A stretch of 64,000 nt of DNA from Pseudoselenomonas ruminantium (GTDB lineage Bacteria; Bacillota; Negativicutes; Selenomonadales; Selenomonadaceae), in the NCBI GenBank assembly GCA_015058655.1, contig SVBX01000011.1:1-64000 (forward strand). Direction: 5' to 3'. The number at the start of each line of letters is the position of its first letter. Position 1 is the first letter of the stretch. The translations under genes and the position numbers were made by a program. The notes beneath the pieces were generated by a model. It was not told the DNA's origin, searched no databases, and saw nothing but the letters and a program-made list of their open reading frames with translations. Of the stretch, positions 1 to 64,000 are shown one piece after another.

Positions 1-76
1 ACCGCCGTGTACCGAACGGTACGCACGGTGGTGTGAGAGGTCGGCTGGTCAAATAATGGTCAGTCTCCTACTCGAT
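1..76 (+). mobile_element. 3' end of a group II intron (domains V and VI)
   Basis: Bases 1-32 fold as a domain V: an 8-bp lower stem (ACCGCCGT with ACGGTGGT), a GC bulge, and an upper stem GTACC/GGTAC closed by a GAAC loop. Bases 36-75 fold as a domain VI: GAGAGG pairs with CCTACTC, leaving one bulged A (position 70) as the branch-point candidate, and GGCTGGTC pairs with GGTCAGTC across an AAATAAT loop. The intron should end at about base 76 (CTCGAT). The rest of the ribozyme and any reverse-transcriptase gene would lie upstream of the window. It ends only 25 bases before the RND adaptor start codon, so it may have separated that operon from its promoter. The structure is seen directly; that the full intron exists upstream is inferred. 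Confidence 0.85.
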
Positions 77-101
77 TTGACAGGAACTGAAGGAGAATAG
101 C

Positions 102-1349
102 ATGAGCAGTGCAGGGATGGACGGGCTGAAAGCCCGTTGGCAGCATTTGAGCAGGGCCAGGTATCTTATGTTGCTGGCCTTGCTGGCAGCATTGTCTTTA
201 TATATGTATTTTGGTCATAACGGCAATTCGGAGACTAAAGGGGTAAAGGAACACAAGCCTGTGGTGGAAGTCATGACCCTGCAGCGGGGGGATATGAGCC
301 GTCATATCCTCCTTTCCGGTCAGACCGTGGCAGAGGCAGATATTTCCCTGGCTCCCAAGTACACAGGCCGGGTAGCGGAGGTGTTGGTGGATTTAGGGGA
401 CTATGTGGAAGCGGGGCAGCCCCTGTTGGTGCAGGATGTGTCGGATCTGGACATCTCCATCATGGAGAAGCAGGCGGCAGCCAGGGCCGCCGGAGCAGAT
501 GCCAGGGAGGCGGCCGCTGCCTATGATGCCAACTACATCAAGGCCCGCAACGATTATGAACTGGAAAAGAGCAGGTACGAGAGAAATGTCTATCTTTTCT
601 CCATTGGCGCCATTTCACAGGACAAGCTGGATTCTGTGAAGCAGGAGTACCTGGCCAGCAAGGCCTCCTTCGAGGTCCTGGAAAATCAGGTGGAAGGGGG
701 TGGGGCTGCTTCCATCCAGTCCAAGGCCTACACGGCAGAAAAGACAGAGCGGGGGGCAGAGGCTCTCATCCAGCAGCGGGCGGATATGGTGCTGCGGGCG
801 CCCCGCTCGGGGATTATCGGCTATCGCAAGGCGGAGCCGGGAGAGATTATCTCGGCGGGTACCAAAGTGCTGAGCCTGGTGGACAGCAGCCGCATGAAAG
901 TTGATTGCACACTCTCCGAGTCAGATGCAGCTATCCTGCAGCCGGGCATGGAAGTCACGGTGACCGTGGATGCCATGGGAGCAGAATATCCCGGGCGCAT
1001 CATTTATGTCAGCCCTGCCATGGATGAAGCGGATAAGAGCTATCAGGTGCGCATAGAGCTCTTGGGGGAGGATTTGCAGCTGAAAGCAGGGCTTTTCGCC
1101 CACACTTCCTTGGATATCCTCCAGCGAAAGGACACCTTTTTCGTGCCCAAGGAGGCGGTGCTTTCCCGCAATGGGCGCCAGCTGGTCTTTGTGCTGGATG
1201 AGGAGAACAGGGCGCATATGCGGGAAGTGCGGTTGGGACTGATAAATGATGAATCTGATGAAATTCTCTCTGGGCTTGAAGCAGGCGACAGGGTAGTTAT
1301 ATCCGGCCTTGACCGGCTGCAGCAGGGAACGGCGGTGGAAGTCATATGA
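102..1349 (+). CDS. RND efflux periplasmic adaptor (membrane fusion protein)
   Basis: Links an inner-membrane RND pump to an outer-membrane channel across the periplasm. The 415-residue product has a short cytoplasmic N-terminus and one hydrophobic anchor (about residues 21-38), with no lipobox cysteine. A first lipoyl/barrel half (GRVAEVLVDLGDYVEAGQPL, about 87-108) comes next, then an Ala/Glu-rich alpha-helical hairpin (about 120-230) and the second lipoyl half (LRAPRSGIIGYRKAEPGEII). Beta-barrel and membrane-proximal domains end the protein. The ATG is preceded by AAGGAGA. The gene overlaps the pump gene by 4 bases, so the two are co-translated. No TolC-like gene is seen here. Substrate is unknown. 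Confidence 0.93.
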   Translation: MSSAGMDGLKARWQHLSRARYLMLLALLAALSLYMYFGHNGNSETKGVKEHKPVVEVMTLQRGDMSRHILLSGQTVAEADISLAPKYTGRVAEVLVDLGDYVEAGQPLLVQDVSDLDISIMEKQAAARAAGADAREAAAAYDANYIKARNDYELEKSRYERNVYLFSIGAISQDKLDSVKQEYLASKASFEVLENQVEGGGAASIQSKAYTAEKTERGAEALIQQRADMVLRAPRSGIIGYRKAEPGEIISAGTKVLSLVDSSRMKVDCTLSESDAAILQPGMEVTVTVDAMGAEYPGRIIYVSPAMDEADKSYQVRIELLGEDLQLKAGLFAHTSLDILQRKDTFFVPKEAVLSRNGRQLVFVLDEENRAHMREVRLGLINDESDEILSGLEAGDRVVISGLDRLQQGTAVEVI

Positions 1350-4300
1350 ATATCACCCGTTTTTCCATAGAGCGGCCCGTGGGCATTTCCATGATCGTGG
1401 CCTTCTTCGTGGTGCTGGGCCTATACAGCTACTACCGCATCGGGGTAGAACTGCTGCCGGATATCAACACCCCTTATGTCACCGTGAGGGTGAAGTATCC
1501 GGGAGCCAGCGCCGAGTCCGTGGAGCAGGAGGTGGTGCGTCCCATTGAGGATGCCCTGTCCTCTGTGTCCAATGTGAAGAAGATCACTTCCACTGCCAGC
1601 TATGAGCAGGCTCGCATTGGTTTGGAACTGGATTTCAAGGCAGATGCAGACCTGGCGGCCATAGAGGCCACCAAGAAGGTAGATGCAATCAAGAACAGGC
1701 TCCCAGATGAGGCGGACTCTCCTGTAGTCATCAAGCGTGACATCAACGCCAAGCCCATCGTGGAGCTGGCAGTGCTGTCCCCTTATGGCCTGGCAGATAC
1801 CTACTCCCAGACAGAGAATGTCTTTCAGGAGGTGCTGCAGCAGGCCGGAGGCGTGTCGGAAGTAGAACTGCATGGTGGCCGGGACAAGGAAGTGGCGGTG
1901 GAGGTAGACAGGGACAAGATGGCTGCCTACGGCCTGAGCCTTGACCGCATCGCTTCTGCCTTGAAAAAGGAAAATCAGCTGCTGCCTTCAGGTTCTGTCT
2001 ACACAGACAGCACCCAGGCAGATGTGCGCCTTATTGCCCAGTACAGGGAAGTGGCGGAAATCGAAAAGGTGCAGGTGACGAACGCTGCCGGGGCCAAAGT
2101 GCCCCTGACTTCTGTGGCAACGGTCAGGGAGCAGTCGGCCAGGAGCTCCCGCTATGGCAGGCTCAACGGTCAGGAAGCCATCAATGTGCTGGTCTACAAG
2201 AATAGCGATGCCAATGTGGTGGAAACCACCAAAAACATCCAGGAGAAGCTGGAACGGCTGCAAAGGGATTATCCTGAATATGAATTCGTCACCGTTTCCA
2301 GCGATGCGACCTATGTGGAAACCTCCCTGCACAATACGGTCATGACTTTGGTAGAGGGGCTCATCACCACGGGGCTGGTGCTCTTTTTCTTCCTGCGGGG
2401 CTGGCGCTCCACGGCGGCGGTGATGATTGCTCTGCCCACCTCCCTGGTGGCCACTTTCTTTGTCATGTATGTCGCCGGTTTCACCTTCAATATGATGTCC
2501 ATCATGGGCATGACCCTCTGCATAGGCATCCTGGTGGATGATGCCATCGTAGTGCTGGAAAACATCATCAGGCATCTGGGGCTGGGGGAAGGCCCTCGGG
2601 AGGCGGCGGAAAAGGGCCGCATGGAAATAGGCATGGCGGCAGTGGCCATCACCCTCTGCGATGCGGCAGTCTTTATGCCCATAGCTTTTATGGAGGGCAT
2701 GACGGGCCAGTATTTCCGCCAGTTTGGCCTTACCATTGTCTTTGCCGGAGCCTTCTCCCTCTTTGTGTCTTTCACCCTTACGCCCATGCTGGCAGCAAGG
2801 TTTTACCGCCAGGGCTACAAGCCAGATGACAGGCCGCTCTGGCGCTTCATGGACAGATTGGAGAAGAGGGCGCAGGCTCGCTATGAGGGCATGCTCCTGT
2901 GGAGCCTGGGCAACAGGAAGAAGCTTCTGCTGAGCATATTGGCTGCCTTCCTGGGCGTGATGGCTTTGGTGCCCTTGGGGGCGGTGGGCTCTGAGTTCAT
3001 GCCCCGCACCGATGAATCTTCCTTTGTGGTGAGCATACAGGCTCCCGTGGGTTCCTCGGCAGAGGAAACTGACAAAGTGGCCCGCAGGGTGGAGGAGAAA
3101 CTGGCGGAAATGCCGGAAGTGAAATACTACATGACCCATGTGGGCGGCTCTGCGGCCTATGAGGGCAGGATCATGGTGCAGCTCTTCGACCAGCGTGATC
3201 GCAGCCGATCCGTGTGGCAGGTGGCAGATGAGGTGCGCGCCCTTGCTGCCGGCATTCACGAAGCTGAGGTGCGGGTGGCAGAGTCCCAGACCAATGTGGC
3301 GGGAAATTCCGGCAGAGGTCCCAGGGGGGGCGCCGGTGCCCTGCAACTGGAGCTGCGCAGCAACCACAGCGATGCTCTGGAGGAGGCCACGGAAAAGACC
3401 ATGGCCATCCTGTCCGGCATAGATGGCCTGACCGATGTGAACAGCACTTACCAGGAAGGCATGCCGGAGCTGCAGCTCCGGGTGGACAGAGAAAAGCTCA
3501 AGACCTACGGCACTTCTTTGGGAGAGGTGGAGACAGCCTTTGAGTCCGCCATTTCCGGACTTTCTGCCGGGGAACTGAAAAATGACCGGCTCAATGGCGG
3601 CAGGGATACGGATATCAAGGTGCGCTTCCGGGGGGCAGATGGCTACAAGGCTTCTGATGTGGCCAGAATCCCCATTATTTCCTCAGGCAGGCTCATTTAT
3701 CTGGGAGATGTGGCTGAGATAAGAAGCGGACGCGGCCCTGTCACCATCCGGCGTGTGGACAAGCAGCGTTCCAGCGCCATAGGCGCCAACCTCAGCGGCA
3801 GGCCCATAGGCGAGGCGGTGAAAGAAGTGAAGCAAGCCCTGGCGAAAGCCGATCTGGGTGAGGGAATCACCTACAAGTTCAGGGGACAGGCTGACAGGAT
3901 GGACGAGGCCTTCTGGGAACTGCTGTCAGCCTTGCTGCTGGCCCTGGTGCTTATCTACATGTTGCTGGCTGTGCTCTACGAATCAACCATCACTCCCTTC
4001 ATCCGCATGTTCTCCCTGCCTCTGGGGCTGATAGGCTCCATCCTGATGCTGTTCCTCACCCGCAATACCCTGAATCTTTACTCCCTTATCGGTATTCTGG
4101 TGATGGACGGAATCGTGGCCAAAAACGGCACTTTGCTTATCGACTACACCCTGACCCTCATGGAGCGAGGGAAAAGCGCTTTGGAAGCTGTCGTGGAGGC
4201 AGGCCGCGTGCGCCTGCGTCCCATCATGATGACCACCATCACCATGATGGCCGGCATGCTGCCCACAGCCCTTTCACTCACCGCCGGCAGCGAGGCCCGC

Positions 4301-4405
4301 TCCTCCATGGCCTGGGTGATCATCGGCGGGCTGCTGACCTCCACGGTATTTACCCTGCTGGTCATTCCCATCATCTTCTTGTTCTTCTATGAAAGGAAAA
4401 GCTGA
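1346..4405 (+). CDS. RND-family multidrug efflux permease (AcrB/HAE1-like)
   Basis: Inner-membrane proton antiporter forming the trimeric engine of a tripartite efflux pump. At 1019 residues it is the usual size. It shows the RND plan: one N-terminal membrane helix, a large periplasmic loop (about 35-335), six helices, a second periplasmic loop (about 560-860) and the last helices. TM4 carries the paired aspartates of the proton relay (GILVDDAIVVLENI, about 390-405). TM10 has the matching lysine (MDGIVAKNGTLLIDY). It overlaps the adaptor gene and is followed by a strong terminator, so the unit is a two-gene operon. Its presence argues for an outer membrane. The substrate cannot be read from sequence. 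Confidence 0.95.
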   Translation: MNITRFSIERPVGISMIVAFFVVLGLYSYYRIGVELLPDINTPYVTVRVKYPGASAESVEQEVVRPIEDALSSVSNVKKITSTASYEQARIGLELDFKADADLAAIEATKKVDAIKNRLPDEADSPVVIKRDINAKPIVELAVLSPYGLADTYSQTENVFQEVLQQAGGVSEVELHGGRDKEVAVEVDRDKMAAYGLSLDRIASALKKENQLLPSGSVYTDSTQADVRLIAQYREVAEIEKVQVTNAAGAKVPLTSVATVREQSARSSRYGRLNGQEAINVLVYKNSDANVVETTKNIQEKLERLQRDYPEYEFVTVSSDATYVETSLHNTVMTLVEGLITTGLVLFFFLRGWRSTAAVMIALPTSLVATFFVMYVAGFTFNMMSIMGMTLCIGILVDDAIVVLENIIRHLGLGEGPREAAEKGRMEIGMAAVAITLCDAAVFMPIAFMEGMTGQYFRQFGLTIVFAGAFSLFVSFTLTPMLAARFYRQGYKPDDRPLWRFMDRLEKRAQARYEGMLLWSLGNRKKLLLSILAAFLGVMALVPLGAVGSEFMPRTDESSFVVSIQAPVGSSAEETDKVARRVEEKLAEMPEVKYYMTHVGGSAAYEGRIMVQLFDQRDRSRSVWQVADEVRALAAGIHEAEVRVAESQTNVAGNSGRGPRGGAGALQLELRSNHSDALEEATEKTMAILSGIDGLTDVNSTYQEGMPELQLRVDREKLKTYGTSLGEVETAFESAISGLSAGELKNDRLNGGRDTDIKVRFRGADGYKASDVARIPIISSGRLIYLGDVAEIRSGRGPVTIRRVDKQRSSAIGANLSGRPIGEAVKEVKQALAKADLGEGITYKFRGQADRMDEAFWELLSALLLALVLIYMLLAVLYESTITPFIRMFSLPLGLIGSILMLFLTRNTLNLYSLIGILVMDGIVAKNGTLLIDYTLTLMERGKSALEAVVEAGRVRLRPIMMTTITMMAGMLPTALSLTAGSEARSSMAWVIIGGLLTSTVFTLLVIPIIFLFFYERKS

Positions 4406-4410
4406 AGGGA

Positions 4411-4446
4411 TTTTCCCTGCCATAGCTTGGCAGGGAAAATTTTTTT
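4411..4446 (+). terminator. Intrinsic terminator of the RND operon
   Basis: A perfect 12-bp stem (TTTTCCCTGCCA at 4411-4422 with its complement at 4428-4439) with a 5-base loop, followed directly by seven T residues. It starts 6 bases after the pump stop codon. Confidence 0.93.
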
Positions 4447-4629
4447 GAAGAAATTTCGTTTTTCACTACCCTTTTTTCCTGGCGGCGGGATATAAAGGAC
4501 AAAGAAGCAAAGCAAAGCGGAAACTCTAATGCCGGAGAGAACTTGCTGGCAGGAAATGCGGTATGTGATGTGGAATAATTAAAACAGGAATCGAAAGTTT
4601 TGATTTCTGATGGAAAGGTGGTAATTGAA

Positions 4630-4956
4630 ATGATTGATAAGATGAAACTTGCGAGCAGAGTCCTCGATGACGAGCAGCTGGAAAATGTGGCAGGAGGCAA
4701 CCGCCTGGAGACTTTTGCTGATGGGAATATCCTGTCAAAGCTGGGACTGATTTCCCAGAATGACGCCTTGTCGTGCGCTCCTGTGAGAGATAAGATCAAG
4801 TCCTTCGGTTACAAGTATGATGACCACGGCGGTCTTAACGATAACCAATACTTTGACAAGAATGGCAACAGCGTGAGCCGCAAGGAGTTCTGGAAGGGCT
4901 TTGCTGCAGACCACCCGGAACTGATGAAGGGCAAGGATATCAACGCCTGGCTCTGA
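4630..4956 (+). CDS. Small secreted-peptide precursor with a double-glycine-type leader
   Basis: A 108-residue product. The ATG at 4630 is preferred over the in-frame TTG at 4600 because AAAGGTGG lies at the right distance before it. The N-terminus (MIDKMKLASRVLDDEQLENVAGG) matches the bacteriocin/Nif11-like leader pattern: an acidic amphipathic helix with a conserved Leu-Glu pair, ending in Gly-Gly about 23 residues in, where a PCAT-type ABC transporter would cleave. The rest is hydrophilic with one cysteine and has an acidic stretch (KYDDHGGLNDNQYFDKNGN) resembling a Ca-binding loop. No peptidase transporter or modification enzyme is nearby, so it is an orphan here. Processing and function are inferred from the leader alone. 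Confidence 0.6.
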   Translation: MIDKMKLASRVLDDEQLENVAGGNRLETFADGNILSKLGLISQNDALSCAPVRDKIKSFGYKYDDHGGLNDNQYFDKNGNSVSRKEFWKGFAADHPELMKGKDINAWL

Positions 4957-4990
4957 AGGCCTTGACTGAGGCGGAGCTGGGGGGGATTAG

Positions 4991-5272
4991 AGAATTAACA
5001 GCCAGAGCGCTGCTGCCTTTGGCAAGACCTTTTATGATAATGCCGCCGTTACCATGGCAAAGTGGCAGAAAATCCACGGAGGCCTGCTGGCAAAGCATGA
5101 GGTCGACCGCCGCATGAGCTACAGCACATCGCAGAAGCTTCAGTCTGACAAAGTGCAGGAATACAGACAAGCAGAGGTTGCGGAGCCAACTTGCCTGTTT
5201 GGTTATCTTGAATCTCCCGCCCCTGGCAATCGCCTCGGGGGCGGGAGATTTATTTTGGAGAAAGCTGGATGA
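4991..5272 (+). pseudogene. Possible degenerate coding remnant
   Basis: This frame is open from just after a TAG at 4988-4990 to a TGA at 5270-5272. It reads like protein for the first 70 residues (AFGKTFYDNAAVTMAKWQ, then KHEVDRRMSYSTSQKLQSDK). It has no good start codon or ribosome site, and its last third lies over a perfect terminator hairpin. It may be the tail of a second small peptide gene downstream of the double-glycine precursor, broken or overrun. It could also be a chance open frame. I do not recognise the sequence. Confidence 0.22.
5211..5256 (+). terminator. Intrinsic terminator before the ribosomal superoperon
   Basis: A perfect 13-bp GC-rich stem (AATCTCCCGCCCC at 5211-5223 with its complement at 5238-5250) with a 14-base loop, followed by TATTTT. 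It closes transcription from the small-peptide region. Confidence 0.88.
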
Positions 5273-5447
5273 TATTTTTATGAAAGAAAAAAATTATTTG
5301 AGGTCGCATCTTCCTGTTTTGGCCTGTTTTCCTTGCATACAAAGGGCAAAATGGTCTTTTTTGAGGAAACAATAAGCAATTTTTGTCCTGTTTTTTCATT
5401 ATGATACGCTAGATAGCGTGGACACAAAAAACTTTGAAAATAAAGTG

Positions 5448-5476
5448 TTGACAAGGATTTTAGTGGATGCTAATAT
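5448..5476 (+). promoter_or_regulatory. Sigma-A-type promoter of the ribosomal superoperon
   Basis: A consensus -35 TTGACA (5448-5453), a 17-base spacer, and -10 TAATAT (5471-5476). The next coding start is the L7Ae-like gene at 5529. The 190 bases between the preceding terminator and this box are AT-rich; nothing else is recognised in them. Confidence 0.9.
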
Positions 5477-5528
5477 ATAGAAGTGCTCCGGGAGGGGCGC
5501 AGGAAAAGTGTACAGGGGAGTGCAAACG

Positions 5529-5774
5529 ATGAATCTGGAAACACTTAAAGATGCCAAGAAAGTGATCGGCCTCAAGCAGGTCACCAAGGCCGTGAAACGC
5601 CACAGCGCAGGGCGAGTCCTGCTGGCAGATGATGCAGATGAACGCATCACGGAGCCGCTGAAGGAACTCTGCAGGGCGGAAGGGGTGGAGGTCCTGGAGA
5701 CAGAATCCATGAAAGCCCTGGGGCAAGCCTGCGGCATCGAGGTTGGCGCGGCAACTATCGCCGTGCTGAAGTAA
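5529..5774 (+). CDS. L7Ae/L30e/S12e-family ribosomal-associated protein (YbxF/RplGB-like)
   Basis: An 81-residue K-turn RNA-binding protein of the family placed before rpsL in many Firmicutes. It has the family features AKKVIGLKQVTKAVKRHSAGRV near the N-terminus, then the LLADDADERITEPLKELC strand-helix and a C-terminal GQACGIEVGAATIAVLK. The ATG at 5529 follows GGGGAG; an in-frame GTG at 5508 lacks a good site. It is the first gene of the superoperon. Its partner RNA in the cell is uncertain: in relatives it binds K-turns in ribosomal or regulatory RNA. Confidence 0.85.
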   Translation: MNLETLKDAKKVIGLKQVTKAVKRHSAGRVLLADDADERITEPLKELCRAEGVEVLETESMKALGQACGIEVGAATIAVLK

Positions 5775-5852
5775 GCTTATTTGTTAATAAGCGGTGTAAA
5801 AGCTGCTTATGATAAATAATAAATTTTCAATATGAAGGAAGGAGGTGCATGT

Positions 5853-6230
5853 ATGCCAACTATCAACCAGTTAGTTCGTAAGAGCAGGAAGAGCATGCAG
5901 GAGAAGTCCAAAGCACCAGCACTGAAGAATTGCCCGCAGAAGCGCGGCGTCTGCACTCGTGTTTATACCAGCACGCCGAAGAAGCCGAACTCTGCACTGC
6001 GTAAGGTGGCTCGTGTTCGCCTGACGAACAGCATCGAGGTCACTGCATACATTCCGGGCATTGGTCATAATCTCCAGGAGCACAGCGTTGTTCTGATTCG
6101 TGGCGGCCGTGTTAAGGATCTGCCGGGCGTTCGTTACCACATCATTCGTGGTTCCCTCGATACTGCAGGCGTGCAGGATCGTGGTCAGGCCCGCAGCAAG
6201 TACGGCGCTAAGAAAGCGAAGAAGAAGTAA
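5853..6230 (+). CDS. rpsL: 30S ribosomal protein S12
   Basis: A 125-residue decoding-centre protein. The two loops that contact the A site are intact: [11 protein letters not shown] (about 40-50) and [13 protein letters not shown] (about 83-95). Both loops carry the wild-type lysines whose mutation gives streptomycin resistance in other bacteria. GGAGGTG precedes the ATG at 5853, which is preferred over the in-frame ATG at 5832. First of the classic rpsL-rpsG-fusA-tuf string. Confidence 0.98.
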
Positions 6231-6257
6231 GCTGATTGCTTAAAAAGATTATGATAA

Positions 6258-6740
<483 letters not shown>

Positions 6741-6782
6741 TTCCGTAAGACCGTTTCTATTATATAAGGAGAGAAATAAAAA

Positions 6783-8861
6783 GTGGCAAGAGAGTTTTCC
6801 CTTGAAAAAACTCGTAATATCGGTATCATGGCTCACATCGATGCTGGTAAGACGACTACCACGGAGCGTATCCTCTTCTACACTGGTGTAAACCACAAGA
6901 TCGGTGAGGTTCATGATGGCGCAGCTACCATGGACTGGATGGTTCAGGAGCAGGAGCGCGGTATCACCATTACTTCCGCTGCTACCACCTGCCATTGGAA
7001 GAACCATCGTATCAACATCATTGATACGCCGGGCCACGTGGATTTCACCGTAGAGGTTGAGCGTTCCCTGCGTGTCCTTGACGGCGCTGTGGCAGTGCTG
7101 ACTGCCCGCGGCGGTGTTGAGCCCCAGACTGAGACTGTTTGGCGTCAGGCTGAGAAGTACCGGGTTCCTCGCATGGCTTATGTCAACAAGATGGATATCA
7201 CTGGTGCAGACTTCTTCAATGTCATCAAGATGATGGAGGAGCGCCTCAATGCCAATGCAGTCGCTATCCAGTTGCCTATCGGCGCTGAGGATAACTTCCA
7301 GGGCATCGTCGATCTCGTGAAGATGGAAGCCATCGTTTATGAAGACGATCTTGGCAAAGTCGCGGATGAGGTTGCCATTCCCGATGACATGAAGGATATG
7401 GCTGAAGAATATCGCGAGAAGCTGCTGGAGGCTTGCTCCGAGCAGGATGACGAGTTCATGGAGAAGTACCTCGGCGGTGAGGACATCACCGAAGAGGATA
7501 TCAAGAAGGTCATCCGCAAGGCTACCGTTTCCTGCAACATGGTGCCTGTGGTCTGCGGCACTTCTTATCGCAACAAGGGCGTGCAGCCCCTGCTGGATGC
7601 AGTGGTTGATTACATGCCTGCTCCGACGGATATCCCGCCCATCAAGGGCGTGAATCCTGACAGCGGCGAGGAAGACCATCGTCCTTCCAGCGACGAGGCG
7701 CCTTTCTCCGCTCTGGCTTTCAAGATCATGACCGATCCTTATGTCGGTAAGCTGGCATTCTTCCGTGTATACTCCGGTATCCTCGAATCCGGCTCCTATG
7801 TGTATAACTCCACTAAGGGCAAGAAAGAGCGTATCGGCCGTATCCTCCAGATGCACGCCAACAACCGCAAGGAAATCGATAAGGTTTACAGCGGCGATAT
7901 CGCTGCTGCTGTGGGCCTCAAGGATACCACCACTGGTGATACCCTTTGCGATGAGAACAATCAGATCATCCTCGAATCCATGGTCTTCCCGGATCCGGTT
8001 ATCTCCGTTGCGGTTGAGCCGGCCACCAAGAATGACCAGGAGAAGATGGGCGTAGCTCTCCAGAAGTTGGCAGAAGAGGATCCGACCTTCCGGGTCCACA
8101 CTGATCAGGAAACCGGTCAGTGCATCATCTCCGGCATGGGCGAGCTGCACCTGCAGATTATCGTTGACCGCATGCTCCGCGAATTCAAAGTGGACTGCAA
8201 GGTCGGCGAGCCCCAGGTTGCTTATCGCGAGACCATCCGCAAGACCGTCGAGGCAGAAGGCAAGTTCGTCCGCCAGTCCGGTGGTCATGGCCAGTATGGT
8301 CACTGCTGGCTCAAGCTGGAGCCCCAGGAAGCTGGCGCAGGCTTCAGCTTCGAGAATAAGGTCGTGGGCGGTGCTATTCCCAAGGAATTCATCAAGCCCA
8401 TCGAGGAAGGTGTCAAGCAGGCTATGGAGTCTGGTGTCGTAGCCGGTTATCCGGTGGTCGATGTCAAGGCCACGGTCTACGATGGTTCCTTCCATGAGGT
8501 CGACTCTTCTGAGGCTGCGTTCAAGATTGCTGGTTCCATGGCATTCAAGAACGGCGCCGAGAAGGCCAACCCGGTTCTCCTCGAGCCGTATGTTAAGGTT
8601 GAGGTCATCGTTCCTGAGGATTACATGGGCGATGTCATCGGCGATCTTAACTCCCGCCGTGGCCGCATCGACGGCATGGAGCCGCGCAATGGTGCACAGG
8701 TCATCAATGCGTTCGTTCCTCTGTCCGAGATGTTCGGTTACTCGACGGATCTGCGTTCCAAGACACAGGGTCGCGGGAACTACTCCATGGAGGTTTCCTA
8801 CTATGATGAGGTTCCTAAGAATATAGCCGACGCTGTTACTGCCAAGAATAAGGGCGAATAA
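6783..8861 (+). CDS. fusA: Elongation factor G
   Basis: A 692-residue translocation GTPase that also works with RRF in ribosome recycling. The G motifs are clear: P-loop AHIDAGKTT (about 17-25), DTPGHVDF (about 81-88) and NKMD (about 135-138). Domains II to V follow, including the domain IV region ([14 protein letters not shown]) and the C-terminal [16 protein letters not shown]. Start is GTG after AAGGAGAG. Only one EF-G is present in this window. Confidence 0.98.
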
Positions 8862-8876
8862 GGGAGGAAAAAATCA

Positions 8877-10064
<1,188 letters not shown>

Positions 10065-10312
10065 GTTTTAACGACAGTCAAATCCTTTGATAAGAGCGGC
10101 GCTCGCGTCGCTCTTATTTCAAGGGTTAAATTAAACAGGTACACCCCCATGCGATGACGTGGCAGATGGCTTGGCCTGGTTCCAAGGGAACTGCTACGGA
10201 GAAATGTTTGGGCCATGGGGATGTCCTGTCCATGCAGGGCCGAAAGGCTTTCAGCCTTGCATGGACAGGACATCTTCATTGCAAGAGCCTGGACGATAAG
10301 GAGGAAAATACA
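10065..10312 (+). promoter_or_regulatory. Structured tuf-rpsJ intergenic leader
   Basis: This gap contains three foldable units. The first is AAGAGCGGCG/CGTCGCTCTT (10092-10101 with 10106-10115, loop CTCG), extended by CCTT/AAGG. The second is small: CTTGG/CCAAG inside GCAG/CTGC, around 10162-10193. The third is the 21-bp hairpin listed separately. None is followed by a U-tract, so they are poor intrinsic terminators. The position just upstream of S10 suits an L4-type autoregulatory leader or RNA-processing sites. That role is inferred; no consensus promoter was found in the gap. Confidence 0.5.
10220..10274 (+). repeat. 21-bp near-perfect hairpin before rpsJ
   Basis: 10220-10240 pairs with 10254-10274 over 21 bp with a single G-U. 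The 13-base loop itself holds a GAAAG/CTTTC mini-stem. No T-run follows, and the rpsJ ribosome site (AAGGAGG) lies about 24 bases downstream. It may be a processing site, a leader stem or a palindromic insertion. Confidence 0.7.
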
Positions 10313-10624
10313 TTGTCTAAGCAACAGAAAATCAGAATCCGTTTGAAGGCTTATGATCATAAAGCCCTCGATCAGAGTGCAGTAAAGATTGTGGATACTG
10401 CAAAGAAGACCGGCGCTATGGTGTCCGGCCCGATTCCCCTCCCGACGGAGAAGAACATCTACACGATTCTGCGTTCCCCGCATGTCAACAAGGACTCCCG
10501 TGAGCAGTTCGAGATGCGCACCCACAAGCGCCTTATTGACATCCTGCAGCCGACCAACAAGACTGTTGATGCGCTCATGCGTCTCGACCTTCCGGCTGGC
10601 GTGGACATTGAAATCAAACTTTAA
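10313..10624 (+). CDS. rpsJ: 30S ribosomal protein S10
   Basis: 103 residues, first gene of the S10 cluster. S10 is in the 30S head and, with NusB, forms part of transcription antitermination complexes. The start is a TTG at 10313 behind AAGGAGG: the protein then begins [17 protein letters not shown], as in the family. Upstream ATGs in the same frame would add about 53 residues of non-conserved sequence across the hairpins. [20 protein letters not shown] and the C-terminal [11 protein letters not shown] are typical. Confidence 0.97.
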
Positions 10625-10644
10625 TCCCAGGGGAGGTGGAATGA

Positions 10645-11298
10645 ATGTCTAAAGCAATTTTAGGTAGAAAACTCGGCATGACCCAGATCTTCACGGAAGA
10701 GGGCAAGGTCGTTCCCGTAACGGTTGTAGAGGCCGGTGGCAACATCGTCATCCAGAACAAGACTGTTGAGACCGATGGCTACAACGCAGTGCAGCTCGGC
10801 TTTGGCGACATCAAGGAGAACAAGGTCAACAAGCCAATGAAAGGCCATTTCGAAAAGGCTGGCGTGAAGCCGGTGAAGTTCATTCGCGAGATGCGCCTTC
10901 AGGATCCTTCTGAATATAAAGTCGGTGATTCCATCGGCGTTGATATATTCGCTGCAGGTGAGTTAGTCGATGTAACGGGTACCTCCAAGGGCAAAGGCTT
11001 TGCTGGCGGTATCAAGCGTCACAACTTCGCGCGTGGTCCCATGGGACATGGTTCCAAGTCTCATCGTGAGCCCGGTTCCACCGGCGCCATGATTTCCGGC
11101 CCCGGCGGACGCGTGCTGAAGGGCAAGAAGCTCCCCGGCCGTATGGGTGGCGAGCGTGTTACGGTGCAGCGCCTCACGGTTGTCCGTGTGGATACTGACC
11201 GCAACCTCATCCTCATCAAGGGCGCTATCCCGGGCCCCAAGAAGAGCTTTGTTGTGATCAAAGACACTGTCAAGCCCGCAAAGCAGGCTAAAAACTAA
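10645..11298 (+). CDS. rplC: 50S ribosomal protein L3
   Basis: 217 residues. L3 starts 50S assembly and sends a loop to the peptidyl-transferase centre. It opens [20 protein letters not shown], and the central extension [21 protein letters not shown] (about 130-150) is intact, including the glutamine/arginine-rich tip region. GGGGAGGTGG precedes the start. Confidence 0.98.
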
Positions 11299-11321
11299 TT
11301 GGAAGGAGGATACCCTAAATT

Positions 11322-11945
11322 ATGGCTAATGTAGCAGTTTATGACATCGCTAACAAGCAGGTTGGCGATATCGAGCTCAATGACAACATTTTCGGCGTGG
11401 AGATGAACGCAGGTCTTCTCCATCAGGCCGTTATCATGCAGCTGGCCGCTCAGCGTCTCGGCACTCATGCCACCAAGACTCGTGGCTTCGTCCGTGGCGG
11501 TGGCCGCAAGCCCTGGAAGCAGAAGGGCACTGGCCGCGCTCGCAGCGGTTCTACCCGCAGCCCCTTGTGGGTGGGCGGCGGCACGGTCTTCGGACCCCAT
11601 CCCCGCAAGTATGCTTTCACGATGCCTCGCAAGCAGCGTCGCCTGGCACTCAAGTGCGCTCTTTCCGACAAGGTCAAGAGCGGCGATCTCATCGTGCTCG
11701 ATCAGCTCAGCTTCGATGCTCCTAAGACCAAGCAGATGGTCGAGGTGCTGAAGAGCTTCAGCGTAGAGAAGAAGGCTCTCTTCATCACCGCTGATGAGGT
11801 TGAGACTGTTGAGAAGTCCGCACGCAACATTCCGGGCGTGAAGTCCATCACGGCTCTGGGCCTCAATGTCCATGACATCCTGAACCATGGCAAGCTCTTT
11901 GTCACCAAGGATGCCGTAGCCCGTATCGAGGAGGTATTCGCATAA
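11322..11945 (+). CDS. rplD: 50S ribosomal protein L4
   Basis: 207 residues. L4 lines the exit tunnel through its long basic loop, visible at about 45-95 ([20 protein letters not shown]). In Gammaproteobacteria L4 also represses the S10 operon through its leader; the structured tuf-rpsJ gap is the obvious place to look for that here. The stop codon overlaps the rplW start (TAATG). Confidence 0.98.
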
Positions 11946-12226
11946 TGGAAGCACGTGAAATCCTGATCCGTCCGCTCATCACCGAGCGTACGACCCAGCT
12001 GATGGCTGAGGGCAAATACGTCTTCGTTGTGGCGAAGGCCGCCAACAAGATCGAGATTGCCAAGGCCGTGGCTGAGGTGTTCAATGTCAAGGTTGAGAAG
12101 GTCAACACCGTGAATGTTCTCGGCAAGACCAAGCGCATGGGCCGCACTTCCGGCAAGCGCCCTGACTATAAAAAGGCTATTGTGAAGCTCGCTGCTGGCG
12201 AAAGCATCGAGTTCTTCCAGGCCTAA
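11945..12226 (+). CDS. rplW: 50S ribosomal protein L23
   Basis: 93 residues. L23 forms the tunnel-exit docking platform for trigger factor, SRP and SecYEG. It has the family opening [21 protein letters not shown] and the RNA-binding loop [20 protein letters not shown] (about 59-78). It is translationally coupled to rplD by a one-base overlap. Confidence 0.97.
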
Positions 12227-12251
12227 TCTTAGAAGAAGGAGGTAAACAAAA

Positions 12252-13082
12252 GTGGCAGTAAAATCCTTTAAACCCTATTCTGCAGGCCGTCGTTTCATGA
12301 CCGTCGCTTCTTTCGACGAGATCACCACCGACAAGCCTGAGAAGTCCCTGACTGAGCGCCTGAAGAAGAACGGCGGCCGCAACCAGCAGGGTCGCCTGAC
12401 CGTTCGTCATCAGGGCGGCGGCCATAAGCGCCTTTATCGTATCATCGATTTCAAGCGCACTAAGGACGGCATCCCCGCTCGCGTGGCTACCATCGAGTAC
12501 GATCCGAACCGCAGCGCCCGCATCGCTCTCCTCAACTATGTCGACGGCGAGAAGCGCTACATCCTGGCTCCCAATGGCCTCAAAGTGGGCGATATGGTCG
12601 AGTCCGGCCCTGAGGCCGACATCAAGGTGGGCAATGCCCTTCCTCTGAAGAATATCCCGGTAGGTACTACCGTTCATGCCGTTGAGCTCAAGATCGGCAA
12701 GGGTGCGCAGCTGGTTCGCTCCGCTGGCACCAGCGCACAGCTCATGGCTAAGGAAGGCAACTATGCGCTTCTCCGCATGCCTTCCGGCGAGCTCCGCAAG
12801 GTTCACATCAACTGCCGTGCCACCATCGGTGAAGTCGGCAACCTGGAGCATGAGAACATCACTCTCGGTAAGGCTGGCCGCAGCCGCTGGCTCGGTATCC
12901 GTCCGGAGAACCGCGGCGTTGCCATGAACCCGAATGACCATCCGCATGGCGGTGGTGAGGGCCGTTCCCCTGTTGGCCGCAAGAACCCTGTTACCAAGTG
13001 GGGCAAGTGCGCTATGGGTACGAAGACCCGTCGCAAGAACAAGGCTTCCGAAAGCCTCATAGTGAAGCACCGCACGAAGTAA
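12252..13082 (+). CDS. rplB: 50S ribosomal protein L2
   Basis: 276 residues. L2 is needed for subunit joining and for the peptidyl-transferase centre. The conserved C-terminal segment [19 protein letters not shown] (about 224-242) holds the histidine associated with catalytic-centre function. GTG start at 12252 after AAGGAGG. Confidence 0.98.
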
Positions 13083-13098
13083 GAGAGGGGGATAAACT

Positions 13099-13380
13099 TT
13101 GTCAAGATCCATTAAGAAGGGCCCTTTCGTTGAAGAAAGCCTCATGAAGAAGATCACGGCTCTCAACGAAGCTAACGATAAAAAGGTTGTCAAGACTTGG
13201 TCCAGAAGCTCCACGATTTTCCCGGACTTCGTCGGTCATACCATTGCTGTCCATGATGGACGCAAGCATGTGCCTGTCTATGTCACTGAGGACATGGTCG
13301 GCCATAAGCTGGGTGAGTTCGCACCGACGCGCACCTTCAAAGGCCATGCCGGCGAAGAGCGCAAGACCTCACTGAAGTAA
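13099..13380 (+). CDS. rpsS: 30S ribosomal protein S19
   Basis: 93 residues, with the family core [18 protein letters not shown] at the N-terminus and [19 protein letters not shown] near the C-terminus. S19 pairs with S13 in the 30S head near the A-site tRNA. The start is TTG behind GAGAGGGGG. Confidence 0.97.
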
Positions 13381-13397
13381 GCGAAAGGAGAATCGTT

Positions 13398-13733
13398 GTG
13401 GAATCAAAAGCAGTAGCTAAATACGTTCGCATCGCTCCGCGCAAGGTTCGTGTGGTCATGGATCTCATCCGTGGCAAGAACGTCGCTGAAGCATTTGCGA
13501 TTTTGAAGTTCACGCCGAAGGTTGGCGCTGAAGTTGTCGAGAAGGTTCTGCGCAGCGCTGTTGCCAACGCTGAGAACAACTTCGACATGGACGTGGACAA
13601 GCTCTACGTTTCCTCCGCCTTCGTTGATCAGGGTCCCACCCTCAAGCGCATCCACCCGCGTTCCCGCGGTCAGGCTTTCAAGATCCTGAAGCGCACGAGC
13701 CATGTGACCATCGTCGTCAACGAGAAGAACTAA
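13398..13733 (+). CDS. rplV: 50S ribosomal protein L22
   Basis: 111 residues. L22 reaches the exit tunnel through a beta-hairpin near the macrolide site; the tip region ([21 protein letters not shown], about 82-102) looks wild type. The start is GTG after AAAGGAG. Confidence 0.97.
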
Positions 13734-13749
13734 GAAGGAGGGAAACGGA

Positions 13750-14418
13750 TTGGGTCAGAAAGTTAATCCGCATGGTATTCGCCTTGGCATCGTCAAGCAG
13801 TGGGATGCCAAGTGGTATGCAGATAAAGATTTTGCAGAGAACCTGCATGAAGATATCAAGATTCGTGATTACCTGAAGAAGAGCCTCCTGGCAGCAGGAA
13901 TCTCCAGGATTGAGACGGAGCGCACCAAGAATCGTCTCAAGATCACCATTCACACCGCAAAGCCGGGCATGGTCATCGGCCGCGGTGGTTCCGGCATCGA
14001 CCAGATCAAGGAAGGCTTGAAGAGCTACACTGAGAAGCGCGTCGATATCAACATCGCTGAGATCAAGCAGCCGGATATGGATGCAACTCTGGTGGCTGAG
14101 AACATCGCTTCCCAGCTGGAGCGCCGCATCGCTTTCCGCCGCGCCATGAAGCAGTCCGTAGGCCGCACCATGCGCCTGGGCGCCAAGGGCATCAAGATCA
14201 CCTGCAGCGGCCGTCTCGGCGGCGCTGAGATCGCACGCAGCGAAAGCTATCGTGAGGGCAGCATTCCCCTTCACACTCTCCGTGCAGACATCGATTACGG
14301 CACGGCAGAGGCTCATACCACTTATGGCCGCATCGGTATCAAGGTTTGGATCTTCAAGGGCGAAGTCCTTCCGGAGAGAAAGCAGCGCAAGGTTGCTAAC
14401 GAAGGGAGCGAAGCTTAA
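13750..14418 (+). CDS. rpsC: 30S ribosomal protein S3
   Basis: 222 residues. S3 forms part of the mRNA entry channel and helicase. The KH-domain motif [19 protein letters not shown] (about 75-93) and the C-terminal domain ([20 protein letters not shown]) are both clear. TTG start after AAGGAGGG. Its stop overlaps the rplP start. Confidence 0.98.
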
Positions 14419-14852
14419 TGTTACTTCCTAAGAGAGTTAAATATCGCAAGCAGTTCCGTGGCCGCATGAAGGGCAAGGCTCATCGCGGCAACACTGTGAG
14501 CCATGGTGAATTCGGCCTGGTGGCTCTTGAGCCCGCTTGGATCACCAACCGTCAGATCGAGGCAGCCCGTATCGCTATGACTCGTTACATCAAGCGTGGC
14601 GGCCAGGTCTGGATCAAGATTTTCCCGGACAAGCCCGTAACCGCAAAGCCGGCCGAGACCCGCATGGGTTCCGGCAAGGGCTCGCCCGAGTACTGGGTAG
14701 CAGTCGTGAAGCCGGGCCGCGTCCTCTTCGAGATGGACGGCGTGTCCAAGGAAGTTGCCCGTGAGGCAATGCGCCTTGCAGGTCACAAGCTGCCTATCAA
14801 GACCAAGTTCGTGACTAAGGAAGACACTGTAGCAGAGGGTGGTGAAGCATAA
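14418..14852 (+). CDS. rplP: 50S ribosomal protein L16
   Basis: 144 residues, the standard length. L16 organises the A-site region of the 50S. The conserved loop [21 protein letters not shown] (about 76-96) is intact. Overlaps both neighbours by one base (TAATG junctions), so rpsC-rplP-rpmC are tightly coupled. Confidence 0.98.
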
Positions 14853-15046
14853 TGAAGGTTAATGAGATTCGCGAGATGAACGCAGACGAACTGAACCAGA
14901 AGCTTGCTTCGCTCAAAGAGGAGCTCTTCAACCTCCGTTTCCAGCTCGCCACCGGCCAGCTTGACAACCCGATGCGTATCAAAGATGTGAAGAAGACGAT
15001 CGCCCGCATCAAGACGATCCAGCGTGAGCAGGCTGCCAAGGCCTGA
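14852..15046 (+). CDS. rpmC: 50S ribosomal protein L29
   Basis: 64 residues forming a helical hairpin near the tunnel exit next to L23. Family features: [35 protein letters not shown], and a basic C-terminal helix. Confidence 0.96.
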
Positions 15047-15087
15047 GGCGCAAAACAAGTGATATGCAGAAGGAAGGAGGCTCCCTA

Positions 15088-15345
15088 ATGAGCGAGAGAA
15101 ACGTACGAAAGACTAAGGTCGGCAAGGTCATTTCCGACAAGATGGACAAGACCGTTGTGGTTGCTATCGAGGAGATCGAGCAGCACAAGCTTTACAAGAA
15201 GCCGGTCAAGAGAACTGTGAAATTCCATGCGCATGACGAGAAGAATGATGCGCATGTTGGCGATAAGGTGTCCCTGATGGAGACCCGTCCCCTTTCCAAG
15301 ACCAAGCGCTGGAGAGTGGTCGAGGTTATCGAGCGCGCTAAGTAA
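15088..15345 (+). CDS. rpsQ: 30S ribosomal protein S17
   Basis: 85 residues with an OB fold. S17 is a primary binder of the 16S 5' domain. Motifs: [20 protein letters not shown], the basic loop [19 protein letters not shown] and [16 protein letters not shown]. The ATG at 15088 lies after AAGGAGG; an in-frame ATG at 15064 would put the ribosome site inside the gene. Confidence 0.96.
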
Positions 15346-15374
15346 GCCAAATACACGAAGAAGGAGGTTACATA

Positions 15375-15743
15375 ATGATTCAGCAGCAAACTATCCTGAA
15401 TGTTGGCGACAACACGGGCGCGAAAGAAATCATGTGCATCCGCGTGCTTGGCGGCTCTTACCGCAAGTATGCTAATATCGGCGATATCATCGTCGCAGCC
15501 GTGAAATCCGCAGCTCCTGGCGGTCAGGTGAAGAAGGGCGATGTGGTCAAGGCTGTGGTTGTCCGCAGCGTGAAGGGCCTGCGCCGCGCTGACGGTTCCT
15601 ACATCCGTTTCGACGAGAATGCAGCCGTCATCATCAAGGAAGACAAGACCCCGAAGGGCACTCGTATTTTCGGACCGGTAGCTAGAGAGCTTCGCGATAA
15701 AGACTTCATGAAGATTGTCTCCCTGGCTCCTGAAGTACTTTAA
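15375..15743 (+). CDS. rplN: 50S ribosomal protein L14
   Basis: 122 residues, the invariant family length. It opens [19 protein letters not shown] and ends in the [20 protein letters not shown] block. L14 sits at the subunit interface, where RsfS binds to silence ribosomes. Confidence 0.98.
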
Positions 15744-15762
15744 TTCGTGAGGAGGTGCTATT

Positions 15763-16095
15763 TTGTCACTGGTTAAACTGAACGTGAAGAAGGGCGACAC
15801 GGTGCTCGTGCTGTCCGGCAAAGATAAGGGCAAGCAGGGCAAGGTTGTGGCTGCTATGCCGAAGAAGGGCAAGGTCGTCGTCGAGGGCGTGAACAAGGTG
15901 AAGCGTCACACGAAGCCCAATGTCAAGGCTCCTCAGGGCGGCATCCTGGTGAAGGAAGCTCCCATGCATGCCTGCAAGGTCATGTTGGTCTGCCCCGCCT
16001 GCTCCAAGGCTACCCGCGTAGCACACAAGGAAGTCAATGGCAAGAATGTCCGCGTCTGCAAGAAGTGCGGCGAAGTCATCGACCAGACCAAATAA
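15763..16095 (+). CDS. rplX: 50S ribosomal protein L24
   Basis: 110 residues, first protein of the spc part of the cluster and an initiator of 50S assembly. A KOW motif ([20 protein letters not shown], about 9-28) is followed by [12 protein letters not shown]. The C-terminus adds a four-cysteine zinc-ribbon-like element (VCPAC then VCKKCGEV). TTG start behind GAGGAGGTG. Confidence 0.96.
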
Positions 16096-16116
16096 TTGAA
16101 GGAAGGAGGAAATACA

Positions 16117-16656
16117 TTGGATAGATTACAGGAAAAGTACCAGAAGGAAGTTGTGCCTGCTTTGACTTCGAAGTTTGGCTACAAGAATGTGATGCAGCTT
16201 CCGAAGGTGGAGAAGGTCATCATCAACATGGGTGTTGGCGAGGCTGTGGGCAACCCCAAGGCTCTCGACTCCGCTGTCAGCGACCTCACCATCATCTCCG
16301 GCCAGAAGCCGCTCCTCACCCGCGCCAAGAAGTCCCTGGCTGCTTGGAAGCTCCGTGAGGGCATGCCCATCGGCTGCAAGGTGACCCTGCGCGGCGAGCG
16401 CATGTATCAGTTCCTCGACAAGTTCATGAATGTTGCCCTGCCGCGCGTTCGTGACTTCCGTGGTGTGTCCGGCACTGCCTTCGACGGCCGTGGCAACTAC
16501 GCTGTCGGTCTCAAAGAGCAGCTCATTTTCCCGGAAATCGAGTACGATAAGATCGACAAGATCCGTGGCATGAACATTGTTATCGTTACGACGGCACAGA
16601 CGGATGAGGAAGCCAGAGAGCTCCTGAAACTCATGGGTATGCCGTTCAAAGCATAA
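16117..16656 (+). CDS. rplE: 50S ribosomal protein L5
   Basis: 179 residues, the canonical length. L5 carries 5S rRNA into the central protuberance and contacts P-site tRNA. Motifs: [39 protein letters not shown] and [17 protein letters not shown]. The TTG at 16117 follows AAGGAGG; the earlier in-frame TTG at 16096 lies upstream of that site. Confidence 0.97.
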
Positions 16657-16673
16657 GAGGAGGAAAGAAGCTC

Positions 16674-16859
16674 ATGGCAAAGAAGTCTATGGTAGAGAAG
16701 TGGAGCAAAGAGCCTAAGTTCTCTACTCGTCAGTACAACCGCTGCAAGATTTGCGGCCGTCCCCACGGCTACATGCGCAAGTTTGACATGTGCCGCATCT
16801 GCTTCCGCGAGCAGAGCTACGCTGGCGCTATTCCTGGCGTGACCAAGGCTAGCTGGTAA
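16674..16859 (+). CDS. rpsN: 30S ribosomal protein S14, zinc-binding short form
   Basis: 61 residues, the zinc-ribbon type-Z form typical of Firmicutes. Two CxxC pairs (CKIC at about 24-27 and CRIC at about 40-43) bind zinc. Many relatives hold a zinc-free paralogue elsewhere for zinc starvation; none is seen here. Confidence 0.97.
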
Positions 16860-16890
16860 TTCTTATTATTTGAAAGGAGGATATCGATTC

Positions 16891-17289
16891 ATGGTAATGA
16901 CTGATCCTATTGCAGATATGCTGACCCGTTTGCGCAATGCAAACTCTGTATTCCACGAGACGGTGGATGTCCCCGGTTCCAAGATCAAGAGCGCTATCGC
17001 TGAGGTCTTGAAGGAAGAGGGCTTCATCAAGGACTATTCTTTCAATGAGGACAACAAGCAGGGTGTCATCACGATTTCCCTGAAGTATGGCCCCAACCGC
17101 GAGAAGGTCATCTCCGGTATCAAGCGTATTTCCAAGCCTGGCCTGCGCCAGTATGCAAAGCACGATGAGCTGCCCCGCGTGCTGGGCGGCCTCGGCATCG
17201 CCATCATCTCCACTTCCAAGGGGATCATGAGCGACAAGCAGGCTCGCAAGGCCGGTCTCGGCGGCGAAGTCATCGCTTACGTTTGGTAA
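16891..17289 (+). CDS. rpsH: 30S ribosomal protein S8
   Basis: 132 residues, starting [20 protein letters not shown] like its Firmicute homologues. The GTSKGIMSD-type C-terminal motif appears as [28 protein letters not shown] lies before the ATG at 16891. In enterobacteria S8 represses the spc operon by binding near rplE; no comparison with that site was possible by eye. Confidence 0.97.
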
Positions 17290-17315
17290 TTGAAAAATAG
17301 TCAGGAGGTGTACAG

Positions 17316-17867
17316 ATGTCAAGAATTGGTAGAGCACCGATTGAGATTCCCGCTGGCGTAACCGTTACGGTCGGCGAGGACAATTTGGTGAAAGTCAAAG
17401 GCCCGAAAGGTGAACTTTCCCGCCAGATCAGCCCGGAAATGAAAGTAACCATCGACGGTAACATCCTCACTGTTGAGCGTCCGTCCGATGATAAGATGCA
17501 CAGGTCTCTCCATGGCCTTTCCCGTACCCTCATCAACAACATGGTTGTTGGTGTGACGGAAGGCTATCAGAAGAACCTCGAGATCGCAGGCGTCGGTTAT
17601 CGTGCCCAGAAGCAGGGCAAGAACCTGAACCTGTCCCTTGGTTTCTCCCATCCGGTTATCGTTGAGCCCCCCGAGGGCATCACCTTCGATGTGCCCAGCG
17701 CTACCGCTATCACGGTTTCTGGCATCGACAAAGAAGTTGTCGGCCAGATTGCTGCAGAGATCCGCAGCTTCCGTGAGCCCGAGCCGTACAAGGGCAAGGG
17801 TATCAAGTACGCTGGCGAGCATATCCGTCGCAAAGAGGGTAAAGCCGGCGCTAAGGGTAAGAAATAA
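17316..17867 (+). CDS. rplF: 50S ribosomal protein L6
   Basis: 183 residues with the duplicated RNA-binding fold. Family sequences: [19 protein letters not shown] at the start and the C-terminal signature [22 protein letters not shown] (about 155-176). It lies near the sarcin-ricin loop and elongation-factor site. Confidence 0.98.
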
Positions 17868-17897
17868 GGAACTGACTCGAGAAAGGAGTGAATCTCT

Positions 17898-18257
17898 GTG
17901 CTTATTAAGGCAGATAAGAACAAGGCACGTCAGAAGCGTCATCTGCGTGTCCGCAACCATATCGCTGGCACTGCGGCTCGTCCGCGCCTCAATGTTTACA
18001 GGAGCCTTGCCAACATCTATGCTCAGATCATCGACGATGAGAAGGGCATTACCCTGGTTTCCGCCAGCACTCAGGACAAGGGCTTCGAGAATTACGGCGG
18101 CAACATCGAGGCCGCCAAGGCCATCGGTGCTGAGATTGCCAAGCGCGCTCTGGAGAAGGGCATCAGCGAGGTAGTCTTCGATCGCGGCGGCTATGTGTAC
18201 CATGGCCGTGTGGCAGCCCTGGCTGAGGCCGCTCGTGAAGCAGGCCTGAAATTCTAA
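17898..18257 (+). CDS. rplR: 50S ribosomal protein L18
   Basis: 119 residues; binds 5S rRNA with L5. The basic N-terminus ([19 protein letters not shown]) and the C-terminal [20 protein letters not shown] are diagnostic. GTG start after GAAAGGAG. Confidence 0.97.
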
Positions 18258-18277
18258 AAAACAAAGGAGGTAAATGA

Positions 18278-18784
18278 ATGGCTAGAAATATGGACAACGA
18301 AACTCCGGAGTTCGAGGAGAAAGTTGTATACATTAACCGAGTTGCGAAAGTCGTCAAGGGCGGCCGTCGCTTCTCCTTCAGCGCCCTGGTCGTGGTCGGC
18401 AACAAGAAGGGCAAGGTCGGTGTAGGTCTCGGCAAGGCTGCTGAGGTTCCCGAGGCTATCCGCAAGGGTGTCGAGGATGCGAAGAAGAACCTCATCACTG
18501 TGGCCCTGAAGGACAACCGCACCATTCCCCATGAGATGCTGGGCATCTTCGGCGCAGGCCAGGTTATGATGAAGCCGGCTGCCAAAGGTACCGGTGTCAT
18601 CGCCGGCGGCCCCGTGCGTGCAGTACTGGAGCTGGCAGGCGTTCATGATATCCTGACCAAGTCCCTGGGTTCTTCCAACCCCAACAACATGGTTCGTGCA
18701 GCCATGGAGGGCCTGAAGGCTCTCAAGCAGCCCGAAATCGTGGCTGAACTCCGTGGCAAGACTGTCGCTGAGATTTTAGGTTAA
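18278..18784 (+). CDS. rpsE: 30S ribosomal protein S5
   Basis: 168 residues. S5 lies at the mRNA entry and affects decoding accuracy. The double-stranded-RNA-binding-like N-terminal domain has the spectinomycin-site loop [20 protein letters not shown] (about 25-44), which looks wild type. The C-terminal domain has [20 protein letters not shown]. Confidence 0.98.
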
Positions 18785-18800
18785 GGAGGCTCTTTAAGCA

Positions 18801-18986
18801 ATGGCAAAAGTAAAAGTTACGCTCAAGAGGAGCCTCATTGGCCGTCCTGAGACCCAGCGCCGTACTGTCCGCGCTCTCGGCCTGCGCAAGGTGAACTCTG
18901 TTTCCATCCTGCCGGATAACCCGGCTGTGCGCGGCCAGCTCCACAAGGTTGAGCATTTGATCTCTGTGGAAGAGATTGCAGAATAA
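18801..18986 (+). CDS. rpmD: 50S ribosomal protein L30
   Basis: 61 residues, the short bacterial form: [20 protein letters not shown], then [29 protein letters not shown] precedes the ATG. Confidence 0.96.
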
Positions 18987-19010
18987 TTCTAGAGGACAGG
19001 AGGTGCAAGC

Positions 19011-19460
19011 ATGAAGTTACATGAATTACAGCCCGCAGAAGGTTCCCGCAAGGAGCGCAACCGCGTCGGCCGCGGTCTCGGCTCCGGCAATGGCAAGACT
19101 TCCGGCCGCGGCATGAAGGGCCAGAACTCCCGCAGCGGCGGCGGTGTCCGCACCGGTTTCGAGGGTGGCCAGATGCCTATCTACCGTCGTCTGCCGAAGC
19201 GCGGCTTCAAGAATATCTGGGCCAAGACCTTTGCTGAGGTCAATGTGGAGAGCCTGAACCGTTTCGAAGACGGCGCAGTGGTCGATCCCGTGGCTCTGGT
19301 TGAGAGCGGCATTCTGAAGAATGTCCGTGACGGCATCCGCATCCTTGGCAAGGGCGAGCTCACCAAGAAGCTCACTGTCCGTGCCAACGGCTTCACCAAG
19401 TCTGCAGAGGAGAAGATCACCGCTGCAGGCGGCCAGATCGAAAAAATTGAGGTGAAGTAA
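19011..19460 (+). CDS. rplO: 50S ribosomal protein L15
   Basis: 149 residues with the glycine/arginine-rich N-terminus ([19 protein letters not shown], about 21-39) that threads into 23S rRNA, and a globular C-terminal domain. Its stop codon is one base from the secY start, linking ribosome assembly to the translocon gene. Confidence 0.97.
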
Positions 19461-19461
19461 G

Positions 19462-20718
19462 GTGCTCACAGCCCTTGGCAACATCTTCAAGATTCCCGAA
19501 CTCAGAGATAAGATCATCTTCACTCTCATCATGTTCGCGATCTTCAGGATGGGGACTCACATCCCCGTCCCTGGGGTTGACCCAACGGCGATCGAGCAAC
19601 TTTTTGCCAATGGCAACCTCTTCGGTCTCCTTGACCTGTTCTCTGGTGGTGCTTTCAGCAAGTTTTCCATCTTTGCCATGAGCATCACGCCTTACATCAA
19701 TGCGGCCATCATCATCCAGCTGCTGAATGTCGTCATTCCCACGCTGGAACAGTGGTCCAAAGAAGGAGCAGAGGGGCACAAGAAGACAACGAAAGTCACC
19801 CGCTACCTGACGGTGGTGCTGGCTTTCCTCCAGGCTATCGGCATGTCCATCGGACTCAAGGCCGCTATCCTGAACCCCAGTCCGGTGAATATCCTCATCA
19901 TAGCGATAACGCTTACGGCTGGTACGGTATTCCTGATGTGGCTGGGCGAGCAGATCACGGCTCAGGGAGTTGGTAACGGCATATCCCTTATCATCTTCGC
20001 CGGCATCGTGGCGGCGCTCCCCAAGAACATCGGTACCATCTATCATTATGTCCAGGCAGGCACCATCAGTTATTTCAGCGTGTTTATGTTCATGGTCATA
20101 GCAGTTGCCATGATTGTGTTCGTCATCCATGTTGAGACAGGCTTCCGCCACATACCCATTTCCTATACGAAAAGGGTAGGCGGGGGAAGGGCCTTTGGCG
20201 GTCATTCCAGCCATATTCCCCTGAAGGTGAACCAGGCTGGCGTAATCCCCATCATCTTTGCGTCATCCGTGCTGATGTTTCCAGTGACCATCGCCCAGTT
20301 CATTGAAGTGCCCTGGGTGAAGACCGTTGCCAGTTATTTGCAGTGGGGAACGCCATTGCAGACGGCACTGTACGTCCTGCTCATCGTGTTCTTTACTTAC
20401 TTCTATACTGCGGTTACTGTAAAGATATCGGATATGGCAGAGAACCTCAAGAAATACGGCGGCTTCATTCCGGGCATCCGTCCTGGTCAGCCGACGGCAG
20501 ACTATCTTGATTTTGTCATGACCCGCATAACTCTGGCCGGCTCCATCTTCCTGGCCTTCATAGCGGTGCTGCCCAACATGATTGCGGCAGCTACTCACAT
20601 CGAAGGCGTGTATTTTGGCGGCACGGCCCTGCTGATTGTGGTGGGCGTTGCCCTCCAGACCATGAAGCAGGTGGAGTCCATGGTGGTCATGCGTCACTAC
20701 GAAGGGTTCATGAAATAA
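19462..20718 (+). CDS. secY: Protein translocase channel subunit SecY
   Basis: 418 residues, about ten membrane helices, forming the Sec channel with SecE and SecG. Typical segments: [20 protein letters not shown] at the start, [20 protein letters not shown], the cytoplasmic loop [21 protein letters not shown], and the C-terminal EGFMK. GTG start. The adk gene follows 13 bases later as in most Firmicutes. Confidence 0.98.
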
Positions 20719-20731
20719 GGAGGCAACCAAT

Positions 20732-21376
20732 ATGCATATCTTGTTGATGGGCCCCCCGGGTGCCGGCAAGGGCACGCAGGCGGCTGCTCTGGTAAAGGAA
20801 CTGGGCGTTCCTCATATCTCCACCGGGGATATGTTCCGGGCAGCTATCAAGGAAGGCACCGAGATGGGCAAGAAGGCCAAGGCCTTCATAGATGCCGGAA
20901 ATCTGGTGCCGGATGAAGTGACCATCGGCATCGTCCGCGACAGGCTTGCCAAGGACGATTGCAAGAAGGGCTTCATCCTGGATGGGTTCCCCCGTACGGT
21001 GGGGCAGGCTGATGCTTTGAAGGGCATCCTTTCCGAGCTTGGCCTGGCGCTTGACAAGGTGCTGAATATCAGCGTTCCTTCAAGCGAGCTCATCGAGCGT
21101 GCTGTAGGCCGCCGCATCTGCAAGGCTTGCGGCGCCACCTATCACCTGAAATTCAACCCGACTAAGGTCGAGGGCAAGTGCGATGAATGCGGCGGCGAGC
21201 TTTACCAGCGCGCTGACGACACGGCTGAGACCATGGGCAATCGTCTGAAGAAGTACGAGGAGTCCACGAAGCCTCTCATCGATTACTATACAGCAGCAGG
21301 CGTCTATGCCGAAGTTGATGGCCTCCAGGACATTAGCAAGGTCACCGAAAGCCTGGTTGCAGTCCTCAAGGGCTGA
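20732..21376 (+). CDS. adk: Adenylate kinase
   Basis: 214 residues; interconverts ATP plus AMP and 2 ADP. P-loop GPPGAGKGT (about 7-15) and the AMP-site segment ([12 protein letters not shown]) are present. The LID carries a zinc site with two CxxC pairs (CKAC and CDEC), as in Gram-positive long-form enzymes. In most relatives map follows adk; here there is a 175-base gap and then infA. Confidence 0.98.
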
Positions 21377-21404
21377 AGGAAGTCATAAAAAGCTTCCAGA
21401 ATGA

Positions 21405-21444
21405 CATTGCGAGGGCGGCCCATGGTGGGCCGCCCCTTGCAATG
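21405..21444 (+). repeat. Long hairpin after adk
   Basis: CATTGC...GCAATG encloses GGCGGCCCA/TGGGCCGCC with a 3-base loop. It is very stable but followed by ATATAAATG rather than a T-run, so either a weak terminator or an mRNA-processing or stability hairpin. It occupies the position where map would be expected. Confidence 0.7.
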
Positions 21445-21551
21445 ATATAAATGAATTTAATAATGTTCTGTTGTTGGGCATGGCATTAGAAATGCAGAAA
21501 GCTCCTTTTGAATGACTTTGGCCCAACCAAGTTAATGTAAAGGGGAAGAAC

Positions 21552-21770
21552 ATGTCAAAACAAGATGTTATTGAAGTTGAAGGCAAGGTACTGGAAGCGC
21601 TGCCCAATGCAATGTTCCAGGTCGAGCTTGAAAATGGTCATGTTGTACTGGCTCATGTATCCGGCAAGATCCGCATGAACTTCATCCGTATCCTGCCAGG
21701 GGACAAGGTCACGATTGAGCTCACGCCTTATGACTTGACCCGTGGCCGTATAACCTACCGATTCAAATAA
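21552..21770 (+). CDS. infA: Translation initiation factor IF-1
   Basis: 72 residues, the invariant length, single OB fold: [40 protein letters not shown] and [23 protein letters not shown]. It blocks the A site during initiation. GGGGAAG precedes the start. It is separated from rpmJ by a promoter and a 150-bp structured element. Confidence 0.98.
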
Positions 21771-21816
21771 GGTCAGCTGCTTTCGAAAATTTTTTTTGTT
21801 TTCCTGCAAAAAAAAC

Positions 21817-21845
21817 TAGGCAGGGACGCAAAAAGATGGTATACT
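21817..21845 (+). promoter_or_regulatory. Internal promoter before rpmJ-rplQ
   Basis: TAGGCA (21817-21822), 17-base spacer, TATACT (21840-21845). It would transcribe the structured element at 21873-22022 and then rpmJ-rpsM-rpsK-rpsD-rpoA-rplQ. The -10 is good and the -35 is moderate. A T8/A8 hairpin-like stretch just upstream (21790-21816) may end infA transcripts. Confidence 0.6.
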
Positions 21846-21872
21846 CGAGAAATGACAGACTGACGATAAGGA

Positions 21873-22022
21873 ACTGTGAAGAAATAAATTTCAGGTTATC
21901 ACGCAGGAGGAATTTTCCTGGATGAGGCAGAGGAGTGCGGCATAGCGGCGCTATGCCAAGCGACGATAACGAAGTACAGGGAAATTTAGACGAGTGAGAG
22001 TTGAAATTTATTGATGAACAGT
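21873..22022 (+). repeat. 150-bp palindromic structured element in the alpha-operon leader
   Basis: The outer ends are imperfect inverted repeats: ACTGT with ACAGT, and AATAAATTTCA (21883-21893) with TGAAATTTATT (22002-22012). Inside is the hairpin GGCATAGC/GCTATGCC (21939-21957). There are also two interleaved pairings, GTTATC (21895-21900) with GATAAC (21965-21970), and AATTTTCCTG (21911-21920) with CAGGGAAATT (21977-21986). Their order 1-2-1'-2' would make a pseudoknot. The central hairpin resembles that of the 162-bp MITE at 35699-35860. It may be a mobile-element relic or a leader RNA. Confidence 0.6.
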
Positions 22023-22049
22023 GACTACAGGAAAAGGAGGCATACTTTA

Positions 22050-22163
22050 ATGAAGGTTAAGCCGTCAGTGAAGCGTATCTGTGAGAAATGCAAGATCATC
22101 AAGCGCAAGGGCCGTGTCATGGTCATCTGCGAGAATCCTAAGCATAAACAGAGACAAGGTTGA
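22050..22163 (+). CDS. rpmJ: 50S ribosomal protein L36
   Basis: 37 residues: [20 protein letters not shown] then [17 protein letters not shown]. Three cysteines and one histidine form the zinc ribbon, so this is the zinc-containing form. AAAAGGAGG lies 9 bases before the ATG. Confidence 0.97.
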
Positions 22164-22193
22164 TTATTTGATTTATAAGGAGGTGCTTTATTA

Positions 22194-22565
22194 ATGGCAC
22201 GTATTGCCGGTGTAGATTTGCCCCGTGACAAGAGAATTGAAATTGCTTTGACTTACATCTATGGTATTGGCCTCACGACTTCCCAGAAGTTGCTCGCCAT
22301 GACTGGCGTTAACGCTGATACCCGTACTCGTGACCTCACGGAGGACGAAGTGGTTAAGCTTCGTGATGCTATCGATAAGAACGTGGTGGTTGAAGGTGAC
22401 CTTCGCCGCGAGCGTCAGATGGACATCAAGAGACTCGTTGATATCGGCTGCTACCGTGGCCGCCGCCACCGTCTCGGCCTTCCTGTCCGTGGACAGAACA
22501 CCAAAAACAATGCCCGCACCCGTAAAGGCCCGAAAAAGGCCGTTGCAGGCAAGAAGAAAGACTAA
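22194..22565 (+). CDS. rpsM: 30S ribosomal protein S13
   Basis: 123 residues. S13 forms head bridges to the 50S and touches P-site tRNA with its basic tail ([18 protein letters not shown]). [20 protein letters not shown] at the start and [20 protein letters not shown] near the end are diagnostic. Confidence 0.98.
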
Positions 22566-22582
22566 TGAAGGAGGGTTAACTG

Positions 22583-22975
22583 GTGGCAGTTAAGAAAGCA
22601 GTCCGCACGAAGAAAAAAGTTCGCAAGAACGTCGAATATGGCGTAGCGCACATCAGCTCTACGTTCAACAACACCATTGTCACGCTCACTGACAGGAGCG
22701 GCAATGCACTTTCCTGGGCAAGCGCTGGCGGCCTCGGTTTCCGTGGTTCCCGCAAGAGCACTCCGTTCGCTGCTCAGATGGCAGCCGAGACGGCAGCCAA
22801 GGCAGCTATGGAGCACGGCCTGAAGCAGGTCGAGGTCTATGTGAAGGGCCCCGGTGCCGGCCGTGAGGCAGCAATCCGTTCCCTGCAGGCTACGGGTCTT
22901 GAGGTCAGCATGATCAAGGATGTTACCCCAATCCCGCACAACGGTTGCCGTCCGCCGAAGCGTAGAAGAGTTTAA
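22583..22975 (+). CDS. rpsK: 30S ribosomal protein S11
   Basis: 130 residues, platform protein near the E site: [38 protein letters not shown] and [21 protein letters not shown] start after AAGGAGGG. Confidence 0.98.
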
Positions 22976-22994
22976 TAGGAGGTGCATTTTTCTA

Positions 22995-23588
22995 ATGGCA
23001 ATTGATAGAGTTCCAGCCATTAAGCGTTGCCGTGCCCTCGGCCTCGAGCCCGCGGTAATCGGCCGTTCCAAGGAATCCAAGCGTCAGCCGCGCCGTACCA
23101 ACCGCAAGGTGTCTGAGTATGGCCTCCAGCTGAAGGAGAAGCAGAAAGCAAAGTTCATCTACGGTGTGCTGGAGAAGCAGTTCCGTGGATATTACGATAA
23201 GGCAAAGAAGATGCAGGGCGTTACCGGTGAGAACCTCCTCGGTCTCCTGGAGCGTCGCCTGGACAATGTGGTCTTCCGCCTTGGCCTCGCCAACACCCGT
23301 CGCCAGGCTCGTCAGCTGGTGAACCACGGTCACTTCACTGTGAACGGCAAGCGCGTGGATATTCCCTCCGCTCTGGTTTCCGTTGGCGATGTCATCGCTG
23401 TGTCCGAAAAGAGCCAGCAGGGCGCCTTCTTCAAGGAGCTCAAGGAGAGCAGCAACCATCTGTCCGCTCCTGCATGGCTCGAGGCTGACCAGGCTGGTCT
23501 CACCGGCAAGGTCACCCGTTTCCCGAACCGTGACGAGATCGATGTTCCTGTCAATGAGCAGGCTATCGTCGAGTTGTACTCCAAATAA
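22995..23588 (+). CDS. rpsD: 30S ribosomal protein S4
   Basis: 197 residues; primary binder of the 16S 5' domain and, in many bacteria, autoregulator of the alpha operon. The N-terminal domain lacks the CxxC zinc pairs found in the other S4 class. The S4 RNA-binding domain is at about 90-150 ([20 protein letters not shown], then [17 protein letters not shown]). The ATG at 22995 follows AGGAGGTG; the longer open frame from 22920 overlaps rpsK and is not conserved. Confidence 0.97.
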
Positions 23589-23644
23589 TGATCTTTTGTG
23601 CCTTTGCGCATAGCGTTATTGTTATTTGAGGAGGTTACTTCAAG

Positions 23645-24604
23645 ATGATTGACATCGAGAAACCAAAGATTGAAATTGCGGAGATCAGTGAGGATAACCG
23701 CTACGGCAAATTCATCTGTGAGCCTTTGGAGCGTGGCTACGGCACCACCTTTGGCAACAGCCTGCGCCGTATGCTCCTGTCCTCGCTGGAGGGTGCTGCA
23801 ATTACCTCCATCAGAATCGATGGTGTGCTCCATGAGTTCTCCACCATCCCCGGAGTACGCGACGATGTGACCAACATCGTGCTGAACCTGAAGCAGCTCT
23901 GCCTGAAGATGCAGGGCAGCGAGCCTCGTACCATCCGCATCGATGTGGAAGGGGAGAAAGAGGTCACCGGTGCCGATGTCATTTGCGACGAAGACATCGA
24001 GGTCCTCAATCCCGACTTGCACATCGCTACGGTGAACGAGTCCGGCAAGCTCAAGATTGAAATGACCGTTGAGCGCGGCCGTGGATATGCTCCGGCAGAT
24101 AAGAACAAGAAGCCGGATGATGTCATTGGCGTCATTCCCATCGATTCCATTTTCTCCCCGGTGCAGCGCGTGAACTACACGGTGCAGGACACCCGCGTGG
24201 GCAATGTCACGGATTATGACAAGCTCATCCTGGAGGTCTGGACCGACGGTTCCCTGCGCCCTGAGGAAGCTGTCAGCAAGGCTGCCGGCATCCTCGTCAT
24301 GCACCTGAAGCTGTTCCAGAACATGGACGGCCTCACGGAAGAAGAAATCGAGGAGGAAGCATCCTTCCCGGAGGAAGAGGTTGACACTTCTTCCAAGGTC
24401 CTGGAAATGACCATCGAGGATCTTGACCTTTCCGTGCGTTCCTTCAACTGCCTCAAGCGTGCTGATATCAACACGGTGGCAGACCTGGCCGAGAAATCGG
24501 AAGAGGATATGATGAAGGTCCGCAATCTGGGACGCAAGTCCCTGGAGGAAGTCAAGAAGAAGCTCGAAGAGCTGGGACTTTCGCTCAAACAGAACAACGA
24601 CTGA
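23645..24604 (+). CDS. rpoA: RNA polymerase alpha subunit
   Basis: 319 residues. The N-terminal dimer/assembly domain (about 1-230) begins [20 protein letters not shown] and carries [20 protein letters not shown]. An acidic linker ([19 protein letters not shown]) leads to the C-terminal DNA/activator-binding domain with [20 protein letters not shown] and [20 protein letters not shown]. Position between rpsD and rplQ is standard. Confidence 0.98.
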
Positions 24605-24622
24605 TAGGAAAGAGGGAAATAA

Positions 24623-24961
24623 ATGAGACACAGTAAACTTAGCCGTAACGGTGCTGCTCGTAAGGCACTGTTGCGCAGCATTCTCACTTCCTTCTTCAGA
24701 TATGGCCGCATCGAGACGACCCAGGCAAAGGCTCGCGAGCTCAAGAGCCTGGCTGAGAAGCTCATCACCCTCGCTAAGCGCGGTGACCTCAGCGCCCGTC
24801 GTCAGGCTATTGCCAGCCTGTCTGATGAAGATGTAGTAAGGAAGCTGTTCGATGAAATCGCAGGCAAGTACGCAGACCGCCAGGGCGGCTACACCCGCAT
24901 CCTGAAGCTCGGCGTGCGCCGCGGCGATGCTGCTCCCATGTGCATCATCGAATTGGTGTAA
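24623..24961 (+). CDS. rplQ: 50S ribosomal protein L17
   Basis: 112 residues: [20 protein letters not shown], then [20 protein letters not shown] and the C-terminal [20 protein letters not shown]. It is the last gene of the superoperon and is followed by a terminator. No ecf/cbiO transporter genes follow, unlike in many Firmicutes. Confidence 0.98.
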
Positions 24962-24979
24962 GCCTAACATAAAGTATGC

Positions 24980-25006
24980 AAACCAGTCCTTTGGGACTGG
25001 TTTTTT
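24980..25006 (+). terminator. Terminator of the ribosomal superoperon
   Basis: AAACCAGTCC/GGACTGGTTT hairpin with a TTTG loop followed by a T-run, 20 bases after the rplQ stop. Confidence 0.93.
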
Positions 25007-25054
25007 GCATTTGCTGGCTGGGGGAAATGGACAGTAATATGGGAGGGGAAAATA

Positions 25055-26536
25055 GTGGCAAATGTATTGAGCGTTTTGGGAAAGGCAACGGATGATGACA
25101 TGCGGAAGCAGGTGGCTATATTCGAAGTTGTCACTGTCAAGAACATAATGGGGACGGAGGGGCTGAAGGTAGCCGAAAAGGCTGCCGGGGTCGTGAATTC
25201 CGTGGGCAGGCTCTTGGGAGCAAAGAACCGCCTGGTGAAAGACTTGAAGCCCCATAGCATTGAGGAGCAGATTGAGGAAAAAATCGAGGAATGCGCCCAC
25301 GACAGCCGGGAGACGCTGGAAGCGGAGCTGAAGGGGCTCCTGGCTGAGAGGCTGGATATGGAGGATGATGCTTCGGATGAGAGCCTTGCCAAGGAACTGG
25401 TGAACCGTGCGGCTGAGCATATGGAAATAGATGAGGTGCTGGCTCCGGCGGAGAAGGCTGATGCTGTGCTCCGGAAATACCAAAACCGCTCGGAAAAGAA
25501 AAAAGGGTGGCAAGCCCTGGCCATGCTCGGAATGTGGCAGCAGATGCTGGGCACTTCGAAAGTGGACGGGGAGGTTTTCTGCCAGCTGATTGCCCTTGCG
25601 GGGGATGCCTATGGCAGGAAGTTTGCCCCGGAGGATGATGATATGCCAGAATGGCTGATCGGCAGGGAGGCTGATACCAGGCAAAGAATCGAGGAAGGGG
25701 ATGCGGCTTATCAGGCAAGGGAAAATGAACTGAAAGAGGCGCGTGCTGCCCGCGAGATGGCAGGGAGGAAACTTCGGGAAGCACAAGGAAGGGAGAACGC
25801 TGCCCGGGCTGAACTGGAAGCTCATAGAAAGCAGATCGAAGGTATACGGGAATGGCTGGAGAACTACGACGACATGAGGGTGAGACAGGAGATCGAGCTT
25901 GGCATACTGGAGGGCCAGCTTGTGTCTGCTGCCAGCGAAGCCAAGAAATCATCCCTCACTATCAACAAGCTGAAGCGAGCGATCTTGCGACAGAAAGAAA
26001 AGCTGGCCAGCCTTCGCGCAGAGCAGGAGTACGACTTGGGGATGCTGGAGAATGCTCCTAAAAGGGATGGGGAAATCCAGCAGCTGATAGCGCAGTCTGA
26101 GGCAGAGAGCGCAAGTGCGCTGGAGTCTTTCCATGAGGCAGAGGATGACTATGGATTTGCACAAGCTGCCAGGGAGGAGGAACGCCGCAGGCGTGCTGAA
26201 AATATTGCTGGGAGCATGAAAGAATGGATAGAGCAGGAGTACAGCGAAATATCTTATGAGCTGGATGGAGTGCTCCTGAATCAGCTGGCCATGACCGACA
26301 ATGAGCATAGGATCGGCGTGGCCAAGGCCATGAAGCAGGTGCTGGATGCCGATGTGCCCAGGGACCTGGGGGATAAGGTCAGCGATGAAACCTTGCGGCT
26401 GCCCATAAGGGAAACGGGGATGGTCCTGGTTTATGAAGCTGATGAAGCCGACAAGGTCACATTCTTGCGATTCACGGATGGAGAAAGCCTGTCAGAGCTG
26501 CAGAGGGAGAAAGAAGAGAAGCAGCAGGAGGCGTAA
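25055..26536 (+). CDS. Coiled-coil protein of unknown function
   Basis: 493 residues, GTG start after GGGAGGGG. No signal peptide or membrane segment. Residues 1-70 look globular (VLSVLGKATDDDMRKQVAIF). Acidic helical stretches follow, then a long heptad-like coiled coil rich in Ala/Glu/Arg (about 205-405). The small C-terminal segment (LRLPIRETGMVLVYEADEAD, then KVTFLRFTDGESL) resembles the last strands of a RelE-like fold, but I cannot confirm this. It is a single gene between the rplQ terminator and the glyQS promoter. I do not recognise the family. The coiled coil suggests a structural or scaffolding role. Confidence 0.75.
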   Translation: MANVLSVLGKATDDDMRKQVAIFEVVTVKNIMGTEGLKVAEKAAGVVNSVGRLLGAKNRLVKDLKPHSIEEQIEEKIEECAHDSRETLEAELKGLLAERLDMEDDASDESLAKELVNRAAEHMEIDEVLAPAEKADAVLRKYQNRSEKKKGWQALAMLGMWQQMLGTSKVDGEVFCQLIALAGDAYGRKFAPEDDDMPEWLIGREADTRQRIEEGDAAYQARENELKEARAAREMAGRKLREAQGRENAARAELEAHRKQIEGIREWLENYDDMRVRQEIELGILEGQLVSAASEAKKSSLTINKLKRAILRQKEKLASLRAEQEYDLGMLENAPKRDGEIQQLIAQSEAESASALESFHEAEDDYGFAQAAREEERRRRAENIAGSMKEWIEQEYSEISYELDGVLLNQLAMTDNEHRIGVAKAMKQVLDADVPRDLGDKVSDETLRLPIRETGMVLVYEADEADKVTFLRFTDGESLSELQREKEEKQQEA

Positions 26537-26542
26537 TTGTGA

Positions 26543-26571
26543 TTGACAGATACTCCCTGATTTGCTAGACT
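26543..26571 (+). promoter_or_regulatory. Promoter of the glyQS T-box operon
   Basis: TTGACA (26543-26548), 17-base spacer, TAGACT (26566-26571), just upstream of the T-box leader. Confidence 0.88.
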
Positions 26572-26579
26572 TGAGAGAG

Positions 26580-26768
26580 CGATGAAAAAGAAGAGTAGCA
26601 CTGATGGCAGCGAGCGGTGATGGTGCGAGACCGCAAGGGTGCGAAGGGCGCTTTGGAGCTTTACAAAATTATAGCTTGAGGTGGGTGCCTTAGGGCGCCA
26701 ATCAGGGTGGAACCGCGGGATTTGAGTCTCGTCCCTGTGACATATAGTTGCAGGGGCGGGGCTTTTTT
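26580..26768 (+). promoter_or_regulatory. Glycine T-box riboswitch
   Basis: The invariant T-box AGGGTGGAACCGCG is at 26704-26717, preceded by a stem I-like region. It is followed by a terminator: GTCTCGTCCCTG (26726-26737) pairs with CAGGGGCGGGGC (26751-26762) ahead of six Ts. Uncharged tRNA-Gly would pair with the T-box bulge and form the antiterminator, allowing glyQS expression. Candidate GGC specifiers occur at 26606-26608 and 26647-26649; I could not choose between them. Confidence 0.93.
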
Positions 26769-26798
26769 GCGTCCCTGCAGACAGAAGGAGTTGTAGAT

Positions 26799-27683
26799 AT
26801 GAAATTTCAGGAAATCATCCTGGCCCTGCAGAAGTTCTGGTCTGAGCAGGGCTGCATCCTGGCCGAGCCCTATGATGTGGAAAAGGGCGCCGGCACCATG
26901 AATCCCTCCACTTTCCTGCGGGTTCTGGGACCTGAGCCTTGGAATGTGGCCTATGTGGAGCCTTCCCGCCGTCCGGCTGACGGCCGCTACGGGGATAACC
27001 CCAACCGCCTTTACCAGCACCATCAGTTCCAGGTCATCATGAAGCCATCCCCGGACAATATCCAGGAGCTTTATCTGGAGAGCCTGGAGCGCCTGGGCAT
27101 CAATCCTGCCGAGCATGATATCCGCTTCGTAGAGGACAACTGGGAATCTCCCACCTTGGGGGCCTGGGGCCTGGGATGGGAAGTCTGGCTGGACGGCATG
27201 GAAATCACCCAGTTCACCTACTTCCAGCAGGTGGGCAGCCAGGATGTGAAGCCTGTGGCTTCCGAGATCACCTATGGCCTGGAGCGTCTGGCTATGTACA
27301 TCCAGGGCGTGGAGAATGTCTATGATATCCAGTGGACTGATGACTATACCTACGGGGATGTGTTCCATCAGAATGAGTATGAGCAGTCCGCTTATGCTTT
27401 CGACCTTTCCGATGAAGACTTGCTCTTCGAGCTCTTTGACAAGTACGAGGCTGAGGCCGTCCGCGTCATCGAGAAGGGCTATGTGCATCCGGCTTATGAC
27501 TATGTGCTGAAGTGCTCCCATACCTTCAACCTGCTGGATGCCCGGGGAGCCATCTCCGTGTCCCAGCGCACCGCCTTCATCGGCCGCGTCCGCAAGCTGG
27601 CCCGCCTCTGCGCCGAGTGCTATCTGAAGCAGCGCGAGGAATTGGGCTATCCTATGCTGAACAGGGGAGGGAAAAAGGCATGA
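26799..27683 (+). CDS. glyQ: Glycyl-tRNA synthetase alpha chain
   Basis: 294 residues, the catalytic class II subunit of the alpha2beta2 enzyme. It opens [19 protein letters not shown] and carries the motif 2/3 regions ([36 protein letters not shown]). The ATG at 26799 follows AAGGAG; an upstream in-frame ATG at 26748 lies inside the terminator stem. It overlaps glyS by 4 bases. Confidence 0.98.
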
Positions 27684-29746
27684 GCAAGAACTTACTGTTG
27701 GAAATCGGTACTGAGGAAGTCCCGGCTCATGTGATGCCGGGCATCTTGAAGGAGTTGGGGGAGAAGGCTGAGAAGGCTTTCAAGGAAAATCGCGTGGCTT
27801 TTGAGAGCATCCGCACCATCGGCACTCCCCGCCGCACGGCCCTGCTGGTGCAGGGGCTGGCTGAGAGCCAGGAGGATGTGTCAAGCGAGAACCGCGGCCC
27901 CTCCGTGCAGATTGCCTTCGATGCGGATGGCAATCCCACCAAGGCTGCCCAGGGCTTTGCCCGGGGCCAGAAGATCGACCCCAAGGATCTGGTGGTGAAG
28001 GACGGCTATGTGTACGCCATGGTACATGAGAAGGGCAAGGCTACGGCAGAGCTTCTGCAGTCCATCCTGCCGGAGCTGATTTCCTCCCTGTCTTTCCCCA
28101 ACAATATGCGCTGGCGTGACCTTGATTTCAAGTTCATCCGTCCTCTCAGATGGATTGTAGCTCTCCTCGGCTCTGAGGTCATTCCCTTCGAGGTGGCAGA
28201 GGTGCAGTCTGGCCGGGTAAGCCGTGGCCACCGCTTCCTTTCTCCTACCAGGGACAAGAACGAGGAATTCGAGATTGCCAATGCTGACAGCTACGAGAAG
28301 GCCTGCGAGGAACAGTTCGTCATCGTGGATCAGGAGCGCCGCAAGGCCATGATCCGTGAGCAGATCGAAGCAGTTGCCAAAGAGAACGGCGGCCAGGCGG
28401 AGATTTCCGAGGAACTGCTGGAAGAGGTGCTCTATCTCGTAGAGTATCCCACGGCGCTCTGCGGCAAGTTCGATGAGAAGTACCTGCAGCTGCCCCCGGA
28501 GGCAGTCATCACCCCCATGCGGGACCATCAGCGCTACTTCCCGGTGAAGGACAGCCAGGGCAAGCTCCTGCCGCTCTTCATCACTGTCCGCAACGGCGGC
28601 AAGGAGCATCTGGAGACTGTCCAGCACGGCAATGAGCGCGTGCTGCGGGCCCGCTTGGAGGATGCCCAGTTCTTCTTTGATGAAGATCGCAAGAAGAGCC
28701 TGGAAGAGCATCGCGAGAAGCTGAAGACCGTAGTGTTCCAGCAGGGCCTGGGCAATATGTATGAGAAGTCCGAGCGCCTGGCTGAGCTTTCCGATTTCAT
28801 TGCCGCAGAGCTCAAGGCAGATGAGAAGACTGTCAAGCACGCTCACCGTGCCGCCCTCCTCTGCAAGGCTGACCTGGTCACCGGCATGGTGACGGAGTTC
28901 ACCGAGCTGCAGGGCATCATGGGCCGCGAGTATGCCAAGCTGGATGGCGAGTGCGAGAAGGTGGCCATCGCCATCGACGAGCACTACATGCCCCGCTTCG
29001 CAGGGGACAGCCAGCCCCAGTCCGAGGCCGGTCGCATTGTCAGTGTAGCCGACAAGATCGACACCATCGTGGGCACTTTCTCCCGGGGCAAGATCCCCAC
29101 GGGCTCCCAGGATCCCTTCGCCCTGCGCCGTCAGGCTTTGGGCCTGGTGAACATGATGATTGAGGCCAAATGGCAGCTGAGCCTGGCAAAGGTTGTGGCC
29201 AAGGCCATGGACCTCTACAACCTCACCGATGAGGCTGCCCGGGCCAAGATGCAGCAGGATGTGGCAGATTTCATGCGCCTGCGCCTGAAGAATGTGCTGG
29301 ACGATGTGCGCTACGATGTGGTGGACGCAGTCCTCACGGAGGTGGATGACCTCTACGCCGTCAGCCTCCGTGCCCAGGCTGTGCAGAAATTCGTCTCCGG
29401 CGATGTTGCGGCCCATATTCAGGCCTTCGTCCGTGCTGCCAACCTGGCTGCCAAGGCAGAGCAGGAAGGCTTCGAGGAAAGCCTCTTCCAGGTGGAAGCA
29501 GAGAAGACCCTGGGCCAGGTGTGCAAGGCTACGGCAGGTTCCGTGGAAAGCCTCATTGCCGGTCAGGACTATGTGGGCGCCATCGACGCTCTCACAGAGC
29601 TTACGGCACCCATCGACAAGTTCTTCGAAGATGTCATGGTCATGGACAAGGACGAGGCCATCAGGAACAACCGCCTGGGCCTGCTGAAGTCCATCGATGC
29701 TTTGGTCGGCAGGGTAGCTGACTTCAGCAAGATCGTGCTGGCGTAA
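27680..29746 (+). CDS. glyS: Glycyl-tRNA synthetase beta chain
   Basis: 688 residues; the tRNA-binding subunit. It begins [20 protein letters not shown], contains an HD-like central domain (about 330-480) and a C-terminal anticodon-binding (DALR-like) domain. The ATG at 27680 overlaps the glyQ stop (ATGA), which is why the longer frame from 27512 is rejected. Confidence 0.98.
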
Positions 29747-29764
29747 GAGATATATGCGTGGTAG

Positions 29765-29800
29765 ACACCTCTCGGCATTTGTTCTGAGAGGTGTTTTTCT
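29765..29800 (+). terminator. Terminator of glyQS
   Basis: ACACCTCTC (29765-29773) pairs with GAGAGGTGT (29786-29794), followed by TTTTTCTTTT. Confidence 0.93.
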
Positions 29801-29857
29801 TTTGCAACCGGTTCTTGGATAAATATGCAAAGCTCTAAGATAAATATTCAAATATCC

Positions 29858-29886
29858 TTGACAAAAGCAAGCTGTCCACCTATCAT
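29858..29886 (+). promoter_or_regulatory. Promoter of the YjiH-like gene
   Basis: TTGACA (29858-29863), 17-base spacer, TATCAT (29881-29886), 64 bases before the chosen ATG. Confidence 0.8.
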
Positions 29887-29949
29887 GGATAAGTGCTGAA
29901 ATGTGCATTTTATTTGTTAGAATTGTTTAAATTGGCAAGGAGAGTTTCT

Positions 29950-31299
29950 ATGGAGAAGGATTGTCAATCTTCCAATGGAAAAAATTGGAGCAGCGGACTG
30001 AAGTTCGCAGGTTGTTCCCTTTTCGGCCTCATGATGTTCCTTTGTCCCCTGGGGGGAGGGGAAGGCTTCAACACTCCTCTGAGCGTCCTGACGGAAATGC
30101 TGGACAAGTGGATAGGGGCAAACCTTCCCTGGCTGCTGACCTGCCTGGTGGTGACGGCGGCTGTGCTGGCTGCAGGGGGGCTTTTTGTGGAGCCTGCTTC
30201 TCTCAGGCAGCATAAATGGCTGGCGGATTTGGTACATGTATCGAAGGTTTATCTGGTGACCCGCCTGGGAGCGGCAGCTGTGGCCCTGGGGGTATTCTTC
30301 GGCGTGGGGCCTGACTGGATTGTGGGGCCTGATGTAGGGGGCAGCATGATGGGGCTGGGGCAGACCCTTATCGCCTTGGCCATTACCCTTAGCTTTATCC
30401 TGCCCTTTCTGACGGACTGCGGCATCATGGAGTTTATAGGCATCTTGCTGAAGCCCCTGGTACGGCCCCTCTTTCGCGTGCCGGGCAGGGCTTCGGTGGA
30501 TCTCATCGCTTCCTGGCTCTCTTCCTCCAATACGGCAGTGCTGATCACTGCCGGGCAGTATAATGGGGGCTTCTACAGCCGCCGGGAGGCTGCCTGCATC
30601 ATGACTAACTTCTCCCTGGTGTCCATTCCCTTCTGCCTGGTGGTGGCGGAGACCCTGCAGGTGGCAGACCATTTCCTCCTGCTCTATGGTTCTGTCACGG
30701 CCATTGGCCTGCTGCTAGCCGTAATCGGAGTGAGGCTTTATCCTCTGGCGGCGGTGCCCAACGAATACAGGGGCGAGATACGGCTGGCGGAGGAAGTGCC
30801 CCCGGAGGCCACCCTTTTGAAGTGGGCCCTGCGGGCGGCCCTGGAGCGGGCACAGGAATTCAGCTTGCAGAAAGCCTTGAAGCAGGCTGCAGAAATGACC
30901 CTGGGCATCCTTTTTGACCTGATTCCCGTGGTCATTGCCTGGGGCACCTTCGGCTCCATCCTGGTGAATGAAACGGGCATCTTCCACGCCCTGGCTTATC
31001 CCATGGGACTCTATCTGCAGCTCCTGGGGGTAGAAGGGGCCTTCCAGATTGCACCTGCTACCCTGGTGGGCTTCATCGACATGTTCATCCCTGCCCTGAT
31101 TACCAGCACGGAGCTTCCCTACGCCACCCGCTTCGTGGTGGCTGCCTTGTCCCTGGTGCAGATCATCTATCTCACCGAGGTGGGGAGCATCATTGTCAAG
31201 AGCAATGTGGGGCTGGATATGAAGCGGCTTTTCCTCATCTTCATAGAAAGAACCTTGATAGCGCTGCCTTTGATAGTCTTGGTGACCAAATTGCTTTAA
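29950..31299 (+). CDS. YjiH-family membrane protein with nucleoside-recognition Gate domain
   Basis: 449 residues with about ten hydrophobic segments. It has the paired Gate regions of the spore-maturation/nucleoside-transporter-like group (LPFLTDCGIMEFIGILLKPL, SWLSSSNTAVLITAGQYNGG, TLVGFIDMFIPALITSTELP). The ATG at 29950 has AAGGAGAG in front; the longer frame from 29893 would place coding sequence within 10 bases of the promoter -10. It is a single gene bounded by terminators. Family members are predicted transporters; the substrate is unknown. Confidence 0.85.
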   Translation: MEKDCQSSNGKNWSSGLKFAGCSLFGLMMFLCPLGGGEGFNTPLSVLTEMLDKWIGANLPWLLTCLVVTAAVLAAGGLFVEPASLRQHKWLADLVHVSKVYLVTRLGAAAVALGVFFGVGPDWIVGPDVGGSMMGLGQTLIALAITLSFILPFLTDCGIMEFIGILLKPLVRPLFRVPGRASVDLIASWLSSSNTAVLITAGQYNGGFYSRREAACIMTNFSLVSIPFCLVVAETLQVADHFLLLYGSVTAIGLLLAVIGVRLYPLAAVPNEYRGEIRLAEEVPPEATLLKWALRAALERAQEFSLQKALKQAAEMTLGILFDLIPVVIAWGTFGSILVNETGIFHALAYPMGLYLQLLGVEGAFQIAPATLVGFIDMFIPALITSTELPYATRFVVAALSLVQIIYLTEVGSIIVKSNVGLDMKRLFLIFIERTLIALPLIVLVTKLL

Positions 31300-31310
31300 G
31301 CTGCGTTCAT

Positions 31311-31345
31311 ACCGTACCTGCCCTCAGGCAGGTGCGGTTTTCTTT
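31311..31345 (+). terminator. Terminator after the YjiH-like gene
   Basis: ACCGTACCTGCC (31311-31322) pairs with GGCAGGTGCGGT (31327-31338, one T-G), followed by TTTCTTTTT. Confidence 0.93.
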
Positions 31346-31474
31346 TTGCCGTGGCAGGTATTTTGACAGCCCAGGCAGAATAACACAAAGGAAGTATTTT
31401 GCCTATCTGCAAGTGTCTGGGACAATGGATCCTGAATGGATATGGCTAGTGATTAAGACAAGGTGGTATGGACG

Positions 31475-33484
31475 ATGGCAATGGAATGGGAGGGCATGGC
31501 AGCGCTGCCGCTGCCGATATTCACTTATTCTTATGAGGAAGGAGAGGGCGGGAAGTGCCTGAAGGTGTCCAAGGGGCTTTGCGACTTCCTGCAGCTGGGA
31601 GAAGAGGCAGCATGCCGATATTTGTCGCAGTCGCTGGATATGGTGACACATCCGGAGGATACTCAGAGGATCCTTCAGGCCATCAAAAGAGCGCTGGAGA
31701 ACAAGGAGGAGCAGTGGCGCCTCAGCTTTCGCATGCTTTTGCCCAGCGGCAATTATGTCTGGGTCATCTGCCATACGGTGCAGGTAAATCTGCCGGGGGG
31801 AGGCAGGCTTTTCTACAGCAGCCTCATGGATGTGGCTCTGGAACACGAGCAGAATGAACGGCGCAGGGCAGAGCAGAAACATATGAATCTGCTGCTGGAC
31901 AAGATCCTGGAGACCACCCAGATCGGTATTTTCTGGAAGGACAAGGAGCGCCGCTTCCTGGGGGCCAACAAGGCCTTCCTTGAATACTACGGTTTTCCCA
32001 GTGAGTCCGTCATCATCGGCAAGACTGACGAGGATATGGGCTGGCATGAGGATGATGGGCCGTACAAGAATGATGAGCTCTGGGTGCTGGAAACGGGACA
32101 CTCCACCCACCGGGTGCGGGGCAAGTGCTTGAGCCACGGAGAGATGCGCGACATCGTGGCCAGCAAGAGTCCCTTGATAGAGAATGGGGAAATCGTAGGG
32201 CTGGTGGGCAGCTTCGAGGATGTCACCGAGGAATACCGCCAGCAGCAGAAAATCGTGGAGTTGAATGATCGCCTGCTGGCATCCCTCAAGCGCACGGAAA
32301 TGGCCAATCGGGCCAAGACCGCCTTCCTGTCCAATGTGAGTCACGATATGCGCACACCGCTGAACGGCATCCTGGGCTTTGCGAGGCTGGCGGCAGCTTC
32401 CAGCAATATGGAAAAGGTGCAGAATTACCTGCAGAAGATACTGCAATCTGCCGAGCTGCTGCAGAGCCTCATAGACGATACCCTGGAGCTGTCCCGCATT
32501 TCTGCAGGCAAGATGCGCCTGGAGCCTGAGATTGTAGAGGCAGAGGATATGTTCGATGCCCTCATCACTACTATCGGCTCCATGGCGGAGAGCAAGGGCG
32601 TGAATTTCGTGATAGAGGGAGGCCTGGCTGACCTGGGCACAGTGAAGGTGGATGCCCTGAAGCTCAACAAGATTTTCCTGAATCTCCTCTCCAATGCGGT
32701 GAAGTTCACACCGGCGGGAGGGCAGGTGACTTTAGCTGTGGAATGCCTGCCGGAGCGCCAGGGAGGGCGCAGGAAGTGCCGCTTCAGGGTAGAGGATACG
32801 GGCATCGGCATGGAAGAAGCCTTCCTGCCCAAGATGTTCGAGCCCTTTGTCCAGGAGCACAGGATGCCTGTCCAGGGCACGGGCCTGGGATTGTCCATAG
32901 CCAAGCAGCTGGTGGATATGCTGGGGGGCAGTATCGCCGTAAAGAGCGAAGTGGGCCGTGGCACGGAGTTCAAGGTGGACTTGTATATGGAACAGGTCAT
33001 GGCGCCAGTCCCAGGAAAAGGGCAGGAAAACATCCCTAAGGATTTCTTCAAGGGGCGCAGGGTGCTGCTCTGCGAGGACAATGCTTTGAATCAGGAATTG
33101 GCCAAGACCTTGCTGGAGGACGAGGGCATGGTGGTGCTGCTGGCGGAAAACGGGCAGATTGGCCTGGAGATTTTCACGGATTCTGAGCCGGGCAGCATCG
33201 ATGCTATCCTGATGGATATCCGCATGCCCCAGCTGGACGGCCTGCAGACAACCAGGCTGATTCGCGGCCTTCCTCGCAGGGATAGCCGGGCGGTGCCCAT
33301 TATCGCCCTCACGGCCAATGCCTTCAGGGAGGATGCGGAAAAGTCCAAGGCGTCAGGTATGAACAGCCACCTGACCAAGCCTTTGGAGCCGGGGAAATTG
33401 CTGCATGACCTGGCGCATTACATGGAAGTTTATGACGAAACCCGTTCCGGTTGGCCGGAGGGGGGCAGGAAGCTAAAAATCTAA
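31475..33484 (+). CDS. Hybrid sensor histidine kinase (PAS-PAS-HisKA-HATPase-REC)
   Basis: 669 residues, no clear membrane segment, so probably a cytoplasmic sensor. There are two PAS-like regions (about 10-130 and 135-265; the second has IGIFWKDKERRFLGANKAFL). A HisKA box with the phospho-acceptor histidine follows (SNVSHDMRTPLNGILGF), then HATPase N and G boxes (NLLSNAVKFTP; DTGIGM; GTGLGLSIAKQL). The receiver domain has its acceptor aspartate in ILMDIRMPQLDG and ends with the ALTANAF and KP motifs. The ATG at 31475 has AAGGTGG upstream; an in-frame GTG sits at 31463. No response regulator or HPt gene is adjacent, so output is unknown. Confidence 0.93.
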   Translation: MAMEWEGMAALPLPIFTYSYEEGEGGKCLKVSKGLCDFLQLGEEAACRYLSQSLDMVTHPEDTQRILQAIKRALENKEEQWRLSFRMLLPSGNYVWVICHTVQVNLPGGGRLFYSSLMDVALEHEQNERRRAEQKHMNLLLDKILETTQIGIFWKDKERRFLGANKAFLEYYGFPSESVIIGKTDEDMGWHEDDGPYKNDELWVLETGHSTHRVRGKCLSHGEMRDIVASKSPLIENGEIVGLVGSFEDVTEEYRQQQKIVELNDRLLASLKRTEMANRAKTAFLSNVSHDMRTPLNGILGFARLAAASSNMEKVQNYLQKILQSAELLQSLIDDTLELSRISAGKMRLEPEIVEAEDMFDALITTIGSMAESKGVNFVIEGGLADLGTVKVDALKLNKIFLNLLSNAVKFTPAGGQVTLAVECLPERQGGRRKCRFRVEDTGIGMEEAFLPKMFEPFVQEHRMPVQGTGLGLSIAKQLVDMLGGSIAVKSEVGRGTEFKVDLYMEQVMAPVPGKGQENIPKDFFKGRRVLLCEDNALNQELAKTLLEDEGMVVLLAENGQIGLEIFTDSEPGSIDAILMDIRMPQLDGLQTTRLIRGLPRRDSRAVPIIALTANAFREDAEKSKASGMNSHLTKPLEPGKLLHDLAHYMEVYDETRSGWPEGGRKLKI

Positions 33485-33492
33485 AAAATGTA

Positions 33493-33522
33493 TTGCCAAG
33501 GAATGATGGCTTGTGATATACT
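33493..33522 (+). promoter_or_regulatory. Promoter of rpsB
   Basis: TTGCCA (33493-33498), 18-base spacer, TATACT (33517-33522). Confidence 0.75.
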
Positions 33523-33561
33523 TTTCCACGGTGTAAAAATAAACATGCCAGCCCGATAGCC

Positions 33562-33612
33562 GTACTGTGCCGCAAGCAGCGGTGACGCGGAGGATGAGGG
33601 CGGCAGAAGTAC
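33562..33612 (+). promoter_or_regulatory. Candidate rpsB leader structure
   Basis: GTACT (33562-33566) and TGCCGC (33568-33573) pair with GCGGCA (33600-33605) and AGTAC (33608-33612), enclosing GCG-GTGA-CGC. The fold ends 5 bases before the rpsB ribosome site (CAGGAGG). It could be an S2 autoregulatory site. This is seen as base pairing only. Confidence 0.45.
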
Positions 33613-33632
33613 AAAACAGGAGGTGCACCACT

Positions 33633-34346
33633 ATGTCAGTTATTTCTATGAAACAGCTTCTCGAGGCAGGTGTCCACTTCGGTCATCAGACTCGTCGCTG
33701 GAACCCGAAAATGGCCCGCTACATCTTCACCGAGCGCAACGGTATCTACATCGTTGACCTCCAGAAGACCGTGAAGAAGATCGATGAGGCTTATGCTTTC
33801 CTGCGCAGCGTAGCAGAGGAAGGCAAGTCCGTGCTCTTCGTGGGCACGAAGAAGCAGGCTCAGGAAGCTATCCGCGAGGAGTCTGAGCGTGCAGGCCAGT
33901 TCTATGTCAACGAGCGTTGGCTGGGCGGCATGATGACCAACTTCCAGACCATCCAGAAGCGCGTTGCACGCCTCAAGGAACTGGAGGCTATGGAAGAGGA
34001 TGGCACTTTTGAAGTCCTCACCAAGAAGGAAGTCCAGGTTCTCCGTCATGAGATGAACAAGCTGGAGACTTACCTCGGCGGCATCAAAGAGATGAACAAG
34101 CTGCCGGGCGCCCTCTTCGTGGTTGATCCTCGCAAGGAGCGCATCGCCGTGGCTGAGGCTCGCAAGCTGAACATCCCCATCGTGGCTATCGTTGACACCA
34201 ACTGCGATCCTGATGAGATCGACTATGTCATCCCTGGCAACGACGACGCTATCCGCGCCGTGCGCCTGCTGACTGCCAAGATGGCTGACGCTGTGCTGGA
34301 GGGCCGTCAGGGCTCCGATGGCAGCGAGGCTCAGGCTGCTGAGTAA
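33633..34346 (+). CDS. rpsB: 30S ribosomal protein S2
   Basis: 237 residues. S2 joins late, between the 30S head and body. [20 protein letters not shown] at the start, [20 protein letters not shown] and [20 protein letters not shown] are diagnostic. The ATG at 33633 after AGGAGGTG is preferred over an in-frame ATG at 33567, which lies in the structured leader. Confidence 0.98.
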
Positions 34347-34375
34347 TATCATTTGATATTTGAAAAATGACCTAG

Positions 34376-34412
34376 ACGGGGTAAGGGAATCGTTATCCCT
34401 TGCCCCGTTATT
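34376..34412 (+). terminator. Terminator between rpsB and tsf
   Basis: ACGGGGTAAGGGA (34376-34388) pairs with TCCCTTGCCCCGT (34396-34408, one T-G), followed by TATTCATT. It is strong in stem but has a poor T-run, so partial readthrough into tsf is likely. Confidence 0.75.
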
Positions 34413-34446
34413 CATTCTATAGTGAACGTTATAGAGGGTGTCAATT

Positions 34447-34580
34447 AGCCTTCCCCTTTGGGGAAGGTGCCCCGAAGGGGCGGATGAGGTGCGGCTTAAC
34501 CGGTTATGGGACCATGACTTGTAACGCCCCACCTCATCCGTCAGTCCTTCGGACTGCCACCTTACCCAGAGGGGAAGGCT
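34447..34580 (+). repeat. Palindromic repeat family R1, full copy (rpsB-tsf gap)
   Basis: 134 bp with inverted ends AGCCTTCCCC.../...GGGGAAGGCT. From the left come a CCTTCCCC/GGGGAAGG hairpin, a CCCC-GAA-GGGG hairpin and GGATGAGGT. The right half repeats the order in reverse (ACCTCATCC, AGTCC-TTC-GGACT, then the outer hairpin). It shares modules with copies at 40744, 47005 and 48328. Confidence 0.9.
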
Positions 34581-34689
34581 TCTGTTGTCATTTCTTGGGA
34601 AGTTTGCTATAAGCCGTTTGGGTTAAAGTACAGCAACGATGTACATGTGCCCTTGATTTACTTGTGCGTATTATTAGGAGGAAACATAA

Positions 34690-35562
34690 ATGGCAATTAC
34701 TGCTGCTATGGTAAAGGAACTGCGCGAGACCACCGGCGCAGGCATGATGGACTGCAAGAAGGCTCTCACTGAGGTTGGCGGCGACATGGCCAAGGCCATC
34801 GACTTCCTGCGTGAGAAGGGCATTGCCAAGGCTGAGAAGAAGGCAGGCCGCGTGGCTGCTGAGGGTGCTGTGGGTGCTTATGTTTCCGAGGATGCCAAGA
34901 GCGGCTGCGTAGTTGAGATCAACTGCGAGACCGACTTCGCTGCTGGCAATGACCAGTTCAAGGCTCTGGTGGCTAAGGTTGCCAAGCACATCGTTGATGC
35001 CAAGATCGCTTCCGGCGATGTTGATGCCCTGAATAACAGCGAGATTGAGGGCAAGAAGGTTTCTGACCTCATCACTGAGGCTACTGCTACCATCGGCGAG
35101 AAGATTTCCCTTCGCCGCTTCGCTCGCTATGAGAGCGCTGGCCAGGTTGCTTCCTACATCCACATGGGCGGCAAGATCGGCGTGCTGGTTGACCTCACTG
35201 GCGGCAGCCAGGAGCTTTCCCACGATGTGGCTATGCAGATCGCAGCTGCCAACCCCACTGCCATCGATCGCAGCGGCGTAGATGCTGCAGATCTCGAGCA
35301 TGAGAAGGAAGTGCTCCGCAAGCAGGCTCTGGAAGAGGGCAAGCCCGAGAAGATCGTGGACAAGATGGTGGAAGGCCGCATCAACAAGTTCTACAAGGAA
35401 GTCTGCCTGAACGAGCAGATCTTCGTGAAGGATTCCGACAAGACCGTTGCCGATGTGCTGGGCAGCGAGAAAGTCAATGCTTTCACCCGCTTCCAGCTGG
35501 GCGAGGGCATCGAGAAGAAGGAAGAGGACTTCGCTGCAGAGGTTGCTGCGCAGATGAAGTAA
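34690..35562 (+). CDS. tsf: Elongation factor Ts
   Basis: 290 residues; nucleotide exchange factor for EF-Tu. The N-terminal UBA-like region ([20 protein letters not shown]) and the [10 protein letters not shown] motif ([15 protein letters not shown], about 78-92) are clear. AGGAGG precedes the ATG. It is separated from rpsB by a terminator and a repeat, so it may have its own promoter; I did not find a convincing one. Confidence 0.98.
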
Positions 35563-35581
35563 GAGGGGCTTATGCCTTTGG

Positions 35582-35612
35582 AGAGGACACTTTGACGGGT
35601 GTCCTCTTTTTG
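35582..35612 (+). terminator. Terminator of tsf
   Basis: AGAGGACAC (35582-35590) pairs with GTGTCCTCT (35599-35607) followed by TTTTTG. Confidence 0.93.
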
Positions 35613-35618
35613 TATGCC

Positions 35619-35893
35619 TGCTAAGGCGTTCTGGACACAGGCATAGCAACGCTGCACTTGAGATTTTTCCTGCGGAAAAATTTCACACATTCCGCTTAGG
35701 GCGTGTTGATTAATTCACTAAGCCCATCTTCACATATCTTGACTGTCCCTGCTGCGTTGACAAATCCTCGACATAGCACTGCTATGCCTCCGGTTTGTCG
35801 CCTTGCAATGGACAGCCAATCTACGCAAATCTGGGTCAAGTTCATTTAATCAACACGCCCTATGCTATGCCTGTGTCCCTCACTTACTGCAGC
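35619..35893 (+). repeat. Palindromic repeat family R2, copy A (split by a MITE)
   Basis: The outer arms GGACACAGGCATAGCA (35633-35648) and TGCTATGCCTGTGTCC (35863-35878) are perfect complements once the insert at 35699-35862 is removed. The inner hairpin is GAGATTTTTCC-TGC-GGAAAAATTTC. Copy B at 37774 is the same element without the insert. Arm changes between copies are compensated (see findings). Confidence 0.88.
35699..35860 (+). mobile_element. 162-bp MITE with 15-bp terminal inverted repeats and TA target duplication
   Basis: Ends are GGGCGTGTTGATTAA (35699-35713) and its exact complement (35846-35860). It is flanked by TA at 35697-35698 and at 35861-35862. The uninterrupted R2 copy B reads TTCCGCTTATGCTG across the same point, showing a single TA at the empty site. 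A TA duplication is characteristic of IS630/Tc1-mariner-type transposition. There is no coding capacity. The centre carries a GACATAGC/GCTATGCC hairpin. Confidence 0.88.
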
Positions 35894-35978
35894 GTGCCTG
35901 AGGAAAATTCTTATGGCAAAATCCTTCTACATACGCTATAATGGAAAATAGTGAGATTATATAAATGGAGGGTTTGCT

Positions 35979-36704
35979 TTGGAAACAGCTAAATATAAAC
36001 GCGTGGTGCTGAAACTGTCCGGTGAGTCCCTGGCCGGTGACCAGGGTTTTGGCATCAACCCTGAGGTAGTAGAGGATATTGCCAAGCAGATCAAGATCAT
36101 CCGCGACCGCGGTGTGGATGTGGCTATCGTAGTGGGTGGCGGCAATATCTGGCGTGGCCTTTCCAGCAGTGCCAAGGGCATGGACCGTGCTTCTGCTGAC
36201 TACATGGGCATGCTGGCTACGGTCATGAATTCCCTGGCGCTCCAGGATGCTCTGGAGAAGATGGATGTGGATACCCGTGTCCAGACTGCCATTGAGATGC
36301 GTCAGGTGGCAGAGCCTTATATTCGCCGCAAGGCCATCCGCCATATGGAAAAGGGCCGGGTGGTGATCTTCGGTGCAGGTACGGGCAACCCCTATTTTTC
36401 CACCGATACCACCGCTGCCCTGCGCGCAGCTGAGGTGGAGGCAGATGTCATCCTCATGGCCAAGAAGGGCACCGATGGCATCTACGATTCCGACCCCAAC
36501 AAGAACCCCAACGCCAAGAAGTATGACCATCTGGCCTATATTGACATCCTGAACCAGGGCCTGGCAGTGATGGACTCTACCGCTACCAGCCTCTGCATGG
36601 ACAACAAAATCCAGCTGGTGGTCTTCAATATCGACGATCATGAAAACATCGCCCGGGCAGCCCTGGGTGAGGAGATTGGCACCACTGTAGGAGGGAAAGA
36701 GTAA
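35979..36704 (+). CDS. pyrH: UMP kinase
   Basis: 241 residues of the amino-acid-kinase fold; phosphorylates UMP for pyrimidine and cell-wall precursor synthesis. Motifs: [30 protein letters not shown] and [19 protein letters not shown]. The TTG start at 35979 follows GGAGGG. A TATAAT at 35937-35942 could be its -10; the -35 is weak. The stop overlaps frr (TAATG). Confidence 0.98.
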
Positions 36705-37267
36705 TGGCAACTGTAAAAGAAATCCTGGCAAATGAAGAAGAGCGCATGAAGAAATCCCTGGAGGCCGTCAAGCGCGAGTTCGGCAGCCTTCGTGCAGGCC
36801 GTGCCACTCCTTCCCTGCTGGACAAGGTGATGGTGGAGTACTATGGCACGCCCACCCCTGTGAACCAGGTGGCCAAGGTCTCAGTGCCTGAGCCCCATAT
36901 GATTGTCATCCAGCCTTGGGAGAAGACCATTCTTCACGAAATTGAAGTGGCTATCATGAAGTCCGACCTGGGCCTTTCCCCGAACTCCGATGGCACTGCC
37001 ATCCGCCTGTCCATCCCGCAGCCTACCCAGGAACGCCGCAAGGAAATCGTCAAGACAGTGAATAAGAAGGCAGAAGAAGCCAAGGTGGCTATGCGCAATG
37101 TGCGTCGCGACGGCAACGAGGCCATCAAGAAGCTGGAGAAGGCCAAGGAAATCACCGAGGACGAGTCCAAGAAGGGGCAGGAAGATGTCCAGAAGCTGGT
37201 GGACAAGTACATCAAGCTGGTGGATTCTGCCCGTGCTGCCAAGGAAAAAGAGGTCATGGAAGTCTGA
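36704..37267 (+). CDS. frr: Ribosome recycling factor
   Basis: 187 residues; with EF-G splits the post-termination ribosome. EFGSLRAGRATPSLLDKVMV and PQPTQERRKEIVKTVNKKAE are diagnostic. It overlaps both neighbours by one base. Confidence 0.98.
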   Translation: MATVKEILANEEERMKKSLEAVKREFGSLRAGRATPSLLDKVMVEYYGTPTPVNQVAKVSVPEPHMIVIQPWEKTILHEIEVAIMKSDLGLSPNSDGTAIRLSIPQPTQERRKEIVKTVNKKAEEAKVAMRNVRRDGNEAIKKLEKAKEITEDESKKGQEDVQKLVDKYIKLVDSARAAKEKEVMEV

Positions 37268-37473
37268 TGGACTGCCAAGGCTTGCTGGCCCTGCCCTGGA
37301 TAGAAGCAGAAAAGCTCCTGCAGGAGGCGGGCATCTCTTACGAATGGGAAATCACACGCCCAACGCGTGATTTTTTCAAGACAGACGAAAGCCGTCTGTA
37401 TGTCTTGCGAGTGCGAGAGCATGAGCAGGGCATCAAGGTGACCCTGGGGGCCAAGGTAATTCCTACGGTCTGA
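37267..37473 (+). CDS. Small conserved-type hypothetical protein
   Basis: 68 residues, ATG overlapping the frr stop by one base, so co-translated with frr. The sequence (ALPWIEAEKLLQEAGISYEW, then YVLRVREHEQGIKVTLGAKV) looks like a compact alpha/beta domain with no membrane or metal motif. I do not recognise a named family. Placement between frr and a ferredoxin gene suggests an operon passenger. Confidence 0.7.
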   Translation: MDCQGLLALPWIEAEKLLQEAGISYEWEITRPTRDFFKTDESRLYVLRVREHEQGIKVTLGAKVIPTV

Positions 37474-37502
37474 GGGACACCAAGATAAGGAGGTGTAAGA
37501 CA

Positions 37503-37676
37503 ATGGCATACAAGATCGGTGATGACTGCATTTCCTGCGGCGCTTGCGCGGCTACTTGCCCCGTGGAGGCTATCAGCGAAGGCAGCGCTCATTACGAGAT
37601 CGATCCAGATAAGTGCGTCGAGTGCGGCGCCTGCGCAGCAGGCTGCCCTGTATCGGCCATCTCTGCTCCGGAATAA
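37503..37676 (+). CDS. 2[4Fe-4S] ferredoxin
   Basis: 57 residues with two classical cluster motifs, CISCGACAATCP (about 9-20) and CVECGACAAGCP (about 38-49), as in clostridial ferredoxins. It is a low-potential electron carrier. AAGGAGGTG precedes the ATG; a terminator follows. A possible client nearby is IspG, an iron-sulphur enzyme that needs ferredoxin or flavodoxin in many bacteria (inference). Confidence 0.95.
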   Translation: MAYKIGDDCISCGACAATCPVEAISEGSAHYEIDPDKCVECGACAAGCPVSAISAPE

Positions 37677-37711
37677 TCTTTAGGTTGAGGAGAAGCTGGA
37701 CGAAATCCTGC

Positions 37712-37757
37712 AGGGCAGGCCCTTCTCGCATATCGAGAGGGGCCTGCCCTTATCTTA
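37712..37757 (+). terminator. Terminator after the ferredoxin gene
   Basis: AGGGCAGGCCC (37712-37722) pairs with GGGCCTGCCCT (37740-37750), with an inner TTCTCG/CGAGAG stem; TATCTT follows. Confidence 0.85.
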
Positions 37758-37773
37758 TGACACCATATTCGCA

Positions 37774-37884
37774 TGCTAAGGCGTTCGGGACACAGGTACA
37801 GCAACGCTGCACTTGAGATTTGGCCTGCGGCCAAATTTCACATGTTCCGCTTATGCTGTACCTGCGTCCCGAACTTGCGTGAGC
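37774..37884 (+). repeat. Palindromic repeat family R2, copy B (intact)
   Basis: Outer arms at 37783-37803 and 37854-37874 pair over 21 bp with one mismatch. The inner hairpin is GAGATTTGGCC-TGC-GGCCAAATTTC (37815-37839). It matches copy A at 35619 and gives the empty-site sequence for the MITE found there. It lies between a terminator and uppS. Confidence 0.88.
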
Positions 37885-37926
37885 GTTGATAAGCATAAAA
37901 ATACATCAATTCCAAGAGGTTCACAT

Positions 37927-38718
37927 ATGTGGAAAAAAATATTTGGCAGCGCAGATGCCTACAAGGAAATCCCGGGGAGAGATGACCCGCTCTTTGCTCC
38001 CATCGAATGGGAGAAGCTGCCTCGCCATGTGGCGGTGATCATGGATGGCAATGGCCGCTGGGCCAAGGGACAGGGCCTTATCCGCACTGCCGGCCATAAG
38101 GCCGGGGTCAAGACCCTGAAGGGTATCCTCAGCACCACCATCGGCCTGGGGCTTGATGCCTTGACGGTGTATGCCTTCTCCACGGAGAACTGGAAGCGCC
38201 CCACCGCCGAGGTGGACTTCCTCATGAAGCTCTTTGCCGAGTATCTGGCCAAAGAGCTGGAGGAAATGCACAATGACAATGTGCGCATCCGTTTCCTGGG
38301 CAAGAAGGAAGGCATGCCCAAGAGCCTGCAGCGGCAGATGGAAGAGGCAGAAAAGCTCATGGCGCACAATACGGGCATCCACTTCAATGTGGCAGCCAAC
38401 TACGGCGGCCAGGACGAACTGCTGCGGGTGATGCAGGCCGTTGCCGCCAGGGCTGCTGCCGGGGAACTGAAGCCTGAGGAAGTAGATGGAGCGATGGTGG
38501 AGAGCCTGCTGGATACGGCAGGGGACCCGCCGGTGGATCTCATGATCCGCACCAGCGGCGACCAGCGCCTCAGCAATTTCCTGCTGTGGCAGTCTGCCTA
38601 TGCGGAGTTCTATTTCACGGAGAAAAACTGGCCGGAGTTCACCCCGGCGGATTTTGTGGCGGCCATGACGGACTTTGCAGGCCGTGACCGCCGCTTCGGA
38701 GGATTGAACAAGAAGTAA
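37927..38718 (+). CDS. uppS: Isoprenyl (undecaprenyl) diphosphate synthase
   Basis: 263 residues of the cis-prenyltransferase family; makes the C55 lipid carrier for peptidoglycan and glycans. Catalytic motif VIMDGNGRWAKGQGL, then TVYAFSTENWKRP and the C-terminal DLMIRTSGDQRLSNFLLWQS. The ATG at 37927 after AAGAGG is preferred; the longer frame from 37813 runs through the R2 repeat. Confidence 0.96.
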   Translation: MWKKIFGSADAYKEIPGRDDPLFAPIEWEKLPRHVAVIMDGNGRWAKGQGLIRTAGHKAGVKTLKGILSTTIGLGLDALTVYAFSTENWKRPTAEVDFLMKLFAEYLAKELEEMHNDNVRIRFLGKKEGMPKSLQRQMEEAEKLMAHNTGIHFNVAANYGGQDELLRVMQAVAARAAAGELKPEEVDGAMVESLLDTAGDPPVDLMIRTSGDQRLSNFLLWQSAYAEFYFTEKNWPEFTPADFVAAMTDFAGRDRRFGGLNKK

Positions 38719-38730
38719 GGAGCTGTTTAC

Positions 38731-39558
38731 TTGTTAACGAGAATTATCACGGGGGTTATTGGCATTGCCCTGGCAGCCTTTGTCATTCAGACAGGCGGCC
38801 TGCTCTTTGCCCTCTTTGCCCTGCTGCTTTCCCTTCTGGCCTGGGTAGAATATGTGAAGGCCTTCGGGCAGAAGGGGGAACACCTTTCCTTTCTGGTGGG
38901 TGCCCTGGGCCTGATTGGCCTGTGGGGCTGTGCCTGGCTGGGAAAGGCGGAAGCCATGACGGCGGTCATCACCGCAGCTGTGCTGGCTATCTTTTTGGAG
39001 ACTGTGCTGCGCCATGGCAAGGTCAGTTTCCCGGCGGCTGCTTTGTCGGCAGCGGGTATCTTGTATCTGGGGCTGCCCTTTGCCCACCTGGTTTCCCTGC
39101 GGGGACTGGGAGCGAATCTGCCGCCGCTTGAGACCGGCCTGGGAGCCTTTGAACCGGGGTGCGCTCTGGTGTGGCTGATGTTTATCGGCACCTGGTCCAG
39201 CGATAGTTTTGCTTACTTTGTTGGTTCTGCCATAGGAAAGCACAAGCTCTGCCCTTCCATCAGCCCCAACAAGACCATTGAGGGAGCGTTGGGAGCGGTC
39301 GTGGGCACCACTGCCATGACAGTCGGCCTGGGAGCTTTCTTTGGCTTCTCTCTGCCCTTGATGGCAGGCCTGGGGGTGCTCATTGCCATTTTCGGCACTT
39401 TGGGAGATTTGGTGGAATCGGTGGCCAAGCGCCATACCGGCATCAAGGACTCCGGCCATATCATCCCCGGCCATGGCGGCATCTGGGACCGCTTTGACAG
39501 CGTGCTCTTTACGGCACCTCTGGTGTATTTCTTTGCCTTGGCCTTTAATCTTCTTTAA
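38731..39558 (+). CDS. cdsA: Phosphatidate cytidylyltransferase
   Basis: 275 residues, about eight membrane helices; makes CDP-diacylglycerol. The signature is near the C-terminus: KDSGHIIPGHGGIWDRFDSV (about 238-257). TTG start behind AAGGAGC. Part of the uppS-cdsA-dxr-rseP-ispG-proS run. Confidence 0.97.
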   Translation: MLTRIITGVIGIALAAFVIQTGGLLFALFALLLSLLAWVEYVKAFGQKGEHLSFLVGALGLIGLWGCAWLGKAEAMTAVITAAVLAIFLETVLRHGKVSFPAAALSAAGILYLGLPFAHLVSLRGLGANLPPLETGLGAFEPGCALVWLMFIGTWSSDSFAYFVGSAIGKHKLCPSISPNKTIEGALGAVVGTTAMTVGLGAFFGFSLPLMAGLGVLIAIFGTLGDLVESVAKRHTGIKDSGHIIPGHGGIWDRFDSVLFTAPLVYFFALAFNLL

Positions 39559-39573
39559 GGAGGAATCTTTAGC

Positions 39574-40731
39574 ATGAGCTGCAAGAATATAGCCATCCTG
39601 GGCTCTACCGGTTCCATCGGCACCCAGACCTTGGATGTGGTGCGGGAGCACCCGGAGCTTTTCCATGTGTCGGTGCTGGCAGCCAATGCCAGCGATGAAC
39701 TGCTGGAAAAGCAGATTGAGGAATTCCAGCCGGAACTGGCGGTGCTTTCTGATGAGTCTGCCTACCAGCGGCTGAAGTCCCGCTACCAGGGCAGGACGGA
39801 ACTGGCGGGAGGCCGCCAGGCCTTTATCGAAGCTGCCGCCTATGGCAATGTCCAGACGGTGGTCACTTCCATGATGGGGTTTGCAGGCCTTGAGCCCACC
39901 ATGAAGGCGCTGGAAGCTAAAAAAGACATTGCCCTGGCCAACAAGGAAACCCTGGTGGTGGCAGGTGAGCTGGTGACCCGCAAGGTGAGGGAGCAGGGGG
40001 TAAGGCTCCTGCCCGTGGACAGCGAGCACTGCGCCTTCTTCCAGTGCCTGCAGGGGGAGCAGAGCTCCAAGATTGAAAAGCTGCTCCTGACCTGCTCCGG
40101 CGGTCCTTTCCGGGGCAAGAAGAGGGAGCAGATAGGCAAGGCAACGGTAGAGCAGGTGCTGGCCCATCCCACCTGGAATATGGGCAGGAAAATCACCGTG
40201 GACTCTGCCTCCCTGGTGAACAAGGGACTGGAGGTTATCGAGGCCAAGTGGCTTTACGATGTGGACTATGACCAGATACAGGTGGTAGTGCATCCCCAGA
40301 GCATCATCCACTCCATGGTGCAGTTCGTGGATGGGGCGGTGATGGCCCAGCTGGGCAGCACGGATATGCGCCTGCCCATCCAGTACGCTCTCACCTATCC
40401 CGAGCGGCAGAGCGCTTCCTGGCCCCGGCTGGACTTCTGGCAGATGAAGGACCTGACCTTCGCCGAGCCGGATACGGAGACCTTCAAGGGGCTGAAATTC
40501 GCCTACGAGGCAGGCAAGATCGGCGGCACCATGCCCTGCATCTTCAACGCTGCCAACGAAGTGGCAGTGGCAGCTTTCCTCTCCGGCGACATCTATTTCC
40601 TGGATATTTACGACATCATCGAGGAAACCATGCTGAAGCGTGAGACCATCCTGGAGCCGGAGCTGGAGGAGCTTTTTGAAGAGGATAGATGGGCAAGGGA
40701 ATTTGCCAGAACGCTTTTGAAAAAGCAGTGA
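39574..40731 (+). CDS. dxr: 1-deoxy-D-xylulose-5-phosphate reductoisomerase
   Basis: 385 residues; second step of the MEP isoprenoid pathway. NADPH motif ILGSTGSIGTQTLDV (about 9-23), metal/substrate residues in PVDSEHCAFFQCLQ, and the NAANEVAVAAFLSG block are intact. Together with ispG it shows the MEP pathway feeding uppS. Confidence 0.98.
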   Translation: MSCKNIAILGSTGSIGTQTLDVVREHPELFHVSVLAANASDELLEKQIEEFQPELAVLSDESAYQRLKSRYQGRTELAGGRQAFIEAAAYGNVQTVVTSMMGFAGLEPTMKALEAKKDIALANKETLVVAGELVTRKVREQGVRLLPVDSEHCAFFQCLQGEQSSKIEKLLLTCSGGPFRGKKREQIGKATVEQVLAHPTWNMGRKITVDSASLVNKGLEVIEAKWLYDVDYDQIQVVVHPQSIIHSMVQFVDGAVMAQLGSTDMRLPIQYALTYPERQSASWPRLDFWQMKDLTFAEPDTETFKGLKFAYEAGKIGGTMPCIFNAANEVAVAAFLSGDIYFLDIYDIIEETMLKRETILEPELEELFEEDRWAREFARTLLKKQ

Positions 40732-40743
40732 TAAGTGACTTCT

Positions 40744-40863
40744 GCCTTCCCCTTGAGGGGAAGGGGGACCGCGAAGCGGTGGATGAGGTGTCAAGCTGGG
40801 GTTGCAAGTCTGACACCTCATCCGTCAGCCTTGCGGCTGACACCTTCCCCTCAAGGGGAAGGC
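40744..40863 (+). repeat. Palindromic repeat family R1, full copy (dxr-rseP gap)
   Basis: 120 bp: CCTTCCCCTTGAGGGGAAGG, then ACCGC-GAA-GCGGT and GGATGAGGTGTC. The mirrored half is GACACCTCATCC, CAGCC-TTG-CGGCTG and the outer hairpin. It sits between two co-directional operon genes, so it will be transcribed and form a large stem. Confidence 0.92.
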
Positions 40864-40879
40864 TAAGGACGGTGAAATA

Positions 40880-41920
40880 ATGTTAATTACTATAGCAGCC
40901 ACTATTTTCGTTTTGGGTCTGCTGGTACTGGTGCATGAGCTGGGGCACTTCATCACCGCCAAGCTGGCGGGGATGCGGGTGGACGAGTTTGCCATCGGCT
41001 TCGGGCCGAAGCTTTTCTCTGTCAAGAGAGGAGAGACTGTCTACTCCATTCGTGCTGTGCCTTTGGGCGGCTTCAACGACATCGCGGGCATGAATCCCGA
41101 GGACAATGATGCCGGGGAGCGGGGCTACTGCGAGCGCCCGGTGGGGCACCGCATGGTGGTTATACTGGCAGGGGTTTTCATGAACTTCCTGCTGCCTATC
41201 TTCCTTTTCTTTGTCATCTTCTTTTTCTCCGGCGTTTCTACGCCGAATCCTGAGCCTGTGCTGGGCACGGTGATGGCAGGCAAGCCGGCCTATGAGGCGG
41301 GCCTGCGGGACGGAGATAAGGTCATAGCCATTGACGGCAAGGCCATTGCCACCTGGACGGAGTTCACCGAGGCTGTCCAGGCCAGTGAGGAGGGGGCGCC
41401 CCTGGCCATGACTGTGCAGCGTGGGGCAGAGGAGCTGAAGTTTGAGGTGGCTCCCACCTATGACAAGAGCTCCAAGCGCAATGTGGTGGGGGTCATGAAT
41501 GCCCTTGAGCACAAGGATGTGGGCCTGGTGGATGCTGCCGTCATGGCAGTGCAGAAGACAGGCTATCTAATGTACATGATGGTGGATGCCCTTTACAGGC
41601 TCATGCTGGAGCTTTCCGGCAAGGACTTGGCGGGTCCCATCGGCGTGGCCCAGATGGCAGGGGAAGTGGCTCAGATGGGCATCGTGCCCCTGCTGAACTT
41701 CACGGCTTTCCTGAGCATCAACCTGGGACTGGTGAACCTTTTCCCCATCCCTGCTCTGGACGGCGGCCACTTCATCACCCTCTGCATCGAGGCAGTGCGG
41801 GGCAAGCCCCTTTCGCCCAAGGCCCTCTACTATATGCAGAGCGTGGGCGTAGGGCTGCTGATCCTCTTGATGCTCTTTGCCACGGCCAACGATATCATGC
41901 GGGTATTCACAGGAGGCTAA
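40880..41920 (+). CDS. rseP: RseP-family site-2 membrane zinc metalloprotease
   Basis: 346 residues, four membrane segments. The zinc site HELGHF is at about 19-24 and the second ligand motif FPIPALDGGHF is near 290-300. A PDZ domain lies between (about 115-195). It cleaves membrane-embedded anti-sigma factors or leftover signal peptides in relatives; the local substrate is unknown. It starts 16 bases after the R1 repeat. Confidence 0.96.
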   Translation: MLITIAATIFVLGLLVLVHELGHFITAKLAGMRVDEFAIGFGPKLFSVKRGETVYSIRAVPLGGFNDIAGMNPEDNDAGERGYCERPVGHRMVVILAGVFMNFLLPIFLFFVIFFFSGVSTPNPEPVLGTVMAGKPAYEAGLRDGDKVIAIDGKAIATWTEFTEAVQASEEGAPLAMTVQRGAEELKFEVAPTYDKSSKRNVVGVMNALEHKDVGLVDAAVMAVQKTGYLMYMMVDALYRLMLELSGKDLAGPIGVAQMAGEVAQMGIVPLLNFTAFLSINLGLVNLFPIPALDGGHFITLCIEAVRGKPLSPKALYYMQSVGVGLLILLMLFATANDIMRVFTGG

Positions 41921-41923
41921 AAA

Positions 41924-42997
41924 GTGTTTGAGAGAAAGAAAACACGGCAGATACATATAGGCAGCGTAGCCATCGGTGGCGGCGCACCTATCTCTGTCCA
42001 GTCCATGACCAATACCAAGACCACGGACACGGAAGCCACGGTGCAGCAGATCAAGGCGATCACTGCCGCGGGCTGCGATATCGTGCGGCTGGCGGTGCCG
42101 GATATGGCGGCGGCGGAGAATCTGGGCAACATCATCAAGGAAGTGAAGGTGCCCCTGGTGGCAGATATTCACTTCGACTACAAGCTGGCCCTGGAGGCCA
42201 TCCGTCAGGGCATCTCGGGCCTGCGGCTGAATCCCGGCAACATCGGCGGGGAGGAAAAGGTCAGGGCCGTGGTGCAGGAAGCCAAGGCTCACGGCATTCC
42301 CATCCGCATCGGGGTCAATGCCGGTTCCCTAGACAAGAAGATTCTGGAGAAACACGGCGGCGTCACGGCTGAGGGACTGGTAGAATCCGCCCTGCAGCAT
42401 GTGCGCATCCTGGAGCAGCAGGGCTTCTATGATATGAAGATTTCCCTCAAGGCTCACGATGTGCCCATGACCCTGGCTGCCTACCGCCTGATGAGCGAAA
42501 AGGTGGATTATCCCCTGCATCTGGGCATCACCGAGGCTGGCACGCCTAATACTGGCATCATCAAGTCTGCCGTGGGCATAGGCTCCCTGTTGGCAGAGGG
42601 CATTGGTGATACCTTCCGCATTTCCCTTACGGGAGACCCGGTGGTGGAGGTGAAGGTGGCCAACGAAATCCTGAAGGCCCTGGGGCTGAAGGAATACGGG
42701 CCTACCCTGGTGGCCTGTCCCACCTGTGGCCGCACCAGCATCGACCTGCCTGCCATTGCGGTGCAGGTGGAAAAGAAGCTGGAGAGTATCACTGAGCCCA
42801 TCGAGGTAGCCGTCATGGGCTGCGTGGTGAACGGCCCCGGTGAGGCCCGCGGCGCCGATGTGGGCATCGCCGGCGGCAAGGGGGAAGGCCTGGTCTTCCG
42901 CAAGGGAGAGATTGTCAGGAAAGTCCCCGAAAGCGAACTGGTCACAGAGCTTTTCAAGGAAATAGATGCAATACTGGAGGAACGAAAGAAAAAATGA
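41924..42997 (+). CDS. ispG: (E)-4-hydroxy-3-methylbut-2-enyl diphosphate synthase
   Basis: 357 residues; penultimate MEP-pathway enzyme with a [4Fe-4S] cluster. A TIM-barrel part (about 1-260) is followed by the cluster domain with [11 protein letters not shown] and [23 protein letters not shown] start. Its last codons overlap proS (ATGA). Confidence 0.98.
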
Positions 42998-44709
42998 GAG
43001 CAAGCAATTTATACGCGCCTACCCTGCGCAATACTCCTGCCGAGGCTGAGATCGTCAGCCATCAGCTCATGTACCGGGCAGGCCTCATGAGAAAGTCTGC
43101 CGGCGGCATGTACAACTTTCTGCCTTTGGGCTGGCGCACCATCCGCAAGATCGAGCAGATCATTCGGGAGGAAATGGACGCTGCCGGTGGCCAGGAAATC
43201 ATGATGCCCATCCTGCAGCCCTCGGAGCTGTGGGAAGAAAGCGGCCGCTGGGCAGCCTATGGCGCCGAGATGATGCGCATGAAGGACCGCCATGGCCGCG
43301 AATTCTGCATGGGCCCCACCCACGAGGAGATGATCACCGCCCTGGTGCGGGACGAGGTGCGCTCCTACAAGCAGCTGCCCTTGATGCTGTACCAGATTCA
43401 GGACAAGTTCCGGGACGAGCGCCGTCCCCGTTTCGGTCTCATGCGCAGCCGTGAGTTCATCATGAAGGATCTCTACTCCTTTGACAAGGATGCAGCGGGC
43501 ATGAACGAGTCCTACCAGAAGATGTACGATGCCTACAGCCGCATCTTCACCCGTTGCGGGCTGGAGTTCCGTCCCGTGGAGGCAGATAACGGCGCCATCG
43601 GCGGCGGCCATTCCCACGAGTTCACGGTGCTGGCCGAGGCTGGCGAGTCCAGCATAGCCTGCTGCTCTAAGTGTGACTATGCCGCCAGCGATGAGAAGGC
43701 AGAGCTGAAGGCTATCGTGGCTGAAAAGGAAGAAATGCTGCCCTTGGAAAAGGTGGCCACTCCCGGCACCAACACCATTGAGAAGCTGGCTGAGTTCCTG
43801 CAGGTGCCCACGGCCAAGACCATCAAGGCCATCGCCTACCAGACGGACAAGGGCGAGCTGGTGCTGGCCTTCGTCCGTGGCGACCATGAGGTGAACGAGG
43901 TGAAGCTCATCAACCTGCTGGAGGATGCCCAGGAGCTCACCATGGCAGAGGATGCAGCTATCCAAGCTGCAGGCGGCTGCCCCGGTTTCATGAGCCCCAT
44001 CGGCATCAAGAAGGGCATCAAGGTCATCGTTGACCATACAGTGATGCACATGTACAACGCCGTCACCGGCGCCAACGAGGCGGATGTCCATTACAAGAAT
44101 GTGACTCCGGAGCGTGACTTCAACAAGGACGCTATCACCGTGGCGGATATCCGCATGGTAGCCGAGGGTGATGCTTGCCCCAAGTGCGGCGCTCCCCTTA
44201 CCATGACCAGAGGCATCGAGGCCGGCCAGGTCTTCACCCTGGGCACCAAGTACAGCGAGGCCATGGGGGCCACCTTCCTTGACGAAGCAGGCAAGGAGCA
44301 GCCCCTGGTCATGGGCTGCTACGGCATCGGCGTAGGCCGCACCATGGCTGCCGCCATCGAGCAGCACAATGACGCAGACGGCATCGTCTGGCCCAGAGCT
44401 ATCGCCCCCTTCGAGGCTGTAGTGGCAGTGGTGAATGCCAAGAAGGACGACCAGCTGGCCTACGGCGAGGAAATCTATGCCGAACTCAAGAAAGAGGGCA
44501 TAGATGTCCTGCTGGATGACCGCAAGGAGCGGGCCGGAGTGAAGTTCAAGGACTGCGACCTCATCGGCTATCCCCTGCGCGTCACCATCGGTCCCAAGGC
44601 CGTGGAGGAAGGCACCATCGAGCTGAAAATCCGCAAGACCGGCGAGGTCATCACCTGCAGTCGGGAGGAGTATTTGGAGAAGGTCAGGGAGATACTGAAG
44701 ACCCTTTGA
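42994..44709 (+). CDS. proS: Prolyl-tRNA synthetase
   Basis: 571 residues, the bacterial class II form with an inserted editing domain (about 225-400) between motifs 2 and 3. Class II motifs: motif 2 at [20 protein letters not shown], motif 3 at [19 protein letters not shown]. The C-terminal anticodon domain is present. It ends the envelope run and is followed by a terminator. Confidence 0.98.
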
Positions 44710-44726
44710 TATTTATCCAAAACAAG

Positions 44727-44766
44727 GCCCTAAAATCGGAAGCATTTCCGGTTTTAGGGCTTTTCT
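44727..44766 (+). terminator. Terminator of proS
   Basis: A 15-bp stem (44727-44741 with 44746-44760, one G-T, loop GCAT) followed by TTTTC. Confidence 0.95.
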
Positions 44767-44769
44767 AGT

Positions 44770-44824
44770 ACCTGCTTTTGTCTGATATATAGGGTAGAGG
44801 TAATCTTTTTTTATGAAAGCAGGT
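44770..44824 (+). promoter_or_regulatory. Recombinase promoter flanked by a 9-bp inverted repeat
   Basis: TTGTCT (44778-44783), 17-base spacer, TAATCT (44801-44806) form a promoter. ACCTGCTTT (44770-44778) and AAAGCAGGT (44816-44824) are exact inverted repeats around it, and the right arm covers the recombinase ribosome site (CAGGTG). This could be an operator, a hairpin that hides the ribosome site, or a chance match. Confidence 0.6.
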
Positions 44825-44831
44825 GACGATC

Positions 44832-45449
44832 ATGAGCGGAGCAGTATACGGTTATGTGCGTGTCAGCAGCATGGATCAGAAGGAGGACAGGCAGCTCAGG
44901 GCCATGCGTGAAAAGGGCGTGGCCGATAAGAACATCTATGTGGACAAAATCTCCGGCAAGGATTTCAACCGTCCCATGTATAGGAAGCTGATGAAGAAAG
45001 TACGCATGGGAGACTTGATCTATATCAAGAGCATAGACAGGCTGGGCCGCAACTATGAGGAGATTATCGAGCAGTGGCGTATCCTGACCAAGGAGAAGCA
45101 AGTGGACATTGCCGTGATAGATATGATGTCTCTGGATACCAGAGTGCATAAGAACCTTCTGGGGACTTTTGTAAGTGATGTCTTCCTCTATGTGCTTTCC
45201 TTCGTGGCAGAGAATGAGCGCATGAATATCAGGCAGCGCCAAAGGGAGGGAATCGAAGCAGCCAGGCTCAAGGGCGTGCATCTGGGGCGCCCTGCCAGAT
45301 CTCTGCCCCGGAATTTTGAGCATATAGCAGGCCTCTGGCTGGCACATGAGATTTCCGGCAAAGAAGGGGCAGCCACATGCGGTCTGCCCCTGTCCACCTT
45401 TTATAGAAAATGCAAAGAAATGCAAAAGAATCAGCCACCGCAAAAGTAG
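44832..45449 (+). CDS. Serine recombinase (resolvase/invertase type)
   Basis: 205 residues. The N-terminal catalytic domain has the nucleophile serine in YGYVRVSSMDQ (about S12), the active-site arginines in KSIDRLGRN, and GTFVSDVFLYVLSFVAENER leading into the long E helix. The C-terminal 50 residues hold a helix-turn-helix (ATCGLPLSTFYRKCKEM). Catalytic-then-HTH order is that of Tn3 resolvases and Hin/Pin invertases, not IS607 TnpA, which has its HTH first. The ATG at 44832 is chosen over GTG 44823, which lies in the ribosome site. It sits directly upstream of two 28-bp palindromes that are plausible crossover sites. Confidence 0.9.
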   Translation: MSGAVYGYVRVSSMDQKEDRQLRAMREKGVADKNIYVDKISGKDFNRPMYRKLMKKVRMGDLIYIKSIDRLGRNYEEIIEQWRILTKEKQVDIAVIDMMSLDTRVHKNLLGTFVSDVFLYVLSFVAENERMNIRQRQREGIEAARLKGVHLGRPARSLPRNFEHIAGLWLAHEISGKEGAATCGLPLSTFYRKCKEMQKNQPPQK

Positions 45450-45463
45450 TGGCTGATTCTTTT
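45424..45463 (+). terminator. Bidirectional terminator overlapping the recombinase stop
   Basis: AAAAGAATCAGCCAC (45424-45438) pairs perfectly with 45449-45463, loop CGCAAAAGTA; A-run and T-run on either side. The recombinase stop codon lies in the loop region, so its transcript is cut off before the downstream palindromes. Confidence 0.93.
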
Positions 45464-45485
45464 AATGGGCAATATCTTATATGCA

Positions 45486-45513
45486 TATCTCAAAAGGTAT
45501 ACCTTATGGGATA
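45486..45513 (+). repeat. Candidate crossover site L (28-bp imperfect palindrome)
   Basis: Half-sites TATCTCAAAAGGTA and TACCTTATGGGATA are complementary at 12 of 14 positions, centred on a TA dinucleotide. Length and two-base centre match serine-recombinase crossover sites. The 20 bases from 45486 to 45505 recur exactly, inverted, at 45610-45629. Confidence 0.75.
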
Positions 45514-45556
45514 TGTCTTTTTAAAGTCAATAACAAAAGATTCGGAATATATTTTC

Positions 45557-45585
45557 TTGATTTTGCAGGGAGGAAATGATACACT
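45557..45585 (+). promoter_or_regulatory. Promoter inside the putative invertible segment
   Basis: TTGATT (45557-45562), 17-base spacer, TACACT (45580-45585), pointing at the TnpB-like gene. On the opposite strand TTGACT lies near site L, but without a clear -10. Inversion between the two palindromes would turn this promoter away from the gene. Confidence 0.55.
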
Positions 45586-45601
45586 ACTAGGAGAATATAT
45601 A

Positions 45602-45629
45602 TTTCTTAAAAGGTATACCTTTTGAGATA
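45602..45629 (+). repeat. Candidate crossover site R (28-bp imperfect palindrome)
   Basis: Half-sites TTTCTTAAAAGGTA and TACCTTTTGAGATA match at 12 of 14 positions around a central TA. The outer half is the exact inverse of the outer half of site L; the inner halves differ. Centre-to-centre distance between the two sites is 116 bp. Confidence 0.75.
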
Positions 45630-45665
45630 ATTCTTCTCTTTTTGTGGTGATGAAATGGGACTGGC

Positions 45666-47060
45666 GTGAAAAAGACATCTGAAGAAATTATTACCAAAAC
45701 AGTTTGGCAGTACAGCAAGCCGTTGCCTTCGGAGACCTTGGCTTTCCTGCAGGGGATTGCGGAGGATTACGGCAAGGTCAAGAATTTCGTTTACGGCAGG
45801 TACTCCGGCATCAAGAATATGAACCGATTGGTGCCGGTTTACGATGTGCTGAATGAAATGAGGCATTGCGGCCTGCGGGCCCAGCTGAATTTGCCCGCGG
45901 CCTACTATGAGCTGGCGGTGTCGGAAGCTGTTACGGATATCCGTAGCATGTGGGGCATGCTGAAAAACAAGTTGCGTGACCTCATCAATGCCAACGAGAA
46001 CCTTTCGGCAGATGACCGCGCTTATCTGCGTACTGTTTTGAAGATAAACAGTGTATTTTCCGCCATCTTGAACAGGCAGGAGCATGAACTGCCCAGCAAA
46101 GTCGTGGGACTGGAAATAGATGCCAAGCGGCTGAACAATCTTATATGCCGTCTGGTGAGAAAACATTTGCAGCAACCCAAGACAAACAGCCAGGCAGGGT
46201 TCAAGGTCATGCCTGCAGGCTATCGCTACAAGGAGCAAGGCCTTTACCTGGTGAGCAGGCAGCCGAGGAAGCGGATTTGCATTCCCCTCAGGGACAGCAA
46301 CACTTCCAGCAGGCAGCTGCATATCGTCCTCAAAGGGGATATAGCAGTGATTGCCATGCCGGTGGATGTATGTGCCAGGAAGAGCCCGGATGCCCAGAAT
46401 ATCCTTTATGCCTACATAGGCTACAAGGATATGCTTACTCTGTCCAACGGGCATGTATACGGGGAGAACCTGAACAAACTGGTGACACCTGAGACAGAAA
46501 GGCTCTATGAGAAGAACAGGGAGCGCAGGAAGCAGTATGATGCCTATCGCCAAAGCAAAGAGAATGGGAATCTGAAAAAAGCAGAAAGCATCCTGGCTAA
46601 TAACCTGGGCAAGGAGAAATACCTCAGGATCAAGCAGCGGGAGAGGGAAAAGACGGCCAATTATATCAATGCCGAACTGAACCGCCTGCTGCGCGAGGAG
46701 AAGCCCTGCCGGATAGTGATAACCAAGCCCATCCTCAAGGGAGGCAAGAAGCTCTCCTATGCAGCTGCCAACAGGAGGCTCACCAGGAGCTTCAACGGCT
46801 ATATCCGTGAAAAGCTGGCTTACAAGTGCCGCCTTCATGGCATCGAGCTGGAGCAGATAAGCCCCTACGCCACAGCGTCCACCTGTTCAGGATGCGGCGG
46901 AGAGGGAAAGCGAGAGCAATACGACTTCATCTGCGAAAACTGCGGCCTCAAACTTCCCGCAGCCCTGAATACTGCCAGGAATATAGAAAAGCTGGCTGGA
47001 TTCAAGCCTTCCCCTTTGGGGAAGGGGGACCGCGAAGCGGTGGATGAGGTTGCGACATAA
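45666..47060 (+). CDS. TnpB-family protein with apparently inactivated RuvC site
   Basis: 464 residues. The N-terminal wedge/helical part has GKVKNFVYGRYSG and LPAAYYELAVSEAVTDIRSM. The RuvC-I region reads ILYAYIGYKDMLTLSNG, with Tyr250 where active TnpB has Asp. RuvC-II reads CRIVITKPILKGG, with Thr353 instead of Glu. RuvC-III reads LKLPAALNTARNI, with Ala433 instead of Asp. The zinc ribbon is kept (C407, C410, C424, C427: CSGC and CENC). All three catalytic acids thus seem lost in a full-length reading frame. The last 17 residues come from an R1 repeat. The GTG start lacks a strong ribosome site and is uncertain. Likely an RNA-guided DNA-binding protein without cleavage; this is inferred. 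Confidence 0.8.
   Translation: MKKTSEEIITKTVWQYSKPLPSETLAFLQGIAEDYGKVKNFVYGRYSGIKNMNRLVPVYDVLNEMRHCGLRAQLNLPAAYYELAVSEAVTDIRSMWGMLKNKLRDLINANENLSADDRAYLRTVLKINSVFSAILNRQEHELPSKVVGLEIDAKRLNNLICRLVRKHLQQPKTNSQAGFKVMPAGYRYKEQGLYLVSRQPRKRICIPLRDSNTSSRQLHIVLKGDIAVIAMPVDVCARKSPDAQNILYAYIGYKDMLTLSNGHVYGENLNKLVTPETERLYEKNRERRKQYDAYRQSKENGNLKKAESILANNLGKEKYLRIKQREREKTANYINAELNRLLREEKPCRIVITKPILKGGKKLSYAAANRRLTRSFNGYIREKLAYKCRLHGIELEQISPYATASTCSGCGGEGKREQYDFICENCGLKLPAALNTARNIEKLAGFKPSPLGKGDREAVDEVAT
47005..47050 (+). repeat. Palindromic repeat family R1, half copy at the TnpB 3' end
   Basis: AGCCTTCCCCTTTGGGGAAGG, then ACCGC-GAA-GCGGT and GGATGAGGT. Only the left half is present; it is read in frame as the C-terminal tail of the TnpB-like protein. 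Confidence 0.88.
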
Positions 47061-47300
47061 GCGTAAATTTTAACGAATGCAATTAAAGATTAACCCTGCC
47101 CAACTTGCGGATAAACAGCCAATACCTGTTTCAGCGATCAGCACTGCAAAGCGGACAGTTAATAAAGCCCCGCAAGGGCGAAGCAAAACACGGCCTTATC
47201 TGAGGGAACATCCTTTTCTTGTAGGCCAAGACCGTGGCTTTACACGGAGCGAAGCAGGCGGCTCGCCGTCAGCAGGCACAGGGGTGCCAAGATAATTCAT
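47061..47300 (+). ncRNA. Candidate guide/omega-like RNA region downstream of TnpB
   Basis: No supported gene in about 400 bases to 47466. Several helices are visible: CCCCGCAAGGGC (near 47168), CACGGCCT pairing with AGGCC plus CCGTG (47190-47232), GGCGGCTCGCC (near 47258), and GGCAC-AGGG-GTGCC (47275-47288). Active TnpB and TnpB-like repressors take a guide RNA encoded at or just past the 3' end of their gene; this structured GC-rich tract, ending in AT-rich sequence at about 47290, fits that position. The role and both ends are inferred. Confidence 0.4.
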
Positions 47301-47466
47301 ATGATATTTTTATTTGAAAGAGGGGGGACATACTCTCCAAGGGAAGCTGCATGAGAAAATGGGGAGATGATAGCCCTGTGCAAAGAACTCCTGCAGCCTA
47401 TTTTATTTGTCAAAACTAAAAGAAAGATATAAAAGTGTTGGGATTCTATCTGAGAGGGTGAAGCAT

Positions 47467-48174
47467 ATGGCGCTAAAAAATAGACTCTTATCCAAACTGA
47501 AATCCACCTATGTAACCATGAATATGGCAGCCTCTGCTCACCCTCAGAAGATGCATCCCGTGTATCGCAATCTGGTGGAGGCCAGGACCCTGTGCCAGCA
47601 GGGGATGACGGAAAGCAACTTTGCCAAGTACGAAGAAATCTATGACGGCCTCATCATGGCTATCAAGCAGGTGCTCGATGGAGCGGCTGGTAGCGACACG
47701 CAGGAAATCGTGAATCTCTGCAAGGAGCTCTTGCAGCATATTGTGATGGAAACCACCAAAGAAAAGAATTTCAAAAAAGAGATGGTGTTCCTGCCGTATA
47801 AGGCCAGCATGTGGGATTCGCTGGAGAGTGTATGGCGGGCAGCTTATGAAGATAAAGATAACTGCTTGGCTTATGTGATTCCTATTCCTTATTGCGACAG
47901 GAATCCGGATGGGACAGCTAAAGAGTGGCATTGCGAGAGGGATTTGTTCCCTAAGGATGTGCCCACTTTGGATTGGCAGGAAGTGGATTTGAAGACCATG
48001 CATCCTGATGTGATTTTTTTCCATTACCCGTATGACGACTGCAATCAATTTAACCGCAATTCAATACAATTACGAAAATTAGGTGCATGCCCGAAACCCC
48101 TTGAAACAAGAGGCTTCGGGGATTCAGCTAATTTTGAATCTGACACATTGTATCAAATAAGCAACCAATTATGA
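47467..48174 (+). pseudogene. Truncated copy of the CDP-glycerol-transferase-like gene
   Basis: 235 codons from an ATG behind GAGAGGGTG. The N-terminal 195 residues match the gene at 48430: residues from KKEMVFLPYKASMWDSLESV to KTMHPDVI are identical between them, while the first 100 residues differ moderately. After HYPYDDCN the reading frame diverges into unrelated sequence and stops. So it is a duplicate that lost about 600 residues. The near-identical middle next to diverged ends suggests gene conversion. It could still make a short protein. Confidence 0.75.
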
Positions 48175-48190
48175 CAGTGCAGACCAGGCT

Positions 48191-48283
48191 TGGGTGCAAA
48201 TGGGTGCATTTTGGGTGCAACGGGTGCATCTTGGGTGCAAATTGGTGCACCCGGGTGCAAATGGGTGCATTTGGGTGCACCCA
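48191..48283 (+). repeat. Tandem array of a 10-bp GGGTGCA unit
   Basis: Nine copies of a (G/T)GGTGC core begin at 48192, 48202, 48213, 48222, 48233, 48243, 48253, 48263 and 48273, a mean step of about 10.1 bp. The unit ends vary (AAAT, ATTT, AACG, ATCT). It starts 17 bases after the truncated gene and ends before the R1 half copy. Confidence 0.9.
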
Positions 48284-48327
48284 CCCCAAAAAGCATACTG
48301 AGATTGTATGAGATAGTATGTGTCCAT

Positions 48328-48378
48328 TAGCCTTCCCCTATGGGGAAGGTGGCAGACCGAAGGTCTGACGGATGAGGT
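48328..48378 (+). repeat. Palindromic repeat family R1, half copy before the glycan locus
   Basis: TAGCCTTCCCC-TAT-GGGGAAGG, then AGACC-GAA-GGTCT and GGATGAGGT, with the second half missing. It lies about 50 bases upstream of the next gene start. Confidence 0.85.
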
Positions 48379-48429
48379 TTTCGTAGCCTTACCAATTAGT
48401 GAGAAAAATATTTCCAGGAGGCGAACCCC

Positions 48430-50916
48430 ATGGCCATCAAAAGCAGGCTCCTATCTAAGTTGAAATTTATATACATGACCACAACCATGGCAGCCACCGC
48501 TCATCCACAGAAGCTGCGCCCTGTGCTTCACAATCTGGAGGAGGCCAGGGAACTCTGTCAGCAGGGACTGACCGAGAGCAATTATGCCAAATACGGTGAA
48601 GTGTATGATGGCGTTATCATGGCTATCAAGCAGATACTCTCCGGGGAAGCCGGAAAAGATGCTGGGGAGATTGTGGGGCTCTGCAGGGAACTCCTGGAGC
48701 ATATTATGGCCGAGACTGGCAAGGAGGAACACTTCAAAAAAGAGATGGTGTTCTTGCCGTATAAGGCCAGCATGTGGGATTCGCTGGAAAGTGTATGGCG
48801 GGCAGCGTATGAGGATAAGGATAACTGCCTTGCTTATGTGATACCTATTCCTTATTGCGACAGGAATCCGGATGGAACTGCTAAAGAGTGGCACTGCGAG
48901 AGGGATTTGTTCCCCAAGGATGTGCCTACTTTGGACTGGCAGGAAGTAGATCTGAAGACCATGCACCCAGACGTGATATGCTACCACTACCCGTATGATA
49001 ACTGCAACAGAGTTACCAGCCAAAGTGAAGAATACTACAGTAGTAATTTGAAGGAATGTGCGGATAAGCTGGTTTATATTCCTTATTTTGTGCTTCCAGA
49101 GTTGGAGTTTGACTATGATGACCCAGATAAGATAGATGAAATACGGGAAAATGAGGATGATTTTGCAAATGTCATACTCGAACCAGGGGTGACAAATGCA
49201 GATTATGTCATTGTTCAATCTGAGGCTATTAAAAAGATTTATGTCAATGTTTTGAGTAGATATACTTATGCTACAAATGATTACTGGGAGAAACATGTTT
49301 TAGGATTGGGTTCACCGAAACTTGATAAGGTATCCGTAAGCACAAAAGAGGAATATGATTTACCAGAGCGATGGAAAGAGATCATAGCTGGCAAGAGGAC
49401 TGTTCTTTATAATACTGGTTTATCAACCATGCTTAAGTATACAAAGTCTTATCTTGAGAAGGTACGTTCAGTATTAAGTGCTTTCAAGTCTCAAAAAGAT
49501 TTGGCACTTTGGTGGCGTCCACATCCATTGTTGCGTTCTACATTTCATTCTATGCACCCTGAGCTTTTGGCAGAGTATGAAAGCATAGTCAATGCTTATA
49601 TTCGAGAAAGCTGGGGAATATATGATGATACAGTTGAACTGGATAGGGCTGTAACTTATACGGATGCATTGTATGGGGATTGGAGTAGCGTAGAACAATT
49701 GTACCGAGAGGTTGATAAACCAGTATTTAGGCAAGAAATTGAATATAAAATCCCTGAAATAGAGTTTGATGAATATTTGACTTTTACAGATGCCATGTGG
49801 GATGGTGATGAGCTGATTTTTTCAGCATGGAATGCTAATGGAATTTTTTCTTTTAATGTCAGGACAGAGCGGACAGAATTATTGAAGTTTCTGCCAGCTA
49901 AATTGAATATAAAGTCTTTATTTTGCAGAATGGAGAAGGTTAACTCCAAACTATACTTTATTCCTACCAATGAAGAGTTCATACTGATTTTTGATAAGGA
50001 AAAAGAAGTGTGGGAGAAAGTATTTATTGATGATGGAAAACTAGGAGACTCGAGGGCAAGATTTACTGATGCATATAGGTTTGGTAATACAATATGGTTG
50101 AAACCTTATTTCTCGCATGCAATAGTATCTTATTCGATAGATGATGGGGAGTTGACATATTACTCTGAGTGGTATAAGGAATTGGAACCGTATATCGATG
50201 AAGATAATAATTCGCCAAAGTTTGGGGCGGGGTCAAAGTCAGATGATGCTTTCTATTTTCCATTAGTTCAAGCAAATAAGGTTGTTATGTTTGATATTTT
50301 GTCAAGAGCACATAGAATCATAAGCATTGGCAATGATGATGATTCTATTCTGAATGTTCGGTATTACGATAATAAACTCTACTGTTATACCACTCATGAT
50401 GATTTACTTATTTATAATCTGGGGACGAATGAAATTAATAGAAAGAATAGTGTCTTCCATCAGCTGGTAGAGTCGGTGGGAATGGTAGTAAAGAACGGTT
50501 TTATGTGGATTTTTTCGTGCAGGAAGGATATGTATGCAAAAGTCAGCATAAGCGATTTTTCTACAGAAATTATAAAAGATTACTGTGATGGAATGGATAT
50601 TGGCTATCCTAATATTGTAATAAAGGATAATATGATATATCTTTATCCTAATAAAGCTGAGTATATATTTGTAGTAGATAATATCAGCAATGATGTAAAA
50701 AAGATTACTGTTCCTATGCCAAAAGGGTATGGAATTGAGTGGGAGAAGAAGATGGTCGAGCAGTTCCCTTTGAGAGAAATGAATGAATTGAAATTACTGA
50801 AGAAAATGATTAAAGGGCATAAAGACGATTTAAAATATGATGATATAAAGAATAATGCTGGAAACAATATTTACAAAGAAGTGTTGTGCCATATGCAAAC
50901 AGGGAGGAGTGCATAG
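48430..50916 (+). CDS. CDP-glycerol glycerophosphotransferase-like protein with C-terminal propeller-like region
   Basis: 828 residues, no signal peptide. The N-terminal ~430 residues resemble the GT-B-type glycerophosphotransferase group of Firmicutes: FLPYKASMWDSLESVWRAA, AYVIPIPYCDRNPDG, KLVYIPYFVLPEL, then KRTVLYNTGLSTMLKY and LWWRPHPLLRSTFHSM. Residues ~440-800 hold repeated beta-strand patterns (LTFTDAMWDGDELIFSAWNA, ARFTDAYRFGNTIWLKPYFS) of the kind seen in six- or seven-bladed propellers. It probably builds or modifies a surface polymer, but donor and acceptor are unknown. The second half is AT-rich. Its stop overlaps the next GTG start. Confidence 0.65.
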   Translation: MAIKSRLLSKLKFIYMTTTMAATAHPQKLRPVLHNLEEARELCQQGLTESNYAKYGEVYDGVIMAIKQILSGEAGKDAGEIVGLCRELLEHIMAETGKEEHFKKEMVFLPYKASMWDSLESVWRAAYEDKDNCLAYVIPIPYCDRNPDGTAKEWHCERDLFPKDVPTLDWQEVDLKTMHPDVICYHYPYDNCNRVTSQSEEYYSSNLKECADKLVYIPYFVLPELEFDYDDPDKIDEIRENEDDFANVILEPGVTNADYVIVQSEAIKKIYVNVLSRYTYATNDYWEKHVLGLGSPKLDKVSVSTKEEYDLPERWKEIIAGKRTVLYNTGLSTMLKYTKSYLEKVRSVLSAFKSQKDLALWWRPHPLLRSTFHSMHPELLAEYESIVNAYIRESWGIYDDTVELDRAVTYTDALYGDWSSVEQLYREVDKPVFRQEIEYKIPEIEFDEYLTFTDAMWDGDELIFSAWNANGIFSFNVRTERTELLKFLPAKLNIKSLFCRMEKVNSKLYFIPTNEEFILIFDKEKEVWEKVFIDDGKLGDSRARFTDAYRFGNTIWLKPYFSHAIVSYSIDDGELTYYSEWYKELEPYIDEDNNSPKFGAGSKSDDAFYFPLVQANKVVMFDILSRAHRIISIGNDDDSILNVRYYDNKLYCYTTHDDLLIYNLGTNEINRKNSVFHQLVESVGMVVKNGFMWIFSCRKDMYAKVSISDFSTEIIKDYCDGMDIGYPNIVIKDNMIYLYPNKAEYIFVVDNISNDVKKITVPMPKGYGIEWEKKMVEQFPLREMNELKLLKKMIKGHKDDLKYDDIKNNAGNNIYKEVLCHMQTGRSA

Positions 50917-51662
50917 TGAAGGTAGTTGATGCAGTATGGGAATTAAGAAACCTTGGTAAGAGAACCATAGAAGTGAAGCTAGAGAAAAAAGATTTTTCTC
51001 GTGAACCAGTGGAAGTATATGCAGACATTGAAGATGCGGAGAAGATTTATCATGCTGAATACACCGTCGTAAAGATGAAGACCGGATATCCGCAGGTTGG
51101 ATGGGAATTACAGAAGAATGGCTTTTGGCATGTAGAAACACAGATTTGTTTACGTGCATTTTATGATGATGTAAAAAGTTGTGTTTTTCAATATGAGCAG
51201 CTTTACTCAGGTGCTGAACAAAAAACTATTGATACATATGATGATGTAACATACATAAAAAATGAGATAGAAAAGGGGATATTTTCAACGGATAGAATTG
51301 CTCTAGATCCATTTTGGGGGATAAAGGTTGCAAATCATAGGTATGCTAATTGGGTGGAAGATGAATATAAACGTGGCAGTGAGCTGTCTTATATATCTGT
51401 AGAAGGTAAGAATGTTGGATTTGTTTTACATCGTATAGAGAATAAAGTACGTAATGCGTTATTGACGGGGGTATTTCCGCAGTTTAGGAGTGGTAACTAT
51501 GGTGCGTTTGTATTGTATGCAGGAAGCGCTTCAATGATAAAAAAAAACATAAAAGTATCATATGGAGATGTTTCTTCTAATAACCCCGCTATACTTGCGT
51601 TAAATGAAATGTTTGGAAGTAGGGTAAGATTTATGTATGATGTGTATACACGCCATAAATGA
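50916..51662 (+). CDS. GNAT-like acetyltransferase (WecD/RffC-like)
   Basis: 248 residues; GTG at 50916 follows AGGGAGGAG and overlaps the previous stop. The middle RIALDPFWGIKVANHRYANW-(VEDEYKRG) and the later GFVLHR and VFPQFRSGNYGAFVL stretches resemble dTDP-4-amino-sugar N-acetyltransferases of the WecD/RffC group. The aminotransferase at 63641 is of the matching WecE/RffA type, so the two could make dTDP-4-acetamido-4,6-dideoxygalactose. The similarity is by eye and moderate. A noncoding 173-base AT-rich gap follows. Confidence 0.6.
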   Translation: MKVVDAVWELRNLGKRTIEVKLEKKDFSREPVEVYADIEDAEKIYHAEYTVVKMKTGYPQVGWELQKNGFWHVETQICLRAFYDDVKSCVFQYEQLYSGAEQKTIDTYDDVTYIKNEIEKGIFSTDRIALDPFWGIKVANHRYANWVEDEYKRGSELSYISVEGKNVGFVLHRIENKVRNALLTGVFPQFRSGNYGAFVLYAGSASMIKKNIKVSYGDVSSNNPAILALNEMFGSRVRFMYDVYTRHK

Positions 51663-51835
51663 TGTGGGGGCTAAAAGTCAAATTGTGTACTATATGCCAC
51701 AGGATGATGTGATTTTACTTTAGAAATTAGCACAATATATTGTTTAGCTTGAGTGAAGAAGTTACTTTTACCCCTTACGTCATAAGATTTTATATTAGTT
51801 TGGACGAAGGAGTACCGGATAAGGAGTTTTGTAAC

Positions 51836-52060
51836 ATGAGCGAGAAAGATTTTATTGAAAAAATGGTTGAACTTATGGACACGGAGCAGGAAGTTGCACT
51901 GACAACAAAGCTGGAGGATATAGAGGAATGGGATTCCCTGAGTTATGTTGCCTTTCTAGCAATGTGTAATGGCATTTCTTCTAGAAGAATAATGCCGAAG
52001 GAAGTGAAGGCGGCAACCACAATCAATGATTTATATGAGCTTATAAAAGGTGAAGCGTGA
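51836..52060 (+). CDS. Acyl carrier protein, first copy
   Basis: 74 residues. The acidic four-helix pattern and the phosphopantetheine serine in EEWDSLSYVAFLAM (about S37) mark it as an ACP. The ATG at 51836 follows AAGGAG; an open frame from 51740 adds a non-ACP extension. The stop overlaps the next start (TGATG), so it is coupled to its KASIII partner. Confidence 0.85.
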   Translation: MSEKDFIEKMVELMDTEQEVALTTKLEDIEEWDSLSYVAFLAMCNGISSRRIMPKEVKAATTINDLYELIKGEA

Positions 52061-53106
52061 TGATTGTAAGGCTTAATTATTTGCACATCGTTGCTCTTAC
52101 TGTTACAGTCTCTAGCAATATTATTCCAGTGTCTGAACGATGTGCAGAGCTTTTTTCGCCCAATAAAATTAGACGCTTAGTGAAACAAACAGGTGTAGAA
52201 TCGTTGAGTATAGTACGGGGGGGCGTTTGTGCATCTGATATGTGCTATGATGCCGCAGAGCGTTTGTTTGCAGCTGGTGAGGCTAAACGTGAAGAAATAG
52301 GTGCCATTATTTTCCTTTCACAGACACCTGACTATATAAATCCGGCTACTAGCTATTTGTTGCAGGCAAGATTAGATTTATCAGATGATGTTATAGCTTT
52401 GGATGTTAACCTGGGATGTTCAGGATATGTTTATGGCCTTTACTTGGCAGCAACTATGCTTGCAAATATGCCAGAAGGACGGAAAGTTCTCCTTTGTTGC
52501 GGCGACAGTGGCAGCAGCCTGATACATCCTCAAGATACATCGACAATGCCCATAATGGGAGACGCAGGTGCAGCTACTATCATTGACAAGGGGATGCAGT
52601 CGAAAAAGAATGCATATTTTGCTTTCAACAGTTTTGGCAAGTTGGCAAACGCTCTTAAGATACCGCGAGGTGGAGCCAGAGCTGTCAACTTGACGGAAAA
52701 TGAACATCTTAGCCTGGACAGGGACAACTATACTGTCATGGATGGCATGGCTATAATGGATTTCTCTTTGACAGAAGCACCCCGGAATATACGCGAATTA
52801 CTGACTGAGGCAAAAGCAGATGTTGATGAAATAGATTTAGCGGTCTTTCACCAGGCAAATAAAATAATAGTGCGTTCACTTGGTGAAGAGCTTGGCTTTC
52901 CAGAGGAGAAAGTTCCATGGGGAGTGGCACGTATTGGCAATTCTAATTCATCATCTATACCTGCTTGTCTGGCAGAGATGAAAAGGCAGGGCGTATATCA
53001 TGGCTATGGACAAGTATTGCTGTCAGGTTTTGGCGTAGGCTTATCTGTTGCCTCAACGTTGCTGAATATTTCGGATTTACATATCCTGGAGACAAAAGAA
53101 ATATGA
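52060..53106 (+). CDS. 3-oxoacyl-ACP synthase III-like enzyme, first copy
   Basis: 348 residues of the KASIII/FabH fold. The catalytic triad is complete: Cys120 (DVNLGCSGYVYG), His264 (VFHQANK) and Asn294 (RIGNSNSSS). FabH starts chains by condensing an acyl-CoA with malonyl-ACP; relatives in glycan and natural-product loci use other acyl donors or transfer acyl groups. Start ATG 52060 overlaps the ACP stop. Its stop overlaps the SDR gene. Confidence 0.88.
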   Translation: MIVRLNYLHIVALTVTVSSNIIPVSERCAELFSPNKIRRLVKQTGVESLSIVRGGVCASDMCYDAAERLFAAGEAKREEIGAIIFLSQTPDYINPATSYLLQARLDLSDDVIALDVNLGCSGYVYGLYLAATMLANMPEGRKVLLCCGDSGSSLIHPQDTSTMPIMGDAGAATIIDKGMQSKKNAYFAFNSFGKLANALKIPRGGARAVNLTENEHLSLDRDNYTVMDGMAIMDFSLTEAPRNIRELLTEAKADVDEIDLAVFHQANKIIVRSLGEELGFPEEKVPWGVARIGNSNSSSIPACLAEMKRQGVYHGYGQVLLSGFGVGLSVASTLLNISDLHILETKEI

Positions 53107-53870
53107 GCGAAGTAACATTTGATTTTGAAGGACGTAATTTTGCAGTTATAGGAGCTTCTTCTGGTATGGGAAGGCAAGTAGCGGAGGAACTTGCACTTGC
53201 TGGTGCTAATGTCTTGGCTGTCGGCAGAGATAAGACAAGGCTGCTGGAGTTGCAGAGTTTGGAGCCTGAGCGTATTAGTTGTGTACAACTAGATGTAATA
53301 AGTGCAGGCAAATCGGAATGGATTGAGGTGCTTGATGCATTTGTGGCAGCCAATGGGAAACTGAATGGCGGTGTTTACGCGGCCGGAATTACTGCATTGA
53401 CTCCTTTACGATTATTTGATGATGAACTGGCGCAGCGCATTCTCTCTACTTCATTGTGGGGATGGATTCATTTTTTGCAATATGTCAGCAAAAAAAGATT
53501 TTCTATGCCGGGGGCATCTTATGTTGTATTTTCTTCTGCTGGTGCAGACTCAGCTGAAAGTGGCATGACAGCTTATGATGCAGCTAAGGCAGGGGTCAGG
53601 GCTGCCATGAAAGTGGCGGCATTGGAATTAAGTAAAAAAAGTCATAGGGTAAATAGTATTAGTCCTGGCTGGGTTGGGACTAGGATGACCCAGCAATATG
53701 ATAATGAGGCAGGAGCGAGTAAGCGTGTTTTTGACCGTCATCTGCTTGGTCTTGGGAAGCCGGAGGATGTCAGTGGCATGGTACTTTTTCTTTTAAGTGA
53801 TCGTGCTAGATGGATAACGGGAGCAGATATTCTGGTTGATGGGGGATATTTGCGTGGAGCTTACAGATAA
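53103..53870 (+). CDS. Short-chain dehydrogenase/reductase, first copy (FabG-like)
   Basis: 255 residues. Rossmann motif VIGASSGMGRQVAEE (about 15-29), catalytic serine in YVVFSSAG and the YxxxK pair in TAYDAAKAG, plus the C-terminal ITGADILVDGGYLRG. It probably reduces a 3-oxoacyl-ACP made by the KASIII. Coupled by a 4-base overlap. Confidence 0.88.
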   Translation: MSEVTFDFEGRNFAVIGASSGMGRQVAEELALAGANVLAVGRDKTRLLELQSLEPERISCVQLDVISAGKSEWIEVLDAFVAANGKLNGGVYAAGITALTPLRLFDDELAQRILSTSLWGWIHFLQYVSKKRFSMPGASYVVFSSAGADSAESGMTAYDAAKAGVRAAMKVAALELSKKSHRVNSISPGWVGTRMTQQYDNEAGASKRVFDRHLLGLGKPEDVSGMVLFLLSDRARWITGADILVDGGYLRGAYR

Positions 53871-53905
53871 GGAGGTGGAGTATGCTATAAAGCATACGAT
53901 TCAAT

Positions 53906-54766
53906 ATGGATGATTTTAGCAATGTAATAGCGACTATACAAAAGGGCTTTGGTAAAGAGTTAATAAATAAAATATTTGGTGCTGTTTCCACAGTTTATAA
54001 TGACAGTGATTATATCAATACGAAACGCGCTAAGCATCAGATTATGAAAGAGATTTCAGAAGACGCGAGATGGAGTGCACTTGAGAGATATGCCATTGTA
54101 GACAATATTGATACCATTTCCAAACAGTTTGCGAATGTACTGGATATTTGTAAACGGGCTGGAGAAATAATGAACCAATCTGATAGAGCGAAGGATTACA
54201 ATAACCTAGATGAAGAATGGGTTGCAAAATTCAAGGAATGTTCGAAGAATGCGTCCAGCGATAATATACGGCAGATGTGGGCAAAATTATTAGCTGAAAG
54301 GGTGGAGAATAACAAAGGGATTACGAAGTCACTTTTGAACACATTATCTTTGCTGGAAAGCTATCAAGCAAAATGCTTTACAACAGTGTCTGCGTTTCGC
54401 TTAATATTGAATGATGGCGATGAACAAAGAGTGTGTGTTATTTTTCCACATGACATTATAAACAAGTATTTCGATTATGTTACATTTGACACGCTGGTTG
54501 AATTAGACAATTTGGGGTTAATAAGGTATTCTCACATAGGGAGAGCCATTATAAAAAGAAAAATGATTCACGGCATATGGGAAAACAGAAAAATTTCAAT
54601 AGCAAATAAAGATGACATACCTGAAATCGTGCTAGGTAAAATAAATTTAACACATTCAGGTGAGACACTAGCCTCCATTATTGCTGAAACAGTAGATGAA
54701 AAAATATTTGTAGATGTGATAGGAGAATATTGCCAGAAATGTCATTATGACTTCCAGATAGAATGA
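53906..54766 (+). CDS. DUF2806-like protein
   Basis: 286 residues, soluble. DEEWVAKFKECSKNASSDNI then RQMWAKLLAERVENNKGITK is the hallmark stretch of DUF2806 proteins (SS..I..LWA-LL). The C-terminal half is less conserved. The function of this family is unknown to me. It interrupts the enzyme genes of a biosynthetic operon and overlaps the next frame only slightly. The gene is AT-rich. It may be a regulator, a defence-type passenger or part of the pathway. Confidence 0.6.
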   Translation: MDDFSNVIATIQKGFGKELINKIFGAVSTVYNDSDYINTKRAKHQIMKEISEDARWSALERYAIVDNIDTISKQFANVLDICKRAGEIMNQSDRAKDYNNLDEEWVAKFKECSKNASSDNIRQMWAKLLAERVENNKGITKSLLNTLSLLESYQAKCFTTVSAFRLILNDGDEQRVCVIFPHDIINKYFDYVTFDTLVELDNLGLIRYSHIGRAIIKRKMIHGIWENRKISIANKDDIPEIVLGKINLTHSGETLASIIAETVDEKIFVDVIGEYCQKCHYDFQIE

Positions 54767-54783
54767 TGCCTAGGAGTAATGAT

Positions 54784-55854
54784 ATGATTTCCAGTGTGTT
54801 TAGAAATATTAAGATTGCAGGCATTGCAAGCGTGGCTCCAGTGAAAGAGGTGGATTGCGAATTATATTGTACTAGATTTGGTGAAAAGAATGTCAAGAGA
54901 ATAATGAAGATGACTGGTGTTAGAAAGATTCATCGTGCTATAGACGAGCAAACCTCAGGTGATTTGGCTTATGAGGCTGCTGCAAGATTGCTTAGACAGA
55001 AGAATGTAAAACCTGACGAAATAGGCGCAATTGTTTTTTTGACTACATGTCATGATTATATAGTACCTTCTACAGCTGGTGTTATACAAAAACGGTTGGG
55101 GGTCACTCAGGATAGCTTGGTATTTGATATAAATCTTGGGTGTTCTGCCTATGTATATGGTTTGGAAACCATAGCTGCTTTAATGAGTGGCAGCAATATA
55201 AAAAAAGCACTATTGCTGACGGCTGAGACTAATAGCAAGCTCCTTTCTCCAGAGGACAACTCTGTTATGTTGTTTGGAGATGCTGGTTCTGCCACTTTAT
55301 TAGAAAAAAAAGATGATGCAGGGACTATGAGGGTTGCACTAAAAAGCGATGGTAACAGATATGATGCAATTTATGTGCGTGGTGGGGGATTCAGGCATAG
55401 GTTTGTTAGCGAGGAAAGGGTAGTGCAGAGTGATGGTGTATGCAGATCTGATTATGATTTGCATATGGATGGCGGTGAAGTGTTCAATTTTACCATGACT
55501 GATGTGGTGGGGCTGTTTAGCGAATTTATGGATGAGAATCGCTTATCTATTGAAGACTTCGATTCGTTGGTCTTACATCAAGCGAGCCACTTTGTTCTTA
55601 AGCATTTGGCATCTTCGCTAAAAATGCCCATGGATAAAGTCCCTTTAAGCTTAGATGAATTTGGTAATACAGGTGCAGCTACAATTCCGCTTACCTTATG
55701 CAAAGCGTATGGATATGATGACTCCAGAATAACTAAAAGAATCTTGGCATCTGGTTTTGGTGTAGGGTTGTCCTGGGGGATAGCTGATTTTCTGGTAAGC
55801 CCTAACGATATTATGCCCATAGAATATACGGATGAATATTATAAGGAAGGTTGA
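54784..55854 (+). CDS. 3-oxoacyl-ACP synthase III-like enzyme, second copy
   Basis: 356 residues. Complete triad: Cys120 (DINLGCSAYVYG), His265 (VLHQASH) and Asn295 (EFGNTGAAT). It is related to, but clearly diverged from, the first copy, including an insertion near 185-230 (GGFRHRFVSEERVV). The ATG at 54784 has AGGAG seven bases upstream; an ATG at 54763 is less well placed. Two copies suggest different acyl donors or two successive condensations. Confidence 0.88.
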   Translation: MISSVFRNIKIAGIASVAPVKEVDCELYCTRFGEKNVKRIMKMTGVRKIHRAIDEQTSGDLAYEAAARLLRQKNVKPDEIGAIVFLTTCHDYIVPSTAGVIQKRLGVTQDSLVFDINLGCSAYVYGLETIAALMSGSNIKKALLLTAETNSKLLSPEDNSVMLFGDAGSATLLEKKDDAGTMRVALKSDGNRYDAIYVRGGGFRHRFVSEERVVQSDGVCRSDYDLHMDGGEVFNFTMTDVVGLFSEFMDENRLSIEDFDSLVLHQASHFVLKHLASSLKMPMDKVPLSLDEFGNTGAATIPLTLCKAYGYDDSRITKRILASGFGVGLSWGIADFLVSPNDIMPIEYTDEYYKEG

Positions 55855-55864
55855 TTTGGTTATT

Positions 55865-56116
55865 ATGACAAATGTGGAAGTATATACGGATATATTCAAG
55901 CGTGTTTTTGAGATAAGTGACAATACTGGTAAAATTGAAACCTTGAAATATCAGGAAATACCAGAGTGGGATTCGGTAGGGCACATGGAACTTATCTCTG
56001 AGATTGAAGATGCTTTCGATATAGAGTTTGAGACAGAGGACATTATCGAATTCTCCAGCTATCAGAAAGGCCAGGAAATACTGGCTGCTAATTATGGCAT
56101 AGATTTTACGGCTTAA
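55865..56116 (+). CDS. Acyl carrier protein, second copy
   Basis: 83 residues with the serine in PEWDSVGHMELISEIEDAFD and a normal acidic helix III (ETEDIIEFSSYQKGQEIL). It is closer to standard ACPs than the first copy. The start is uncertain: an AAGGAAGG lies about 15 bases upstream of the ATG at 55865. Confidence 0.87.
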   Translation: MTNVEVYTDIFKRVFEISDNTGKIETLKYQEIPEWDSVGHMELISEIEDAFDIEFETEDIIEFSSYQKGQEILAANYGIDFTA

Positions 56117-56140
56117 GTTGCAGGGAGAGAAGGTATTCTT

Positions 56141-56593
56141 ATGCACTTATCAAGTGATGAAGTGAAGCAGTATCATACCATGCGGGGACCGTTTTTGCTG
56201 ATAGATGAAATTGAGTATGTGGAGCCAGGTGTAGAGGCAGTAGGCAAAAAAAAACTTCCTGAAGATGAATGGTTCTTCATAAATCATTTTCCTGGTAATC
56301 CTGTTATGCCCGGGGTCCTGCAGCTTGAAGCTATGAATCAAACAGGGGCCATTATCATCAAGACGTTGCCAGAATATAGAGATCGCACTATTTATTTTGT
56401 CAGTGTGAAAAACTTGAAAAGCATCACGGCTGTAAGACCAGGCAAGGATTTAATGCTGAAAGTCAAACTGGAAAGCCTCAAGCACGGCATTGCTAAGTTC
56501 CATGGCGAGGCGTATGTAGGGGAGCAAATCGTATCTCGTGCAGATTTCGTAATGGGCGTATCAGGTGAATTCCTGAGTCCTATAGTTGGATGA
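56141..56593 (+). CDS. FabZ-like 3-hydroxyacyl-ACP dehydratase
   Basis: 150 residues, hot-dog fold. The active-site stretch NHFPGNPVMPGVLQLEAMNQ (about 48-67) has both the catalytic histidine and the glutamate in the following helix. With KASIII and FabG-like partners it could complete a short elongation cycle; no enoyl reductase is present locally, so products may stay unsaturated or use the host FabI/FabK. Confidence 0.9.
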   Translation: MHLSSDEVKQYHTMRGPFLLIDEIEYVEPGVEAVGKKKLPEDEWFFINHFPGNPVMPGVLQLEAMNQTGAIIIKTLPEYRDRTIYFVSVKNLKSITAVRPGKDLMLKVKLESLKHGIAKFHGEAYVGEQIVSRADFVMGVSGEFLSPIVG

Positions 56594-56610
56594 TGGTAGG
56601 GGGGTTGCAA

Positions 56611-57351
56611 ATGGCAGAGGGTAAGAATGCTGTTGTGACAGGAAGCAATCGCGGTATAGGCAGAGCAATAGTCAGGAAGCTGGCGCAGGCTGGCTATAAT
56701 GTATGGGCCTGTGCCAGGCAGGAGAGTGAGGCGTTTGAGGCTGAGTGCGCGGCTATTGCTTCTGAGTTCTCTGTCTGGGTGCGCCCCGTGTATTTTGATT
56801 TATCTGATGAAGATGCAGTCAAGGCAGGGGCAAAAAGCATCACAAGGGAAAAATTATTCATTGACGTGTTGGTGAACAACGCAGGCGTAATTGGCCAGGC
56901 CGGTCTGTTTACCATGACCAGAATAGAAGACATACGAGCTCAGTTCGATATTAACTTTTTCAATCAGCTCATCTTTATGCAAGTTATAGCGAAGCATATG
57001 ATGAAGCGTAAACAGGGCAGTATCGTTAATATGGCATCTATATCTGCATTGGATGGCTATGGCATCCAGTTGGGGTATGTGTCCAGCAAGGCGGCAATGG
57101 TCGGTGCAACCAAGAGATTGGCACGTGAACTTGCTCCCTTCCATATACGTGTAAATGCTGTGGCACCGGGGATGGTGAATACAGATATGGCAGCATTGAT
57201 GACAGAAGAGCAGAAGGCGGAGGTGTTGGAGCGCATCATTATGAAACGTCCGGCAGAGACGGAGGAAATCGCAGATGCTGTTCTGTTTCTAGCCTCGGAG
57301 CAAAGCCGGTATATCACTGGACAAATCGTGCGTGTGGATGGGGGGATGTGA
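56611..57351 (+). CDS. Short-chain dehydrogenase/reductase, second copy (FabG-like)
   Basis: 246 residues. AVVTGSNRGIGRAIVRKLAQ, the NNAG motif (VLVNNAGVIGQAG), catalytic serine in VNMASISAL, the YxxxK in GYVSSKAAM and a C-terminal YITGQIVRVDGGM are standard for FabG. The ATG at 56611 follows GGGGGG. The next gene starts just after its stop. Confidence 0.9.
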   Translation: MAEGKNAVVTGSNRGIGRAIVRKLAQAGYNVWACARQESEAFEAECAAIASEFSVWVRPVYFDLSDEDAVKAGAKSITREKLFIDVLVNNAGVIGQAGLFTMTRIEDIRAQFDINFFNQLIFMQVIAKHMMKRKQGSIVNMASISALDGYGIQLGYVSSKAAMVGATKRLARELAPFHIRVNAVAPGMVNTDMAALMTEEQKAEVLERIIMKRPAETEEIADAVLFLASEQSRYITGQIVRVDGGM

Positions 57352-57353
57352 TT

Positions 57354-58211
57354 ATGCAGGCTGACGGATTGGCAGAGAAATATACAGAAATAGAAAACCA
57401 TGCCCGAAATATGCGTAAATTAGGGCTTGATATGGCACTGAATGCAGGAGATTCCGCCGCGCATTTTGGTGGAGGCATGTCCTTGGTTGATATATTGGCA
57501 GTCCTCTATTTTGGTGTAATGAATACAAAGGATAAAGGCATGAAAGATCCCCAGCGTGACCGCTTTATCCTGAGCAAGGGTCATGGTGTTTTGGGCTATT
57601 ATGCGGCATTGGTGGAGGCTGGATTGGCGCCGATGTCAGCTATTGACACCTTTGAGCACGATGAAGGGATTTTCTTTGGGCATCCTGTCATCAATAGAGA
57701 GGCAGGCATTGAGTTCAGCAATGGCAGCCTTGGCATGGGGTTAGCATTGGGAATTGGCGTGGCTATTGCAAATCGCAAACGAGGCTATGGCAATAAAGTT
57801 TATGTTCTGCTTGGAGATGGTGAATGCAATGAAGGCTCTGTATGGGAAGCCTTTATGGCGGCCCCTCAGTATAAGCTGAAAAATTTGGTAGCTATCATAG
57901 ATAAAAATACATATCAGCTGGGCGGGGAAAATGCTGAAATCATGTCTATTGATGACATAGCAAATAAGCTAAGGGCTTTCAACTGGGAAGTGCGTGAATG
58001 CGATGGGCATGATGTGCCGGAATTATATAACGATATGACAAAAACATATGAGGAAGAGCGTCCCTTGGCTATCGTTGCTCATACTGTTAAAGGAAAGGGC
58101 TTTGCGTTTGCGGAGGGAAATAACAGCTGGCATCACGCTGTTATGACACAAAAGCAATATGAGCTGGCTGTGCAGGAATTGAATAAGTGTCAGGCAGGTG
58201 AGGCTAAATGA
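57354..58211 (+). CDS. Transketolase, N-terminal subunit
   Basis: 285 residues, the thiamine-diphosphate PP half: RDRFILSKGHGVLGYYAAL and the ThDP motif LLGDGECNEGSVWEA (GDG-x-xx-NE). It pairs with the next gene to form a split transketolase. Transfers two-carbon ketol units from a ketose phosphate to an aldehyde acceptor. An in-frame GTG at 57348 is an alternative start. Confidence 0.93.
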   Translation: MQADGLAEKYTEIENHARNMRKLGLDMALNAGDSAAHFGGGMSLVDILAVLYFGVMNTKDKGMKDPQRDRFILSKGHGVLGYYAALVEAGLAPMSAIDTFEHDEGIFFGHPVINREAGIEFSNGSLGMGLALGIGVAIANRKRGYGNKVYVLLGDGECNEGSVWEAFMAAPQYKLKNLVAIIDKNTYQLGGENAEIMSIDDIANKLRAFNWEVRECDGHDVPELYNDMTKTYEEERPLAIVAHTVKGKGFAFAEGNNSWHHAVMTQKQYELAVQELNKCQAGEAK

Positions 58212-59173
58212 TGGAGTATAGCAGCAAGAATGCTCGCAAATGGTCGCGTATGGGTGAGCGCCCAGTGTTTGGCCTGACTGTCCTTGAGATGGCCAAGGAG
58301 CATAAGGATATAATTGCCTTGGCGGCTGATGTTGCCAGTTCTGCTGGTTTGGAACGTATGAAGATGACGCTTCCGGAACAGTTCCTTGATACGGGTATTG
58401 CTGAGCAAAATATGATGGGGATTGCTGCGGGGCTGGCTAGCGAGGGATATCGGGTTGTGACTACGACATTCGCGCCGTTTCAGTCTATGCGTTGCTTGGA
58501 ACAGATTCGCGTGAATCTGGGCTATATGGGCGCAAAGGTGTGCATGGCAGGTCTGGCCAGTGGTTTTGCCTATGGGGAGTTGGGCAACACACATTGCTGC
58601 TTTGAGGATGTGGCCATTATGCGAGCAATTCCCAATATAGCGGTGGTTTCCCCAGCAGATTGCATGGAGGTGGCCAAAACGGTGGAGGCGGCTCTGCAAC
58701 ATGACACATCTGTCTATATCCGTTTGATGGGTAAGAAGGATGTGCCTGTGGTCTATGCTGAAGATTATGATTTTCAGCTGGGCAAAGCAATCACCTTGCG
58801 CGAAGGCGTTGATGTCGCTATCGTAGCGACGGGTACGATGGTCGCTAGGTCTTTGCAGGCAGCTGATATCCTGGATCAGCAGGGGATTTCTGCCACCGTC
58901 GTGGATATGCATACCATCAAGCCGCTGGATACAGGTTGCCTGGACAAGTTGTGCGAGCACAATCTGTTAGTGACCGTAGAGGAGCATAATGTCTGCGGTG
59001 GGCTTGGGAGTGCAGTGGCAGAGTATCTGGCTCCGAAAAAAGAGCGTCCGCCACATCTGTTGATTGGTGTAGAGGACTTTTTCCCTCATGCTGGCAGTTA
59101 CGAATATGTCCTGCAGCAGTGTGGCTTGACTGCGGAACAGATTGCGGCTCGCATTCGTGATCTTTGCCGTTGA
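58208..59173 (+). CDS. Transketolase, C-terminal subunit
   Basis: 321 residues, the pyrimidine-binding and C-terminal domains. The catalytic glutamate lies in DTGIAEQNMMGIAAGLA; TTTFAPFQSMRCLEQIR and the ELGNTHCCFEDVAIMRAIPN loop are typical. It overlaps the N-terminal subunit gene by 4 bases. A dedicated transketolase next to an aldehyde-forming LuxC-like enzyme hints that the aldehyde could be the ketol acceptor (inference). Confidence 0.93.
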   Translation: MMEYSSKNARKWSRMGERPVFGLTVLEMAKEHKDIIALAADVASSAGLERMKMTLPEQFLDTGIAEQNMMGIAAGLASEGYRVVTTTFAPFQSMRCLEQIRVNLGYMGAKVCMAGLASGFAYGELGNTHCCFEDVAIMRAIPNIAVVSPADCMEVAKTVEAALQHDTSVYIRLMGKKDVPVVYAEDYDFQLGKAITLREGVDVAIVATGTMVARSLQAADILDQQGISATVVDMHTIKPLDTGCLDKLCEHNLLVTVEEHNVCGGLGSAVAEYLAPKKERPPHLLIGVEDFFPHAGSYEYVLQQCGLTAEQIAARIRDLCR

Positions 59174-59233
59174 AGGCTATGCAATATATACATGGGAGGA
59201 TACGCTATTCTCCTATAGAAAGCAGTGATACTC

Positions 59234-60430
59234 ATGCAGCAAGAAACGCAGAAAATTGAATACCTGATTGGCAGCGAGAAGATGTTGGCAGATATGCCTT
59301 TGTTGCCGTCATTGCCCATTTTTTCTGACCTTGCACTGTCTTTTTTGGAAGGGCTTTCCAAGCGGCTGCTGCATAGCAAGGAGGCCAAGGCCTATGGCGA
59401 TGTGGTGGCTTATGGTTTCTGGGTGCGCCGCGCATATATGGGCAAGGTACGCAAGCGTTATGCCGGTGAGGCAGAACGCCGCCTGGGACGCGGTGTTGCT
59501 TTCCATATAGCTCCTTCCAATATCCCCGTTCAGTTTGCGGTTTCACTGACTTATGCTTTACTGGCAGGGAATGCTTCGGTAGTGCGGGTGTCCGGCAAGG
59601 AATTCCCGCAGGTTGATATCATTTGCGAGACGATATCGACAGTCATTCGCGAGGAATGCCCTGATGTTGCACCTTATATCTGCGTTGTTCGCTATGGGCA
59701 TGATGATTTGGTGACGCAAAAACTGTCCGCAATTTGCGATATCCGCATGATTTGGGGGGGGGACCGCACAATCGAGGCCATCCGCCGGGCACAGGTGGGG
59801 CCGCGCTGTCTTGATCTTGGCTTTGCGGACAGGTATTCCCTGGCAGTGTTCGATGCGGAGGCCTATCTGGAGATGGACAGGGCAACCGTGGCGCATGCTT
59901 TCTACAATGATACGTACTACGTAGACCAGAATGCCTGCAGCTCGCCCAGGCTGATTGTCTGGACAGGCAACAGGATTGCAGAAGCGCAAGAGGCTTTCTG
60001 GGGGGCGCTGGCCCCGCTCGTGGCAGAAAGATATGAGATGAGCGATATCGCTGCCTCGGAAAAATTGCTGCACACGACGCTATGTGCTGCAAAGCATCCG
60101 GGCGTAAGGGAGATTAAGCATGACAATCTGGTGGTCCGCCTGGAATTGCCGGAGATTTATGCAGATGTGATGGCTTATGAGGGCAATTGTGGCTATTTCC
60201 TGGAGTACAGCACACGGGATTTACAGGAAATTTTACCTTTGCTACGCAAGAAATGCCAGACCATTACATATCTGGGAACATTGGCTGAAAGACTGAGGGC
60301 AATGGTTGTCGAGCATGGCGTTAGGGGCGTTGATAGGATAGTACCGGTGGGACGGGGCATGGATATGGTCTTTGTTTGGGACGGCATTGACTTGCCGTTG
60401 GCTTTGTCCAGGATCGTCAGCGATGTGTGA
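59234..60430 (+). CDS. LuxC-like acyl-CoA/acyl-protein reductase
   Basis: 398 residues of the aldehyde-dehydrogenase fold, LuxC group (usual LuxC is about 480, so this is a short form). GRGVAFHIAPSNIPVQFAVS (about 86-105) is the nucleotide/acyl motif, MIWGGDRTI (about 172-180) follows, and the nucleophile is Cys235 in VDQNACSSPRL. It would reduce an activated acyl group to an aldehyde with NAD(P)H. ATG 59234 chosen; GTG 59225 is possible. Confidence 0.82.
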   Translation: MQQETQKIEYLIGSEKMLADMPLLPSLPIFSDLALSFLEGLSKRLLHSKEAKAYGDVVAYGFWVRRAYMGKVRKRYAGEAERRLGRGVAFHIAPSNIPVQFAVSLTYALLAGNASVVRVSGKEFPQVDIICETISTVIREECPDVAPYICVVRYGHDDLVTQKLSAICDIRMIWGGDRTIEAIRRAQVGPRCLDLGFADRYSLAVFDAEAYLEMDRATVAHAFYNDTYYVDQNACSSPRLIVWTGNRIAEAQEAFWGALAPLVAERYEMSDIAASEKLLHTTLCAAKHPGVREIKHDNLVVRLELPEIYADVMAYEGNCGYFLEYSTRDLQEILPLLRKKCQTITYLGTLAERLRAMVVEHGVRGVDRIVPVGRGMDMVFVWDGIDLPLALSRIVSDV

Positions 60431-60514
60431 AGGCATGGTTGTGTTTGGTTTATGTGTGTATCCAGGCTTAGGTTCACATAGGTAAGCATATTGCAACAGA
60501 GTGGAGGCAGATTG

Positions 60515-61921
60515 ATGTTTTTGGAACTGGAAAAGCACAGGGAAAGCACAGCATTGCTAACAGAGAACAATCACCTGTTATATGGGGAGTTGTCGGATTT
60601 GTCAAGGCAGATCTATCAGTCCGTAGGCTACAGGTCGCTGGTTTTCCATTTTTGCACAAACACGTCTGCCTCGATAGCTGGATACGTGGGTTTCATCAAT
60701 GGGCGGGCTGTGCCAGTGATGCTGGATGCAAAGCTGGATGCTGAACTTGCAGCGCATCTGGTAGAGCTTTATCAACCGAAGTTCCTGTGGCTGCCGGAAG
60801 CGAGGGCTAGAGAATTCTCTGGGAATGATGTTCTGCATCAAGGAGAATATGTGTTGCTTTCCCGTGAAGTGGAGTCGCCTTTCTCGCTCCATGATGATCT
60901 TGCCTTGCTGATGACAACGTCAGGTTCTACCGGCTCGCCGAAGTTGGTGAGGCAAAGCTATCGTAATCTCCAGGCCAATACGCGCTCCATCATCGAGTAT
61001 CTTGGAATAGATGCGCAGGAACGGGCCGTTACGAACTTGCCCATGCATTATGTGTATGGCCTCTCCATCATCAATAGTCACCTGCAGGTAGGAGCGTCGT
61101 TGGTAGTGACAGAGCGGACTCTATTTGACCGCGAGTTCTGGCATTTGATGCGTGAGCAGGAGGTCACGAGCTTTGCCGGAGTGCCGTACACATACGCGAT
61201 GCTAGCGAAGTTGCGTTTCTTCCGCATGAAGCTGCCTCATTTAAAGACGCTGACCCAAGCTGGGGGGAAGCTGGATACGGAGCTGCATCAGGCATTTGCT
61301 GACTGGGCCAAGACGCAGGGCAAACGTTTTGTGGTGATGTATGGTGCAGCCGAGGCCACGGCACGCATGGGCTATTTGCCTCCTGAACTGTCATTGGATA
61401 AAGCAGGTTCTATGGGGAAGGCAATTCCTGGAGGTCGGTTCGAGCTTGTGGACGAGTCTGGCAATCTCATCAGCGAGGTGGGGGCAACGGGCGAGTTGGT
61501 CTACTATGGTGAGAATGTGACCATGGGCTATGCAGAGAGTGGTGCTGATTTGGCGAGGGGAGATGAGCGGCAGGGACGCTATGAGACTGGTGATATGGCG
61601 AGATGTGATGCTGATGGAATATATACCATTGTGGGGCGCAGGAAACGCTTCCTGAAGATTTTCGGCAAGCGCACGAACTTAGAGGAAGTCGAGCATTTGC
61701 TTCGTCAGCATTTTTCTGTGGTGGAGTTGGCATGTGCAGGGCAGGATGATTTGATGCGTATATACACGTCCGAGAGAGGCATTGCTGATGAAATCGTGCC
61801 GTATCTCGCGATTAAACTTGGGCTACACCCATCGGCTTTTCGTGTACATCTAGTGCATGAGATTCCGAAGAACGCGGCAGGTAAAGTTGCCTATGGGGAA
61901 CTGGAGCACATTGGCGTATGA
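60515..61921 (+). CDS. AMP-dependent acyl ligase (ANL superfamily)
   Basis: 468 residues. The adenylation motifs are complete: TTSGSTGSPKLVRQS (P-loop-like A3), YGAAEATARMGY (A5), GELVYYGENVTMGY, RYETGDMA (A7) and the catalytic lysine in PKNAAGKVAYGEL (A10). It activates a carboxylic acid as an acyl adenylate for transfer to CoA or an ACP. The ATG at 60515 follows TGGAGG. Substrate unknown. Confidence 0.88.
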   Translation: MFLELEKHRESTALLTENNHLLYGELSDLSRQIYQSVGYRSLVFHFCTNTSASIAGYVGFINGRAVPVMLDAKLDAELAAHLVELYQPKFLWLPEARAREFSGNDVLHQGEYVLLSREVESPFSLHDDLALLMTTSGSTGSPKLVRQSYRNLQANTRSIIEYLGIDAQERAVTNLPMHYVYGLSIINSHLQVGASLVVTERTLFDREFWHLMREQEVTSFAGVPYTYAMLAKLRFFRMKLPHLKTLTQAGGKLDTELHQAFADWAKTQGKRFVVMYGAAEATARMGYLPPELSLDKAGSMGKAIPGGRFELVDESGNLISEVGATGELVYYGENVTMGYAESGADLARGDERQGRYETGDMARCDADGIYTIVGRRKRFLKIFGKRTNLEEVEHLLRQHFSVVELACAGQDDLMRIYTSERGIADEIVPYLAIKLGLHPSAFRVHLVHEIPKNAAGKVAYGELEHIGV

Positions 61922-61942
61922 GTTTTGACCGGAGGGTAGATA

Positions 61943-63049
61943 ATGAACATGACATATGAGGAAATTCTGTCCTTGCCGCCCTTCGGTGTGGATAAAGAGG
62001 ATAAAAGACGGATATTAGCAGAGGGGCTTCTGGAGCTCACTAAACATCACATGGCGGTCTGCAATCCGTACAGAAATGTACTCAAGGCTTTGGGGTGGCA
62101 GGCAGCGCACATGCGAGATGATAACTGCCGGCTTGAGGAAATTCCATTTTTGCCGGTGCGTATCTTCAAGGAAATGGAATTAAAAAGCGTACCGTCGGAG
62201 GATGTATTCAAACTCATGACTTCCTCTGGTACATCAGGGCAGTCCGTGTCTCGCATTTTCTTGGATAAAGGAACGTCAGCAGCGCAGCAGAAAACACTGG
62301 TGCGTATTGTGTCGGACTTCATGGGTTCTGCACGTCTACCTATGGTCATAGTAGACTGTCCCTCAGTGGTGAAAAATCGCGCAATGTTCTCGGCGCGGGG
62401 AGCGGGCGTTCTGGGCTTCTCTATTTTCGGACGTAAGAAAATCTATGCACTGGATAATGATATGCGACTTGATGTTGAAGGCCTGCGTGCGTTTCTTCAA
62501 GAGCATCAGGGAGAGAAAATCCTGCTATTTGGTTTCACCTTCATGGTCTGGCAGTATTTCTACAAAGCTTTGCGTGAAGTTGCTGCCAAGGGGGAACGGC
62601 TTGATTTAAGCAATGCCCTGCTGATACATGGAGGCGGTTGGAAGAAGTTGACACAGGAGGCTGTTTCGACAGAGAAGTTCAAAAATGCCTTACGAGAAGT
62701 GTGCGGTCTGAATCAAGTTGCGGATTACTACGGCATGGCGGAGCAGACAGGCTGTGTATACATGGAGTGTGAAAAAGGGCATCTGCATGCCAGTACCTAC
62801 TCGGATGTCATAATGCGCAGGGCAAAAGATTTTTCAGTGTGCAACGTAGGGGAGAAAGGCATGATTCAAGTGCTGTCCCTGTTGCCAAGGTCTTATCCTG
62901 GGCATTCGCTTTTGACGGAGGATGAAGGTGTACTGTTGGGGATTGATGACTGTCCTTGTGGACGCAAAGGGAAGTATTTCAAGGTGTTGGGCAGGATGAA
63001 GCATGCGGAAATTCGGGGATGTAGCGATACATATGCATCGGGAATTTAG
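61943..63049 (+). CDS. LuxE-like acyl-protein synthetase
   Basis: 368 residues, the LuxE length. It has the family's adenylate motif (FKLMTSSGTSGQSVSRI), VIVDCPSVVKNRAMFSARGA, LIHGGGWKK and the YGMAEQTGCVYMEC segment. LuxE activates a fatty acid and passes the acyl group to LuxC. Having LuxC-like and LuxE-like genes here without luxAB indicates aldehyde formation for biosynthesis rather than light. CDCPCGRKG near the end adds a small cysteine cluster. ATG after GGAGGG. Confidence 0.85.
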   Translation: MNMTYEEILSLPPFGVDKEDKRRILAEGLLELTKHHMAVCNPYRNVLKALGWQAAHMRDDNCRLEEIPFLPVRIFKEMELKSVPSEDVFKLMTSSGTSGQSVSRIFLDKGTSAAQQKTLVRIVSDFMGSARLPMVIVDCPSVVKNRAMFSARGAGVLGFSIFGRKKIYALDNDMRLDVEGLRAFLQEHQGEKILLFGFTFMVWQYFYKALREVAAKGERLDLSNALLIHGGGWKKLTQEAVSTEKFKNALREVCGLNQVADYYGMAEQTGCVYMECEKGHLHASTYSDVIMRRAKDFSVCNVGEKGMIQVLSLLPRSYPGHSLLTEDEGVLLGIDDCPCGRKGKYFKVLGRMKHAEIRGCSDTYASGI

Positions 63050-63640
63050 AAGTTTCGTATAAAGAGAGTAAATAGTTATCATTTAATAATTATAAAACTC
63101 TATAATAGAAAGGTTGCATAATGAAGAATTGGCATTGAATGTGCCGTATGAAAAGATGTCCAGCAATATCGTTACTTACTCTTGCAACCTAATCTCCCGA
63201 CTTAATATACACACAAGTTAACGAACAATGCTTGAATGTCAATAAACACGCTGGTTCGCGAGAATTTTTCTAACAGACGTTCGCGTGTATGTCTTTGTAA
63301 ATAAGAAACTTTTTATACCTACATTTTAGCTTTCTTAGATACAGAATTTTGACTTTCCCCCAAGGAACTCAAATGCATAAATGTATTGTCACAATAGACT
63401 AAAACTATATATAGTTGAATTCAATCTATAAAGCACTATAGTTTAGGTTGCAATGCCTGCGGGGATTCTACCCATGTGATTTATAACTTGTGGGAGAGAT
63501 TGGAGTGAGAACATTACAAGATTTGCTTCGCTGGATTTGGCTTGGGGCTGACTTGGGGAGCTATGGTGATGGATGTTGGGAATATAGACTTCTGCAAATT
63601 GATTGAGATGAGACATTATTTTTGAAAGGGCGTGTCGGGT
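63050..63640 (+). other. AT-rich intergenic region
   Basis: 591 bases with no supported gene on either strand. A possible promoter is TTGTCA (63386-63391), 16-base spacer, TATATA (63408-63413). No strong terminator after the LuxE-like gene was found; CGCGAGAATTTTTCTAACAGACGTTCGCG (63257-63285, in parts) contains a short GCG repeat only. The stretch may separate two transcription units of the glycan locus. Confidence 0.5.
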
Positions 63641-64000
63641 ATGATTCCTTTTAATAATCCTGTGAGGGTTGATAAAGAGAAAGAATATGTTCAATCTGTA
63701 ATAGAATCCGGCATTGCTCGCGGTGATGCAAAATTTTGCAAGAAGTGTAGTGCGTGGATAGAAGAGAAAACTTCTACTAATAGAGCACTTCTGACATCAT
63801 CCTGCACACATGCTTTGGAATTAGCAGCTATTTTGTCAGATATTAAGCCTGGCGATGAGGTGATTATGCCTTCCTTTACGTTCTGCTCTACAGCTAATGC
63901 TTTTGCTTTGCGTGGAGCGGAGATTGTTTTTGTGGATATTAGGCCGGATACGATGAATATCGACGAAAATAAGATTGAAGAGGCTATTACGGAAAAGACA
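63641..64000 (+). CDS. dTDP-4-amino-4,6-dideoxygalactose transaminase-like (WecE/RffA), partial
   Basis: The first 120 codons are present; the gene runs off the window end. MIPFNNPVRVDKEKEYVQSV, then TSSCTHALELAAIL, GDEVIMPSFTFCSTANAFAL and VFVDIRPDTMNID match the DegT/DnrJ/EryC1 fold I aminotransferases, closest by eye to WecE/RffA. The PLP lysine lies beyond the window. It would aminate a dTDP-4-keto-6-deoxyhexose, giving the substrate for the WecD-like acetyltransferase at 50916. AAAGGG precedes the ATG. Confidence 0.88.
   Translation, partial: MIPFNNPVRVDKEKEYVQSVIESGIARGDAKFCKKCSAWIEEKTSTNRALLTSSCTHALELAAILSDIKPGDEVIMPSFTFCSTANAFALRGAEIVFVDIRPDTMNIDENKIEEAITEKT

Follow-up and report, generated by a model that had tools for sequence, protein, structure and literature searches.

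A MITE insertion in the alpha-operon leader of Pseudoselenomonas ruminantium and the probably RNA-selected core that it shares with MITEs of other ends

Results

Features of the alpha-operon leader

The window analysed here comprises 64,000 nucleotides (positions 1 to 64,000 of contig SVBX01000011.1, assembly GCA_015058655.1). A first-pass annotation had described the stretch 21873-22022 as a pseudoknot-capable element in the leader of rpmJ-rpsM-rpsK-rpsD-rpoA, comparable to the S4-bound leader of E. coli, and had named a repeat insertion as the alternative. The following features were assigned:

21552-21770: infA, upstream neighbour of the element
21817..21845, +: promoter-like site of the alpha operon, TAGGCA, 17 nt, TATACT with TG (consensus match only)
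21867..21869, +: left target-site copy, TAA (from the empty site ...ACAATAAGGAAAAGGAGG in loci L114 and L115)
21870..22025, +, sense to the operon: whole mobile element, F1-type MITE, 156 bp (copy comparison, model R1)
21870..21876, +: left terminal inverted repeat GGAACTG (copy comparison)
21895-21900 / 21965-21970, +: GTTATC / GATAAC pair (sequence)
21906..21991, +: conserved core common to MITEs with other ends (82.5 bits, copy in the training set)
21911-21920 / 21977-21986, +: AATTTTCCTG / CAGGGAAATT pair with one G-U (sequence)
21923..21935, +: 5′ side of the internal-loop helix (TGAGGCAGAGGAG) with tandem G.A pairs (core alignment)
21939..21957, +: apical hairpin GGCATAGC-GGC-GCTATGCC, arms 21939-21946 / 21950-21957 (sequence, fold alignment)
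21958..21972, +: 3′ side of the internal-loop helix (AAGCGACGATAACGA), including GATAAC of the proposed pseudoknot (core alignment)
22019..22025, +: right terminal inverted repeat, worn, CAGTGAC for CAGTTCC (copy comparison)
22026..22028, +: right target-site copy, worn, TAC(A) for TAA (empty-site comparison)
22030..22040, +: Shine-Dalgarno site of rpmJ, the same as in the empty site, 4 nt from the element
22050..22163, +: rpmJ, the first gene 3′ of the element
35699..35860, -: second MITE of the window, F2 type, ends GGGCGTGTTGATTAA, TA on both sides, same kind of core (R1 match)

All segments named in the first-pass annotation are present within 21873-22022: both complementary pairs, the central hairpin and the outer inverted repeat (21873-21893 / 22002-22022, 81% complementary). 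The two pairs interleave on paper, as a pseudoknot would require, yet structure prediction gives one nested rod. Its energy is -53.3 kcal/mol against -27.9 (sd 3.1) for shuffled sequences (z -8.1), and none of 200 shuffles folded as well. The ends of the element, 21870 and 22025, lie slightly outside this stretch and were set by other copies and by empty sites. No ORF of at least 30 aa is present within the 156 bp, so that the element has no coding capacity for a transposase. The window copy scored 143.9 bits (E 1.8e-33) with model R1, to whose training set it belongs.

A comparable CTAGGCAG...TATACT is found in the same spacer of several relatives. The element is likely to be transcribed ahead of rpmJ from this promoter-like site, as judged from the sequence. 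The Shine-Dalgarno site has a predicted openness of 0.81 in the presence of the element and of 0.73 in the sister leader, mostly unpaired either way; since the site stays open in the prediction, translation need not suffer. A comparison of positions 21400-22300 with Rfam gave 14 matches up to E 10, none above its own cut-off.

Empty sites and conservation at the locus

Two species of the same genus (G001 and G002) have an empty site at this position. Their leader reads GACTGACAATAAGGAAAAGGAGGCATACTTTAATG, while the window has, at the same place, GACTGACGATAA, the element and TACAGGAAAAGGAGGCATACTTTAATG. A third congener, G003, carries the same insertion with 97% identity, G005 has a different leader without the element, and a BLAST search of G004 with the element region gave no match. 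The gap between infA and rpmJ measures 279 nt with the element and 120 nt without it (locus L113 vs. L115). Empty sites in two species and the shared insertion in the window and G003 indicate that the element entered in the ancestor of the latter two.

Conservation of the leader at this locus had been put forward as a check. Model R1 matched 2 of 39 alpha-operon loci, namely the window itself and G003, so this check went against a conserved leader. The 39 loci comprise 31 of the family (window included) and 8 named others: an S13 search found the protein in 54 of 61 genomes and loci were obtained for 30, to which locus L022 and 8 of 80 named loci were added.

Between the two carriers 5 of 156 sites of the element differ, compared to 36 of 364 fourfold-degenerate sites (p 0.008). 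Spacers as a yardstick vary between the same two genomes, with 2 of 175 positions changed between adk and infA and 6 of 39 in the stretch after infA. The lower rate of change is possibly a hint of constraint at the locus, which would speak against pure baggage.

Dispersed copies, their ends and target duplications

A BLAST search of the own genome with a 286-bp region found 19 places, including that of the window. Model R1, which was made from F1 copies only, gave 84 matches in this genome and 56 places after merging of the strands, 29 of them at 92 bits or more and 27 lower. Of the 29 F1-like places 27 were read; of the 27 lower ones 24 were read, 23 as F2 and one as a relic. The check for copies at other loci therefore favours a repeat. 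The aligned copies share a common block GGAACTG...CAGTTCC, mostly flanked by TTA/TAA, and differ in sequence outside it.

Matching TTA or TAA flanks, i.e. a 3-bp duplication, were present in all 16 copies read of a young 155-bp subfamily. Across several genomes the flanks matched in 31 of 47 full-length copies (24 with TTA or TAA), while 2000 re-pairings of the flanks gave 12.1 matches on average and never more than 20. A scan of 189 genomes of the family for the end pattern GGAACTGNNNAKAAATAAAT was positive in 25, from 6 of 30 genera; the reversed control was found in none of the genomes listed. Within the chosen range of 150-170 nt, 36 distinct copies measure 155-159 nt, and longer copies of 182-215 nt, which contain insertions, were seen as well. 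Additional insertions have enlarged or interrupted L205 (G030), L207 (G156) and L196 (G031).

The orientation to neighbouring genes, as called by our own codon-usage script, is mixed: in 59 F1 rows both neighbours are sense in 26 cases and antisense in 19, with 10 divergent, 3 convergent and 1 lacking a downstream gene. These rows include L246 on both strands, the ortholog pairs L009/L022, L218/L219 and L229/L232, and derivatives of 40, 77 and 83 nt; after dropping repeats and derivatives, the 52 remaining rows give 23, 16, 9, 3 and 1 in the same order. Since copies occur in both orientations, a role of the RNA in host leaders is not general. In G031 (L193-L200) several copies or relics are located in sense directly before a Shine-Dalgarno sequence and start codon. 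They had suggested a 5′-leader role for all copies, which the mixed orientation rules out. None of the 59 rows places an F1 copy inside a called gene; three of nine rows with short relics do lie inside, and these may be chance matches. A protein-coding core was considered as well (ATG after GGAGG, with a short frame in some copies) and rejected, as the young subfamily and the CATATG-tip group reach a stop within a few codons by eye.

Short relics of 22-42 bp consist of ends only (L244 1472-1499, L243 from 1504, and L194, L195 and L197 near 1001), and one of 22 bp has TAA on both sides. They are either products of an internal hairpin deletion or tiny elements that still moved. Two contigs break inside F1 copies (L241 1-70 at the start of C36 and L252 at the end of C49). 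Plasmids and phages searched with the F1 element gave no match; one related core matched one Sporomusa plasmid, and another gave no match in phages.

An autonomous partner with the ends of F1 was not found among the DDE_Tnp_1 and DDE_Tnp_4 loci. In eight DDE_Tnp_1 loci GGAACTG occurs only in L234, four times and never preceded by TWA, a 13-of-16 inverted-repeat scan of the DDE_Tnp_1 loci gave no matching F1 ends, and the DDE_Tnp_4 search had 0 matches. The contig ends, examined for a parent transposase, gave no result. For the F2 MITEs, locus L235 (1430-2091) holds a 662-bp DDE_Tnp_1 element with ends GGGCGTGTT and a TA target, which judging by its ends is likely to be their partner.

The sequence in the alpha-operon leader thus is short, lacks transposase coding, has dispersed copies, terminal inverted repeats and a target duplication, and is matched by an empty site in relatives, as expected for a MITE. 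That the hairpin is a mobile-element insertion is near certain. Neither conservation at the locus nor conserved pseudoknot stems, as expected for an S4 leader, were found.

A rod conserved on one strand

RNAalifold predicted one long rod for 38 copies. This alignment (A2) consists of full-length copies with recognisable ends, L029 and L030 having been added by hand; copies bearing insertions (L020, L196, L205, L207) and truncated or short copies were left out. Over its 52 pairs, 95.7% of the cells are paired and 26 pairs have changed on both sides, while sliding one arm by 1-3 columns lowers pairing to 31-44%. Of the 38 copies, one forms the GTTATC/GATAAC stem of the proposed pseudoknot completely; three reach 5 of its 6 pairs and 27 reach 2.

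The 12 representatives (<92% identity) contain 38 G-T and 5 A-C cells on the union of pairs; the opposite-strand prediction gives pairs with 22 and 5. Their consensus energy is -63.3 kcal/mol, compared to -37.9 on the opposite strand. All 38 copies give 98 to 25 on the union and a weaker 31 to 24 on opposite-strand pairs. Single copies show the same strand difference: -53.3 vs. -36.3 for the window element and, in the other MITE of the window, of which the inner 136 bases were folded, -60.2 vs. -37.2. Such a bias would not be expected for a strand-blind palindrome. Covariation beyond the controls and strand specificity, as expected of a structured RNA, are thus both present, with some of the strand counts weaker. 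The simplest reading of the one-strand fold is RNA, and single-stranded DNA of the same strand could also give the signal. From these comparisons, a selected RNA module is likely.

The same core under other ends

The first-pass annotation had seen a likeness between the central hairpin and the MITE at 35699. This likeness is real and extends along the element. Although made from F1 copies only, model R1 finds the F2 MITE at 35699-35860 with 62.2 bits, listed on the minus strand only. The bit score alone was discarded as proof of kinship, as F1 copies reach 35-66 bits on their wrong strand, too. Kinship of F1 and F2 follows from shared letters (BLAST matches of 24 nt), the one-strand hit and the alignment of the cores. 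The two types share the core and differ in that F2 has ends GGGCGTGTT and TA, whereas F1 has GGAACTG and a 3-bp, mostly TWA, duplication. The F2 MITE is itself nested in another inverted repeat at 35634-35880 (GGACACAGGCATAGCA ... TGCTATGCCTGTGTCC).

In the class, R1 matches were obtained in 123 of 380 genomes and 36 of 102 genera. Sixteen genomes chosen from the 123 have 2 to 71 matches each, where both strands of one copy may count. The one or two best hits from each of the sixteen gave 30 loci (A3), which differ in their ends: GGAACTG, GGGATGACGAAACCC, CTAGTGTAGTGAC, CTAGTACCTTG, CTAGTACTCTGTAA, CTAGTGGTCTG and others. Nevertheless, 19 of the 30 best matches contain GGCGGAGGA, which was found in 0.1% of simple shuffles. 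A repeat of 2-9 bp outside the computed ends of these elements was not found in 27 of the 30, and CTAG may itself be a duplication.

A set of 42 cores from many genomes (A4: 41 of 45 extracted cores, four near-duplicates having been dropped, and the F2 core of the window) has 92.9% of cells paired with 22 of 26 pairs changed on both sides, compared to 31-45% pairing in slid controls. Here G-T exceeds A-C by 103 to 18 on the union and by 27 to 15 on opposite-strand pairs. Two 2-by-2 loops read GA/GA in 32 and 30 of the 42 cores, and a third loop reads GC/AA in 33 or GA/GA in 7, so that the loops are stacked G.A mismatches between single standard pairs. The hairpin tip of the family is of the GCRTAGC kind. 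A second core type has an ordinary helix in place of the G.A part (window F2, L290, L293, L305 and, by eye, L307).

The core model R2 includes the F1 and F2 cores of the window, and its two hits there are by construction. In the phylum it matched 36 of 398 genomes, 29 of them outside the class, where hits near E 1e-4 may be chance. Nine loci were read, three of them within the class; the letters from 6 of the 29 outside-class genomes contain the core with further ends.

Members in rRNA genes and comparison with Rfam

In the relative G079 members are located inside the 23S rRNA gene (L285 1501-1659 and L300 1501-1659), in sense in both loci read. In the Rfam 23S alignment of L285, 164 bases stand against 2 of the model; they follow ...AGAAATCAA. 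Between identical flanks, 8 of 159 bases distinguish the two copies, and the sense strand folds with -79.5 compared to -49.1 for the antisense strand. From the sense position inside a 23S rRNA gene it follows that the selected strand must be transcribed in G079. Another member is found in the 16S-23S spacer (L285 1069-1224). In G288 a member (L284 1501-1661) is placed in sense directly upstream of rnpB and overlaps 20 bases of the 5′ end of RNase P RNA (1199-1520, minus strand).

Rfam searches of the window and 19 member loci gave six matches above cut-off, all to known rRNA, RNase P or riboswitches and none corresponding to the element family. Two of them overlap a member, the 23S match in L285 and the RNase P match in L284 (20 bases).

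Discussion

The element in the alpha-operon leader is very probably an old MITE copy, tolerated baggage or of modest effect and not an S4 switch, whose one-strand RNA fold was selected in the source copies. It was inserted in the common ancestor of two species, at a TAA that lay after the promoter and before the ribosome-binding site of rpmJ-rpsM-rpsK-rpsD-rpoA, presumably by a transposase acting in trans on the GGAACTG ends. The 3-bp duplication made in the process is now partly worn. Transcription of the 5′ leader would at present yield the element as a rod of 156 nt, with the Shine-Dalgarno site predicted to be left open. Folding of the RNA of one strand would have been selected in active source copies, possibly for recognition by a protein or nuclease, or since the fold may make insertions tolerable to transcripts, even to 23S rRNA. 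The copy in the alpha operon itself would be tolerated baggage with at most a modest effect on mRNA stability.

An autoregulatory leader, in which S4 binds a pseudoknot before rpmJ and shuts off rpmJ-rpsM-rpsK-rpsD-rpoA, was the first interpretation of this stretch. The position in the leader and segments that can be written as interleaved pairs would suit it. Nevertheless it is extremely unlikely and was given up: dozens of copies lie elsewhere in the genome, 37 of the 39 alpha-operon loci lack the element, species of the same genus have an empty site, and the pseudoknot stem shows no conservation and takes up bases of the nested rod, which is conserved. The alternative of a repeat insertion related to the MITE at 35699 was the right one, in view of the dispersed copies and the related core. 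The leader of E. coli (RF00140) likewise lies ahead of ribosomal protein genes, but does not match the element, which is unconserved at its locus. The Alpha_RBS match of Rfam is weak (19 bits vs. a cut-off of 38) and lies not at the element but at the rpmJ-rpsM junction (22117-22226). This junction would be a better place to seek an S4 site; in E. coli the S4 site of the alpha operon lies before rpsM.

It is unlikely that an element of MITE origin has become a working cis element in the two carriers, e.g. as an RNase III substrate or 5′ stabiliser. It lies in sense after a promoter-like site and 4 nt from the Shine-Dalgarno site, its rod still forms (143.9 bits in the window and 154.3 in the other carrier), and it has changed less than fourfold sites since the carriers split; cleavage of MITE stem-loops by RNase III has been proposed for Neisseria transcripts (PMC2229807). 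However, a comparison of two genomes with five changes is thin, the right end and the duplication are worn, the window copy scores below 24 of the 29 F1-like places, and members of the genus without the element keep the operon. That the fold is needed as single-stranded DNA or as a cruciform in transposition or replication, and not as RNA, appears quite unlikely. MITEs move as DNA, and no bias in orientation to host genes was seen; in DNA hairpins, too, G-T is better tolerated than A-C, and tandem G.A pairs form. On the other hand, terminal inverted repeats together with a duplication of 3 bp are signs of a mechanism that works on double-stranded ends and needs no internal fold, and the copies in the 23S rRNA gene are sense in both loci. 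Because members are found inside 23S rRNA genes, the readings as RNA are slightly raised and the reading as DNA is lowered.

The Correia or NEMIS repeats of Neisseria resemble F1 in having a 155-bp class, terminal inverted repeats, target duplications and stem-loop transcripts, as described in PMC2229807. They belong to a different host group, and the likeness is one of general description. We know of no report of one Correia core under many different ends. BOX, RUP and SPRITE of pneumococcus are short mobile repeats able to form parts of operon leaders, and one BOX lies between two T boxes before trp (PMC3049150). BOX is modular and of variable length, whereas F1 copies mostly measure 155-159 nt and have a fold common to families of ends. 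Intervening sequences are also located inside 23S rRNA genes, like the member of G079; the selfish one of Coxiella has 428 nt with an ORF, according to PMC4990558. In the available portion of a 2024 review on MITEs (PMC10969869) our structure and taxon terms do not occur. A literature search on these repeats found no relevant paper, from which we do not claim that they are absent from print.

For the genus, a false lead has been removed: the alpha-operon leader is an ordinary short leader into which a repeat jumped. The common picture of a MITE is that of two ends around an indifferent interior. In these elements it is the interior that is conserved more strongly than the ends, as a fold of one strand that recurs between several kinds of ends across many families of one class and some beyond it. 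It is quite possible, if somewhat short of probable, that a phylum-wide MITE superfamily has one structured RNA module, with a G.A rod and a GCRTAGC-like tip, as its conserved unit and swaps transposase partners via ends of 7-20 bp, so that selection on the RNA and not on the ends defines the family. If the RNA is selected, the module would be a candidate RNA family, Rfam having no match to it in the members examined. If this reading is true, i.e. if selection acts on the RNA, the RNA would serve the element, e.g. by recruiting a protein or by making insertions harmless to host transcripts, including rRNA. On the same condition, these elements would be DNA transposons dependent on a structured transcript, a case that can be put to the test.

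What the first reader, a model, noticed from the sequence alone, without database searches (positions are those of the whole stretch)
45486..45629. Putative invertible promoter between a serine recombinase and the TnpB-like gene
Two 28-bp imperfect palindromes with a central TA, the geometry of serine-recombinase crossover sites, lie in inverted orientation 116 bp apart; their outer 20 bases are exact inverted copies. The segment between them holds a promoter (TTGATT-17-TACACT) pointing at the TnpB-like gene, and the adjacent upstream gene encodes a resolvase/invertase-type recombinase. In the present orientation the gene would be ON; inversion would turn it OFF. Together with the dead RuvC site this would make a phase-variable RNA-guided regulator, a combination I have not seen described.
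Basis: partly seen in the sequence, partly recalled or inferred. Interest (0 to 1): 0.92.

Follow-up and report, generated by a model that had tools for sequence, protein, structure and literature searches.

The report
Invertible promoter before dead TnpB regulator
A small DNA switch that a neighbouring recombinase can probably flip sits in front of a gene for a nuclease-dead, RNA-guided DNA-binding protein; most relatives of that gene, in gut-type bacteria, carry a similar switch, so RNA-guided regulation of surface-sugar genes may be turned on and off at random.

Summary
Two 28-bp imperfect palindromes (45486-45513, 45602-45629) share 20 exact inverted bases, are 116 bp apart centre to centre, and occur nowhere else in the genome. 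The upstream gene is a Sin/Gin-like serine recombinase. The downstream gene is a TnpB/Cas12f-fold protein with all three RuvC acids replaced and an intact zinc ribbon. A conserved, covarying guide-RNA scaffold follows at 47188-47305.

Inversion could not be tested in this strain, but relatives support it strongly. The recombinase family sits beside inverted GTATAC-type palindromes at flagellin, exopolysaccharide and other loci, and in the same genus one such segment is inverted between two species (91% over 152 bp). In the dead-TnpB family, 23 of 32 upstream regions carry strong inverted repeats (4 of 51 control windows, 0 of 160 shuffles). Several family members differ in orientation, and one contig holds both. 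Most use a tyrosine recombinase; serine-type sites occur in two distant branches, including this one.

The generic combination (hin inverton plus nuclease-dead TnpB) was published in May 2026 for csrA-tldR-fliC loci. This clade differs: no csrA or flagellin, and a linked glycan gene. No guide target was found. Likely function: phase-variable RNA-guided repression.

The parts
44835..45449 (+). Serine recombinase, Sin/Gin-like resolvase-invertase, 204 aa (alternative GTG start at 44823)
   Evidence: Pfam Resolvase E 5e-28; PDB Sin E 1e-29, gamma-delta resolvase and Gin aligned to query residue 193, catalytic motifs RVSS and SIDRLGRN conserved
45424..45463 (.). Hairpin after the recombinase gene, 15-bp perfect stem; terminator-like on the - strand
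   Evidence: (I2)
45486..45513 (+). Left recombinase site, imperfect palindrome, centre 45499/45500 = AT
45500..45615 (.). 116-bp invertible segment between the presumed crossover points
   Evidence: related segments seen in both orientations
45557..45585 (+). Promoter TTGATT-17-TACACT, pointing at the dead tnpB (ON)
   Evidence: same hexamer layout in L041 (ON) and L037 (OFF)
45602..45629 (-). Right recombinase site, inverted relative to the left, centre 45615/45616 = AT
45666..47060 (+). Nuclease-dead TnpB/TldR-like protein, 464 aa; RuvC D/E/D replaced by Y/T/P by alignment, zinc-ribbon cysteines kept
   Evidence: Pfam Cas12f1-like_TNB, guided_TnpB below cut-off, relatives, alignment to 8iaz, AlphaFold/Foldseek hits to TnpB and Cas12f
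47188..47305 (+). Guide-RNA (omega-RNA-like) scaffold
   Evidence: 14-locus alignment with covarying stems; covariance model E 2e-25, single real copy in the genome
47306..47325 (+). Presumed guide (3' limit unknown)
   Evidence: position just after the scaffold; the corresponding 13-nt block varies between near-identical loci L030/L034/L035 while both sides are constant
47467..48174 (+). Truncated copy of the linked glycan gene
   Evidence: 79% identical over residues 1-199 to the full copy
48430..50916 (+). Linked glycan gene, weak CDP-glycerol glycerophosphotransferase match; family conserved next to dead tnpB
   Evidence: PF04464 E 2e-4; L028 homologue 22.6 bits against cut-off 22.1; neighbourhoods

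Best explanation
The 116-bp segment is an inverton. The serine recombinase encoded just upstream recombines the two inverted GGTATACC palindromes and flips the promoter between them. In the present orientation the promoter reads into the dead tnpB, the guide RNA and perhaps the glycan gene behind them (ON); flipped, it points back at the recombinase (OFF). When ON, the dead TnpB binds its guide RNA and represses a promoter or gene with a matching sequence, as TldR proteins do. Shown in this window: the anatomy, loss of the catalytic residues, and the conserved scaffold. Shown in relatives only: both orientations. Inferred: flipping in this strain, the ON/OFF effect, RNA-guided repression and the target.
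For: Recombinase full-length similar to Sin, gamma-delta and Gin. Recombinase homologues in 58 of 201 related genomes; 15 of 58 loci have strong inverted repeats just downstream against 1 of 580 shuffles, mostly GTATAC/GTACAC palindromes about 100-200 bp apart, before flagellin, FlgE, sugar transferase, MBOAT and HsdM genes. Segments inverted between related recombinase loci, e.g. L124 vs L127 in the window's own genus, 91% over 152 bp. In the dead-TnpB family: 23/32 upstream regions with strong inverted repeats, controls 4/51, shuffles 0/160; L041 has the same serine-recombinase/site/promoter/dead-tnpB layout; L037 segment inverted relative to L041 (score 65 reverse vs 46.5 forward, shuffle maximum 53.5); L040 contig holds both orientations and L039 of the same genome one of them; tyrosine-type L029/L030 vs L034 and L028 vs L025/L026/L027/L032/L033 inverted. 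Scaffold conserved with 9 covarying pairs.
Against: No second orientation seen in this species; no strain or read data were available. The core dinucleotide AT is self-complementary, so direct-repeat (deletion) alignment is not excluded by the core. The -10 (TACACT) is poor and the consensus scan does not call this promoter. Sequence similarity of the window segment to L041/L037 outside the hexamers is not above shuffles (p 0.15 and 0.06). No guide target was found (relatives).
Confidence: 0.77

Rival explanations
1. The two palindromes are recombinase binding sites that act as a resolvase (res-type) or autoregulatory site, not as an invertible pair: the protein resolves dimers or represses transcription.
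For: Closest solved structures include Sin and gamma-delta resolvases; the AT core is self-complementary; 116 bp is about 11 helical turns (inference).
Against: Related recombinase loci have non-palindromic GT/AC cores arranged as inverted repeats (L041, L078, L092, L110) and segments in both orientations. The segment lies in a promoter region of diverse phase-variation-type genes.
Confidence: 0.12
2. The palindromes are operators of a separate local repressor (TetR/MarR-like) controlling the dead tnpB, unrelated to the recombinase.
For: GGTATACC is a short dyad like many operators; the sites flank a promoter.
Against: Sites occur nowhere else in the genome, no other regulator gene is adjacent, and the same site type tracks this recombinase family across many unrelated genes.
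Confidence: 0.06
3. A fossil switch: the recombinase or the guide is no longer functional and the promoter is locked ON.
For: Only one orientation known; the tnpB reading frame ends in a REP-like repeat; a truncated glycan gene lies next door; no guide target found.
Against: Recombinase frame and catalytic motifs intact; the 20-nt arms are still exact, which decay would erode; scaffold still matches the family model at E 2e-25.
Confidence: 0.15

Closest known systems
hin-inverton-tldR-csrA-fliC loci (Walker et al. 2026, PMC13418256)
   Same: Serine invertase immediately upstream, ~120-bp inverton with a promoter, then a nuclease-dead TnpB with guide RNA, in gut Firmicutes.
   Different: No csrA or fliC in any locus examined here; linked gene is a glycan gene; most relatives use a tyrosine recombinase, often carried inside the inverting segment; promoter here is sigma-70-like rather than FliA.
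TldR (TnpB-like nuclease-dead repressor)
   Same: RuvC acids lost, zinc ribbon and guide-RNA scaffold kept, neighbour gene not of a transposon.
   Different: Clade-level kinship to published TldRs not tested; target not found; repression not shown.
Hin/Gin serine DNA invertases and phase-variable invertible promoters
   Same: Recombinase architecture, inverted sites with a 2-bp centre, promoter between them.
   Different: AT centre is self-complementary; no Fis enhancer looked for; controls an RNA-guided regulator.
IS607 (serine transposase plus TnpB)
   Same: Serine recombinase gene next to a tnpB-type gene.
   Different: Catalytic domain is N-terminal, unlike IS607 TnpA; IS607 model only 28.8 bits against a cut-off of 110; most relatives have a tyrosine recombinase instead.
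Bacteroides capsule loci with invertible promoters and UpxY/UpxZ regulators (from memory)
   Same: Invertible promoter, trans-acting regulator, surface-glycan genes in one unit.
   Different: The regulator here would be RNA-guided DNA binding, not an antiterminator or its inhibitor; analogy only.

Membership tests
Serine DNA invertase / resolvase family | N-terminal catalytic domain with active-site motifs and C-terminal DNA-binding region | tested here: met
Inverton (invertible promoter) | Inverted repeats flanking a promoter next to a recombinase | tested here: met
Inverton (invertible promoter) | Both orientations observed at this locus | not testable with these tools
   no other strain or reads of this species; relatives do show both
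TldR | TnpB homologue with inactivated RuvC | tested here: met
TldR | Adjacent guide RNA retained | tested here: met
TldR | Guide matches a chromosomal target near a promoter or gene | tested here: inconclusive
   no match beyond chance at up to 3 mismatches over 18 nt, nor in linked glycan genes; published guides work with 6-nt seeds
TldR | RNA-guided transcriptional repression | not testable with these tools
   needs experiment
csrA-tldR clade | csrA and fliC linked to tldR | tested here: not met
   no CsrA or flagellin motif in the window or the dead-TnpB loci; glycan gene instead
IS607 element | Serine transposase with N-terminal DNA-binding domain | tested here: not met

The most novel reading that the evidence does not exclude
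A clade of nuclease-dead TnpBs, spread over Lachnospiraceae, other Clostridia and the window's own family, is dedicated to phase-variable surface-glycan loci: recombination decides which glycan locus and which RNA-guided repressor is expressed, and the guide silences a competing locus. Tyrosine and serine recombinases would have been recruited independently for the same switch.
Probability: 0.35. Interest if true: 0.87.

Novelty: new variant of a known kind. Interest (0 to 1): 0.73.

Why it matters
It would show that DNA inversion upstream of a nuclease-dead TnpB is not a curiosity of one flagellin-linked clade but a recurrent design, reached with two unrelated recombinase classes and linked here to glycan rather than flagellin genes. 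That would tie random phase variation to programmable RNA-guided repression in common gut bacteria, and it offers a natural family of switchable repressors with visible guides to test.

Tried and rejected
Guide target search: own genome, 18 nt with up to 3 mismatches, gave only weak AT-rich matches, numbers near the reversed-pattern control. A 9-nt TTTTATTTG match upstream of the paralogous glycan gene on contig C19 is within chance by my estimate. Guides of L164 and L024 in their own genomes: nothing convincing. Guide matches in 31 linked glycan genes equal shuffled guides; an earlier version of that script misfired on a short guide and is not used. The near-palindrome on C46 lies inside an ORF and was dismissed. 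IS607 membership rejected. Dead TnpB in viral contigs: none found; plasmids: only distant TnpBs. Rfam: no family. L121 vs L122 looked inverted in BLAST, but it is a partial secondary hit inside otherwise collinear, nearly identical sequence, so I do not count it.

Full report
Observation. The two palindromes at 45486-45513 and 45602-45629 are real. Their outer 20 bases are exact inverted copies, their centres are 116 bp apart, and the core AAAAGGTATACCTT is found nowhere else in the 3.1-Mb genome with 0-1 mismatch, apart from one chance match inside an ORF. The centre of both is AT (GGTA|TACC), not TA as written. A promoter TTGATT-17-TACACT (45557-45585) lies between them and points at the downstream gene.

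The neighbours. The upstream gene (44835-45449) is a serine recombinase: Pfam Resolvase E 5e-28, best solved relatives Sin (E 1e-29), gamma-delta resolvase and Gin, with the RVSS and SIDRLGRN motifs kept. The IS607 model scores far below its cut-off. The downstream gene (45666-47060) matches the Cas12f1-like TNB domain, and its AlphaFold model (mean pLDDT 82, pTM 0.53) best matches Cas12f, Fanzor and TnpB structures. Aligned to active TnpB (8iaz) the three RuvC acids read Y, T and P, while the four zinc-ribbon cysteines are invariant across 14 relatives. The acids are missing in the relatives too, so the protein was dead long before this locus formed.

Guide RNA. A scaffold ending in ...CTAATnCnTATGAT follows the gene in most relatives with enough sequence. 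Fourteen copies share 50 invariant columns and three stems, with 9 of 20 pairs supported by changes on both sides. The window copy is 47188-47305 (E 2e-25), the only real one in the genome. In the near-identical loci L030, L034 and L035 a 13-nt block just after the scaffold differs while both flanks are constant, as expected for a guide.

Does the segment invert? This strain could not be tested. Relatives give four kinds of evidence. First, the recombinase family: homologues in 58 of 201 related genomes; 15 of 58 loci have strong inverted repeats directly downstream (1 of 580 shuffles), mostly GTATAC/GTACAC palindromes; following genes include flagellin, FlgE, a sugar transferase, MBOAT and HsdM. 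Second, inversions between related recombinase loci: L124 and L127, in the window's own genus, carry a 152-bp segment 91% identical in opposite orientation. Third, the dead-TnpB family: 23 of 32 upstream regions have strong inverted repeats, against 4 of 51 control windows and 0 of 160 shuffles, with the near arm about 40-210 bp before the gene. Fourth, orientation differences inside that family: L037 is inverted relative to L041; L040 holds the segment in both orientations around an N, and L039 of the same genome has one of them; L034 is inverted relative to L029 and L030, and in L034 the promoter TTGACA-17-TATAAT faces tnpB; L028 is inverted relative to L025, L026, L027, L032 and L033 over about 1.2 kb including the recombinase gene.

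Two recombinase classes. Most dead tnpBs follow a phage-integrase-type tyrosine recombinase (Pfam E 5e-30; neighbourhoods), often inside the inverting segment. Serine-type sites occur in the window and in L037-L041 (in L037-L040 no serine recombinase was found in the DNA held). The tree places these on opposite sides of a fully supported split, so the serine switch was probably acquired at least twice.

What it regulates. The gene downstream belongs to a conserved family with a borderline CDP-glycerol glycerophosphotransferase match, found next to dead tnpB in Lachnospiraceae and in the window's own family. Further paralogues lie elsewhere in the genome. A guide target was sought and not found (relatives). 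Published TldR guides work with as few as 6 nt, so this is not strong evidence against function.

What is known. Walker et al. 2026 (PMC13418256) describe hin genes and ~120-bp invertons upstream of csrA-tldR-fliC loci. That covers the generic idea. I found no mention of glycan-linked or tyrosine-recombinase-linked dead TnpBs in the searchable literature, but the two main TldR/TnpB classification papers were not readable here, so earlier notice cannot be excluded.

Verdict. An inverton controlling a TldR-like gene is the best explanation (0.77). Repression of a competing locus by the guide is plausible but unproven.

Noticed in passing
window 47467-48282; L161 (own contig C19); L168: A truncated ~199-aa copy of the glycan gene is followed by tandem TGGGTGCA-type repeats and then a full copy; the same arrangement occurs on contig C19 without a tnpB, and similar repeats lie in L168. 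May be a scar of, or a site for, gene shuffling.
   Followed up: partly
window 47003-47060: The C-terminus of the dead TnpB (last ~16 residues) is read from a REP-like repeat CCTTCCCC...GGGGAAGG that recurs near 48333.
   Followed up: no
L014/L169 and L019: A second, distinct dead-TnpB-like gene follows the first in tandem in L014/L169 (43% identical to the window gene over its visible part, cut by the contig end); L019 is a similar fragment on another contig of that genome.
   Followed up: no
L163-L166: Genomes of L030, L034 and L035 carry one or two further dead-tnpB loci of another subclade with the same recombinase/scaffold/glycan layout, so several such switches coexist in one cell.
   Followed up: partly
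L096, L097, L100; L103: The same recombinase family also precedes an AlbA-2-like gene (my reading) and a type I methylase HsdM, suggesting phase-variable defence genes.
   Followed up: no
window 52057-63049: Downstream genes look like ketoacyl synthase III, reductases, transketolase halves and LuxC/LuxE-like proteins: an acyl/sugar biosynthesis cluster (my reading of the ORFs, not tested).
   Followed up: no

What the first reader, a model, noticed from the sequence alone, without database searches (positions are those of the whole stretch)
45666..47060. TnpB-family protein that has lost all three RuvC catalytic acids but kept its zinc ribbon
Against the usual TnpB pattern, RuvC-I Asp aligns with Tyr250, RuvC-II Glu with Thr353 and RuvC-III Asp with Ala433, yet the 464-residue frame is intact and both CxxC pairs remain. 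Loss of the active site with preservation of the rest suggests selection for RNA-guided DNA binding without cutting. This has been described for TnpB-like repressors exapted from transposons. I know of no described case linked to a resolvase-type recombinase in Negativicutes, but I could not search.
Basis: partly seen in the sequence, partly recalled or inferred. Interest (0 to 1): 0.9.

Follow-up and report, generated by a model that had tools for sequence, protein, structure and literature searches.

The report
Phase-switched nuclease-dead TnpB at glycan operons
A family of TnpB proteins (relatives of the ancestors of the CRISPR enzyme Cas12) has lost its DNA-cutting site, kept a structured guide-like RNA, and sits behind flip-flop promoter switches at the head of surface-sugar gene clusters, so it is probably an RNA-guided regulator that bacteria, and at least one phage contig, switch on and off at random.

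Summary
The 464-aa frame is intact, has a TnpB/Cas12f fold, keeps all four zinc-ribbon cysteines, and has Tyr250, Thr353 and Ala433 where nuclease-intact homologues carry D, E and D. It is not a lone or decaying copy: about 34 distinct members in Selenomonadaceae and Clostridia lack these acids, form one clade, and close pairs are under purifying selection (dN/dS about 0.07-0.14).

Directly 3' lies a conserved RNA with compensatory base changes, absent from Rfam, ending at a fixed motif followed by a variable stretch, as in TnpB omegaRNAs. Upstream lie inverted recombination sites with a serine invertase (window) or, in most relatives, a tyrosine recombinase. Related strains carry the promoter segment in opposite orientations. 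Downstream, a transferase-like gene opens a surface-glycan cluster. One phage contig carries the module.

Best explanation: a phase-variable, TldR-like RNA-guided regulator of surface-glycan loci. RNA binding, guide use and repression are inferred; no target was found. TldRs, and hin plus inverton upstream of csrA-tldR loci, are published for flagellin, so this is a new variant of a known kind.

The parts
44823..45449 (+). Serine recombinase, DNA-invertase family (208 aa)
   Evidence: Pfam Resolvase 5.5e-28; PHROG 125 DNA invertase 4.8e-50; nearest solved structures Tn552 bin3/Sin, gamma-delta, Gin-type DNA-invertase; same gene precedes the dead TnpB in L038 and L051
45423..45464 (.). Hairpin at the end of the recombinase gene, terminator-like on the - strand
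45484..45515 (.). Left recombination site (near-palindrome, core AAAAGGTATACCTTAT)
45516..45593 (.). Candidate invertible segment
   Evidence: Lies between inverted sites; homologous segments in L027 and L031 are in opposite orientation; switching not observed in the window itself
45557..45585 (+). Candidate promoter TTGATT-17-TACACT (extended -10), pointing at the dead TnpB; weak
   Evidence: a stricter scan does not list it and finds no more promoter-like sites than shuffles
45594..45629 (.). Right recombination site, inverted relative to the left one (palindrome 45604-45627, core AAAAGGTATACCTTTT)
45666..47060 (+). Nuclease-dead TnpB-like protein; RuvC positions Y250, T353, A433; zinc ribbon C407/C410/C423/C426
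47061..47190 (+). 5' part of the conserved RNA element (boundary approximate)
   Evidence: Conserved blocks CTGAGAATAAAT / TTTTACC / GGATCACAGG in relatives
47191..47305 (+). Core of the guide-like RNA scaffold, ending in TAATTCATATGAT
   Evidence: 16 pairs, 8 with changes on both sides, covariation score above all 500 shuffles; covariance model 96.8 bits
47306..47323 (+). Putative guide (length uncertain): ATTTTTATTTGAAAGAGG
   Evidence: Sequence becomes variable right after the fixed motif in all loci; no target found
47407..48174 (+). Truncated N-terminal copy of the conserved transferase-like gene
48430..50916 (+). Conserved transferase-like protein (828 aa; weak Glyphos_transf match)
50886..63049 (+). 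Glycan/lipid-type gene cluster (ACP-like, KAS III twice, SDRs, transketolase-like halves, LuxC, AMP-ligase-like, LuxE), continuing past the window

Best explanation
A domesticated, nuclease-dead TnpB with its own guide-like RNA, placed under a DNA-inversion switch at the head of a surface-glycan cluster. Model: the invertase flips a short promoter segment. In the ON orientation, transcription makes the dead TnpB, its RNA and at least part of the glycan operon. The protein binds the RNA and, without cutting, holds onto DNA matching the ~16-18 bases after the scaffold and blocks transcription there, so that 'this glycan locus ON' is coupled to 'another gene OFF', as TldR does for flagellin. Shown here: loss of the active site throughout a clade, purifying selection in close relatives, TnpB fold, a covarying RNA beside the gene, inverted sites with recombinases, opposite promoter orientations in related strains, glycan-type neighbours. 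Inferred: RNA binding, guide function, repression rather than activation, and switching in this particular strain.
For: Acids lost in every member, zinc ribbon kept; dead rows form one clade, 93/79 support; dN/dS 0.07-0.14 in close unsaturated pairs; full-length TnpB/Cas12f fold; RNA element with covariation, found again by a covariance model in loci not used to build it and in whole genomes next to family members; variable stretch after a fixed 3' motif, near-identical copies L020/L021 and L036/L037 diverging there; inverted 25-bp sites around a tyrosine recombinase gene in nine loci; promoter segment of L027 and L031 in opposite orientations (69% against 50% identity); glycan genes downstream. 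Published precedent: TldRs, and csrA-tldR loci with hin and ~120-bp promoter inversions whose guides target fliC ORFs (PMC13418256).
Against: No target was found for the window's guide or for four other guide patterns tested. The window's promoter is weak and only one orientation is known. Several post-scaffold stretches can form hairpins (seen by eye, not tested), which could argue against a free guide. Expression was not tested, and the TldR sequences of the published clades could not be compared.
Confidence: 0.62

Rival explanations
1. Cis-acting regulator: the dead TnpB and its RNA lie in the operon leader and act on the nascent transcript of the same operon (antitermination or attenuation, comparable to the UpxY/UpxZ proteins at Bacteroides capsule loci, named from general knowledge), with no DNA guide.
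For: RNA element always directly upstream of the glycan operon and apparently in the same transcript; in L051 the stretch after the scaffold is the ribosome-binding region of the next gene; no DNA target found.
Against: The whole TnpB architecture, zinc ribbon included, and an omegaRNA-like position with a sharp scaffold/variable boundary are kept, which a leader-RNA binder would not need.
Confidence: 0.17
2. RNA-guided binding used for something other than repression: guiding the recombinase to its sites, or activating transcription by recruiting another factor.
For: Constant partnership with a recombinase or inverton.
Against: Two unrelated recombinase types and loci with no local recombinase; the sites are ordinary recombinase sites without guide matches; no fused or adjacent activator seen.
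Confidence: 0.1
3. Defence or anti-phage use: the dead protein holds onto phage DNA or receptors' genes like other non-cutting Cas12 relatives.
For: Weak PADLOC Cas12f/Cas12u matches; surface glycans are common phage receptors.
Against: One variable stretch per locus and no repeat array in 44600-47700; glycan operon rather than defence genes alongside; one member sits in a phage contig.
Confidence: 0.06
4. Remnant of an IS607 or IS605 transposon, kept by chance and decaying.
For: Serine recombinase next to a TnpB-like gene; a paralogue in G005 is split into two frames.
Against: Purifying selection, one dead clade spanning several families, recombinase of the invertase rather than the IS607 type, inverted sites.
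Confidence: 0.03

Closest known systems
csrA-associated TldRs of gut commensals such as Oscillibacter and Flavonifractor (PMC13418256)
   Same: Nuclease-dead TnpB with adjacent guide RNA; invertase gene upstream; ~120-bp promoter inversion; several loci per genome.
   Different: Here no flagellin or csrA was seen beside the gene; cargo is a surface-glycan operon; most members use a tyrosine recombinase inside the invertible segment; no guide target identified.
Prophage fliC-TldR of Enterobacter (PMC13418256; Wiegand et al. 2024, not held)
   Same: Phage contig L051 carries the dead TnpB with surface-type cargo next to integrase, holin and endolysin genes.
   Different: Cargo is transferase and phosphodiesterase-like genes, and the module has its own invertase and inverton.
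TnpB and omegaRNA (reRNA) of IS200/IS605 elements; Cas12f
   Same: Fold and zinc ribbon; RNA element 3' of the gene ending where the variable stretch begins.
   Different: No RuvC acids; no TnpA transposase or CRISPR array seen nearby.
Invertible promoters of surface polysaccharides (Mpi and relatives in Bacteroides; Hin in Salmonella)
   Same: Serine invertase, inverted sites, promoter segment upstream of surface-glycan genes.
   Different: An RNA-guided-type protein and RNA lie between switch and operon.
dCas12f-gRNA complexes (PDB 9n9c, 9n9m)
   Same: Structural similarity, Z 15.8 and 14.8; non-cutting Cas12f type by name.
   Different: Lower structural score than TnpB; no sigma-factor or other partner looked for in detail.

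Membership tests
TldR (TnpB-like nuclease-dead repressor) | TnpB fold with zinc ribbon | tested here: met
   Z 18.8 to 8h1j, cysteines invariant
TldR (TnpB-like nuclease-dead repressor) | RuvC catalytic acids lost | tested here: met
   Y/T/A against D/E/D in intact homologues
TldR (TnpB-like nuclease-dead repressor) | Adjacent guide-RNA scaffold | tested here: met
   Covarying conserved RNA directly 3'; its expression and binding are not tested
TldR (TnpB-like nuclease-dead repressor) | Guide complementary to a host target next to a TAM | tested here: inconclusive
   No target at <=2 mismatches for the window guide; others at chance level
TldR (TnpB-like nuclease-dead repressor) | Represses transcription without cutting | not testable with these tools
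   Needs binding and reporter assays
TldR (TnpB-like nuclease-dead repressor) | Stable association with non-transposon cargo | tested here: met
   Transferase-like gene and glycan genes beside most members
IS607 transposon | TnpA of the IS607 serine-transposase family | tested here: not met
   29 bits against a cut-off of 110; DNA-invertase family matches far better
Active TnpB / Cas12f nuclease | RuvC D/E/D | tested here: not met
CRISPR-Cas12f system | CRISPR array near the effector | tested here: not met
   No repeat array in 44600-47700; regions further away not tested
Invertible promoter (inverton) | Inverted recombination sites beside a site-specific recombinase | tested here: met
Invertible promoter (inverton) | Both orientations occur | tested here: inconclusive
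   Shown between related loci L027 and L031; not observable for the window's single assembly

The most novel reading that the evidence does not exclude
A genome-wide network of phase-variable, RNA-guided repressors: each glycan locus, when its promoter flips ON, makes a dead TnpB-RNA complex whose guide silences a rival surface locus, so that a cell shows one coat at a time; phages carry the same module to rewrite their host's coat.
Probability: 0.25. Interest if true: 0.92.

Novelty: new variant of a known kind. Interest (0 to 1): 0.78.

Why it matters
RNA-guided transcription factors derived from TnpB are known mainly for flagellin. A clade tied to surface-glycan loci, combined with DNA-inversion switches of two unrelated kinds, would join two classic themes (phase variation and RNA-guided regulation) and make a question directly testable: how cells with several switchable coat loci keep them from being expressed together. 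It also offers a compact natural dead-TnpB family with a defined scaffold, and a phage-borne version.

Tried and rejected
Guide targets: whole-genome searches with the guides of the window, L020, L021, L086 and a shared L088/L089 pattern gave only the guide's own site or chance-level hits. One window hit (G000:C46) is the tail of a terminator-like hairpin (read by eye). L088's 13-nt match to the codons VVVQSE of the downstream gene is not convincing given the number of guides tried, and shows no clean 'other, not self' pattern. Differences among Selenomonadaceae guides fall mostly at every third base, which suggested a coding target, but a degenerate search found none that made sense. A pseudoknot between the scaffold end and its 5' part was considered by eye and does not hold in all rows. 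Rfam, permissive search included, gave only chance matches. IS607 remnant: rejected. Pseudogene: rejected for the family. The weak second hit in the own genome (C32) is only the shared repeat peptide in a SufB-like protein, not a TnpB. Annotated phage and plasmid records hold no close member.

Full report
WHAT IS IN THE SEQUENCE. The frame at 45666-47060 is intact and 464 codons long. Its C-terminal half matches TnpB/Cas12f families. A model made with 24 aligned sequences (mean pLDDT 84.8) aligns with the TnpB-omegaRNA-target DNA complex 8h1j over residues 7-450 with Z 18.8, and with Cas12f structures at similar Z. The three RuvC acids are absent: Tyr250, Thr353 and Ala433 occupy the columns that hold D, E and D in full-length homologues with an intact centre, distant ones (L053, L054, L056, L057) and closer ones (L156, L157). 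The four zinc-ribbon cysteines are invariant. Between residues 240 and 445 the only acid conserved in at least 90% of rows is E345, which is Arg in L053/L054/L056, so no substitute active site is apparent from sequence.

A FAMILY, NOT AN ISOLATED DEAD COPY. Searches found relatives at 33-57% identity in Selenomonadaceae, Lachnospiraceae and other Clostridia, plus two contigs of a viral collection. None of about 34 distinct members keeps any of the three acids where the motif can be read; L160 ends before the third motif. In a maximum-likelihood tree the dead rows form one clade (93/79) apart from the nuclease-intact rows. Close, unsaturated pairs have dN/dS of about 0.07-0.14; pairs with the window itself are too divergent for a reliable ratio. 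The family is rare: 6 of 300 genomes in the window's class, and 4 further genomes among 391 drawn from the class of G693, three of them with D/E/D intact.

AN RNA FOLLOWS THE GENE. Immediately 3' of the coding sequence, in nearly all members with enough flank, lies a conserved element; its core in the window is 47191-47305. The consensus structure has 16 pairs in three helices: 98.5% of cells are paired, 8 pairs change on both sides, none of 500 shuffles reaches the covariation score, and sliding the partners by 1-3 columns destroys it. A covariance model finds the element again in loci not used to build it, and its weaker hits in whole genomes led to further family members. Rfam has no match. 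The element ends in a fixed motif (TAATnCTTATGAT in one subclade, CCAATATgCCTTATTAA-like in the other), after which the sequence varies. L036 and L037, close copies in one MAG (dS 0.13), and L020 and L021, almost identical in the protein, diverge within a few bases after this motif. This is the arrangement of a TnpB omegaRNA scaffold with a guide taken from flanking DNA; that these RNAs act as guides is inference.

UPSTREAM IS AN INVERSION SWITCH. In the window two near-palindromic sites around AAAAGGTATACCTTTT (45484-45515 and 45594-45629) lie in inverted orientation directly after a serine recombinase of the DNA-invertase family; no third site occurs in the 64 kb and shuffled sequence has none. 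L034, L035, L038 and phage contig L051 have similar site pairs; L038 and L051 also have the invertase gene. Many Lachnospiraceae members instead have a tyrosine recombinase: in L022, L023, L024, L025, L029, L030, L033, L039 and L005 two 25-bp lox-like sites lie 1.3-1.5 kb apart and match in inverted orientation at 22-25 of 25 bases, asymmetric spacer included, and where the gene is seen it lies between them. A third type (L019, L026, L027, L031, L004) is a segment of about 280-350 bp without a recombinase inside. There the consensus promoter TTGACA-17-TATAAT points at the dead TnpB in L031 and away from it in L026 and L027, and the L027 and L031 segments align at 69% in opposite orientation against 50% in the same. 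This is evidence of inversion in relatives. In the window only one orientation is known and the promoter match is weak.

DOWNSTREAM ARE GLYCAN GENES. The next gene is a conserved transferase-like protein (weak Glyphos_transf match; 48430-50916 in the window, preceded by a truncated copy) found beside most members. Beyond it lie DegT aminotransferase, WbqC, glycosyltransferases, epimerase, polysaccharide pyruvyl transferase, WcbI and a cytidylyltransferase in relatives, and KAS III, LuxC, LuxE and other lipid- and sugar-type enzymes in the window. Some genomes carry two or three such loci. L051 places invertase, inverton, dead TnpB, a recognisable RNA element and the transferase after an integrase, holin and endolysin, which looks like a lysogenic-conversion module.

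HOW IT MOST LIKELY WORKS. The recombinase flips the promoter; ON cells make the dead TnpB and its RNA together with the glycan operon; the complex binds DNA matching the guide and blocks a gene there. The best precedent is TldR, and above all the csrA-associated TldRs, which have hin and a ~120-bp promoter inversion upstream and whose guides target flagellin ORFs (PMC13418256). The weak point is the target: none was found for the window's guide or for four other guide patterns, and suggestive matches are not convincing. A cis-acting role on the operon's own transcript is the main rival.

NOVELTY. In the held literature no paper was found that links a TnpB-type protein to switchable polysaccharide loci; subscription papers and most preprints could not be read, the 2024 TldR paper among them. 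Because dead TnpB regulators, and an invertase plus inverton upstream of one group of them, are published for flagellin, this is a new variant of a known kind rather than a new kind.

Noticed in passing
L051:440-12204: A 41-kb contig of the viral collection with integrase, holin and endolysin genes followed by invertase, inverton, dead TnpB, RNA element, transferase-like gene, a nucleotidyltransferase-like gene and a phosphodiesterase: a possible lysogenic-conversion module for surface glycans.
   Followed up: partly
window 47008-47025, 34450-34467, 48332-48349; L002:1546-3069: A short palindromic interspersed repeat is translated in frame as SPLGKGDREAVDEV at the C-terminus of the dead TnpB and near the N-terminus of a SufB-like protein elsewhere in the genome.
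   Followed up: partly
L037:1452-1943: The assembly holds about 150 bp of the switch region in both orientations, as expected if both states were present in the sample or from a misassembly caused by it.
   Followed up: no
L156:7741-9135 and L157:7348-8739: Nearest homologues with intact RuvC acids, in two clostridial genomes, without glycan genes or an R1-type RNA match beside them: a natural 'before' state for comparing the inactivation.
   Followed up: partly
L004, L094, L095, L096 (after the scaffold end): The stretches after the scaffold in Selenomonadaceae relatives (GGAAACAACAGCTTTATT and variants) differ mostly at every third base and can also form a small hairpin; unexplained.
   Followed up: partly
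window 47407-48174 and 48430-50916: A truncated and a full copy of the same transferase-like gene in tandem, suggesting exchange of the operon behind the module.
   Followed up: no
L027:7799-9409 (also L026, L031, L032): An AAA_35-type ATPase gene sits between the RNA element and the transferase-like gene in four related loci.
   Followed up: no
L017/L094 (G005:C4:1162-2290): A second dead-TnpB copy in G005 is split into two frames but still has the RNA element.
   Followed up: no
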